NCBI GenBank assembly: GCA_030141605.1
Contig: JAQGDQ010000734.1
Coordinates: 41,540 to 105,539 of the forward strand
DNA: 64,000 bases
Source: Tubiluchus corallicola
Lineage: Eukaryota; Priapulida; Priapulimorpha; Priapulimorphida; Tubiluchidae
Reading direction: 5' to 3'
Part shown: piece by piece, positions 1 through 64,000 of the stretch
Position numbering within the stretch: the first letter of the stretch is position 1
How the letters are laid out: each line of letters starts with the position of its first letter
The notes under the pieces: generated by a model
The model's database searches: none
What the model was told of the DNA's origin: nothing
The model's input: the letters and a program-made list of their open reading frames with translations, nothing else
Made by a program: the position numbers and the translations under genes

Positions 1-239
1 CATATGTGTAAAAGTTTGTTTGTCTGTGGCCAACTGTGGCTAAGAACTTTATAAGGCCAGAGTCATAGCTGCACAAGATAACATAGCTGCACAAGGTATA
101 TATACAGATATACAAATTTAGTTGTAAACTCCGTGAAGCGAAAAAACGATTTACTAAGCGTTTGTACACATGTGATAAACAAATATTGTACCTATATGAT
201 AATCACAGTGATGCGGTTATGTGTCCGCTAACAAAGCTA

Positions 240-560
240 TACTATTTAAATCACAAATCTATGCATACAGTCGTAAATGAAATTTCCAATTGACATTAAT
301 TCTCCATCAAATAAATTTGCAATATTGCTATAATTTAACGCGTACAGTGATCTATAAAGTGCATTTTCATGGCACTCGCACAAAAAATGCTCATCTGTCT
401 GAATTTCTCCACAAAGACATAGCCTGCGCTCGCGAGGTACATTTGCCCAACGACCTGTTTCTACAAGTTGGACATGCGATAGTATCCTGTGTCTTTGATT
501 CAGCATGTACTTGTTTGCTCATGTTATTGTAACATATTAGAAATAGCTGATCATGTTGTT
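240..560 (-). mobile_element. non-LTR retrotransposon C-terminal fragment (degenerate)
   Basis: On the minus strand the frame ending near 246 reads like the extreme C-terminus of a non-LTR retrotransposon ORF2: TGRWANVPRERRLC, then CLCGEIQTDEHFLCEC, a Cys/His cluster typical of the tail after the reverse transcriptase. No RT catalytic motif is present, so only a fragment remains. It ends just before the first exon seen here, in the intron. The assignment is by eye from the motif pattern; the family is not determined. Confidence 0.5.
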
Positions 561-576
561 TGTTTTTTGTTTTCAG

Positions 577-1478
577 ATGCCGAGATAAACGGACGGCGTC
601 CGAGGATACACTACAAGGAGGAGAACGTGTTAGCATTGCGTGGAGGAAATGTTACTCTCACCTGCATCTTCTCTGGATAGTAAGTAGGGCTTCATCTCGA
701 AGCATTTCTTAGGTCACTGTGTAATGTTCCTTTTTTAAAGAAAGAATGTGAAATCAAAAAACAGTAGAAAAGATTTCTTCTCGGCCAGGACTCGAACCCA
801 TGTCCTCGCATTCTTAAGAGACAGGCGTACGATCAACTGAATCGTTGTGACAAACTTTTCTGTCCTTGAGCCTTGCATTTGATCTTGCTGCTGCATTCAC
901 TACTTTTCTCCAGATGAAAATCACCCAGAAGCAGGTGATTCAGTGGTCGTCGATCCTTTTGCGAACCAGGCTTATTGTTGCATAACTTCAGCAGCCGAGC
1001 ATTTACTGTGTTTCTTCCATCTATTCATTTTGCTTTTATTTCCTTATTAAATATATCCACAATGATCATTACAGCATTGCACATGTTCTTAAATTCTTTT
1101 GTGTGCAATGCTGTAATGATCGTTGTGGATATATTTAATAAATAAATAAAATATCGATGAGTATTCCTATATAAGTGGCAAACTTGAACAGTTATGTAAA
1201 CAATCACCGCACGAGAAAGTAAAAGATTCTTAATTATAATGATAAAAACATTTTAAAATTGTCCGGTCGCTAATGTTAATTTGGTAATTTCAGTCCGGCA
1301 CCTGACGTGGAGTGGAGGCGGACGAGCGGCGAATTGCCCAGCGGTCGGCACACGATACGTCATTTTGGACGTCAGTTGAGCTTGATCCACGTCCAGACCG
1401 ATGACGCAGGGATGTATGAGTGCATCGGTGCAAACGGTCAAGGTTCACAGGCCGAGCGTATTGTTCTCAATGTTGAAT
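577..1478 (+). CDS. Nrg: Nrg exons for Ig domain 3
   Basis: Exons 577-679 and 1294-1478. The first carries the B-strand Cys (NVTLTCIFSGY, with Tyr split by the intron), the second the core Trp (PDVEWRR) and the F-strand DDAGMYECIGANG. This is the I-set pattern of L1 Ig3, followed directly by the APYW that opens Ig4 in this family. Phase 1 entry means the previous exon ends with one base of the first codon. The intron 680-1293 holds a tRNA-like SINE remnant and a long hairpin. Confidence 0.88.
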
Positions 1479-4400
1479 GTAAGAAATTTGCAGAAAAACT
1501 GTCTGTAAAACATAAACTTAATTTATGCTATCGTTGTATAGTAGTTTTCAGGCGTTTTGGCATCTGCCTCCACTGACGTAACTGGTGGAGTTTATGACTT
1601 TTCTGCCTCCGCTGACGTAACTGGTGGAGTTTATGACTTTTCTGCCTCCGCTGACGTAACTGGTGGAGTTTACGACTTTTCTGCCTCCGCTGACGTAACT
1701 GGTGGAGTTTATGACTTTTCTGCCTCCACTGACGTAACTGGTGGAGTTTATGACTTTTCTGCCTCCGCTGACGTAACTGGTGGAGTTTATGACTTTTCTG
1801 CCTCCGCTGACGTAACTGGTGGAGTTTGTGACTTTTCTGCCTCCGCTGACGTAACTGGTGGAGTTTGTGACTTTTTTGCCTCCACTGATGTAACTGGTGG
1901 AGTTTGTGACTTTTCTGCCTCCACTGACGTAACTGGTGGAGTTTGTGACTTTTCTGCCTCCACTGACGTAACTGGTGCAGTTTATGACTTTTCTGCCTCC
2001 ACTGATGTAACTCTTGGAGTTTATGACTTTTCGTAATCACATTGTGGCTTTACATAAGCATGCACTGCTAAAACTTATTCAAACTTCTGCAGCTTAGCTT
2101 AACGTTCATGCAAAAGTATCTTAAAATTATCCAACTAATTTTTTTGTAAGAACTTACTGTACTTCTGACGGAAGTTGGCAGTGCACTATTTTCGTCAGCT
2201 AACGAGCAACGTGATTGGTGGAAGAATGGGTGTTCAAGCATGAAATGATCACAACGTTAAAGTGATTTTACCAACCAAATGAGGCGCTCATTACACTTTT
2301 ATTACTAAATCCTTCTAACATATTTCGGGAACATTGAAATAAGCCTAACTTTGCATTTTGCTTTTTTATGGTTTTCCTATTTTTGAGTATCTGTGTGATA
2401 GTTATCAGATTCAAAGGCTTGGTGACATTATTACCTGGTGATGTGCAATACAGTGAAGGCAGCAGTTGTTCTGTACTTCGTTTTACTGATCTTACTGCCC
2501 TGTTTTAAATGTTCGTTTATCTAATTAGGCCATTATTCATGCGCAAAGTGCCGTTGAGCCATTCGTCCATTATGTGCATTGTCCAATGTAGAAATATTCG
2601 TTTGTGTTATACTTTCCATTTTCTGTTTCTTTCTTTGGACATTTTTGTGTAGGGTGATTTACAATCTTTTCATTATTCTATGTTTTATTGGTTAAAATTA
2701 TAGTTCACACTTTGAGTTACATGCATCTAGCTTCATGTACGAGTGTGAATTTCTTTGGCTGATAAGTCATATCGTATTTTATGGTTGGCATGTTTGTCCA
2801 GCTGACGAAAGACGCATGTTCAAACCCTAGCTTGAACTTACTTTTTCCTTATTTCATTCACTGATTTGTTTCTCTTTTAGCTGCACCGTATTGGGTTGAT
2901 GAGCCAGAGAACACCGTGGCTTCCGTCGGAGAGAGCCTAAGCATCAAGTGCGAGGCTTCCGGAAATCCGGAACCTTCTTATGAGTTTTTCAAGGATGGGA
3001 GACCCCTCAATGACAAAGGTTTGCATACATGTAGCTGTTGTAAAGTAGTGACCATTCTGTCCATTCGTAAGGTTTTATATAATGACCATTCGTAAGATTT
3101 GTATATAAGTATCATGACTTTTTTAGGCCAAAGGGGTTTTGAAAATTTCCACCTTGTCAACAATTTATTTAACTCTTTAGTTCACTTCTGTGGTAAAAGT
3201 CTGATCTTTTTTCGTTTCTTAATTGACTGACTTTGGAGAATTTTCTGGAGTCTTCACTTTGCTTGCCCAACCCTGTTTTTTCCATGTTTTTGAAATGAGT
3301 CTGCATTTATGCAGCTCAATTGTAAAAGTTGAATGATTGAACCACGGAACAAAATTGCTGCAGATCTTGTAGTTATTCTTGTCACATGCCGATACTGTCA
3401 ATTGTGGCATAGGCAAACGTATAATTGAATCATTTGTCAAGGTGTTTTTTTTGGTATGATGTGTAACGACGCCTTTTTTATGCACTTGCTCCCCTAATTT
3501 CAGAATCCGGCGACACCCTTGATGGTGTGTAAATGTTTAAAGTTTGTTTCGTGAAAAGCAAAATGTATTGGAAGACGATTTTTTGTCAAAAAACTTCTTA
3601 CTTGCGACATAAAAACTTCTGTAGAGCTGAACTTTGGCAAGCCTGTTGTTGGGCTTAAAATTACGAAGATAGCTTATTCTAGGATAAAACTAAGGCGTAG
3701 CAAAAGTACTTGTTTGACCTTGAGAAGGTCAGGTCTTTTTTTGAAATAACTTTGATTCTCATGGGCGATGTGGTTAGTGTTAATATTGATGTGTATTAGA
3801 AGCACGTAACTATAGAATTTTGAATATTTAGTTGACTGCATCGCATTAATCGTATTGCAGCTGCCGGCGACTTCGACTCACGGATCATCATCCAGGGTCC
3901 GAAACGCAACGAACTCATCATCGCTGACCTGAAGAGAGATCTGGACACGGCCGTCTTTCAGTGCAAGGCCACGAACAAACACGGTTACATTTGGACGAAC
4001 TTCTACGTCAATGTTCTTGGTAAGTTCTTCTAGTGTCGTTACTTTTCTGAGTTATTTTCTTCAGTTTTTCTTAACCCTTTCACTATGTAGTTGCTTTTTA
4101 ACTGGGCCACTTTGACTTTTGCTCGATCTACAAGTGATTTTGCGTATGAACATGAACCATACAGTGCACCATTGTGGAATGCGCCTGGCTTCAGATTCTG
4201 ATTTCCTGCTTAGCCTTACTAGTTGCGAAGCAACCCCAACCCCCCCGGCCTTTTAAACTTTTCTACAATGTTTGCATGGGCGTAACATTGAAGTAAACAG
4301 ACCTGGGTGACTGCGCTTAGTGCTGAGCTTGAGCAGTAATCTACCGCCTTCCGTACGGCATTGTGCCGCCTTCTGTAGTGAAGTGGCTAAGCCTATGTAA

Positions 4401-7400
4401 GCTCTGTGTTGCACACCTACATTGTCAGCAGATTAATCAGATTATGTAATCAGATTGCATTAATAATACTGCCATATTTTTTCTGCTATTTAGCAGCTCT
4501 TTAATTTATCAATTTTATGAAGAAGAAAAACGATATACAATTCAAAATACATGATAATATTATGCAATATGTATTCTTTCACAGTACAATGGGTTTTAAT
4601 AAGTAGTTTTATAATAAGTAACTCTGCATGTTATAAAACACTGAAGCATATGTGATACCAAAAATAATTCTTTGCGAACAAAGGTTTTGAAGCTCATTTC
4701 ACGAAAGTTTAGCTCACACTTTTTTCCTCATCACAGTATGCTGCTTAGCTTGTGATGCCATCTTATTACATGTTATTGTCTTGTTACTAAAGTTACTTAA
4801 GAAACACAGTCCATTTATTATCACAAGTAGGCCAGCAAATTAGCCAAGCATCATTATTATAATTAAAGTTTTACTTTGTTTTTACCCTGGCACATTTACC
4901 TGAGATGCTCAAGTGCCTCACCTGTAGAGGTGAGCTGAGTGTGAAACCATGGTTTTGTTTGTCATTATTACCTGAGATGCTCGATTGCCACACCTGTAGA
5001 GGTTGGCTGAGTGTGAAACCGTGGTTTCGTTTCTGTACGTGAATGTGCTGTAGACGTTAGCTGAGTGTGAAATCGTGGTTTTGTTTCTCTACATGAATGT
5101 GCTGTAGACGTTAGCTGAGTGTGAAACCGTGGTTTTGTTTCTGTATGTGAATGTGCTGTAGAAGTTAGCTGAGTGTGAAACCGTGGTTTTGTTTCTGTAT
5201 GTGAATGTGCTGTAGACGTTAGCTGAGTGTGAAACCGTGGTTTTGTTTCTGTATGTTAATGTGCTGTAGACGTTAGCTGAGTGTGAAACCGTGGTTTTGT
5301 TTCTGTATGTGAATGTGCTGTAGGTGTTAGCTGAGTGTGAAACCGTGGTTTTGTTTCTGTATGTGAATGTGCTGTAGACGTTAGCTGAGTGTGAAACCGT
5401 GGTTTTGTTTCTGTATGTTAATGTGCTGTAGACGTTAGCTGAGTGTGAAACCGTGGTTTTGTTTCTGTATGTTAATGTGCTGTAGATGTTAGCTGAGTGT
5501 GAAACCGTGGTTTTGTTTCTGTATGTGAATGTGCTGTAGACGTTAGCTGAGTGTGAACCCGTGGTTTTGTTTCTGTATGTTAATGTGCTGTAGACGTTAG
5601 CTGAGTGTGAAACCGTGGTTTTGTTTCTGTATGTGAATGTGCTGTAGGTGTTAGCTGAGTGTGAAACCGTGGTTTTGTTTCTGTATGTGAATGTGCTGTA
5701 GACGTTAGCTGAGTGTGAAACCGTGGTTTTGTTTCTGTACGTGAATGTGCCGTAGACGTTAGCTGAGTGTGAAACCGTGGTTTTGTTTCTGTATGTTAAT
5801 GTGCCGTAGACGTTAGCTGAGTGTGAAACCGTGGTTTTGTTTCTGTACGTGAATGTGCCGTAGACGTTAGCTGAGTGTGAAACCGTGGTTTTGTCTCTGT
5901 ACATGAATGTGCCGTAGATGTTAGCTGAGTGTGAAACCGTGGTTTTGGTTCTGTATGTTAATGTGCTGTAGACGTTAGCTGAGTGTGAAACCGTGATTTT
6001 GTTTCTGTACGTGAATGTGCCGTAGACGTTAGCTGAGTGTGAAACCGTGGTTTTGTTTCTGTATGTGAATGTGCTGTAGGTGTTAGCTGAGTGTGAAACC
6101 GTGGTTTTGTTTCTGTATGTTAATGTGCCGTAGACGTTAGCTGAGTGTGAAACCGTGGTTTTGTTTCTGTACGTGAATGTGCTGTAGAAGTTAGCTGAGT
6201 GTGAAACCGTGGTTTTGTTTCTGTACGTGAATGTGCTGTAGACGTTAGCTGAGTGTGAAACCGTGGTTTTGTTTCTGTATGTTAATGTGCTGTAGACGTT
6301 AGCTGAGTGTGAAACCATGGTTTTGTTTCTGTATGTGAATGTGCTGTAGACGTTAGCTGAGTGTGAAACCGTGGTTTTGTTTCTGTATGTGAATGTGCTG
6401 TAGACGTTATCTGAGTGTGAACTTGTGGTTTTGTTTCTGTATGTGAATGTGCTGTAGAAGTTAGCTGAGTGTGAAACCGTGGTTTTGTTTCTGTATGTGA
6501 ATGTGCTGTAGACGTTAGCTGAGTGTGAAACCGTGGTTTTGTTTCTGTATGTGAATGTGCTGTAGACGTTAGCTGAGTGTGAAACCGTGGTTTTGTTTCT
6601 GTATGTTAATGTGCTGTAGACGTTAGCTGAGTGTGAAACCGTGGTTTTGTTTCTGTATGTGAATGTGCTGTAGGTGTTAGCTGAGTGTGAAACCGTGGTT
6701 TTGTTTCTGTATGTGAATGTGCTGTAGATGTTAGCTGAGTGTGAAACCGTGGTTTTGTTTCTGTATGTGAATGTGCTGTAGGTGTTAGCTGAGTGTGAAA
6801 CCGTGGTTTTGTTTCTGTATGTGAATGTGCTGTAGGTGTTATCTGAGTGTGAAACCGTGGTTTTGTTTCTGTATGTGAATGTGCTGTAGGTGTTATCTGA
6901 GTGTGAAACCGTGGTTTTGTTTCTGTATGTTAATGTGCTGTAGACGTTAGCTGAGTGTGAAACCGTGGTTTTGTTTCTGTATGTGAATGTGCTGTAGATG
7001 TTAGCTGAGTGTGAAACCGTGGTTTTGTTTCTGTATGTGAATGTGCTGTAGGTGTTAGCTGAGTGTGAAACCGTGGTTTTGTTTCTGTATGTGAATGTGC
7101 TGTAGGTGTTATCTGAGTGTGAAACCGTGGTTTTGTTTCTGTATGTTAATGTGCTGTAGACGTTAGCTGAGTGTGAAACCGTGGTTTTGTTTCTGTATGT
7201 GAATGTGCTGTAGACGTTAGCTGAGTGTGAAACCATGGTTTTGTTTCTGTATGTTAATGTGCTGTAGACGTTAGCTGAGTGTGAAACCGTGGTTTTGTTT
7301 CTGTATGTGAATGTGCTGTAGACGTTATCTGAGTGTGAACCCAGAGTTTTGTTTGTCATTATTTTAGTTTGCCAGCCATTTTATCAATCTATTTTGTTAA

Positions 7401-10400
7401 GAATTTATTCTTGTTTTTAGCCATTCCACCTAAATGGATGAAGAAACCAGAAAAAGTTTATGAACTGATAAACAATAACAATGGAGAGTTACACTGTGAA
7501 ACGTTTGGCATGCCAAAATCTAAAGTTGTCTGGTTTAAGGACAAGAAGAAACTGAACGATGAAAGTGATGACCGCCTGGAGGTAAGAAATTTTCTAGATA
7601 GAGTTTGTGAATTCAGGGATAATTTAGAAATTGTTTCTTCCTAAATTTTTGTTTGTTTAATACATGAAAGATCGGTTTTCTTTGTCTGTCTGTCTGTCTG
7701 TTTGCATCAGTTTGTTCCAAAGTTTTGTTTGATATTTGCAACTAGGGAAGAAGCTATTGACATCACAACATCTACTTGACTACAAAAGTTGAGCAGTACT
7801 AGGCTTGTTCAGTAAATAGACTGGGTAAACCCTTAGAATATCATAGTGTCTTTGGATATTTACTTAATGGGGAGAACTGTACTTTGATAATAATAAAACT
7901 CCAATGCTGTACATGCATACATATGTCGCTGCTTCCTTCCGCTTCTTCGCGTTTGATAATTTGTCAACTTGTTTGACTTTTTCTACAGATTATGGAAAAC
8001 GGGAACCTGCAAATCAATGGAGTCAAATTCTCGGATAGGGGTAATTACCTCTGTAACGCCTCTAACACCTTCGGCTCTGAAAATTCATCGACCAAAGTTA
8101 TTGTGAGAAGTAAGTTGTCTTTTATTCATTAATTTTTTTTGTTTATTTTTGTCTATTTGTTCAAATAAGGACAAGATAAAGAATTTTATTTGATTTATTC
8201 ATCAGTGCACTTCCTTACTCATTTAGTTATCTGTTTTTTTGTTCACCTCACCCATCTATTAATTGACTCAAATATGTATTTATTTGTCTTTTCTTTCATT
8301 CATTCATGCATTTATTCATTCATTAATTCATTCATTCTTTCATTCATTCATTTATTTATCCATGCATTCATTCTTTTATTCATTCATCCATTCATTCATT
8401 TATTCATTCATTCATTTATTCATTTATTTATCCATGCATTCATTCTTTTATTCATTCATCCGTTCATTCATTTATTCATTCATTCATTCATTTATTTATC
8501 CATGCATTCATTCTTTTATTCATTCATCCGTTCATTCATTTATTCATTCGTTCGTTCGTTCATTTATTCATGCATTTTTCTTTTTCGTAATTCATATCAT
8601 CATTTATATGTCAGTTTACTTACTATTTTACCTTTTTTGTTTTAATTTCATTTTCGTCATTTACTGATTAATTAGTCATACAGTTTCTCATCTTGTTTCT
8701 TTCTTTTTTAAACTAGTAAATATTTGTAACTCACGCGGTGTTATATTTAGCATTACGTAAATTAATACTAAGTATGGCAGAATGTTTATCGAAACAAAAT
8801 TTGTACCTATGACCCAAACTTTGAGCAATTTGCAATATGGATGAATAACAGTAATCTTGTAGTTGACTATCATTGTACATTGTAATACTCGTTTGCAGAG
8901 AAGACCGTATTTGAAGACGTTCCATACAAGCAACAGGCAGAGAAGGGAGAGAATGTAGAATTCAAATGCAGCGCTAAGGGAGATCAGGCATCACGGATTA
9001 TTGTTTGTAAGTTTTGCTTTCAGTCACTTGATGCTAAGCATGAGTACGTTTTAATGGTGGTAAGTAGGTAATTTGACCGGATAGTCCTTTTTGTTTGACC
9101 ATTTGATTTTGGTAATTTGACAGGATAGTATTTTTGGTTTGACCATTTGATTTTGGTAATTTGACCGGATAGTCCTTTTTATTTGACCATTTGATTTTAG
9201 TAATTTGACCGGATAGTCCTTTTTGTTTGACCATTTGATTTTGGTAATTTGACTGGAGTCCTTTTTATTTGACCATTTGATTTTGGTAATCTGACCGGAT
9301 AGTCCTGTTTGTTTGACCATTTGATTTTGGTAATTTGACCGCATAGTCCTATTCATTTGACCATTTGATTTTGGTAATTTGACCGGATAGTCCTTTTTAT
9401 TTGACCATTTGATTAACTAACTTGTAGAAAATGAAAGAGGTGCTTCTTTTCATATTATAGTCATTTTTTCCGGATGACTGACTAGGTCAATGAAGCTGGT
9501 GTTTGGTTTCAGAATTTTCATAAGTTAGTACTGAACTCATCAAGTTTAGTATTTGAATTTCCCATCCATGTGAAAGCTACATCAAATTTTGACATTAAAA
9601 CTTTTGTACCTTTCAAAAAGAATAACTTGAAAATTAGCATGTTCTCAAATCTTTTTCAGAATTGATGTCAAATTTTTTTACTAAAATTTATTCAATTCTG
9701 AAACTAAATAAAGTGTTAAACTACTTACAATGTTGCACAGAAGATAATAAGTCTTGGCTTTTCATTCTCATTTCAGCCTGGCAGAAAGATGGAAAGCCTG
9801 TCAGTTTCATTGGTCGCATAAAGCATAAATCGTCCGATCCGCCGGACCCATCCCTCTCCAAGTTAATGATAGCCGATGTCCAGTACGAGGATCGTGGGGA
9901 GTATACGTGTACGGTGACGACTTACAGCGATGGTAGCGTGCAGAGCATGGACACCGTCCTTGATGTAGCCAACGCTACGGCTAAACTGAGCGTGCTCGGT
10001 ATGTGTAAAAGTAACATTATCATAGACATTAATATATGTTGTTCTTATCAGTGTCTTCATTTGAGAAAATTTTATTTCTGGGTTGTGACAGAAGATTTAT
10101 GGCAGGCAACTATTAATGATCATTGTCGGAGCAAGAAAACTATTTGTATTTGTTTATACAAGGCTGGTGAAAGGGCAAGGTGACCTAGACAATTGCCTAG
10201 GACCTCGCATTTTAAGGGACCTCGCGCTTTGACCCTCAAACTTTTTGTGTCTCCTACGTATTTACAGAGTGTATTCGACTCGAATTTCCGAATCCTGAAT
10301 GCCTGAAAAATGTTTTTTTAATTTTAGCCACGAAATACATTTGAATTGCTCTAAGGGCCATCGAATTTTACTTTATCCCTGGACCCATTGGGAACTTAGC

Positions 10401-13400
10401 CACCAAACCCCCTCGCCCGGGGGCTTCGGGTTTCCTCTCACTGACCCATAACAGTTCGTAGATAGATATGAATGTTTAAGATTTTTGAATTCTGTTTTGA
10501 AAAGTACTAAAATTGTGTTTTATGCTATGTATACGTGAAAATGTCCTGCACAATCAATTCATTGCATCCAGTAAACTAGGTTTCATTTTACCATAAAATG
10601 CAGCATTTTAATTCAATTTAATGTTGATAGAATGAACAATTAAATTTGCATTATGTCATCATTTCTTGTACGTACTTTCTTATATTCGTTATCCAGGTTT
10701 TCTGATTGTCCCTTCATTGGTTTGGGGCGGGAGGGGGGGGAGAAGAATGTTGTTGTGGGTAACTTGGCACAGTTGTAATTGTTGTCGCTGTTGCCATCGC
10801 TGCTGCTGATGCTGCTTGTTACTGTACAGCCATGTTAGGGTTTCGTCAATATGCTGTAACTTTTGTTTCATTCACCTATCACAGGACCACCCGACCCGCC
10901 CACCGATGTTGAACTGAAGGAGTGTTTAGACCACACGGCTGATATCACCTGGGAGCCGGGCAGCGATAACGACTCGCCTATCAAAAATTTCATGATTCAA
11001 CACAACACGGCCTGGGAACCGGACAACTGGATTGACGTCACTACCAAAGTACCGAGTGACGGTACGTTGAACTTTTTCTGTTTATATGCTTAATTATTGC
11101 CCATCTAATCTTTAGCTTTCTTGTTGGCTTGATAGTCTTAAAGGAAAGGAGAAGCCGTTTATCTTGTTGGGTTTATTTTGCACTTGTCACTTAAACTTAG
11201 AAAAATATAACAAACAAATTTGGAAAAAAACTGTCTATAAAGCATGAAGTTAATTTATACTGCGGCTATATGGAAATGTTGAGGTGCAGTGATAGTTGAT
11301 GTTCACTTGAAAATTATGCTGTAACTGATGAATTTCGTGAGTTTTTGTAAGCACATCGTGGCTTTCTGTAAGCTGCGCGCTGCTGTAACTGATGGATTTC
11401 GAGAGTTTTTGTAAGCACATCGTGGCTTACTATAAGCTGCGCGCTGCTGTAACTGATGGATTTCGTGAGTTTTTGTAAGCACATCGTGACTTTCTGTAAG
11501 CTGCGCGCTGCTGTAACTGATGAATTTCACGATTTTTTGTAAGCACATTGTGGCTTTCCGTAAGCTGCGTATGGCTGTAATTGATGGATTTTGTGATTTT
11601 TTGTAAGCACATCGTGGCTTACTATAAGCTGCGCGCTGCTGTAACTGATGGATTTCGTGAGTTTTTGTAAGCACATCGTGACTTTCTGTAAGCTGCGCGC
11701 TGCTGTAACTGATGAATTTCACGATTTTTTGTAAGCACATTGTGGCTTTCCGTAAGCTGCGTATGGCTGTAATTGATGGATTTTGTGATTTTTTGTAAGC
11801 ACATCGTGGCTTACTATAAGCTGCGCGCTGCTGTAACTGATGGATTTCGTGAGTTTTTGTAAGCACATCGTGACTTTCTGTAAGCTGCGCGCTGCTGTAA
11901 CTGATGAATTTCACGATTTTTTGTAAGCACATTGTGGCTTTCCTTAAGCTGCGTATGGCTGTAATTGATGGATTTTGTGATTTTTTGTAAGCACATCGTG
12001 GCTTACTATAAGCTGCGCGCTGCTGTAACTGATGGATTTCGTGAGTTTTTGTAAGCACATCGTGACTTTCTGTAAGCTGCGCGCTGCTGTAACTGATGAA
12101 TTTCACGATTTTTTGTAAGCACATTGTGGCTTTCCTTAAGCTGCGTATGGCTGTAATTGATGGATTTTGTGATTTTTTGTAAGCACATCGTGGCTGTCTG
12201 TAAGCTGTGTGCTTACCTCCTAATTAGTTCACAATTGCCAATGCATAAGAAATGAATTCACGAAGTAGAAAAGGATTAGGATTAGGGTTAGGGTTAGGGT
12301 GGGTTAGGATTAGAGTATTTGAATTGTGTAGGGAATTGTAAACAAGTTCAGATTTTTTTGTTTCACTCGGCTTGTTAAATGCAGATCAAATGTTCATTTA
12401 CTTATTTGCTTGTGTTTTTTGTTAATCAGATGAATTTGAAGTTTTTTGTAGAAAAATGACAAAACTCTTAGGCCTCAAGAATTTGTTGGATGACTTGCTG
12501 ACATCAATATTAGTTGTAAAGAAAAATTATGAAAAATTTATCAAATAAATTGTTGAAATAAAACACATGAGCACATTTTCGATATCAAACATTTTTCAGC
12601 TCGGGAATTTCGAGTGGATCTTTCACCTTGGGCACAATATACATTCCGCATCATTGCACGAAATGAGATTGGCAACAGTGATCCAAGCGACGTAACAGAC
12701 ATCTGTGCCACGCCCGCTGCACGCCCGTCCAAGAATCCGGACAATGTGCGTGGCAATGGAACTACTCCAAACAATCTTGTGATTAGCTGGGATGTACGTA
12801 GAACTTAATTTTTCTTATTAAAAATTTGGCAAATTTAAACGTTTTCATAATAATACAATTTGCTGATGCGAACTGATTTTATTTGTCGTTTTACCGGATG
12901 TTTTTGTCTGAATTACTTCTATATTTTAGCTTAAAATTAAATCTTATTTTTTATTGTTGTTTCCTTTCTCGTTAATGGTTTTTAGTGTTATGTTTTCATT
13001 TATTTATTTTATTCATAAATTAATCAATAACGATCCGGTTTCAAATCCCGAGATCTGGTAATTTTAGTGGATCTCAATCCGATCATGATCCGGCAGAAAT
13101 GTTTGTTCGATTTTCGCTGTTTGTATTTCTGTAAAGTGATTGTGAAAATAGCTAGTCTTGGTAGGAAAAAAATACACAACAGTTTCATCAGACTTGATTT
13201 TTTTAATAATTTGAAAGATTTCTTTTAAAATCCTCCATAATTTATGAAGATATCGCTTAGTTTTATGCTGCCGTGATTGTAATGCACGCAATTGTCGTTG
13301 TGAACGACCGAAAATCATAAAAAATACATTTAATTTGCAATTATATTAATAACCTGTAAAACAGCTATTACTGTAGTAGATACGGCTTCTATCTATCTGT

Positions 13401-16400
13401 TACCTATTCTAAAAATGTGTTTAACCTAATAGTGAACGGTTGCTCTAGTTTTGCTATATTCTCTACTACCAGTTGGCTTTTACAACACATTATGTGCAGA
13501 CATCATTTTACCTGTAAGCTGTGGAATTTCTGTCCAATTTCTGTGGAAACTTCTGTATCAATAAACGTTTAAAGTATATTCTACTGTTATACCTTTTGTC
13601 AACACGACAGCAATACCAGCAATCTTCACACTGTGGTTTCTTGCTGAAAATAGCACGCAAAGATAGCGCTATTGCCGCAAAAACATCTGGTAAAAATTTA
13701 GAGCCATCTACTTCCATTAAAAGTATGTTTCATTGTTTTTGGTTTACACTCAACAAAAAGAGACGATACTATATGTGGCATATGTAATAAATGTTCAGAT
13801 CAAGTGTTCAGAATTTCAGCACAGCAAAATTTCCCAGTGACCCTGAAAACGAACATCATTTACATTAAACTGTAGGCTCGGAACCGGATCCGGATCCATC
13901 ACATACTGGTACGGATCCCATCCGAGCCGGCAAAAAATATGCTTTGTTTTAGTGTTTAAAATGTTGCCAGTTGTGACATCATTAACATCCATGTTTGATT
14001 CTTTCGTAGTTTAAAGAAATTTTATGACTTTGACGTTTCTGTTTGTTTCGTTTGAAGGAGATGGAAATGTTGGAGCAGAATGGACCTGGATTCTTCTACC
14101 AGGTGGAGTACAAGCCGCACGGTGCCGGCGACGATGAATGGGTCACAGTCAACATCACTGACCCAAAGAATACCTCAATAATGGTGCATCCAACGGACAC
14201 GTATCAACCGTACGACATCCGTGTTGAGGCTCACAACGACATGGGTTCCGCCATCGTGCCTGCGGTGGAGATGGTTGGCTATTCGGGTGAAGACAGTAAG
14301 TAAACAGCTGAAAATATTCAATCCACATACTGATACCCCTGTGTGCTTTTAGCCTCACATACCCCTGTGTGCTTTTAGCCTCACATACCCCTGTGTGTAC
14401 TTGTTAGTAGTTTTCCTGATCACTTGCTTCATTGTACTTCGTTGCTTTTGCTTACGTGATTTTTAAAATACATTTCCAAATCAGATCTTCGCAGCTGCAG
14501 ATGAAACACGGTAGGATTTTTCTAATATTTTTCTGTACAGTCTTAATTATTTGACAACTGAATTTATCTCTTATGTGTCTGGTGGACAGCATTTAAGCTG
14601 ATAATACACCTCGAGTATTTGCAGTGTTCCCTTACTTATCGCGGGTGTTCCGTTGCAGGCCCACCCGCGATAAGTGAATTTCCGCGAAGTAGGGACTAAT
14701 TTTAGTAGTCTCACGTCGGTTAGTAGCATCTCAAGCGGGCGCAAGTACTACATTTCGTTTTTGGTGTGTGTTCATCCGCCGAATAAATACACTATTTACT
14801 ATACATAGTAATTTTTTATGATTTATAATATTCTTTTAATGTTAGAATTAATATTTTTAATATATTTTTATACATTTTGTGATTTCTTGTGCAAAGTCAT
14901 CAAATCTATACATTACTGTACAATAAGAATTACGCATGTGCAAAATCATAATTGTAAGTTGACCTAAAACGACAACAAAAATCAGGAGGAGGATGAAAGG
15001 AACATGTAAGATAGACTGAAATGAAAAGGCAAGAGAAAGCAGGATCAATTCAGTTATCCAGGGGAACTTGGTTAGTTATGTTAGTTTTTATTCGAATATA
15101 AAAAAATTCAAAGTGAATTGGCCGACTTGGCCTAGACTTCATTTTTGCTGTTTCATTATTATAGACCTGTTTATTTAATTTATTTCCTAAATGCGATAAA
15201 TAATATATTGTTACTTACGTTACAGTCAAAATGTTACAACTACAAAACAGAACAGAAATTAAAGTTTCACTAAATATTGAGAATCGGCACAGGCCAAGAA
15301 GGTAGACTTGTTCAGGCCTTAGGAGAGGCAAAATGGAGAGACATAGATGGGTGAAAATAAAGTAATCGGGGCGAATGAAATGCCAGTATGATTGTAAGAG
15401 TAATGATAATGACAAGTGAATGAGATGATTATGAAAATGAAGATTAGATTTCACATGAAAATATAGGCCCAAAGAGAAGTAGATCAATCAGCCTGCTCAT
15501 AAATTGCTACTATGATGTAAAACAGTCGTGTGTATAGATTTTAGGAACCAGTTTTTTGCCTTGGTACAAAATATTTTAAGTTAGCTGCAGAGCTTTTGTC
15601 ACATTTATTTTATTGATGTTTATTTTTTGGTTTGTTTACTGCACCAAACATTTTTGTTTTCAGAATCCAATTACATTTCTGTGCCATCTCCACTACCTTC
15701 TCCATCGTCTACAACTCCATCGCCGTCAACAGTACCTCCACCATCTATTCCCGTGCGGAGTAACTTTTCAACTCATTCATCACGTAACCTTTCCCTGTCT
15801 GCCGTTCCTGACATCATCACCTCAATGTCGGACAGCCTCGCTACCATATCCAGTACACTGTCCACCATGTCGGACACCATTTCCTTCATGTCCAATGTCC
15901 TGTTGGACAAACCGGAAGCGGCATCCGCCGTGTCCGAGTCAATCTCTGCTATGTTGCCATCCATCTCGGCAATGTCGGACACCATTGTTACCATGACTGA
16001 CACTCTTTCTGCCGTATCTGATACAGTGTCTACCCAATCACCGGTTAACTGTACACAAAGTGTGGATACGATGTCTTCTGCTTCCGACGTAGCTGAATCC
16101 GAGTCCGCTTCCCAGAATACAGTGTTAGATGAGACATCAAAGACGACGGATTTTGTATTTCCATTATCTGCATTCAGCACGGAAACGATTGTAGATTCTT
16201 ACCTACCAAATAATCTAAGCAGAGATCCTAATGTCGACCCTTTCATTTTGCTTTCGAATGAGTCGTCTGTTGATGTTTCTCCACCGTCTTCAAAAACTTT
16301 GAACGTCTCTGACAAATCATCCACTTTTATTAACCTGAATTCTTCAGCAGTTGCTGACATGTTCATTTCGAAAACGGAACGATTGCCAGTCGAGGAAATA

Positions 16401-19400
16401 AACTTGCTTGTGGAGGCTGCAAGCTTGCCTCCTCTCAGTACTAATTCTTTTGCTATTACCGAAAGCTCATCAGCCCAGGTTTTGAGTTCTCCTGGAAATC
16501 AATTAAACCGTTCATCACTCAACACGCCACGCTCTTCTGCTAAGATTGCACACTCGCCTGCAAAGAGTGCAAGCTTATCTACTACATCTGAAAACGTACC
16601 CGTGCAATCTGCTGATGCATTTACTAAGACTGTAGGTGCATCTGCTGACATGCCATCTGAACCTGCAAGATTACCAGGTGAGGTTGCAGATGCATTTGTG
16701 AAGAATGCAATCACATCTGTCCAGACTCCTATTTTATTTACGGAAACAGTAGATGCATCGTCTACTGATTCCGCAATCTTGTCTCGGACGAACTTTGGCA
16801 CATCTGACAGTGCGTCTAGGACATCTACAAAAACTATGGAGAAGTCTTCAAGATTATCCTCGGACACTGTCCAATCAAGTCCATCATATTTAGAATACAT
16901 TGCAAGTGCAACGTCTCAGCAAGCTGCTGTTGCAGTAGCTAATGCTATGAAGTTGTCCCAGCACCTTGGTGATTCAGTCGATGTTCCAACTGAAGATGTT
17001 GTTGAGCCTGCTAACACATCTCACTCTGTTTCTGAAGACCTTTCTTTGCTCACCTCCAGAGCTATTGACATGCGACAGAACTTCTCTAATGTACTGGTGA
17101 CCCTGAATGCAATATCTGAAGCGCAGGAAATGATGTCTCAACCAAACTCTTTTGTCCCCGACGTTCTAGCCATGATGGCCTCGGTCCTTTACTTGATATC
17201 GGAGACGTTTCCAGTTATGTCAGAGATAATTTCAGTGCTGCCAGAAACTGCCTTTACGGAGCCGGCTTCAGATTCCATGACTCCGACCGTTGTGGCTATG
17301 TCTGACACCATGTCCGTAATATCTGACACCCTCTCTGTGATGTCTAATACACTCGAAGCGATGATTGTGGAAAATTTTACCGATTTGGTCGTCAATGCCA
17401 CGTTGGACGACATTGATCCAGTCATGTCAGATGTGAATTCAACATTGCAAGACATCGTTTCTAGGATCAAAGATGTCAGTTTTTCAATTCGGACAATGAA
17501 CAAAACAAAACCGAATTATGGCCCAAATAACGAAACCAAATCAACTTTCCAACTGATTAATGAAACAAAGTTAAATTATGAAGTAAATAACAACACCAAG
17601 CTTAAGTACGGTCTGATTAACGAAACCAAGCTAATGCATGAACTAAACAATGAAACCGAACTAAAATATGAACTGAATAATGAAAGCGAAGTGAATATTG
17701 AAAGCGAACTAAAATACGAACTGAATAATGAAACCAAATCAGAATACAGACTGAATAACGAAACCAAATCAGAATACAGACTGAATAATGAAACCGACTC
17801 ATATGATGAAATGGAAACACTAGATACTAATTCGTCGTCTTTGGATCTCAATTCGTCAACATTAGACGGTATTTTTGACGTCAAGCCAGAAGCTGACCTG
17901 TCTAATGCAACTTCGCCTCTTCTCTTTAATTTCTGGATTATACTCGAATTCGGCAATGGTACCAGACCATTTGGAAGTACATAATGGTTCTTTCCTTCCT
18001 TTTTCATAATTGATTGAACGTTATTTTACTCGTTTTTAGTTCCGTGTTATTGACAATTTTGATTTGTACATTTTTGGAATTTTTGTACCTTTTTTAATTT
18101 TGTTGATTTTTTTGTTAATTAAGAGCTTAGGATTGAGGAAGTCATCAGCTTTTGAGATGAGTGCATTCGTTCTTTCCCGTCGGTTTGTTCCTTTTTAGAA
18201 TCAGAAAAATTATAATTTTCTTATTAGGATTTGTGCAATAAATTATTAGTTTATCAGTTTTTGATTTTTCTACTGGCTACTGCTGTCCACCTCCACCATC
18301 ACGAGTACCACCATTTACATCAATATCAGCTTTATCACGTCATTTCAAAAATAGTTTTGTTTTGTATGAAATAATTTAAACATTTTGCAAAATATAAAGT
18401 AGAAAAGTCGTATAACAATACGTCATTGCTCATTCAGTAATAACAACAACATTTTCTGCAAGTCTCGTCCATGTTTTTGGCTTTACACGTTTTGTGGTCA
18501 CTTTTTGGTCAACAGAGGACAGCACCACTGTTTATTTTCAGTAGCCTGATTCATGAAGTGTGCCTGCTATGTGCTGGTATTATTGCTACTAGTGAACTCG
18601 TCAGTTAATTTGCATATTAAGCATGACAGTATAGAGATGTGGTTCAGGCAGTGAAGTGATGGAGCGGTTTCTTTTATTCATTGACTGTCAGGATCATCTG
18701 CTTCCTCTGCTTCCTCGTTTTCTCTTCACTTAAAATATTAAATTACGTTGTTGTTGTTGTTACTTGTTTGTTTTACTAAACCTATTTCAAATTGAGAATT
18801 TTGAGTATTATTTCTTTGTTAATGTTGCCTTAATGATGCTTGTTAGTACAACCACTATGTTGCGCACTTAGTTTAATTACAACAGTATAATTCACTGAAA
18901 TCGTGTCATTAATGCTTTTTTTCTCAAACATTTACAGTTATGACATGTTTGAAGTTACTGTTGTTCATTCAATTATTCAGCCGACATATGTAGTATCCAT
19001 GCTTTTCCAGAGCCGGAAGTAATCCCACAGGAATTCCAGGTGGCACGCGTGTTAGGTCCTCGCGAGGCAGAGTTTGCCTGGAAAAAAGTAGAAAATGACG
19101 TTAGCAAAATTAAGGGAGCTTTTGTCGGATACAAGGTAGGTTATAGTTTTTGTTTTTGACAGCTATTAGTTCTAGTGGTGAGTTCACATGTTTTGTTCCT
19201 TTGTTTCTTTTCTACTGTCTAATACTCTGATTATTTTTTCAAACTTTACACAATGTTATCTAAACTTGTTTCAAATGAGTTGTCATCAAAATAGCTGCGT
19301 CTAACGGTCATCGCGGAAGGTTAAATATACATGTCTTATACAGCGTTATCGCCGACGCAAGTCTGGCAAAATGCAAAATGCAGTATGTAAGTGGTATAAA

Positions 19401-19458
19401 ACTGCAAGACGAATTTTTTAAGCTTATGTTAAGGTAGGGTTTTCTTGTGCTTTAAGGA

Positions 19459-19519
<61 letters not shown>

Positions 19520-22500
19520 GTCATAACTTCTAAGTGGGTAGCATGTGTTGACTTTCTTTCTTGTCTGTGGTATTTTCTTCTTCTTTAAATAGCTTAAGTT
19601 GTACATTTTCACATTCATACACTTTCTCATTTATTCATTATCATTTATTTCAACATTCGTTACAAGTAAAAGTGCATTCCGTTATAATCACACTTACATT
19701 AAAGTCAAAAAGTCTAGTCATGGAGAACACCACTAAAGCGACTTACCTTTTGAAGCCACAATTTTTCAACAAGAAACAGTGCATTGCAGTGCCACCTATA
19801 GTAATGTTTTGAGTTTAGTTGAAGAGAATGATACTTTAACTTTTGTTTCAGATTCGGACGTGGACGAAAGACGAGGGAAAGGATAAGGCCCGTGTGACAC
19901 TGATCAAGCCTGACCAGACGACAGCCAAGGTGGAGAATCTCAAGCCTTTCTCGGAGGTTCACGCAGAAATTGTGGTTTACAACGGCGTCTATGAAGGAGA
20001 GCCCAGCGAACAAGTTACATTTGAAACACCGGAAGGACGTAAGGACAACTAGGCTCATATACACTTGTTACAGCATTCAGAGTGCTAATAAAAATAGACA
20101 TACAGAATTGTAAAAAACAGACATACAGCCTGGTGAAAATAGACATACAGAATTGTAAAAAAACAGACATACAGCCTTGTGAAAATAGACATACAGAATT
20201 GTAAAAAAACAGACATACAGCCTGGTGAAAATAGACATGCTGACTGGTAAAAAAGAGACGTATTTAGCGGAAAAACAGACTTATTCACAGGTAAAAACAG
20301 GCATATTTAGTAGTAAAAATAGATGTACTAGATTGCTGTATTCATTGTGCTGTAATCGTTTCTTCAGCTCCTGGTCCAGTCAATGGTCTACAAGCTTACC
20401 CAATTGGATCAAATTCAATGTTGTTAGAGTGGCAGAAACCCATGGAACCGAATGGTAATCTCACTGGTTATGTGATCGTGTACCGGACTACGGTAGGTAA
20501 CATTTATACCTTAAAACGCTGTTAGGCTAGAATAAATTAGGTAGTGGTTAGATTGAATGAATTTAAAATTCACTGCGTTGAATAAAATTGTTAACGTTAT
20601 TTCAAAATAGTTTGCTTTGGCTTGAATTGTGCAGAAAATGTAGCAGATAGAATGATCTTTCTATAATATCATTAATATAATTATTATGAAACAATTTCCG
20701 ACTGTTTTTTCAGTGATTCTTACCTTCTTAAAATTTTTAGTCATTTTTCTAAAAATATCATTAATATGTTACTGTTATTTATTATTCATCTAGTTTAAAA
20801 CCATTATGGCCTTACAGGTACATGCAACTTTTGCTTCTTTTTAGTTTTGCTGTTGCATAAGCAGGTTAATTTGTTAGCTATTGTGCTTTTAATTAGTTAA
20901 TTTTACCCATAGAGTTCTGCTTTTTTAATTTTTTCATTTTGTTTGTCCTAAATTTGCATAATTTTATTTTCTGTAATTGTTTGCCATCAATTTAATTTTG
21001 ATCTATTTTCCTTCCCATAATTGTTTGCCATCAATTTAATTTTGATCTATTTTCCTTCTCATAATTGTTTGCCATCAATTTAATTTTGATCTATTTTCCT
21101 TCCCATAATTGTTTGCCATCAATTTAATTTTGATCTATTTTCCTTCCCATAATTGTTTGCCATCAATTTAATTTTGATCTATTTTCCTTCCCATAATTGT
21201 TTGCCATCAATTTAATTTTGATCTATTTTCCTTCCCATAATTGTTTGCCATCAATTTAATTTTGATCTATTTTCCTTTTCATAATTGTTTGCCATCAATT
21301 TAATTTTGATCTATTTTCCTTCTCATAATTGTTTGCCATCAATTTAATTTTGATCTATTTTCCTTCCCATAATTGTTTGCCATCAATTTAATTTTGATCT
21401 ATTTTCCTTTCCATAATTGTTTGCCATCAATTTAATTTTGATCTATTTTCCTTTTCATAATTGTTTGCCATCAATTTAATTTTGATCTATTTTCCTTCTC
21501 ATAATTGTTTGCCATCAATTTAATTTTGATCTATTTTCCTTCCCATAATTGTTTGCCATCAATTTATTTTCGATCTATTTTCCTTCCCATAATTGTTTGC
21601 CATCAATTTATTTTCGATCTATTTTCCTTCCCATAATTGTTTGCCATCAATTTATTTTCGATCTATTTTCCTTTCCATCATTGTTTGCTATCAATTTAAT
21701 TTTGATCTATTTTCCTTTTCATAATTGTTTGCTATCAATTTAATTTTGATTTATTTTCCTTTTCGCAATTGTTTGCCATCAATTTAATTTTGATTTATTT
21801 TCCTTTTCATAATTGTTTGCCATCAATTTAATTTTGATCTATTTTCCTTTTCATAATTGTTTGCCATCAATTTAATTTTGATCTATTTCCTTTTCATAAT
21901 TGTTTGCCATCAACTTAACTGCGGTCTATTTTCCTTTTCATAATTGTTTGCCATCAATTTAATTTTGATCTATTTTCCTTTTCATAATTGTTTGCCATCA
22001 ATTTAATTTTGATCTATTTCCTTTTCATAATTGTTTGCCATCAACTTAACTGCGATCTATTTTCCTTTTCATAATTGTTTGCCATCAATTTAATTTTGAT
22101 CTATTTTCCTTTTCATAATTGTTTGCCATCAATTTAATTTTGATTTATTTTCCTATTCTGTTCCTTATTTCATGATAATAATATTTGTTCGCCGTGCTGA
22201 AATTACTAGACTTACTATTTAGGGATGGCAGACTGGATGGCCATTTGGTGTTTCGCCATCCTGTCCTCCTTAAATTTTGTAACTTATTGTTATATACTAT
22301 TCTGTGATTGTTATTTTGAAGACAAATAAATTATTATTATTATGATTGGCTTATCGGAATGACTTGTTAAAATGGTAACCTTACTATATTGATGATGCCT
22401 GACCAGCTTAGACTATGATTAGATGAGGCTAATTTGAGCATCCTAATGCGCAAGTACTGTTGCTGTTTGGAAATCTGAGGAACTCTTTTTAGAAAATATG

Positions 22501-25500
22501 ATGTAACTAGATTGTAACACTTCCAAATAAGGTTATCTTCTCCACAGAATGGCACAAAGCTGGGTGATGAAGTCACCGTGTCTCCTCCGATTACCGATGG
22601 GGAGACAACAACCAAGAGGGTGAGAAAGCTTCAAGCTGACACGATGTACCGGATCATGATACGGGCACAAACAAAAGCCGGACCGGGTGAAGCTACGTAC
22701 GTGGAGAGGCGAACCGGAAAACCAGGAAGTAAGAAAACAAAATTGGCAAAATATGTAAAGGATTTTTGTCTGTAAATGACGACATTGTAATTGTAAAGTT
22801 CTTCATGCTGCTTAATATTTAGTATTTATCTTTAACCCTTTCATTCCCGTTGTATCCCGTGGGATACGAGAATATTTTTTGCCTTTAAAATTAATAAAAT
22901 TTTAAAACTGACAGTTATTTGATCTGTTAATAGTTATTTTGATTTAAGCCAATAACAATAGACTAAAAATAGTGATAAAATGGCAAACTAGAAAATCTAC
23001 ATAGCATAAAAAACTGTGCAAGGTACAGTACTTTAGAGACGACTTCGTACAGATCAGCATAGCATGCATACTAAATGTCTTAAATACTTTAAAAAATTAT
23101 CAGCAGTCGCAAAATGAAGCACATTTTTTGCTTTTGTTGTGTTTTTAAAGTCGGAATTTGTTTTTTTTGCACATGACAAAGAATGTTGTGTATCCCATAC
23201 ATTGGGAACAAAAGTACCAAGCCAAAAATTTTTTTGTTTATTTAAAAATAATTTGGGACTGAAAGGGTTAATATAGTCTTAAGCCATTCCAGGTTCAAAT
23301 AATATAGTAAGTGAAAATGTTGAGCCAAATGATTTTAAAGTTGATGTTCCAGCTAACAATGAACTCCATAATGAATGAATGACCTTCATTTATTTTTTTA
23401 GAAACTGCTTTTAGTTCTCTTTCAACACTGCCCAAAATTGCAAAATGTAGTTTCTAAAAGAAGATATTTTACTGTTCCTGCAGCTGCGTACTGTATCAGC
23501 TCACTAGAGCATGTGATGGTGTGTTTTGTTCTCTTGCTACTCACCTGAAGTACACTTTGTCATCTCGTTTTTCTAACTTCTAGTGCCGTTAAAGCCTGTA
23601 CTGATCGCTGAAGGTCACAATGACACCACCATTCTCCTTAGATGGGAGCAACCAGACGATGGTATTCAAGGGAAACTTTACTATGCAAACTATCGAAAAG
23701 TTGGTGAGTGATTTAAACATGAGATGGCGCTGCTGGTTTTGAATAATTTGTAATGAAATATGTGTAAAACACTTGTTTTAGTAGCCAAGAGGATGCTCAT
23801 CGTATCTGTATTCTGTTTGTGTGGCCTGTATTTAGATGTTTACTTTTTGACTATAGCCTTTGTTCTTGTGTGGTCTGGATTGGTGCGGTTTCTTTAAAAG
23901 AAATAAGAGTAATAAACTTTCAGTATTTGATAGAACGTCGCTAGGTTATGTAGATATTTTTGTAGATGTCAATTGTAATATATGCTCATTGTTTCTGGTT
24001 TGTTGTGTTTAAAACTTATTCTTTAGGGATGAAAGTTGTTGCATATACACATTTTAAAGCCCATCGTTTGTGACCGGGAAATGTTGTATGTAATAACGGT
24101 GCAGAACTCATTGTTTATGAATCATACTGTCATTGTTTGTGGATAAACATTGCTTACATAGTTACACAAACTTTGTTTATCTCATTGTTTATGAAAGACA
24201 ATGTCAATATTCATTGAAAAACACTACAGTATATAAAACAGTATAGAACTCATTGTTCGTCATTGTTTGTGGATGGACATTGTTTTATATAAACATTGTG
24301 GAACTGGTTGCTTATTAATGACCCTGTCATTGTTTATAAATGAACATTGTTATATATAAGCAGTGTAGAGCTCATTGTTTTGTTTATATCTGATGAAGGA
24401 GAGGAGGAATGGGAGCGTAGTGATGAGGAATATGTTAACGACCACATTGTCATCGACTCTTTGGAACCTGGTACCAAATACGAGGTTCAGGTTGTTGCTG
24501 TTAACGATGAGAAAGAGGCACCTAGTGACATTAAAGTGGTGACTACAAAAGGAGACGGTACGTATTCAAAATCCTCCTCAGACTTGCCCACTGTTTATAA
24601 TTTACATATAAAGATTTGGTTTTAATTGTCCGGAGTTCAATAGTCGTTTTTGTTGTTGGAATATTCCCGTATGGGTAAATGAGGGGTGGAATACAGTGTG
24701 TAAAAATGTAAGACCGTCATTTGCCTCAGCAATCTTTATAATTTTGCTCTTTGCACGTAATTTGTAATCACCAAATTTTTAGCTGAGGGTTCAACTGCAT
24801 TTATTCATTTTTTTTACTCTTTTTTGCTAGATCTTATTGCAAAGTTTGCTAACTTTCGTTTAGTTTGTCTCAGTTTTTTTTTGTCATTTCAACTTTTTCT
24901 ATTTTTCTTGCTGACTGCAGTTCAATTTTATTTTTACAGTATTCTTCATTCTCGTGTTGAAAGTTATCATGCACCAAAGACTTATTTCCAGTGATTATTA
25001 TTACCGCACCTCTTTGCTTTGTCTACCTCTCTAGACTTGTTTCCAGTGATTATTATTACCTTACCTCTTTGCTTTGTCTACCTCCCTTTAAAGGAAAGGA
25101 CAAGCCACTTTGCATGTTGGGTTTATTTTACTGTTATCACTCAAACTTAGAAAAATGTAAAAAAGAAAATTGCAAAAATTATTTGTAGAACATAAGGTAA
25201 CTGGTGGTTTTCGACTTTTCCTAAGCGCAACATGGCTGTTTTGTAAGGTTAAAATAATTCAGACTTTTGTACATTGCTTGGTATTCTTCCATAAATATCA
25301 CAAAATTAATGTCTATTTTTTTGTAAAAATTTCTTATACCCTTCTCACAAGTTGACAGTGTGCCAATTTTCTTCAGTTGGTGAATGATGTCATTGGTGGA
25401 AAAACAACATTCTTTTCAGGAGCACCCAAGTGTGAAATGATCGCGACTTTAAACTGATTTAAACTAATCACATGAGGCATTTATCGCACTTTTATTGCCA

Positions 25501-28500
25501 AATCCTTTAATATCTTTCGCAAATATTGAAATAAACCTAACTTCCCAGAATGCTTGACTTTTCCTTTAACTACCTTATGTTGTTGTGTGATTACCCTAGT
25601 TGCTTTACTTACTGTATCATTGTTGTCATTCTGCTTCCTATGTCCCGTTGACCTGAACCTATGCTTAATTGCATTGTTTGCCAACCCATCTGATTGTCTG
25701 TTCGATTTGTTTACCAATATTATTGTTTAATTGTTTACCTTGTTTATTTATGCTTTATTTACCTCTGCTTTATTTGTTTGCCATTTGTTTTTAGCTCCTA
25801 ATTTAATATCTACCATCGAGGAAGGAGGCGAAGAAGGTATCACTGTTAGCTGATTGCCTGCGTAGATATGCGCAACGTTAGAACTAGTGGCAATGCTGCT
25901 GCCCTCTATGAGTTGGCATTGGTACTATTTCTGATGTCGCGCTCGTCTTGAGATATTAACCGGAGAGTTTTGTTTGTTGAATTTGCAAAGAGAATTAACA
26001 AATACGGATTGTGTCATCAAGTTTTGGCAGATCGATGATAATTCTGAACGTTAATGCGGCTCGTGAGTGTGTCTGTGCGAGTGTGTGTGTGTGCATGTGT
26101 GTGTGTGTGCGTGTGTTGACTGGTGGTTCTTTGCTTGTTAATTTAACTGCTACAGCTAACATTTCCAGGCACAATTACTTGATAAAGCTGAGTCAGCGCC
26201 TGTAGAGAAGATGCATCTTTTCCACAGTTTATAGTTCTAACAGTGTCGTTTGTAGAAAGAAACGGCACAATTTCGTTGCTTGCAGATGCTCTTTGTAAAA
26301 CTACTAGCAATTCCAATTTGTTCATATCACCTTAGCTGCAGGGGGGGGGGGTGTTCCTACCCCGCTTGGTTCCAAATGCTCCTTCTTGATTATAAATACA
26401 TTTACCGCTGTTAGATTGTCGCTCAGAAATTTTTGCCAGAATTTTTTTTTATTCTTCGGTGGTTTTATTTAGACAAATTTATTGCTTTAAGAAAAGTATT
26501 TTATATGTTCAGTTTGTTCACACTGCTTAAGGGCAATAGTCATCTCAGTGCTTCTCTTTTATTTCCTCTCTGTGTTATAATCTTTTAACTATATTGTATA
26601 TTTACATATTCATTTCTAGCTTTTGGCTTTAGCTATTATCAAAACTATTCTTATAACTTTGCTTTTATTGTTCTGTCAAACTTTTGTTGCCATTTCAATG
26701 TTTTTACTCGAAAATATTCATGCAGTTGGTAGCAGCGTGGCTCGTTTGATCAACACGGGGAAACTGAGATCACTTTACACTACTGTTAGACGTGATCAGG
26801 GCTCGTTTGATTGACACAGGGAAACTGAGATCACTTTACACTACTGTTAGACGTGATCAGGGCTTGTTTGGTCAACACGGGAAACTGAGATCACTTTACA
26901 CTACTGTTAGACGTGATCAGGGCTCGTTTGATTGACACAGGGAAACTGAGATCACTTTACACTACTGTTAGACGTGATCAGGGCTTGTTTGGTCAACACG
27001 GGAAACTGAGATCACTTTACACTACTGTTAGACGTGATCAGGGCTTGTTTGGTCAACCTGGGGAAACTGAGATCACTTTACACTACTGTTAGACGTGATC
27101 AGGGCTCGTTTGATCAACACGGGGAAACTGAGATCACTTTACACTACTGTTAGACGTGATCAGGGCTCGTTTGATCAGCACGGGGAAACTGAGATCACTT
27201 TACACTACTGTTAGATGTGATCAGGGGTCGTTTGATCAGCCTGGGGAAACTGAGATCACTTTACACTACTGTTAGACGTGATCAGGGCTTGTTTGGTCAA
27301 CACGGGAAACTGAGATCACTTTACACTACTGTTAGACGTGATCAGGGCTTGTTTGGTCAACACGGGAAACTGAGATCACTTTACACTACTGTTAGACGTG
27401 ATCAGAGGTCGTGGTGGGCGGGATGGTTGAATTCATCAATACATTTGCATTGAACGATGATAGCTTTCCCATCCCTTAATGTTTTCTATACTTTTTAATA
27501 ACCTTGTTATTGTAGTTGGACAGAGACATTGTAGTACAGTGTTCCCTCGCTACTTCGCGGTTTGTTTATCACGCACTCGCTGTTTCACGGGTTTCCAAAA
27601 ATATTAATGTAAATATTTATAGCGGTATTTTCACTGCTTCGCGGGTTTTTGCGGCACTCCGTCTAGAGTATTTTTCCACATGCGTAGTACGTATTGTACA
27701 GTGAGGTATAGATATGATGAATTTTGCATTAAAAATCACAAAATGTATAAAAATATATTAAAAATATTAATTCTAACATTAAAAGAATATTATTAATCAT
27801 AAAAAATTACCATTTACAGTAAATAGTGTATTTATTCGACGGATGAATACACACCAAAAACGAAATGTAGTACTTGCGCCCGCTTGAGATGCTACTTGCT
27901 GACGTGAAATAAGTATAGCGTCCCTACTTCGCGGAAATTCACTTATTGCGGGTGGGCCTGGAATGGAGCACCCGCGATAAGTGAGGGAACACTGTATGTT
28001 GTTATTATTTACCTACATTTATTACCAGTTGTTTACAGTTTCCGTCACTATGTTTCTCATATTCCTTTTGTTCCTTTTCCAGCTTCCACTGCCTCTTCAC
28101 TTGATCCTGTGATTGTGGTTTCCGGTAATAATAAATTAGCCTAAAGTTTGTTTTAATTGGAACGCTTAACAATCTTACTGAAGCATCTGCCATACTTATA
28201 ATTTTGAAGTTTTTTCTGAAATTTCACAGATCAGTTTTTGATTGTTATTATTTGTCTTGAGAACTTTAGATCTGTTGTTGTTGATTTTTTCAGTTAATGA
28301 GTTGTCTAATTAATCAGCTAATCGTTATTGATTTTCTTGAAGATGAAAGTATTTTGTCGCATCATATGCAAATTTTACAATTTTTCTTGTTGTCATTATG
28401 GCACATTTTTCTTGTTATCATTATGGCACATTTTTCTTGTTATCATTATTACGCGTTCAGACTAGCAAGTCTTCTTGTCTAGTAAACTTGTTAAGTAATT

Positions 28501-31500
28501 TGTAAGAGTGTTCAGATTAAACAGCAAAACTTGCTGTTAGAATCTCTGCTCTCCAGGATTGAGTGAGAGCTCTGAAATGTACTTCTCTATTCACTGCGAG
28601 GAAAGTTGTGACTCTCTGAGGCATTGATGCTAAACAGGAAATCGACTCGCAACAACTGCCAGACACTTTGCAGTAACTTACCGACAGTAACAACAACTGC
28701 CAGACACTTTGCAGTAACTTACCGACAGTAACAACAACTGCCAGACGCTTTGCAGTAACTTACCGACAGTAACAACAACTGCCAGACACTTTGCAGTAAC
28801 TTACCGACAGTAACTTGCTAGGCAGTTCACGCTCGTGAGTTTATTGTCAGAGAGAAAAATAACGACAGAAAACTGGCTAGTCTGAACATGTCATTAATTC
28901 AAAGCAAATATTTTGAGATCAACTTCCAAATACGGGAAATTTTACTTACGTCATAAACATACCAGCGGGTTTTTTTTCTTTCCGGAGATGCGACAGTTTG
29001 ATTCTGAGGATTGTATAAATTTTACTAATGCTTTTTTTCAATAATTATAACAGTTTGAAATGCTGTTTTGATGTTACACAAGTTTAACATTGTTACATAA
29101 TTTGCTTTGTTAGCTAACTGGTACAATTTTGTCGTTAATTAAGCTTTCATTGTTATAACACTCCATTCTTTACATATTTTGCTATGATCACTAATCATAC
29201 TGCTTATTTCTCATCTCTGAATTTTATCTTTTTTTTACCGTGAATTATTCGCCGCTGACGGTGTTGCCATCTTGGAATGACTTTATGGTAAGCGCTGCGT
29301 GTGGTGCCATCTAGTAGTGTTATTTAGCACAAAACGCTTGCTTCTTTATTGCATATCTCCTTGTTACGTTTCTCATGCATGCGTGTGTCTCAAAACTGAC
29401 CACTGGTCATATCTCTGCAGCTGTTATCGATTAGCTATGTTTGGGCATTTGTTGTTTCTTGTGCGCATGCTCACAGCTCGGTCGAAACCTCCTTTGTTCA
29501 AACAACTTTGATTATCCAATTTAATGAGCAATAGCGTATTGTTTCTTAAGGTACATTCACACAGGTACACTTGCCACTACTAGTAGTCACAAGTTTTTAA
29601 TTCATTATTAATTCGGCAATTTTGTTAATTGTGACATTCGCTGGTGAAATTTGCTCATTTCAACTATCATTTTAAGTATTCTATGAAATACTTGCGTTTT
29701 TTCTGTATGATTTTCATTCTTGTGTGTGTGTGAATGTACCTTTAGTACGAAACTGCAGCCAGTGTTAAGCTTCTGTGTCAACATTTGTTACGTTGCATGT
29801 GACTGTTACGATACACTGCCTGTGTTACTTGTATTGCTGTAGTTATAGCTGTAACTGGTGCAGTTATATGAAGCTTGTATAGTTCTCGCATTAGTGAATC
29901 AGTAACTGCTGGAATGAGTATTTGTTGTGTTACTTTATATAGCATGTTGCATGTTCTCGTGTGTTGCACACTGGATATAACCGTGTGTTGCACACTGAAT
30001 ATAACGGTGTGTTGCATGTATAAGCTGTTTGTGCACGTATGTTTGGAAGTATGAATGATTATTCAATATTTAATTTGGCAAAAATTACAGTCGTGTGATG
30101 GTGAGTCGAGCATCTGAACATACATTTACCCTGCTAGAACATATGTATACCTTGCTGGAACATATGTATACCTTGCTGGAACATATGTATACCTTGCTGG
30201 AACATATGTATACCTTGCTGGAACATATGTATACCTTGCTGAAACATATGTATACCTTACCAGAACGCCTGTTAATTAACACAACTTTACCTGACTGTAG
30301 TCGTTAACAGATAAGGTACTTTAGTTGTGCTAATCAGTCGCAAATATTTGCCTGAAATTCCCGCAGCGTGTCCCGAGGCATGCATAATTGAAGAAGCCAA
30401 GCCTTTAAGCCTCTGGGCTTCCTACTATAAATAAACCGTTCAGCTGTGCTACCAGCTGTGGCCAAACTCATAAACATATTTCCACAGTGGAATGAAACTG
30501 TGTCTGCAAGTGTGCAGCTTGTGCAGTGTTCAGATTCTTGCTCTCAGTTTACAGTGTTGCCGTGTGCTTGTTTAGTGGCTGTTTTACAAGACGGTGCTGC
30601 ATCATGGCTGAAGAATTGCCTGGTTTGTTCATGTCATTTGTGCTAAGTGATGCATAATGTACAGGCCAGTCGTACGCTTTTCTGGGCGTGCATTGGACGC
30701 ATGATAAATATTTATGCTGTGCTTTTGGCACAAGATGAAGAGTTTTCGAACTTAAAATATGAGAGTTGTTCTAAAACTTCCGTCTTTAACATACAAAACG
30801 TTGAATGTCTTTTATAGTCTCAATAGATGATCTATTTATTTCGGGAGATTTAGCCCTAATGGGCCTCATCAGCTGAAAATTACAGGTAAAATATTTATCA
30901 AGTGTGTTCCAGTGTGAAGCAAGAACGTTCTAAGCAAAAATAACAGATAAACATCATTGGTTTGAAATATAATAAGCTAGAGAAAGAATAAAAATGACCT
31001 AATTTAACCTTTCTTTAAATAATTTAAATCAATGATATTTAGCAGTTCTTTTTGCTTTTAGTATTCTTATTTTACACTGATACATTCTGTTTAAACATTT
31101 TACTTCTAATGTTTCAAGTGATGAGGCCAGTTAGGAGCTCCTAATAAGAAATAAATAATGTTTTGAGACCTTAAATGATATTCAGTGTTTTTTTATGTTA
31201 TCAGATTTCCTAAAGTTGCTAGAACCTTTTGTCAGAGTTTTTAACAGTTTTTTCCAAACTGTAATACTAGACTACATTTACTATTTACACATACTATATT
31301 GATGCTAGGATATTTGCTGCACTGCTAGACTAATTATCAACAGAAATTACAGGCAATGCAGTTAAAAGTTTCTAATGAGTTTCAAAACTATTCCATTTAG
31401 ATGCTTGCAGCTGCTGTAGTTCCGACAAGAACTGTGACATGGTTCTAGCAATTCTTACTTTGTAAAATTGTCAAACTGGGCGTTAAGCGGGTTTGGCACT

Positions 31501-34500
31501 ATAAAAAGGGTAGCTGAACGTTATAAAGAGGTTTCGTTATTATGCCACTTTGAAAGCTTGCATTTCCCAATGATGTAATGTATTATTGAAAGCTCATACT
31601 TCACTGCAATGTTTGCACTTTCTAATAATACATTATTGAACATTATTAGCACATTGGCTTGGTGCATTAGACGTGCGCATATCCTATCTGTATGCTGTCT
31701 TTATTTATAGGTGCTTTGTGCTGCTTTACTTAAAAATTGTGTAGAAAATTTTTTGTGAATATTTTCCATCGACGTTAAATTTTAAAATTCGTAATTTGTA
31801 AACAATTATAATAAGCACTGCATAAGTTTAATGGAAAAACGTTAAGATTTGTTTATTGCTCGTTATAAATGATTACTGTAATTAGTTACAACTTGTATTA
31901 AGTTAAAAAATGCTTCTGTAACTGCACTGTTCGTTCGTTATGAGTGTCATTTTGAACGTGCTAAATATTGTTGATTAGTTGATCAAATTTTACTGATTAA
32001 ATTTTAGGGGAGTTTCATCTGACCTGTTTTTTTTCTTCTGCATTTTAGCTCCTTCTGATGGTTCAGATTTCACGACGGCCGGATGGTTTATTGGAATGAT
32101 GATCGCCATAGTGATTCTCATCCTCATCCTCATCATCATCTGCTTGATCAGAAGAAATCGTGGTGGCAAGTACCCAGGTAAACGCCTGCGTTCACACCCG
32201 TCATTGTAAACTTTAATCTACGACTTTTCCAACTTAAGTCGGTATTTACTAGAAAAGGTTTTCCAGTGGATTGCTAATCCCTGATTCATTCTAAAACTGG
32301 ATAGATAAAATTAATATTTTGTGGAGTAAATGGTACTGGTATTCCCCTGGAAGAATCCCTTAAGAATAATAGATTCAATATCAGTCAAGGGGAGGCAGAG
32401 CGATTTCATCTCGAGGCAGAATAATGCCCAATTTGTTATGAGCCATCGGCCAAGTGCGGCATTGATCTCTCGTATTTTGATGTATTAAATCTCTTGAAAC
32501 TAAATTAAAAATGATTTGTGATATCAGAAATACAGTTATGAACCTATCTGAGCTTCACTAAAGCAATACTAAGTTGAAACAACGAGGTTAATGAGGAAGT
32601 CAAATCATATGTATGCGACTCATTAAGTTTAATTATTGCAAAAACATTTTGCATGTTTCACAGTTAAGCAGGTAGATGCTATTTTGAACAGACTTGCTTG
32701 CAAACGTTTTCTAGTTTGCTATTATTAGTGTCCAAGGCAATACTGACCGACGGAGTTACTATAGTAATGATAATAAAGTATTTATGTAGTTCATCGCATC
32801 GCGTAATCTAGATGCACTTTACCAATTAAAAGTTAGTTATAACTTAAAATTACATGTGCTGTCATTATAAAATTAATCATTCACAAAACCATACTAATTG
32901 TAATTGTAATTGCAGTAAAATTGATTTTAAAAGCAATCATAAAATTGTGACAACATGCTCTACTCTAATGTACAGATAAGGCTGAGGATAGTGCTGCCTA
33001 AATAGGTGTGCTTTAAGTGCTTTTAAACATTTTGTAATGTTGGCAGTTGACGCAAATTACTCCACAATCGTGGAGCAATGGACGCAAAGACACGGTGGCC
33101 CAAACAGACAGTTACGGACCAGTTTAGTAAACTGTTTCATAAACAGCTACTTTCAGTGTGCAGAGACTATTGCTTTGTACTGTGTCACTATTCATTAATG
33201 CTTCTATTGACCTTATTGCAGTTCAAGAGAAGGAAGCAGCTTTGGGAAAGGATCCGGAAAAGGCAGATGAGGACGGTGGATTCCCGGAATATAGCAAGCC
33301 GTAAGTTGGGCGTACTTTGTGGGACTGATAGCTGCTCATGTTAATTTACTACATTAGGCTGTTTCACACTTTTGTGCAATTTTGATTTTGGTGCTTTTTT
33401 GTTCCATTTGTTCTTCTGATTAGTTCTGTAATTTCTAGAACAATAATTAGCCTGACTACCCAGATGCCTCGTCGGCTTTACATAATTAAAAGGTACAATA
33501 AGATCACACAGCTATAAAACTGTTATGTTATACAACTAAAAGCAAATTAAGTCAAACTACCATATTTTACAGAAACAACCAAAATTTATTGATTATGAGC
33601 AACCAAAAGCTGGTGAAAATAATAAAAGTGTTTTATTTGAGGTTTAAATCATGGACGTGATAGAGAATATCTTCCAAAGTTGCTACTACTTTGTTTCATT
33701 ACTTGTTACTCTGGCCCTGCTTTTCTGTTTACCATTCAGGAGATTTTTATTGGTTGTCCTGTCGTTGCTGTGAATCTGATTGGTTGTTTATAATAATAAT
33801 AAATAATTTATTATTGCATAGCAAAATCGTCCATAAGTCGGCAATTAAGTTTTTCTAGTCCGAATTTGCTGATTGTCCATATTACTGATACTAAGCTAAT
33901 TCAGTAAGGGCCATGTATTAGACTCACGATAATGTAGAATGAATTATCTATTGATTTCTAATATATAGCCTAATTATCTCGAAAACTTCTAGTGCGGGCG
34001 ACTCCTATGCAAACTGTCGGTAATTAACTTAAATAATCCTGTATAAATGACTCTACGTTTTTTCTCTACATGCTTAAATACGATACATTTGTTCTGACCA
34101 ATGAGCTTTTATACTATTTTTTCGTCGACTTCGCGTTTGTGCTCTGTAAAATATCTAGAAACAATCTTGTTAAGTACAGCATCGTTACATGGTACTTGGT
34201 CACACCGATGTAATGATGTAAACAACGTGACGGCCCATCAGCTAGCGGTCAGCTCGCGAAACAACGGAGTTTTTAACGGTCTAGGTTTTGTCCGATTCTT
34301 CAGATATCCATAGAAGCGATGTCTGGCAAACTGAGATAAGAGTGCAATTCTAATACTTTTTGCTTGTTTCTTTAATGATTTTTTCTCAAACTGCCATGAA
34401 TTTGATTGGTTGTTTCTGCTATGGCAGTCACTGTGACCTGATTGGTTAATTTTATATTTCAGCGTAACTGACACACCCGAGCAAGGCAAGGGGTCACAGC

Positions 34501-34679
34501 CGTCGTTGAATTCTGACATGAAACCCATGGAGAGCGACACGGATTCGATGGCAGAGTACGGTGATGGCGAGGGTGGCAAATTCAACGAGGACGGGTCTTT
34601 CATCGGCCAGTACGGCGCCGACCAAAAGAAAAAGCTAGTGGACGCTGAGCAGCCATCAGCACTGTCCACGTTCGTGTAA
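577..34679 (+). CDS. Nrg: neuroglian / L1CAM-family cell adhesion molecule, 5'-partial, 21 exons
   Basis: Type I membrane adhesion protein of the L1 family, which binds homophilically through Ig domains and couples membrane to ankyrin-spectrin. Inferred exons: 577-679, 1294-1478, 2881-3018, 3861-4019, 7421-7581, 7989-8109, 8899-9006, 9777-9998, 10885-11061, 12600-12793, 14058-14295, 19011-19135, 19852-20038, 20368-20492, 22548-22728, 23584-23703, 24399-24557, 25795-25836, 32049-32177, 33222-33300, 34463-34679. All junctions are GT-AG and phases join without a break, giving 1055 residues after the split first codon. Order: Ig3, Ig4, Ig5, Ig6, five FNIII, short linker, one membrane span, cytoplasmic tail with SFIGQYG. 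Signal peptide, Ig1 and Ig2 must lie upstream of base 1. The weakest boundaries are the acceptor at 24399 (poor pyrimidine tract) and the choice of 14058, set by spacing between the FNIII Trp and the NGPGF motif. Confidence 0.9.
788..827 (-). repeat. tRNA-Lys-like SINE remnant (A and B boxes)
   Basis: Read on the minus strand from about 845 to 775. The promoter boxes of RNA polymerase III are visible: an A-box-like CAGTTGATCGTAC (839-827) and a consensus B box GGGTTCGAGTCC (799-788), with TCTCTTAAG between, resembling a Lys-CTT anticodon loop. The acceptor stem does not pair, so this is not a working tRNA gene but a tRNA-derived SINE or pseudogene. Confidence 0.45.
1048..1137. repeat. 36-bp near-perfect inverted repeat (hairpin)
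   Basis: The left arm 1048-1083 is the reverse complement of 1102-1137 with a single difference, which would be a G-U pair in RNA. The loop is 18 bases and AT-rich. It lies in the intron between the two Ig3 exons. It could be a palindromic mini-transposon or, if transcribed with Nrg, a stable stem-loop RNA. Confidence 0.85.
1484..2360 (+). repeat. dispersed repeat family, copy A (array expanded)
   Basis: Left flank (AAACTGTCTGTAAAACATAA) matches 11.2 kb and right flank (GTGTTCAAGCATGAAATGAT, later CATATTTCGGGAACATTGAA) matches 25.4 kb, with the 39-bp array in between. No terminal inverted repeats or coding capacity seen. Confidence 0.7.
1557..2035. repeat. 39-bp minisatellite, about 12 copies
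   Basis: The unit reads CTGACGTAACTGGTGGAGTT plus TATGACTTTTCTGCCTCCG. Because 39 is a multiple of 3, it leaves open frames on both strands (1557-2036 and 2040-1528) which are not genes. It is embedded in a dispersed repeat that resumes at 2036 and also occurs near 11.1 kb and 25.1 kb. Confidence 0.95.
2881..4019 (+). CDS. Nrg: Nrg exons for Ig domain 4
   Basis: Exons 2881-3018 and 3861-4019. They start at APYWVDEP, have the first Cys in SLSIKCEASGNP and the second in DTAVFQCKATNKHG. The usual core Trp is replaced by Phe (YEFFKDG). RNELIIADL and IWTNFYVNV match the E and G strands of L1 Ig4. Both introns are phase 1. I see nothing recognisable in the intron 3019-3860. Confidence 0.88.
4895..7345. 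repeat. 54-bp minisatellite, about 43 copies
   Basis: The unit starts GTGTGAAACCGTGGTTTTGT and ends GCTGTAGACGTTAGCTGA. Copies differ at a few fixed positions (TATGTG/TATGTT/TACGTG; GACGTT/GGTGTT/GAAGTT). Two diverged units with extra sequence form the left edge at about 4895-5040. The period of 18 codons produces a 756-codon minus-strand frame that is not a gene. It fills most of the intron before the Ig5 exon. The intron part 4020-4890 shows nothing else. Confidence 0.97.
7421..8109 (+). CDS. Nrg: Nrg exons for Ig domain 5
   Basis: Exons 7421-7581 and 7989-8109. PPKWMKKP opens the domain, with Cys in GELHCETFGMP, Trp in KVVWFKDKK, and DRGNYLCNASNTFGS at the F strand. NASN and ENSS are possible N-glycosylation sites. 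Exon 7421 follows the 2.4-kb, 54-bp minisatellite after only about 75 bases, so its branch site and pyrimidine tract lie in the short non-repetitive strip 7350-7420. Confidence 0.88.
7677..7705. repeat. (TCTG)n microsatellite
   Basis: A short CTGT/TCTG run in the intron between the Ig5 exons. The remainder of that intron shows nothing recognisable. Confidence 0.8.
8280..8575. repeat. CATT-rich tetranucleotide array
   Basis: Imperfect (CATT)n/(TTTA)n with a higher-order repeat containing CCATGCATTCATTC. The Ile/Phe/His/Ser-rich translations of this stretch (8190-8667) are repeat artefacts. Confidence 0.95.
8899..9998 (+). CDS. Nrg: Nrg exons for Ig domain 6
   Basis: Exons 8899-9006 and 9777-9998. 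KGENVEFKCSAKGD carries the first Cys, WQKDGKPV the Trp, and YEDRGEYTCTVTT the second Cys. The domain ends in ATAKLSVL, directly before the PPDPPTDV that starts FNIII-1. The intron 9007-9776 holds a 44-bp tandem array and otherwise nothing I recognise. Confidence 0.88.
9064..9412. repeat. 44-bp minisatellite, about 8 copies
   Basis: Units combine TTGACCGGATAGTCCTTTTT and GTTTGACCATTTGATTTTGG plus TAAT, in the intron between the two Ig6 exons. Confidence 0.93.
10165..10450. mobile_element. possible transposon-derived segment
   Basis: A stretch with CAATTGCCTAGGACCTCGCA, GGGACCTCGCGC and later CCCTCGCCCGGGGGC is unlike the AT-rich surroundings and resembles decayed non-autonomous DNA transposon sequence. 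No clear termini or target duplication seen; low certainty. The intron 9999-10884 otherwise shows only G- and T-rich low-complexity runs near 10725-10800. Confidence 0.25.
10885..14295 (+). CDS. Nrg: Nrg exons for FNIII-1 and FNIII-2
   Basis: Exons 10885-11061, 12600-12793 and 14058-14295. FNIII-1: PPDPPTDVELKEC, Trp in ADITWEPGSDND, then LSPWAQYTFRIIARNEIGNSDPS, the conserved Tyr-x-Phe-x-x-x-Ala-x-Asn F strand. FNIII-2: LVISWD, then EQNGPGFFYQVEYKP, a signature of the second FNIII in L1 proteins, and PYDIRVEAHNDMGSA. The last exon ends GYSGED plus one base, the phase-1 branch point where splicing can choose either 15664 (mucin-like end) or 19011 (FNIII-3). Confidence 0.88.
11135..12260 (+). 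repeat. dispersed repeat family, copy B (array expanded)
   Basis: The left part (AAAGGAAAGGAGAAGCCG, AAACTGTCTATAAAGCATGA, TTAATTTATACTGCGGCTAT) matches copy A near 1490 and copy C near 25090. It leads into the 64-bp array, whose unit (GTAACTGATGGATTTCGTGA) is related to the 39-bp unit of copy A. Confidence 0.7.
11320..12200. repeat. 64-bp minisatellite with 192-bp higher-order repeat
   Basis: The basic unit starts GTAAGCACATCGTGGCTTAC and contains CTGTAACTGATGGATTTCG. Three diverged units form a 192-bp super-unit repeated about four times (equivalent points at 11430, 11622, 11814, 12006). Minus-strand open frames here are artefacts of the period. Confidence 0.95.
12268..12316. repeat. interstitial telomere-like TTAGGG tract
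   Basis: GGATTAGGATTAGGGTTAGGG with variants, followed by GTATTTGAATTGTG. A second tract at 62357-62390 has the same preceding GGATTAGG and the same following GTATTT(G/A)AATTGTG, so this is a dispersed repeat that carries the motif, not an isolated telomere scar. Intron 12320-12599 is otherwise unremarkable. Confidence 0.8.
13876..13932. repeat. GGATCC-rich imperfect palindrome
   Basis: GGCTCGGAACCGGATCCGGA on the left and GGATCCCATCCGAGCC on the right are inverted copies. The intron 12794-14057 also has GATCCGG sequences near 13030-13090, so this may be one end of a transposon about 0.9 kb long. Not proven. Confidence 0.4.
14331..14396. repeat. 27-bp tandem repeat, about 2.5 copies
   Basis: Repeats of CATACCCCTGTGTGCTTTTA plus GCCTCA just after the FNIII-2 donor. 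Confidence 0.85.
14622..14946. mobile_element. truncated TA-target MITE (pogo/Tigger-like ends)
   Basis: It starts CAGTGTTCCCTTACTTATCG and shares about 320 bases, inverted, with the full element at 27537-27994, including CTCAAGCGGGCGCAAGTACT and AATTTTTTATGATTTATAAT. The other end is missing. The intron between here and 15663 has nothing else visible. Confidence 0.75.
15664..17984 (+). CDS. Nrg: candidate alternative 3'-terminal exon of Nrg: mucin-like, N-glycan-rich secreted tail (772 aa)
   Basis: The acceptor is TTTTTGTTTTCAG just before 15664. Phase 1 matches the donor at 14295, giving a Lys codon and SNYISVPSPLPSP. The frame runs 772 further codons to TAA at 17982-17984. Composition: first a Pro/Ser/Thr stretch; then many Ser/Thr-rich repeats around MSDT(I/L); then about 15 copies of an Asn-Glu-Thr/Asn-Asn-Glu-Thr unit near 17500-17800, dense in N-glycosylation sequons. 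Only one Cys is seen (PVNCTQ). The end SPLLFNFWIILEF is too short for a membrane span and is followed by a polar tail. Use of this exon would replace FNIII-3 to -5, membrane and cytoplasmic parts by a soluble extension. It resembles in style the mucin-like region of vertebrate neurofascin but sits elsewhere. Expression is not shown by the sequence. Confidence 0.72.
18237..18242 (+). terminator. poly(A) signal for the mucin-like terminal exon
   Basis: AATAAA lies 253 bases after the stop at 17984, followed by T-rich sequence. It supports 15664-18260 being a 3'-terminal exon and not an internal one. The rest of the intron up to 19010 shows nothing I recognise. Confidence 0.5.
19011..20038 (+). 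CDS. Nrg: Nrg exons for FNIII-3
   Basis: Exons 19011-19135 and 19852-20038. The first joins phase 1 from 14295 to read GED-K-PEVIPQEFQV, the usual linker into L1 FNIII-3. Then AEFAWKKV, GAFVGYK, and after the intron IRTWTKDEGK and LKPFSEVHAEIVVYNGVYEGEPS. Intron 19136-19851 contains a (TA)n run. The membrane form skips 15664-17984. Confidence 0.87.
19459..19517. repeat. (TA)n microsatellite
   Basis: About 29 TA dinucleotides in the intron between the FNIII-3 exons. Confidence 0.97.
20085..20240. repeat. tandem repeat of about 47 bp, 3 copies
   Basis: Repeats of AATAGACATACAGAATTGTA plus AAAAACAGACATACAGCCTGGTG (in shorter pieces) directly after the FNIII-3 donor. Confidence 0.85.
20368..22728 (+). 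CDS. Nrg: Nrg exons for FNIII-4
   Basis: Exons 20368-20492 and 22548-22728. PGPVNGLQAYPIGSNSM, Trp in LLEWQKPMEPNG, NLTGYVIVYRTT, then LQADTMYRIMIRAQTKAGPGE. NLT and NGT are possible glycosylation sites. The intron between them is mostly a 44-bp tandem array plus a retroelement 3' end. Confidence 0.88.
20975..22155. repeat. 44-bp minisatellite, about 27 copies
   Basis: The unit reads ATAATTGTTTGCCATCAATT then TAATTTTGATCTATTTTCCT and four C/T bases. Variants with TTATTTTCGATC cluster at 21555-21665. It occupies over half of the intron between the FNIII-4 exons. Confidence 0.97.
22185..22345 (+). mobile_element. probable retroelement 3' end with (TTA)n tail
   Basis: ATGGCAGACTGGATGGCCAT, TTTCGCCATCCTGTCCTCC, then GAAGACAAATAAATTATTAT and further TTA units. 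A short ATTATTATT tail after AAATAAA is a common 3' terminus of non-LTR elements and their SINEs. No target duplication identified. Confidence 0.4.
22832..23271. mobile_element. piggyBac-like MITE, TTAA target
   Basis: The ends are TTAACCCTTTCATTCCCGT and GGGACTGAAAGGGTTAA, an inverted pair flanked by TTAA, the target duplicated by piggyBac transposases. The 440-bp interior is AT-rich and non-coding. It lies in the intron between FNIII-4 and FNIII-5; the rest of that intron, to 23583, shows nothing. Confidence 0.7.
23584..24557 (+). CDS. Nrg: Nrg exons for FNIII-5
   Basis: Exons 23584-23703 and 24399-24557. PLKPVLIAEGHNDTT, Trp in ILLRWEQPDDG, KLYYANYRKV, and LEPGTKYEVQVVAVNDEKEAPS. The acceptor at 24399 lacks a strong pyrimidine tract and follows a run of decayed repeats, but it restores the frame (RKV-G-EEEWERS) expected for the D strand. 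Confidence 0.82.
24005..24385. repeat. decayed tandem repeats around CATTGTTTATGAA
   Basis: CATTGTTT(A/G)T(G/A)(A/G)ATGAACATTG recurs about seven times with TTATATAA-type spacers, with irregular spacing of 50-70 bases, ending next to the acceptor at 24399. Confidence 0.65.
24988..25086. repeat. tandem duplication of about 48 bp
   Basis: CCAGTGATTATTATTACC and CTCTTTGCTTTGTCTACCTC occur twice in a row. Confidence 0.85.
25089..25560 (+). repeat. dispersed repeat family, copy C (no array)
   Basis: It starts AAAGGAAAGGACAAGCCACT like copy B, has a single GGTAACTGGTGGTTTTCGAC where the other copies have arrays, and ends like copy A (TGAAATGATCGCGACTTTAA, CACTTTTATTGCCAAATCCT). It lies in the intron before the 25795 microexon. 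Confidence 0.7.
25795..25836 (+). CDS. Nrg: Nrg 42-nt microexon, juxtamembrane linker
   Basis: An acceptor with a long T tract (TTGTTTTTAG) and a GTATCA donor enclose 42 bases, phase 1 at both ends, encoding A-PNLISTIEEGGEE. Both this exon and the transmembrane exon at 32049 start with Ala-Pro, and removing it keeps the frame, so it is probably an optional cassette. The following intron (6.2 kb) is the longest in the gene seen here. Confidence 0.65.
26071..26118. repeat. (GT)n microsatellite
   Basis: Imperfect GT run in the 6.2-kb intron before the transmembrane exon. Confidence 0.9.
26735..27408. repeat. 61-bp minisatellite, about 11 copies
   Basis: Units contain GGGAAACTGAGATCACTTTA and CACTACTGTTAGACGTGATC. 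Alternation of GCTCGTTTGAT and GCTTGTTTGGT variants suggests two-unit duplications. Confidence 0.95.
27537..27994. mobile_element. TA-target MITE, complete (pogo/Tigger-like ends)
   Basis: A 458-bp element with ends CAGTGTTCCCTCGCTACTTC and the inverse GATAAGTGAGGGAACACTG, flanked by TA on both sides. Ends of this kind belong to Tc1/mariner-superfamily elements of the pogo/Tigger type. There is no transposase. A truncated relative lies at 14622-14946. Confidence 0.85.
28083..28124 (+). CDS. candidate second 42-nt cassette microexon of Nrg
   Basis: A strong pyrimidine tract ending TTGTTCCTTTTCCAG precedes 42 bases that are open in the Nrg frame (A-STASSLDPVIVVS) and followed by GTAATA. Length and phase (1 to 1) are identical to the 25795 exon, and the Ser/Thr-rich content suits a juxtamembrane linker. 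No homology to known L1 microexons is claimed. It could be a chance splice-site pair. Confidence 0.35.
28373..28452. repeat. 27-bp tandem repeat, 3 copies
   Basis: Repeats of TTTTTCTTGTTATCATTATG plus GCACA. Confidence 0.85.
28455..28887. mobile_element. TIR element about 430 bp (MITE)
   Basis: GTTCAGACTAGCAAG at the left end and CTGGCTAGTCTGAAC at the right end are inverted copies with one mismatch. Flanks TCATTATT and CATTAATT may be a decayed 8-bp duplication. Inside lies a 41-bp tandem array. Confidence 0.55.
28650..28816. repeat. 41-bp tandem repeat, 4 copies
   Basis: Units AACAACTGCCAGACACTTTG plus CAGTAACTTACCGACAGTAAC inside the TIR element 28455-28887, nearly identical to each other. 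Confidence 0.9.
29546..29743. mobile_element. short MITE, about 195 bp
   Basis: TTAAGGTACATTCACACA at the left and TGTGTGAATGTACCTTTA at the right form 18-bp inverted ends with one mismatch around a short AT-rich core. Superfamily not assignable from this. Confidence 0.65.
29958..30017. repeat. short tandem repeat, 3 copies
   Basis: GTGTGTTGCACACTG-ATATAAC repeated three times with small changes. Confidence 0.8.
30122..30268. repeat. 21-bp minisatellite, 7 copies
   Basis: GAACATATGTATACCTTGCTG repeated; the period keeps short frames open on both strands (not genes). Confidence 0.95.
30835..31165. mobile_element. inverted-repeat element with hammerhead-like ends
   Basis: On the minus strand 30887-30838 reads TTTCAGCTGATGAGGCCC, a GGGC-closed stem and AAATAAATA. 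On the plus strand 31112-31160 reads TTTCAAGTGATGAGGCC with similar downstream order. The left copy has the CUGAUGA box and a GCCC-AUUA-GGGC stem II of a hammerhead ribozyme but UAAA where GAAA is required. Remaining parts of this intron, 31170-32048, show nothing I recognise. Confidence 0.45.
32049..32177 (+). CDS. Nrg: Nrg transmembrane exon
   Basis: The exon encodes PSDGSDFTTAGWF, then a hydrophobic span of about 23 residues (from WFIGMMIAIVILILILIII to CLI), then the stop-transfer RRNRGGKYP. Arginines right after the span and the RGGKY sequence are characteristic of neuroglian proteins. Phase 1 at both ends. Confidence 0.92.
33222..34679 (+). CDS. Nrg: Nrg cytoplasmic-tail exons with FIGQY and C-terminal TFV
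   Basis: Exons 33222-33300 (VQEKEAALGKDPEKADEDGG, then FPEYSKP) and 34463-34679. The last exon has SDTDSMAEYGDGEGGKF, then DGSFIGQYG, the ankyrin-binding motif whose Tyr is phosphoregulated in the family, and ends SALSTFV before TAA. A C-terminal Thr-Phe-Val is a class I PDZ ligand, known from nematode SAX-7. Intron 33301-34462 carries one end of a dispersed TIR repeat near 33820. Confidence 0.92.
33815..33860. repeat. solo end of dispersed TIR repeat
   Basis: GCAAAATCGTCCATAAGTCG and GCAATTAAG match the termini of the element at 37918-38393 in the TRMU gene. Only one end is seen here. Confidence 0.55.
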
Positions 34680-35181
34680 CCACTAGCGTCACCTAGTGGT
34701 AATTTATGGAGGGTTGTATCTGTGTATTTGTTCTCAGCATTATACAAGAACTCGGGATATTTAAGACAGTCCACGCGACTGCACCTTTAAAGCAGGGCCG
34801 TTGAACTGCGATCGTGTTCGATTGTAAATTGTGTAGTTTTGCACCTGGATATGCCTGGTTTCACTGTGACACCTTGCGGCAGCACAGGTGAATTCATCTG
34901 ATGTCTGCCATCGCTTGCAACTTCCGGTGACTCAAAGAAGCAAATTAGTCGACTCAAGATGCCAGATTTTATCCAAAAATCTATTTTCGTCTAAAATTCG
35001 TTATTTCTGAAGCAGATTTCTGCTTGTCGTAGATTAAAGAATTGACAAAACTGTCATCGTCATGGCAACCAATCATGTTCATAACTTCTAATCTAACCTG
35101 TCATTATGGTGTAATCGCTGGGGCTCTCCATGTGCATAAACGAATTTCTGGTCTTTGTATGCACATAAAAGGTTGTATTAT

Positions 35182-35187
35182 AATAAA
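35182..35187 (+). terminator. Nrg poly(A) signal, proximal candidate
   Basis: AATAAA about 500 bases after the stop. Further AATAAA copies at 35569-35574 and 37176-37181 could give longer 3' UTRs. The stretch 34680-37732 has no gene that I can see and is best read as 3' UTR plus a short intergenic gap before TRMU. Confidence 0.4.
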
Positions 35188-37423
35188 GTGTTTGTGTAGC
35201 GTTGTAGGTTGTAACTAGAATGGGAGGTAAGTTTTTTTTCATTGTGTGGAGTCATGTTTTTGGCCCCCACCCACTACACTACGAGCCTGGTGCTTATTTT
35301 AGCAATTTTTTGTCTCCATTGAAACGTTTTTGTATTGTGTTCTGTGTGGAGTTTTCCTCATAATTAGAGTCTTCTTCGACTTCTTACTCATTTCAACAGT
35401 TTTAGGTTGTACTTGTGTTGTAATTGAGCACAGAGTTGTGAGTTCATTTTAGTGGAAAGATTTAGTTACTAGTTTTGTAAAACTTTGATCTGTGCACAAC
35501 CATGCGTTTCAGTTTTTACATCGTTTCGTGTTTTAGTTTTGATATTTTTAAGTGAGCGAACATGTGTAAATAAATCTTTACTTAAGCCGAATGAGTTAAG
35601 TAATCTTTATTTTGAAAAACCTTAATGTTGGAGTTTCCACACTTTCTAATATTTACTTTTTAATTTTGATCAATGTAAGTCAGTCGTTTATCATATGAGA
35701 CGTGTGTGCTGCCCTCTAGACAGTAGAATATAAATCTTTGCTTGGCCTTTTATGAAAAGAATTTTATAATTTTTACTCTGTGTGCAGGTGGCTTACTTTC
35801 TTTTGAACAAAACTAGTGTAAACTTTTTAAAATGTTGTATTAATGTAGTTGATAATACGGTTGTAATATGTACAGTTTAGATTAAATATAGAGCAATCTT
35901 AATATAATAGTAATAATAATATATTAAGGCTTGATAAATGTTCACGGTTTCGATTTCTTAGTATGCAGATTAACCAAAAACTTTTTATCGGAATGTCAGT
36001 ACAGCGTTTCTTGAGTACCCAGATTTGGTTGGATCATTCTCAGAAAATTGCAGCTAAGGTTTCTGCTATTGCGTAGGAAAGTTCTTGGCCATCACACAGC
36101 TGCTGCTAATCACTGGTTGTAGGTGTATCTTATGCTTGTTTTCATCGTCGTTGATTCTTGTTAAGGGTTTTGCACAATCTTTTGTCTGTTCAACACATGG
36201 AATGTAGACCATGGAGTGAGGAAACCGTATCATTTCAACCCTCAGTCATTCATCTGAATACTCACTGCTTAATTAAACATTAACGTGTATTTCATTTAGT
36301 GTTACACACAACTCTGTATAATGATGCTGCTTGATTAGGATAAACTAAACATTTTTTCTCTTGTACATATTAGTTAGAGATCTGTTTTGTTGTAGTATGA
36401 TTTGTTTTTGTTTGTAAATCAGGTTACTGCTGAGCCTGAGTTTAATAACAGAGCAGTCCTGTGTCTGTACACAGGCAATATTGATTAATTATTGTTTTCA
36501 CTACAATATTCTTGTCAATTTTTATCGTGGAACTAGACGGTAGGCCTAATTGTATTTTTAATTACTTTAATTTAATTGCAGGTATTTGAGCCTTTGTTTA
36601 AAATTATTATATTAGTCTGAAATTGTCAGTCGGAGTGTACAGTTTGGGTTTTTGCCAATCCGTTTTCAATTTTCTCTCTTTAGTTAAGAGTGTTATCTTT
36701 CACAGGGTTGAGGGTGCAGTATTTTGTAGTTTGTGCTGGGTTGAGGGCCCAGTGTTCTCTAGTTTGTGTTATAGGATTACGGTATTTTTCGCGGAAAAAA
36801 TGTTCAGGACGCAATTTTTTTAGAAAAATGGTTTCAATTGTTGTGATTAGAGATTTTCAGGCATAACCGTGGTCAATCCTAGTGTTGTGGCGCCATCTAA
36901 GGTCACACAACAGAATCAAGTTTCACATACTTTGACTTGAGCTTGACGTCATTGCATTTTTCATGCTGGAGTCTATAAAGCTTTTAAATGTTTTCCAGTG
37001 TTAATGTATGTAATATTAATTATGATGTCTTGGTAAATATGACTGTATATATTATAACACGTTGTGAACTTCCTTTGCTGGTAGATATGACTAATTAGGC
37101 GAGTTTTTATTGCTGTCTGTTATTGTGTATATCTCTGTTGCAGTTTTTTCGCTTTTGTCACAGAGTAACTATTTAAATAAACAGTTTTACATACAAACTT
37201 GTTTTGCTTTGTACATTTATTTTTATTTGTTTATTACAAAGCGTATTAGTAAATGGTATATTAGTATTAGATACAATGCGCAGAGAGAAAACAGAATATA
37301 GTCGCCTCTTTATATATGCACTCTGGGATTGCAAAAAAAGTTGCCATGAAGAAAGTGGCATTATGATTGCAAATATGAGAGTTAATCATACTCGAATAAA
37401 CGATTCGTTCAAAAACAATCATT

Positions 37424-37429
37424 TTTATT
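37424..37429 (-). terminator. TRMU poly(A) signal candidate
   Basis: AATAAA on the minus strand about 300 bases past the stop codon. The region 37182-37732 separates it from the Nrg 3' end and contains no gene. Confidence 0.35.
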
Positions 37430-37732
37430 ACGAAAACGTTTGACTAACATTCTATGTAGGATGTCTATGTAACGACGTATGATGTCTGACCAGTGGCTAC
37501 AGCTCAAATGAACATACAGTAACCTGGTACAGTTCAGATTATATCAAGAAGCTGCAACTACCATTCGAGACTGCTAGCAGTATTTTCCCATTGAACATGT
37601 ATATATTTTTCAGATAAAGAATTCATTCTTAACAAATTAACAAACTTGTTATTGTGAATCACAGTTACTGAACAAGACACTCTACAACCTTAATGTCACC
37701 TAACAACTTGGTAATCTTTGCTACTCTTCGGT

Positions 37733-46001
<8,269 letters not shown>

Positions 46002-46116
46002 TGAGTCAGTGTACACAGATTATTGTCTCTTCAATCGTACATTGTGTTAAATTCATCAGTTATCAAACTAAATTGACAGAAAATTGTTTGCCGAGTTATA
46101 CGTTCCGTCGTCTAAA

Positions 46117-46866
46117 GAGCTATTGTGCCAGCACTCACATTCCAGGGTTGTACACCACGCTATACCTTCAGTCGTCTAAAGAGCTATTGTGCCAGCACTC
46201 ACATTCCAGGGTTGTACACCACGCTATACCTTCAGTCGTCTATAGAGCCATTGTGTCAGCACTCACATTCCAGGGTTGTACACCACGCTATACCTTCAGT
46301 CGTCTATAGAGCCATTGTGTCAGCACTCACATTCCAGGGTTGTACACCACACTATACCTTCAGTCGTCTATAGAGCTATTGTGCCAGCACTCACATTCCA
46401 GGGTTGTACACCACACTATACCTTCTGTCATCTAGAGAGCTATTGTGTCAGTACACACATTCGAGGGTTGTACAAGACACTATACCTTCTGTCATCTAGA
46501 AAGCTATTGTGTCAGCACTCACATTCCAGGGTTGTACACCATGCTATACCTTCAGTCGTCTATAGAGCCATTGTGTCAGCACTCACATTCCAGGGTTGTA
46601 CACCACGCTATACCTTCTGTCGTCTATAGAGCCATTGCGTCAGCACTCACATTCCAGGGTTGCACACCATGCTATACCTTCTGTCATCTATAGAGCCATT
46701 GTGTCAGCACTCACATTCCAGGGTTGCACACCACGCTATACCTTCTGTCGTCTATAGAGCCATTGTGTCAGCACTCACATTCCAGGGTTGCACACCACGC
46801 TATACCTTCTGTCATCTAGACAGCTATTGTTCAGCACTCACATTCGAGGGGTGTACACCACGCTAA
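46117..46866. repeat. 64-bp satellite array, about 12 copies, upstream of TRMU
   Basis: Units contain TGTCAGCACTCACATTCCAG, GGTTGTACACCACGCTATAC and CTTC(A/T)GTC(G/A)TCTATAGAGC. It starts about 115 bases upstream of the TRMU start codon, so it occupies the likely TRMU promoter or 5' UTR. Open frames here are artefacts. The stretch 46867-47550 contains only a short CATCAT run near 47300. Confidence 0.96.
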
Positions 46867-47558
46867 AAATATTAGTGACAAGCCGCAGTACTTAAAATTT
46901 CATATTAAAATTGCCCATAGCTATTCTACAGATACAAAATAATTTATTTGTCCCAATGGCTTAGCAAACAAGTAGCTGACTTAGAATTACGGTAGCAAGA
47001 AGCATGTCCTACTGTACAATAATGCACAATAATGTTAAACGACGCCAAGACGAGTATAAAAAGGAAAAATTTATAACAGCCAAAAGACTTAACACAACTC
47101 ACCGTCTGGATTCGTTGTGGTGAGATTAAATTACATTAGTTAATATCACGCAATTTTAATACCGATTATCTGCAGAATCTATAAAAACACAAAGCGCACA
47201 CCTGCTAAAATTAGGGCTGCTTTCTTTTTAATAATGTCATGTATAAACTCATCATCATAATTATCATGTGCCAGTTAAGTTAATTCACCACTTTCCATCA
47301 TCATCATCATCGCTATTGTTAAAGTAACCTTATCTAAAGAAGAATACCTTATCCAAAGAAATAAGGACCTAGATGGTAACTATCTATAAACGGTCCTCTC
47401 TCATATGCCTTTTGAAATAGTCAACTGATGAAGCACTGATGGTTGATGATGAAAGATGATTCCATGGTGAGCCACACGATGCCCAAAGAAATGTGATCAG
47501 ACCGTTACGTCAATTGTAGACATTGGGCAAAGCAGAATTCTAAAATAGAAGAAATCCG

Positions 47559-48278
47559 GGCGCTATTACACTTTCGCACCGCCTAGCTTTTTATAGGTTA
47601 TTACTCGTTTTTAGGCTCGTAAGTCATCATTCTATTATTCTTACGTCATCAGTGAATGTTTCCGCTAATCTAATTGTAATTTAATCTTATTTAGGCATAA
47701 TTACCAATAATTACGCTGTATTCACAGTTCGACACAGTATCGCCATCTTGTTTTGTGTGTGTGGTCACGTGACGAATTTCGTACTAGTTTATGCATTATC
47801 AGGGCCTAGCTTAAAAGGCACGTGACACACTTTCATCTTCACCGCATTTACGAAATAAAGAAAAAACCTTTACTTTTTTTATAATCTAATAGTAATAATA
47901 CTACAGTAATAAATAAAATTAATGATAAATAACTGTTCCGTTCCAGGCCCACCCGCGATACGATACAAACTCTCGTAGCTGCAACCCTAATAATCATAAA
48001 TTATGCGAAGAAACTAAAAATACAGGTTAAGGGCCACACGTCACTGCGCGAGAGCGATTGCGCATCAGTGATGTAAACACGGTTATTCACGTGCAGCTTT
48101 TAATGGCGGCTGTAGGTAAGTAATGCATGATTTTAATCTGGACTTATAAAGCGTACGCAGCAATAATGTTATGGGAATATGGTGTATATTACGCCTGTTG
48201 GTCTGCTTTCTGGCCTGCAGGCGTGAAAACAACCAATAGGCCAGGAAAAGCTAGGCGGTGCGAAAGTGTAATAGCGCC
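47559..48278. mobile_element. 720-bp MITE with 33-bp TIRs, copy 1
   Basis: The ends are GGCGCTATTACACTTTCGCA and CCGCCTAGCTTTT, with the exact inverse at the other end. It is flanked by the 8-bp duplication GAAATCCG on both sides. An 8-bp target points to the hAT, P or Merlin superfamilies. No transposase is encoded. The interior has CpG-rich sequence and ATGGCGGCTGTAGGTAAGT near the right third. Confidence 0.92.
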
Positions 48279-48376
48279 GAAATCCGCCCTCAAAACATGT
48301 AAACATAGCAATAATCCAGCAAAAAACTAGACACTATTATACAAATCTGGATGCAAAAAAGCTACTTTCAACATTT

Positions 48377-49104
48377 GGCGCTATTACACTTTCGCACCGC
48401 CTAGCTTTTTATAGGTTATTACGCGTTTTTAGGCTCGTAAGTCATCATTCTATTATTCTTACGTCATCAGTGAATGTTTCCGCTAATCTAATTGTAATTT
48501 AATCCTATTTAGGCATAATTACCAATAATTACGCTGTATTCACAGTTCGACACAGTATCGCCATCTTGTTTGTGTGTGTGGTCACGTGACGAATTTCGTA
48601 CTAGTTTATGCATTATCAGGGCCTAGCTTAAAAGCACGTGACACACTTTCATCTTCACCGCATTTACGAAATAAAGAAAAAACCTTTACTTTTTTATAAT
48701 CTAATAGTAATAATACTACAGTAATAAATAAAATTAATGATAAATAACTGTTCCGTTCCAGGCCCACCCGCGATACGATACAAACTCTCGTAGATGCAAC
48801 CCTAATAATCATAAATTATGCGAAGAAACTAAAAATACAGGTTAAGGGCCACACGTCAATGCGCGAGAGCGACTGCGCAGCAGTGATGTAAACACGGTTA
48901 TTCACGTGCAGCTTTTAATGGCGGCTGTAGGTAAGTAATGCATGATTTTAATCTGATTTTAATCTGGACTTATAAAGCGTACGCCGCAATAATATTATGG
49001 GAATATGGTGTATATTACGCCTGTTGGTCTGCTTTCTGGCCTGCAGGCGTGAAAACAACCAATAGGCCAGGAAAAGCTAGGCGGTGCGAAAGTGTAATAG
49101 CGCC
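48377..49104. mobile_element. 728-bp MITE with 33-bp TIRs, copy 2
   Basis: Same family and orientation as copy 1, 98 bases away. It is flanked by its own 8-bp duplication CAACATTT, so the two are independent insertions rather than a tandem duplication. They differ by only a few substitutions and small indels, which means recent activity. The 525 bases from here to 49629 are the probable promoter and 5' UTR of the LRR gene. Confidence 0.92.
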
Positions 49105-49629
49105 CAACATTTTTCATTACGTTCGAGGAAATAGAAGAAATCTTTGAAACGGTTGACCATGTGCTACAAATTTACAAACAAACGCGTTTCCATGGACGCC
49201 GTTCTGCTTTAAGGTTAATAAAAACATCAGTCTGTAATTAATAACCAACAATTTAATTTTAACAATTACAGTAGGCATAATTAAAAAAAGAGCGCATCGT
49301 CATTACAGGATAGTTTGACCGCTACAGTGAGGCTTATATTTAATGTGTAATGAGCCTATGCCAACTAGCACTTACGGTGGCTGAGCGAAGGCAAAAGTCA
49401 TAGGCTTAATAGCGCATAGGGTTTAGTTTACGTCGTTATGGCGCCTATACAATTGCGCTAACTACATGAATTCAACTGTGGTACTTTGCTTGAATTTCAT
49501 TAAGCCTACTGAACGTCTAAAGACTTGAGTCGAGTGAACACTGAGTCACTTTAAAAGGATTAGCTTCACGAGTCTTTGTGGCTGGCAAAGGAAAAAGAAA
49601 TTCAAAAAGATTGAAGAACAAGTCTGACC

Positions 49630-51345
49630 ATGGATAATACCAAACCATTGTATAGGAAGCCTAGGCCCACAAAAGTGAAACCGCTCTTACTCGAGATGCA
49701 GGCTGCATTTAAGAAAGCAAATGCTGGTCAGACTATAATAGCAGAGAATGAAATAATAGAACTGGCCGAAATTACTGACCCTTATAATCCAAATGAGCAT
49801 GTACTTATATGTAATCACCAAACAGAACAGGTTACAATATCTCCCCACAAAAGTCTTTCTCCTGGAGAGGACGAATCATCAGCAAATACCGACAAGACAG
49901 AAGAAGCTAAAGTTTTAAAAGAAGGCAACAAACAGTCTACAATTCATGTATATTCTGAGGAAAAGGGAATCCAAGATACAGAAAAAGCAGCAACTTGTCA
50001 AAAAGAAGACACACCCAAAAAAGTGTTTGCAGTCAGACCACTGGAACAGTATGACTATACTGTAATACAGCGTCTACTCGTAGGACCTGAACAGTGGTCT
50101 GTTAGAGAGCAAGTGGAAATGTGTGCACTGATTCTCTCTAGGAGGGCATATGGTAGCATAACAAAGATTCTGGAAGCACGGATAAAAGAAAAACCTTCGG
50201 AGAAAACCCTCTTAAAACCTGTGCAACTTGACTTATCGGGAATTGAACCATTTCAACAGCGAATTCCAAAGTACCAGTACCTTTTAGAAATTGCCTGGTT
50301 AGTGAGAACTTATCTACGCAGAGTAGCTAGTTCGAAGGGCCTGAAGACAGCATTGAAACTGCTACCTAGTGATTCCACATCAGAGAAATTGGAAGTGGAA
50401 TGTAATTTCAACATTCGGAAAGAAGTCATTCGGTCTGTACAACAGACACAAGAGACAATAGGTGTACGGTCCCTAGGGAAATTGACAAGAGAAATTGATG
50501 TAGACGAGGGCATCAGTTCCAGTGAACTTGCTGTGTTGCACAGTCTGGCAAATGACGGTACCCAACTAAACCTAAAAGCCCATTTCATATCAGAGATGCC
50601 AGACATCCAACCAATTGAACAGACATTAACATACCTAAACATATCATACAACAACCTCAAAACCTTGCCAGACTCTATTTCAGCTTGCCGTAACTTACAA
50701 TGCTTGAAGATGCGTAACAATCCAATAGCCAAGATACCAAATTGGATAGAAACACTGGATAATTTACGCACATTCGTTGCATCGTTTTGTGCTCTGACAA
50801 CTCTGCCGATATCATTGTACAAACTCTCTCAGCTTGTGGTCATAGATGTTTCATATAATCACATCACCTCACTGTCGAGTGCCATAAGTAACATGAAAAC
50901 TCTCACCATATTGAATTTGACAGGTAATGAATTACTTGCTCTACCTGCTGGCATCATACAGTTAGAAAATCTCAAACACTTGTATGTAAAGAATAACCTA
51001 ATGCATCCAGACTTCAGATATAGACAAAGGCAAACACCACAACCTCTAAAAGACATAGCTGGCACGAAAATACTTAAGGATAAATTGGACGTTCCACAAA
51101 GCAAGCTACAACTCATCAAACCTTTGAGTGTCTGTGACTGTTGTCAAGGTCCTCTAGTAGGGACAGGGCTTAGAATTATCATGTCCTCTAAGAAAATGTT
51201 TGGGATCAAAGGCATCCCATTTCTATTCCGTAGCTGTTCACCAAGCTGCTTCTCCAAATTTTGCAAACAAACCAAAGAAGAGCTGTCTCAGTACCTGTAC
51301 CAAAGCAAGAAATGTCAGCTACACAAGAGCAGGAAATCCAACTAA
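49630..51345 (+). CDS. intronless leucine-rich-repeat protein with Cys-rich C-terminus, 571 aa
   Basis: A single uninterrupted frame from ATG (context TGACCATGG) to TAA. Residues 1-170 are polar and low-complexity. About 140-300 is helical (DYTVIQRLLVGPEQWSVREQ and EIAWLVRTYLRRVA). About 330-465 holds five or six typical LRRs (LTYLNISYNNLKTLPDSI, NLQCLKMRNNPIAKIPNWI, LVVIDVSYNHITSL, LTILNLTGNELLALPAGI). The tail from about 500 has CDCCQGPLVGTG and FLFRSCSPSCFSKFC, Cys pairs that could bind zinc. I do not recognise the family with certainty; an LRRC63-like protein is a guess. LRRs imply protein binding, and there is no signal peptide or membrane span, so it is probably intracellular. Lack of introns among intron-rich neighbours suggests a retrocopy or intron loss. 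Confidence 0.85.
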   Translation: MDNTKPLYRKPRPTKVKPLLLEMQAAFKKANAGQTIIAENEIIELAEITDPYNPNEHVLICNHQTEQVTISPHKSLSPGEDESSANTDKTEEAKVLKEGNKQSTIHVYSEEKGIQDTEKAATCQKEDTPKKVFAVRPLEQYDYTVIQRLLVGPEQWSVREQVEMCALILSRRAYGSITKILEARIKEKPSEKTLLKPVQLDLSGIEPFQQRIPKYQYLLEIAWLVRTYLRRVASSKGLKTALKLLPSDSTSEKLEVECNFNIRKEVIRSVQQTQETIGVRSLGKLTREIDVDEGISSSELAVLHSLANDGTQLNLKAHFISEMPDIQPIEQTLTYLNISYNNLKTLPDSISACRNLQCLKMRNNPIAKIPNWIETLDNLRTFVASFCALTTLPISLYKLSQLVVIDVSYNHITSLSSAISNMKTLTILNLTGNELLALPAGIIQLENLKHLYVKNNLMHPDFRYRQRQTPQPLKDIAGTKILKDKLDVPQSKLQLIKPLSVCDCCQGPLVGTGLRIIMSSKKMFGIKGIPFLFRSCSPSCFSKFCKQTKEELSQYLYQSKKCQLHKSRKSN

Positions 51346-51380
51346 AAGAGACACTTTCTCATTTATATGGTTTGTTTTAA

Positions 51381-51386
51381 AATAAA
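51381..51386 (+). terminator. LRR gene poly(A) signal
   Basis: AATAAA 36 bases after the stop codon, in T- and A-rich sequence. Confidence 0.55.
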
Positions 51387-51513
51387 TTTACTGCCTGATT
51401 GAGGAAAATTGTAATATAAAGCTTAACAATCAACTTGTTCAGTAAGTATGACACTATGTTTTGCTTTGTGACATAATTCACAAAATACAACTATACTAAT
51501 AAACATGTAGTTG

Positions 51514-51519
51514 TTTATT
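51514..51519 (-). terminator. nischarin poly(A) signal candidate
   Basis: AATAAA on the minus strand about 400 bases past the nischarin stop at 51922. It lies about 130 bases from the poly(A) signal of the converging LRR gene, so transcript ends may nearly touch or overlap. Confidence 0.4.
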
Positions 51520-51921
51520 CACAAATTTACAAGCAATAATACAATCTATACAAAATATATAAACGACAAGAAGGACACGAGTATTATACCATCATTAAAA
51601 CAACATGCATTAAAGGAATGTTCTATCACTGTACAAGAATCACACAAATACCCCATATACATAACACTGTAAACTGCACCCTGCAGACAATATCTTAAAT
51701 AACATGAACTGTGATAATACATACACCACACTAGTAATAAGATAAATCATTGCTGGTCATACTTATCAATGCAGGTAAAAGCAAGTCATTAACAGTAAAA
51801 AAGACACATGAAGTACAATATAGTTAGTTAATATAAAACAAATATGCGTGTTTTATAATTTTGCTACTGTCCTGTCTATTCCACATGCAATGTAGTTTCA
51901 GTAAACCTCTAAGCCACAGGT

Positions 51922-54900
51922 CTAATCCATCTGAATTGAAAGTTGGAGGCCGCCAGTACACTCCCTGTATCTCAGTCTCATTACTTTAACAAAGTCATCC
52001 CGGTCAAACTGATTTTGGAAGCGAAAACGATAAGTCAACTTACGAGGCGACTTCACTGACTCTGTAGCTTGATCAGAAGCAGCGTAGTGTTCTTTTGTTA
52101 CATCGACAACGAACGTCTCATCGACAAAGATTATAACAATTTCACGTGACTCTGGATGAATGGTGACACCGCGGCAAGTGTCCAGCTGGTGAACGATGAA
52201 ATCGTCGAAGCGAAAATGTCGCGGGACATCCCGTGCAAAATCAGGAATGGGGTAATGCACGTGATCCTCCACGCAAGTCGCACAATATGAGTTTGTTACC
52301 ACCAAAGTTCGTGCGTGTGCCACTTCTAATATCTGATGGACAGCAAATGTGGACACGACAGTTACGTCCCACTGATTTGTCTTCAAACCAACAGCGGTCA
52401 CCGTCTCACTAATTAGAAACTGGATCTCCTCCAAAGCTTCATCATTTTGATAAATAAATTTCACTTTACTGGGGTGAATGAAATCGGAGGTGGAGCGAGC
52501 CGAGGTGGGAAAATACGCTGTGTAGAAATCTGTCTCAGAATTCGCTCTTTCTGGGGTTTCCGGAGATGGGGTCCGTAGCATGCCAGACAAGCACGTTGAT
52601 AATTTGTCCACAAACAGTTGCGTCGTGTTGGCATTGCGTGTTACACACGTCACCGTCTGCAAACCACATTTACCAGTCAATCGAAACTTATGCTCGGCGA
52701 GTCCGACATAGACCTCCTTTAAGTTCCTTAGTGGTAAACTCTTGACGACAACTCCATCCTTGGTTATCGTGGTGACTGTTTCATCATCAGTGACATCTGG
52801 TCTTTGTAGGTACATGAAGTAGATGGTTCTGGTACTCATCATCACAAAGGCAGCATGTTCTATCAGCTCAGGGGTTGTGTAGAGTAAAATGTTAGCCCAG
52901 GTGATGTGACGCAGCTCTTCTCTGCTCTCGCTTGCTGCAATATGCTCGTGAAAGTATTTCACTACCTCTCTGCCAGACAAAAAAGCAACATACAGCATCT
53001 CAGATGGCAGATCAAGGTTGTCTGCAGCCATATTGTTGCAGGCAGATAGGTGTTCTATTAGAGCATCACAAGGGTAGTTCAAAGCTAATGACAGTGGGGT
53101 GGACAGAGACTGAGACAAATCAGATGCTCTTACTCTTTGCCTTGGCGATTCAACAACACTAGCTGCAATATCAGAATCTACAGTTGCTTCTCGTAAAAGT
53201 ATTCGGAAATGCTCTCCACGTTTATCATCATCTGCATTTGATGGAGCTTCCACGACACCTTCAAATACATTTGTGACATCCGTTTCGTGTGGTTTAGAAT
53301 AATCAACGTTTTGCTTTTGAGATATACTCTCATCAAGTTGTCTATCATTAACTAGGATAGATTTGTCTGGAGAAGCTACCAAGTCGTTTACAAATTCTTC
53401 TGCATTGACATCACTACACTCCACCTGCTTGTCATTGTGATCTGAGTTGAAAGTATCATCACTCTTGCTGTTGCAACCTTGAAATGTACCATCCTTTTCA
53501 ACTGCATCAATAATTTCATTTGAAGGGTGCGAGTCCAATACCTTCAATGAGTCATCTGCATATTCCTGGCTTTCAGGAGTTGCCGAAGTGCGTTCAAAGA
53601 CATCTTGCATCGTAGAGGTTTCGCTGATACTGCTGCCACCTGTCGTGAAGTATGCACGTCGTTCCTCGTCCACGCTATCCTGACTCCCGCTGCTGCTCAT
53701 GCGGGCCAAGTCAAGAAAATGAGGTGCTTGCAAGACCTTCCTCTGGGCCGAGCTAAGCAGCATCCGCTTCTGCTCCCGACATCGACACATTTCAAAAATA
53801 AGCGAATCTCTTGTTTCTTCTGAAGTTAAACAAATGTCCAGCGACTGTGGCGACATCTTTGCTGAATCTTTTTCAACTGTCTTGCCACTGTCAATGATGC
53901 TATTCGTACAGGTTGCTTTGACATAATTTACTTTTGCAACATCATTATTTTGCAGTTCAAAATTGCTGAGATTATTTATTGTTGTATTTGTATTCTTTTC
54001 CAACTGCGAGTCCAAACATGCATTAAATATAACCCGTATGCCATAAACATAGTAACAGAAATAGCGCTCGTCAAATTTACTAATAGACTGAATAGAGCCA
54101 CTTTCTAATGCAAATAAGCACTGAAACTGATCGCATTTCAGTTCTTCCTGTTCGGAGAGAAAAAGAGGTGGCGGGAAAGTGAAGACGTCTTCCACAATCA
54201 CGTAGAAATAACTGGAAGACAAGACAACAGCAAAAATTCTGCCCAGCTTATGGCACTGAGGTGCACGAATTCGTCCGTGCAGATAGTGCACAACAGTGAC
54301 TGCATCTTTGTCTGGCAAACACTCAATCCTGTTCAGCACAGACTTCAAATACTTCTCGTAAACATCTGAAGGGTACACAATATCCGGTAAACCTGGAATG
54401 TCAGCCATGCGCTGCTTGAGTCTATAGGCTTTCTCGTAGGCTTCTAAGATCTCATCACACTTTTCAGCATCGCAGGTAAGAACGGTGAATACACCCGATT
54501 CATTCTGAAATGCCTGTTCAAATCGAACGGATAAACGATACGGTCCGACGACGATGCGCTGTACGTTCTCGAGTTGCAATACGTACCACGTGTCCAGACG
54601 AGGAATCTGACCTTCCTCGAGTGGAATGTCTTCTACTTGAAACACACAGAGCTTTTCGCTTGTCACGACAACACACGCAGGCACCTCCGCGTCCCGTTTC
54701 AGAAGTGACATGCATATGCACCAACCAATGTACAGTATCTGCTCAGTTTGGTGAAGTCGGCTTCTGGGATTTAAAATGCTACTGAGAAATGGATCAGCGG
54801 ATTGAACCGTAGCGGCCGAAACGATAGACTTTATATAACCAACAAATCGAGGGTTGCCTGCAGCCACTATTTGTACGGGCAAGAACTCCTCTTTGCTACT

Positions 54901-57900
54901 TGAAGTGACGTGATCAGAACTAGATGTTGCAGTCGTACCAACAGATAAAGGCTCTGGTGCATCCACTTCCTCTGTAGTTGGTGCAGCACTAATTGACCCC
55001 TCGCCATTGACCGGTTCCAAAATTTCTTCTCGAGGGACATAAAAGGTCGAGTTAGCCAGAGCGTATCCAGGAATTTTCACGTCTTCCAATGCAGCTTCCC
55101 CTTTTTGCTTGTTTCTTTTGCCCTTTTTTCCAAGAATATTGTGCAGCAATTTCCCTTTGTACTGATGCGTAACATGAGCATTCCCTTCTGCAATTTCTCC
55201 TGGTTGCAAATTTCTGGCTGAATCTTCCAAAGAAACGCCTCCATTTCCATGTACGTGAGGTGAAAGCGATGAGTCTTCATTCTCAGTTTTACTATTTCCA
55301 CCACCATTGTTAGTAGTAAGTTGCTGAACAACGTGAGATTCCGTGGGAGAAGCAGGAGAAGCCTAAAATAAACAAAATATGATGGTACAGGAATCACCAT
55401 TTCCATATGATTTATATAAGAATACATAGACACATGACTATTACACAAATACCTACCTAAATTAATACCAATGAAGGCCATTACACTTTTCCTCAATAGG
55501 TGCACACTGGGACGGTGATGCAGTGCACTGGGATCGATGGTGCACACTGGGACGGCGATGCAGTGCCCTGGGAGGCAGTGGTGCACACTGGGACGGCGAT
55601 GCAGTGCCTGGGACGGCGATGCAGTGCACACTGGGACGGCGATGCAGTGCCGCTGGGACAGTGGTGCACACTGGGACGGCGATGCAGTGCACTGATGGTG
55701 ATGCAGTGGGACGGCGTGCAGTGCACACTGGGACGGCGATGCAGTGCACGCTGGGATGGCAATGCAGTGCACACTGGGACGGCGATGCAGTGCCGCTGGG
55801 ACGGCAGTGCAGTGCACGCTGGGACGGCGGTGCAGTGCACACTGGGACGGCGATGCAGTGCCACTGGGAGCCAGCAGTGCACACTGGGACGGCGATGCAG
55901 TGCTGCACCGGGACGGCGTGCAGTGCACACTGGGACGGCGATGCAGTGCACCTGACGGCGATCAGTGCACACTGGGACGGCGATGCAGTGCACACTGGGA
56001 CGGCGATGCAGTGCACACTGGGACGGCGATGCAGTGCACACTGGGACGGCGATGCAGTGCACACTGGGACGGCGATGCAGTGCACACTGGGACGGCGATG
56101 CAGTGCACACTGGGACGGCGATGCAGTGCACACTGGGATGGCGGTGCAGTGCTGTTTTACTAGTTGGCACGAATATTCTGAATTATCATGAACATTCTTT
56201 TCCAATTGCATAAGGTTTTCAAACAGGTAAACATAATGCTAAGTAATTTAACTTTGTAAGTTCTTCGGGATATACTTAAAATTTCCCTTTCTTTCTTTTA
56301 AAAATTTACTTTGATTATTAAATATTTTAAAACAACAAATACGATAGGCAACCAATATTAATATTTGTTTGATTCAATGATGCATCCAACATTACATGTT
56401 AAACAAATGGATGGCCCATGGACAAGTTTACACATGTTTTGAAATTATTTTCACAGTTTGTTATGTGGACACGCAGTTACAGAACTATCTGTAGGTGAAA
56501 CGGGGGCAACACCTGACTTTTTATTATAATACAACACGTGTGTAGTGTGTTAAACTAACATGTTATTCTTATCCGAAAGCAGCTAGCAAAATAGCAGCAG
56601 CAATGTACGTAAAATGAAATGACTGAAGCAAACATTAACACCAAACACTGTTATGATTACACTGCATAAGCTTTAAGCATAAGTAACATTGTTAGCTTAA
56701 CATTTGACCTTTTCACTATCGTCATCAATTGCTGGACCTGTGAACGGGCTTATTGTGCAAAAGTGTTAGGCAGTTGTGCAAAACACAAAAAAAACAACAA
56801 CACAAAACCAAAACAACTGAGAAAGAGCTAAAGTGAGCTGAACTGAGACAAGCAAATAGCGCAGAAGCGAGCTGAACTGAGACAAGCAAACAGCGCAGAA
56901 GTGACCTGAACTGAGACAAGCAAATAGCGCAGAATTGACCTGAGACAAGCAAATAGCGCAGAAGTGAGCTGAACTGAGACAAGAAAATAGCGCAGAAGTG
57001 ACCTGAACTGAGACAGGCAAATAGCGCAGAAGTGACCTGAGACAAGCAAATAGCGCAGAAGTGACTTGAACTGAGACAGGCAAATAGCGCAGAAGTGACC
57101 TGAACTGAGACAGGCAAATAGCGCAGAAGTGACCTGAGACAGGCAAATAGCGCAGAAGTGACCTGAACTGAGACAGGCAAATAGCGCAGAAGTGACTTGA
57201 ACTGAGACAAGCAAATAGCGCAGAAGTGACTTGACCTGAGACAAGCAAATAGCGCAGAAGTGACCTGAACTGAGACAAGCAAATAGCGCAGAAGTGACCT
57301 GAACTGAGACAAGCAAATAGTGCAGAAGTGACCTGAACTGAGACAAGCAAATAGCGCAGAAGGATGAACTTAAAAGAGGTCCTATTACCTGACTCCGATC
57401 AGCACTGAAACGGTTGAACAATCGTAGCCAGTCTTCCCCAGCTTGCTCTCTCATGTCGTGAACTCGGTGTTCATATGACGTCTGTCTCCTCATCGCTTCT
57501 AACTTTCCTGCACTGCATTCTGCAAATAAGCAATTCTTAAAGGGGTACAAGTTTAGCATGCTTCTTTTATTTGTCACTAGGTGGTGCCGCAAAATTTGCA
57601 GGGTTGCAGCACAACCCGCATTGCACAATCTAATGAAGTTAAGTATCAAATAATAAACTATCAGAGTTTTTACCACACAAACCGTTTGAATGCATTTCCT
57701 TGCCTCATTGTAACGCACCAGAAATCATTTGCATGCATTATCTCAATATATTGTTTCTGGTTTAACATAATCAATTACAGTACACTATGCATATCTTGAA
57801 CTTCTCAGGTATGGAAAATTTCTTCAACTTACACAAGGGTACGAGTTAGAAAATGTATATAAGAAAACAAGATTGAGTCACTCATCAATGTTGGACATAC

Positions 57901-60900
57901 CCTGCATCCTACGAAAATGACAAACTGAGCTTTTCGTTAAATATCAAACACTTTTTATGAATAAACAAAAATAAAATGACCGGTCGATCGCCACTGTAGA
58001 CTAAGCAACACGGTTAACAGAATTCGGCAATAATATAGTGATATAGTTACTAAACCATGTTCCTTAAACCAGGTTGTGTTCAGCATTCTGCTAAGGTAAT
58101 ACAAGAAATCTTAGCATTTTTGCAGAATATAGTGATATAGTTACTAAACCATGTTCCTTAAACCAGGTTGTGTTCAGCATTCTGCTAAGGTAATACAAGA
58201 AATCTTAGCATTTTTGCAGAATATAGTGATATAGTTACTAAACCATGTTCCTTAAACCAGGTTGTGTTCAGCAATCTGCTAAGGTAATACAAGAAATCTT
58301 GGCATTTTTACTAAACCATGTTCATTAAACCAGGTTGTGTTCAGCATTCTGCTAAGGTAATACAAGAAATCTTAGCATTCTTGCGGAAACTAGCAATTAA
58401 AATCGTAATGTGGTGCACACTTTCGAGTAGGATTTCTCGCTTCAGAGGCTGTTCCAGATACACGCGGTAATTTCAGTCACATTCTTATAAATTGTGTTAC
58501 GTGATAATGTGAGTAACAGATTTTTAGTTACGCGATGTTTGGTAAAGAGAAAAACGAAAAGGAAAATCCATTTCAGGAGATCCATTTGAGATATGAATAC
58601 GAATACGAGCACGAATTTGAATTATAACGGGTCGAGTTATAAGGAGTTTCCTGTATTTCTTTTTGCCAATTTGTTGCACCATAAGTCAGCTTATTTGTTT
58701 CATACTTAAATATTTGATAGCAAAGCAGGAATGCCTACAATAATTTTATCTTCACACATATTTATTTATCTCCATTTTATTTTTTGTCACTCCATTAAAT
58801 TTTGACTTAATTCTTGTTACTCCAACTCAGACCTCTCCTTTTCTTACACCCTATTTCTTCGTATTTTTATCTACAGTAAGTCCTCGCTTAACAACTCCCC
58901 ATTTAACGATGCCGATCATTTGACACCTTTTCCCGCTTAACGATGCACGTTTCACTTTAACGACGATTTTTTTTTACTTTGTTCAAGGCAAATTTTTATT
59001 TGATTAACAAAATTTTTACCTAATTTGATACATCAGAACAGCACCTATTGCGTCATTCTGTTCTAGAAACACACTAGTTATTTAAACAGTGTAATTATTA
59101 TACATGTTTTTCGTTCCCGACTGACTACTGACGCTACTACTGTATTACTAGCGGTTTGTATAAAGTATCAAGTGACCAGCGAGCAATTTTGCCTGCAACC
59201 TGTTGCTGTAGCAAAAGGAAGACTAAGTATGTAGGTGAAATTCCCAAGGCCGTCCCAGGGGATGACTCTGCAGTGCTTACTGTTCAAAACGTTAATGAAA
59301 GAGAAACAGCTATAGCTAGGTACTGCTAAGTAAAATATGTAGGTGGTTTCAGGCAAACAGGTAGACATTAATATACATAATATGCATAGAATGTTTAACT
59401 TATGATTTAAGCAGTATTGATTTTTGATTCAGGAGTGTATCTTACTTCTATTACATGACTTTCTACGGAAATCTTTGCTCTGTTCTACGTTTTGCTTAAC
59501 GTCACAGTTTGTTGGAATGCATTAGCGTCGTTAAGCAAGACCTTACTGTAAATCAGGGGTGTGAAAATTGCGGCCGGCGGGCCACTTGCGGTCCGCCGAG
59601 AGAATTTGTGCGGCCCGCGAAGAGATTTGTCAACCTAATGAAAGTGCGGCCCGGCCGATTAATTGAGTGTATCCAGCTGAAGTCCGTGCCACGATCCCAA
59701 AGATAGTGTGGGTAGTTTTTTCTACTAGATCGGATGCCATTAACCCTTACAAGACGGTTGTAGCTTAATGTCACTGTACTACACAGACTGTGTGATACAC
59801 ATTACTAATATCCATCGTAATGAAATTACCACTATCTGTCCTGAAAGTAGAAATATATGGTGTGTAATATAAATTTTAACAACTTCTAAAATAGTTTCTT
59901 GAGTGTAGTAGTAATGATGTACGCAGGTCGGATGCAAAAAAAAATCGTTATTAGGCCTTTCTGTACTTGGCTCCTTGATCAAACTGTCTGTGGCCCACAG
60001 GAATTGCGAGAAAGTTTAATGTGGCCCGGCTAATCAGATAATTTGCACACACCCCTGCTGTAAATCATAAGCACAATACCCAGACTTATAAAATCACAAT
60101 CAGGGAATGAAATGCTGAAACAAAACTGGCATTTTTGCATCTTTGCAAAACTTAAGATAACTAAGAAGCCTTGCCTCTATGCCACAGTTTGCTATTTAAC
60201 TGTGCCATCTTCATAGAACCACTAGCATTTCCAAAGATCGTACTAATCTATAGAGCTGGTCGATACATACGTGCGTGTCTATACCTGTGCTCTCATCAGC
60301 AACAACAGCTTCATCACCCCCGCCACTAGATGTCAGCACTTGCGTAGCCTCTTGTATTGGTACCTCATGTATGGGCTGCCATTAATAAGTGAAAAAAATA
60401 TAGGCAGGGCAAATCATTAGTCTTTAAATTGTTGAAAAAAATAGCATAGCATTGTTAACATAGAAAAGGTAGTTTTCACTTTTACAAAAATATTGTTACA
60501 ATAAGCCATTGCCTGCTAGCTATTTGTGGATAGTAATGGAAAACTTTTGCATATGAAACCATAAATAATTGCAACAGAGATTTAAGTAAGTGGTGCTAAC
60601 AAGTCATGGATATAGCACTGTCTAGCAATGGCTGAAATTATCAGTGCAATGTTTACCCATCTCGGGAGAAGATTTATAATAATGAATCTTGCCTGCCTAG
60701 TGTCTGTAAGAAATGCAATGGGAACTTAATCCTATGGAACTGAAAACCCCACAAGACAAATTCCAGAACTTTCGAGGAATATTTTACGTGTGTCAACAGA
60801 TTCTCATTCAGTGTCCATGTTACTCTACTATTTTCATCTACTACATGACATCCAACTAAACAAAAACATTAGCAGATTATTTAACACATCTCAATGTTTC

Positions 60901-63483
60901 CAAAAATGACTAAGTGAGACAATTAGTGTCAAGCTATGCAAATGGAATGTACCTTTTTTGAAGATGAAGTCTTCCTAGTTTTGTTATCTTTTGCTTTCTG
61001 TATGGCTTGCAAAATGGATGCTGTGTCTAACTCTTTCTGAGAAGCTTTCACGTGGTCGAGACAAGCCTGAAATGCACAAACACAATCTTTGCCAATGTAT
61101 TTTCCATCGTTACAACCATGTGCCATTGTGCCATAGGGGCCATCCATATATATCAAGTTTAGGATAGGTATGTGGCATGTGATGTGTAATAATGCCATTA
61201 TAATGCAAGGCAGGGAGGTGATTTAGTCATCATATCGCTATCTGACTTCAAGCTGTTTGCACTTCAATGTCAAAAAAGCAGCACATTGAGTCACCGGTGG
61301 CGGAGGGGGGGTCTGAGGCAATTAAATGAAAAACCAACTCGTCCATTACATCTGGCACCGATGCAGAACGAGGAATGGCTGGTTGTTATCAGCCGTGATG
61401 CGGAGGAACCCGCAAACTGGGTCGATGAGTTCACTGAATCTGGGCTGGCACTGCCTCTGCCGCCGATGCTAGTGGAATCCACTCCTAGTTCCCGTTAATT
61501 AGCACAAGCGACGTTATTGCCTGACCTTGAGAGAAGGAAGAGTGCAAAAAGCTACATCAGTGTGTTAGCAATATCCATATATGGGGTAGGTAGGTGGAGG
61601 AGCAAATGATAACTCATTAATGCAAGATAGGTAGGTCCTTGATATTGGCCTAAAACCTTATATATCATTATATATGGATGACCCCTAAGTTATGGAAAAA
61701 AACATCATTTGCTGGGATACAAAAAATTATACAAACTGCAGCAAAAAACTAACAACTGACATATAAAACTTTTAAGACTTAGGCATAGTATTTAAGCGAG
61801 CATTGTCAGACAGCAGCCTGCCATATCCCATACAACATACACTTGTGTTAGTTTGCCAGCCCTTGCTTTGATGGATATAGGAAAATTCCGTAAAAATCTG
61901 GTCCGTTAAAAGTCCCACATAATATAGATGTAGTCTGTTATTTTGCAGTTAGCAGGCTATCACTTTGTTTATAATATGTAAATCAGGGTACCATGTGTAT
62001 GTCTCTATGTATAAAAACAAAGAGGAAATAATGCAGAGATATTTGAGTCAATTGCCGATGATTGCAGAAAGTACGGACAATCGGCAAATTCGGACCGACA
62101 TCTACCTGCTTTTGTCTGGCAAACAGAGATACGAGTTTATATATAAATTACTAAGGTATCTCTGACCGTAAATATTTTAAATACAATAGATACAGCAGAT
62201 TTCTCTTTTTGCAACTTGACTGAATTAAACGAAATTTGAACGTTTATTATGGAGGATAAATGATAAACCAATAATTTTATGGCATTTTTAAAGTTAATAA
62301 TTAAGTTAAAGTTAAGAGAACACAAACTCTGCTGCAAAAATTAGTTAGCGAGACGGATTAGGATTAGGGTTAGGGTCAATGTTAGGGTATTTAAATTGTG
62401 TTGGAGCTATAATCTCCTTTCCAGATTCATTAAGTAGAAAATACTACAAATACGGCTGCCTTACTTCTTGTAGTCTCTCGTTGAACAAAGCCAAAACTCT
62501 AGTCCGGTAATCAGGAAGATTACAGACAGGATTTCCTGTTAAACGGAGATTCTCCAAACAAGGCAGCTGACAAACACAAGTTAGTTCTTGCATCTGAAAT
62601 CAAACATTACCTTAGTAAGAAAACTTACATAGCAAAAGTTTAGTGCATAATTAAACTACGATGTAAAAGAGAAATTCGCTTGGCTGACAAAGATGCGCGG
62701 TACCGTGATAAGCATGTTCAATGAGCTGCACTTGTGATGTAAAGTTCATCTGTGACGTAAAGTTCATTTGTGACGTAAAGTTCATTTATGACGTAAAGTT
62801 CATCTGTGACGTAAAGTTCATCTGTGATGTAAAGTTCATCTGTGACGTAAAGTTCATCTGTGATGTAAAGTTCATTTGTGACGGAAAGTTCATTTTCGTG
62901 ACATCATTTCAACACCCTCTAGCAATCTTCGATTATGCAAACATGCTTGACACGTAAGGAAGATGAGTACCATTGTACAAACTGGTTAGTTTGTGATGTA
63001 AGCAACTACCATTAATTAACTTTGCAAGGTATTTATTCAAATATTAAAAACAATTTATAGGCAAGAAAATGTATATCTGGTACAGTAAATTAAAATGAGT
63101 CTAATCAATTATCCCGTCTTCCCTTAATAAAGAAGACAAATACATAAACACATCCCTAAAACAAAAGAACAGCACATCCCTAAAACAAAAGAACAGCTGA
63201 TCCCTAAAACAAAAGAACAGCAAATTACCTTCTCAATGCAGTTCTCACTCAGATCTAAATTCACCAGGGAATACAATTTACGGAAACCCGAGAGAGTCAC
63301 GATTTTATTTGCGGTAAGGATTAGCGTGCGTATGTTGCCAAGGCGAGTGTGCAACGAATCCAGTTCGTAGAAAGAATTATGGGACAGATCCACATGGATG
63401 AGAGAAGAGAGATGCTCCAGGTGATCCAGTTGTTCCAGGGCATTATGGCTCAAGTTTAAAATTTCCAGGTTTGGCAGAAGCGT
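51922..63483 (-). CDS. NISCH: nischarin homologue (LRR, integrin/Rac-pathway scaffold), 5'-partial
   Basis: Nischarin is a PX-LRR scaffold of endosomes that binds integrin alpha5, PAK1, LKB1 and Rac1 and restrains cell migration. Exons in transcript order: 63483-63229, 62593-62465, 61066-60953, 60375-60285, 57519-57389, 55362-51922; 1386 residues. The first two encode LRRs (LEILNLSHNALEQLDHLEHL, LGNIRTLILTANKIVTLSGF, YSLVNLDLSENCIEK, LPCLENLRLTGNPVCNLPDY) and YRTRVLALF. The third encodes ACLDHVKASQKELDTASILQ and AIQKAKD, the helix that follows the LRRs in nischarin. Two linker exons follow. The 3.4-kb last exon has two conserved-looking blocks around an acidic Ser/Asp/Glu-rich centre. The last exon has no ATG requirement: its frame runs upstream to the acceptor at 55363. 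PX domain, first LRRs and promoter lie beyond base 64000. Confidence 0.88.
55497..56153. repeat. GC-rich 23-bp minisatellite, about 28 copies
   Basis: Units GCACACTGGGACGGCGATGC plus AGT, uniform at the right (55970-56140) and rearranged with short deletions at the left. There are no stop codons in most frames, so it gives several overlapping false frames on both strands. It lies in nischarin's last intron, within 150 bases of the last exon. Confidence 0.97.
56826..57362. repeat. 34-bp minisatellite with 27-bp variants, about 16 copies
   Basis: Units GAAGTGACCTGAACTGAGAC plus AAGCAAATAGCGCA; some copies lack GAACTGA. It ends 27 bases from the splice donor of the 57519-57389 exon. Intron part 56160-56825 shows nothing else. 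Confidence 0.95.
58034..58384. repeat. 94-bp tandem repeat, about 3.7 copies
   Basis: Units contain TATAGTGATATAGTTACTAA and CCAGGTTGTGTTCAGCATTC; the last copy has a small internal deletion. The stretch 57520-58033 shows nothing. Confidence 0.93.
58874..59548. mobile_element. 675-bp TA-flanked MITE (mariner/Tigger-like)
   Basis: The ends are CAGTAAGTCCTCGCTTAAC and its imperfect inverse GTTAAGCAAGACCTTACTG, flanked by TA. GCTTAACGA-type subterminal repeats recur inside. No transposase frame. Confidence 0.8.
59554..60057. mobile_element. 504-bp hAT-like MITE, 8-bp target duplication
   Basis: The ends are CAGGGGTGTGAAAATTGCGG and the inverse GATAATTTGCACACACCCCTG, split by a few mismatches, flanked by CTGTAAAT on both sides (59546-59553 and 60058-60065). 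GC-rich GCGGCCCGC and GTGGCCCGGC subterminal parts are typical of hAT elements with CAGGGGTG ends. The left duplication overlaps the last bases of the mariner-like element. Confidence 0.9.
61270..61510. other. unexplained GC-rich segment open on both strands
   Basis: About 215 bases in a nischarin intron are open on the plus strand (61286-61498, with QNEEWLVVISRDAEEPANWV) and on the minus strand. Base composition is richer in GC than the surroundings. I recognise no domain. It may be a relic of a transposon gene. The rest of intron 61067-62464 has only the telomere-like tract near 62360. Confidence 0.2.
62357..62392. repeat. interstitial telomere-like TTAGGG tract, second
   Basis: GGATTAGGATTAGGGTTAGGG, then a diverged unit and GTATTTAAATTGTG, matching the order at 12268-12316. 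Confidence 0.75.
62733..62895. repeat. 18-bp minisatellite, about 9 copies
   Basis: Units GTAAAGTTCATCTGTGAC with C/T variation in an intron of nischarin (62594-63228). Confidence 0.95.
63135..63225. repeat. 24-bp tandem repeat, about 3.5 copies
   Basis: Units CCCTAAAACAAAAGAACAGC plus ACAT end three bases before the splice donor of the LRR exon at 63229. Confidence 0.9.
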
Positions 63484-63754
63484 CTGTGACATAGACACAA
63501 AACCGTTTAATTAGTCACCATGTTGCATATCATAAACATAGTTACACTTATGGTAACATTTTGTACACTTTTTTGCATTAGGCCTTTATGAAGTGACACA
63601 TAAACAGTAAACACTTTACAATTTTTGTTTAAACTGCAAAGGTAATTGGTTCAGTTCAAGTATAACTTCATTTTTTTCTACTAAATTTGAGTATCAAAAA
63701 TTTTACAATAATCGTAAGTTCCATGAATCCGACAACTTAAAAAATTCTTTTAGT

Positions 63755-64000
63755 TTTTTTGTTATGTGTTATGTATGTATGTATGATGTTTGGTGTTATG
63801 TATGTATAATGTTATGTGTTATGTATGTATGTATAATGTTATGTGCTATGTATGTATGATGTTATCTGTTATGTATGTATGATGTTATGATGTATGATGT
63901 TATGTGTTATGTATGTATAAAGTTATGTGTTATGTAAGTATGATGTTATCTGTTATGTATGTATGATGTTATGTGTTATGTATGTATGATGTTATCTGTT
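63755..64000. repeat. TATG/TGTTATG-type microsatellite, continues past window
   Basis: Mixed GTTATGTGTTATGTATGTAT units to the right edge of the window. Confidence 0.95.

Follow-up and report, generated by a model that had tools for sequence, protein, structure and literature searches.

Within the window, the whole 64-kb stretch of DNA that was analyzed and the final 64 kb of contig C1316 in a genome of 343.5 Mb, the segment from position 15664 to about 18260 is probably a proximal alternative last exon of a neuroglian gene, from which a secreted isoform would be made. According to the sequence features described below, the donor at the end of the FNIII-2 exon (14295) would be spliced to 15664, and the transcript would be cleaved after an AATAAA hexamer at 18237. 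The predicted product consists of the signal peptide, Ig1 to Ig6, FNIII-1 and FNIII-2, followed by a tail of 773 residues. As it would lack FNIII-3 to FNIII-5, the membrane anchor, and the ankyrin-binding cytoplasmic tail, it is expected to be secreted. Whether this exon or FNIII-3 is used would depend on a poly(A)-site or splice choice such as has been described for the nrg gene of Drosophila.

The neuroglian gene is located on the plus strand, as are all features reported here unless stated otherwise, and begins ~17.5 kb before the window starts and ends 34.7 kb into it. Upstream of the window, on the same contig, are its first coding exon, which encodes the signal peptide (MALTRLWTSLVLAIFTIVIVQS), and its first Ig exons. 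The signal peptide exon is followed by the Ig exons, five FNIII domains, a transmembrane exon (32049 to 32178), and a cytoplasmic exon carrying the ankyrin motif FIGQY (34463 to 34679), of which the last two would be missing in the secreted isoform. Exon pieces were identified for Ig1 to Ig6, the first half of Ig1 not being located among them. A Pfam analysis of the gene revealed at least five Ig stretches, five fn3 domains, and Bravo_FIGEY (PF13882, E = 4e-25), and FIGQY could be read directly in the cytoplasmic exon. For the FNIII-1/2 pair, the best match among solved structures was Drosophila neuroglian (1CFB, E = 6.8e-46), which ranked above titin and contactins. Judged by these matches and by the exon order, the host gene is a genuine member of the L1/neuroglian family. 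A previous sequence-only reading of this DNA had assigned Ig1 to Ig6 and FNIII-1/2 to an mRNA ending in the candidate exon, an assignment that can now be refined by locating both the signal peptide exon and the earliest Ig exons outside the window, on its upstream side.

The candidate exon sits in the 4.7-kb intron between the FNIII-2 exon (14058 to 14295), which was recognized by its translation and is the last shared exon before the proposed choice, and the first FNIII-3 exon (18981 to 19135), which belongs to the transmembrane isoform. This intron contains an open frame of 799 codons (15585 to 17984). An acceptor AG is present at 15662-15663, the first exon base being 15664 and the first whole codon TCC at 15666, and the stop codon is found at 17982-17984; the coding part (15664 to 17984) comprises 772 codons in addition to the junction codon and the stop. 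Joining of the phase-1 donor of FNIII-2 (GACA/GTAAGT) to this acceptor occurs in phase 1, creates the junction codon AAA, and gives a spliced reading that is open throughout from Ig6 to the stop. The junction of 14295 with the phase-1 acceptor at 18981 likewise leads to an open reading. When scored with a matrix built from 21 other acceptors of the neuroglian gene, the acceptor at 15663 reached 7.0 bits, the leave-one-out range of the gene's acceptors being -1.5 to 12.7, and is thus of normal strength for this gene. The fraction of Ser, Thr, and Pro, counted in steps of 20 codons, was 0.1 over the last four steps ahead of the acceptor and rose to 0.75 in the step that follows it, which means that the coding composition begins exactly at the proposed exon start.

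The stop codon is followed by a putative U-rich 3' UTR (17985 to 18260) with the poly(A) signal AATAAA at 18237 to 18242, 253 bases after the stop. TTTTT occurred 12 times in 366 bases around this signal, whereas equally long intron slices contained 3.1 on average; TTTNTTT motifs were not enriched near the poly(A) site. The hexamer AATAAA is frequent in AT-rich DNA, a point that counts against the alternative-last-exon reading. The sequence-only reading had listed a consensus phase-1 acceptor matching that of FNIII-3, 772 codons without a stop, an in-frame stop, and an AATAAA 253 bases further on, and our analysis confirmed all of these.

A frame of this length could in principle be open by chance or be driven by repeats, and the window in fact contains a comparable frame of 763 codons that was generated by a minisatellite (5092 to 7380, minus strand). 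In 800 simulated 4.7-kb sequences drawn from intron or exon composition, the longest chance open frame in any of the six frames comprised 246 codons. Tandem repeats detected by TRF in the candidate exon were limited to 15700-15730 and 17622-17795, a small share of its length, and the internal repeats diverge with a synonymous bias in the exon's own frame only. A chance or repeat origin is refuted by these three results and retains next to no probability. A transposon origin was also rejected, the tail being single-copy in the genome except for low-complexity matches.

The genome contained neither an allelic nor a paralogous copy of this exon that could serve for a substitution test, and constraint was assessed by comparing diverged repeat copies inside the exon with one another. 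For ten heptads of the type MSDTxSx, pN/pS was 0.56 in frame, but 1.10 and 1.44 in the two shifted frames; for the eight NETKxxYELN-type units of ten residues, the corresponding values were 0.47, 0.71, and 1.88. As the selection of heptads by their motif introduces a bias toward low pN, the count was repeated over all consecutive 7-codon units of the heptad block A described below, in which mismatches at codon positions 1, 2, and 3 amounted to 0.51, 0.30, and 0.64, respectively. The pS of the repeats was 0.65, with synonymous sites near saturation, which indicates that the internal repeats are old. Judging from this repeat comparison, constraint acts at the protein level inside the candidate exon. 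The segment is almost certainly a coding exon.

The codon usage of the tail is unlike that of the host gene. Its third-position GC content was 0.40 compared to 0.55 in the other neuroglian exons, and its RSCU values correlated at 0.15 with the other exons of the gene, at 0.82 with neighbouring genes, and at 0.62 with the intron background. A synonymous-codon score was uninformative as a coding test, as the true frame was not above the others and higher values were obtained in one reverse and two shifted frames. A codon usage near background would suit a relic, i.e., a once-used exon that is now unspliced and still open by chance, and so would an L1 paralogue lacking the exon. Such a second L1-type gene was found at about C2055:210,600-237,550; it shares 63% and 52% identity with neuroglian in two FNIII-1/2 exons and has an FNIII-2 donor of the same phase. 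The interval between its FNIII-2 and FNIII-3 exons, ~0.65 kb, contained no long open frame, and the candidate exon was absent. This difference between the two L1 genes indicates that either one of them acquired the exon or one of them lost it. A relic is nevertheless very improbable, as the 772 codons are free of stops and frameshifts, the acceptor, stop, and poly(A) signal are intact, and neutral sequence of such composition remained open for at most ~250 codons in simulations.

The tail encoded by the candidate exon contains 138 Ser, 77 Thr, and 46 Pro residues and a single Cys. Ser and Thr together account for 16 to 38% per 100 residues, and a high Pro content is confined to roughly the first 30 residues. 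At its N terminus there is a Pro/Ser/Thr-rich hinge (amino acids 1 to 40; 15666 to 15785), which starts with the compositional jump at the acceptor. It is followed by heptad block A (amino acids 44 to 123; 15795 to 16034), whose period-3.5 hydrophobicity, seen over amino acids 40 to 125, was not equalled in any of 2,000 permutations. A single-sequence AlphaFold model of the tail, of low confidence (mean pLDDT 36, 52 to 67 in block A) and used for helix positions only, predicted helices at amino acids 44-81 and 83-123. The model also predicted a second helical block B (amino acids 455 to 602; 17028 to 17471), which shows weak periodicity and includes the heptads MSDTMSV, ISDTLSV, and MSNTLEA at residues 545 to 565. 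Between the helical blocks lies a long Ser/Thr-rich part without predicted structure. Toward the C terminus, a ten-residue repeat with the consensus N-E-T-K-x-x-Y-E-L-N (17499 to 17795) was recognized by TRF, its sequons, and its codon pattern, an N-glycosylation sequon being present in each unit.

The maximal 19-residue hydropathy of the tail was 1.68 compared to 3.56 for the transmembrane exon of the gene, and by this measure the tail contains no transmembrane segment. A GPI signal was not found either, the C terminus GNGTRPFGST, as read directly, not being hydrophobic. Searches for relatives of the tail gave no described domain in Pfam (best E = 0.074, below the cut-off), only low-scoring matches in the PDB (best E = 0.01), and none in viral contigs. 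In the sequence-only reading, the tail had been described as mucin-like and as Pro/Ser/Thr-rich and then Asn-Glu-Thr-rich. Both segments are indeed there, the Pro-rich stretch being short. The mucin label is only partly fitting, as the tail additionally contains two predicted helical blocks, of which one shows clear heptad periodicity, and a C-terminal N-glycosylation repeat. With this partial correction, the proposal of a soluble isoform made by an alternative last exon is favoured by the phase match, the coding onset, the constraint, the poly(A) signal, and the L1 identity of the gene, as well as by the proposed layout, with the signal peptide exon upstream and no membrane anchor in the tail.

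The tail contains 27 sequons, compared to 12.8 expected from its composition. This excess, together with the retention of a sequon across the repeat units, suggests that the tail protein passes through the secretory pathway. Neuroglian supplies a signal peptide and the candidate exon itself has none, which favours the exon belonging to neuroglian. Alternatively, the segment might be part of an independent gene that is nested in the intron of neuroglian and has a promoter and a first exon to itself. Such a gene would account for the deviating codon usage, and a possible first exon was found at 14818-14953, where an ATG with a hydrophobic leader is followed by a phase-1 donor of good strength; an equally good one occurred in 0.7% of 300 shuffles. 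We scanned 14296-15655 for single first exons ending in phase-1 donors of at least 3 bits. Three phase-1 donors, including that of the 14818-14953 candidate, end in T and would create the junction codon TAA, and this candidate was rejected. The sole surviving first exon, MKH (14501-14510), has no signal peptide and is unsuited to a protein with sequon repeats. In addition, the frame is without any ATG ahead of codon 54. A nested separate gene is disfavoured by these sequence features and appears rather improbable, whereas the exon is likely to be joined to the neuroglian transcript.

A transcript of neuroglian might also include the segment as an internal cassette, a mucin-like insert that follows FNIII-2 and precedes FNIII-3 in a protein with a membrane anchor, similar to the PAT/mucin-like segment of neurofascin. 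Such a cassette could comprise the whole segment or only the 382 codons that precede a phase-1 donor at 16809. This donor (ACA/GTGCGT) is phase-compatible and with 7.7 bits inside the range of the gene's own donors, and internal mucin-like segments occur in L1 proteins (PMC8716720). However, the number of donors of this strength in the exon is at chance level, and the frame runs ~390 codons past 16809, with constrained repeats, to the stop and then AATAAA. Near the end of the frame, where a donor would be needed for inclusion of the whole segment, there is no strong phase-compatible one, the best being at 17868 with 5.3 bits. We therefore regard a cassette as unlikely.

As the product of a terminal exon, the protein would be a soluble ligand or competitor in L1-type adhesion, perhaps a multivalent one, and would act at a distance or in the matrix. 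The helical blocks A and B would most likely associate and thereby display several ectodomains together, and the Ser/Thr-rich and sequon-repeat parts may form an extended glycosylated shield. The resulting picture of a secreted multimeric Ig/FNIII ligand, matrix-like or diffusible, whose tail brings its own oligomerizing helical blocks and an N-glycan comb, is put forward tentatively, with odds somewhat against it; if true, it would describe an L1 protein without a known counterpart. The release of L1-family proteins is best known through proteolysis. A dedicated secreted terminal exon, if true, would make L1 release a genetic, splicing-controlled program, and the secreted form would be separable from the anchored form by deletion of a single exon. 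It would also mean that a large new extracellular domain can arise in an intron of an old, conserved gene, here in one of two L1 paralogues.

Related arrangements are found in other adhesion proteins. In secreted N-CAM, an inserted SEC exon with an in-frame stop leads to a secreted Ig/FNIII adhesion protein. The exon proposed here is similar in this respect, but N-CAM belongs to a different family and its SEC exon contributes only a short tail. Leech tractin is an invertebrate L1 protein that also has an extra low-complexity extracellular segment and undergoes extracellular processing. The tractin repeats, however, are Pro/Gly-rich and collagen-like and occupy an internal, membrane-proximal position in a transmembrane protein. 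In agreement with the sequence-only reading, the searchable, mostly non-subscription literature yielded no L1 protein that has such a tail or a terminal exon dedicated to a secreted form.

Drosophila neuroglian is of the same gene family, and its nrg gene likewise has a choice between a proximal and a distal last exon, which ELAV sets by causing the proximal poly(A) site to be bypassed (PMC8055025). Nrg167 and Nrg180 have identical extracellular and transmembrane parts and differ in the cytoplasmic end alone (PMC2346466), whereas the choice proposed here would lie within the ectodomain and cost the protein its anchor. The Pro/Ala/Thr-rich mucin-like segment (PAT) of the L1-family protein neurofascin, which is prone to O-glycosylation (PMC8716720), is internal, as the sequence-only reading had noted, and part of a transmembrane protein, whereas the proposed tail would be terminal and secreted. 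In L1-ΔTM, the soluble form of L1CAM linked to NOVA2, the ectodomain is also released through splicing (PMC6398979), but this occurs by skipping of the transmembrane exon, with neither a terminal exon nor a new tail. Terminal exons located in introns are known to give rise to soluble receptors. An example is sFlt1-14, the soluble form of the unrelated receptor VEGFR-1, where alternative splicing and polyadenylation inside an intron release the ectodomain in soluble form and add a Ser-rich tail to it (PMC5983705). That tail comprises 28 low-complexity residues, whereas the tail of the isoform proposed here has 773 residues and includes predicted helices as well as sequon repeats. A soluble adhesion-protein isoform formed via an alternative terminal exon thus follows a known principle, and it is the family, the position of the exon, and the size of the tail that are unusual.

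Third-position GC was 0.40 in the proposed alternative last exon (15666-17981) compared to 0.55 in the constitutive neuroglian exons. The FNIII-2/FNIII-3 intron also contains, at 14818-14953, an ATG with a hydrophobic leader followed by a strong phase-1 donor, an arrangement that was seldom matched in shuffles. As a first exon for the exon starting at 15664, this leader was rejected, because the joining creates a TAA.

Long minisatellite arrays are present in many introns of the neuroglian gene, among them those at 8.2-8.7 kb, 11306-12223, and 20.9-22.3 kb and, in two contig pieces upstream of the window, at L006:7500-8150 and L007:620-1981. GC skew in the neuroglian introns was strong at 5-8 kb. 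An intronic open frame of 763 codons on the minus strand (5092-7380) is built from minisatellite, which shows that repeats in this region can generate long frames.

Among the neighboring genes, the one at 49630-51341 (plus strand) encodes an LRR protein, and the product of the one at 51928-55362 (minus strand) carries a nischarin C-terminal PH domain; at about 39-45 kb, minus-strand exons resemble, as judged by eye only, tRNA 2-thiouridylase (MnmA/TRMU).

A second L1-family gene of the same genome, located on contig C2055 (about 210600-237550), has exons for Ig, FNIII, and transmembrane segments, and its last-exon piece terminates in PPPPLPAEEPNESGFDTFV. As a Pfam search of its transmembrane and last-exon pieces found no FIGEY match and inspection of L014, one piece of this locus, revealed no FIGQY-like motif, its predicted product may have lost ankyrin binding.
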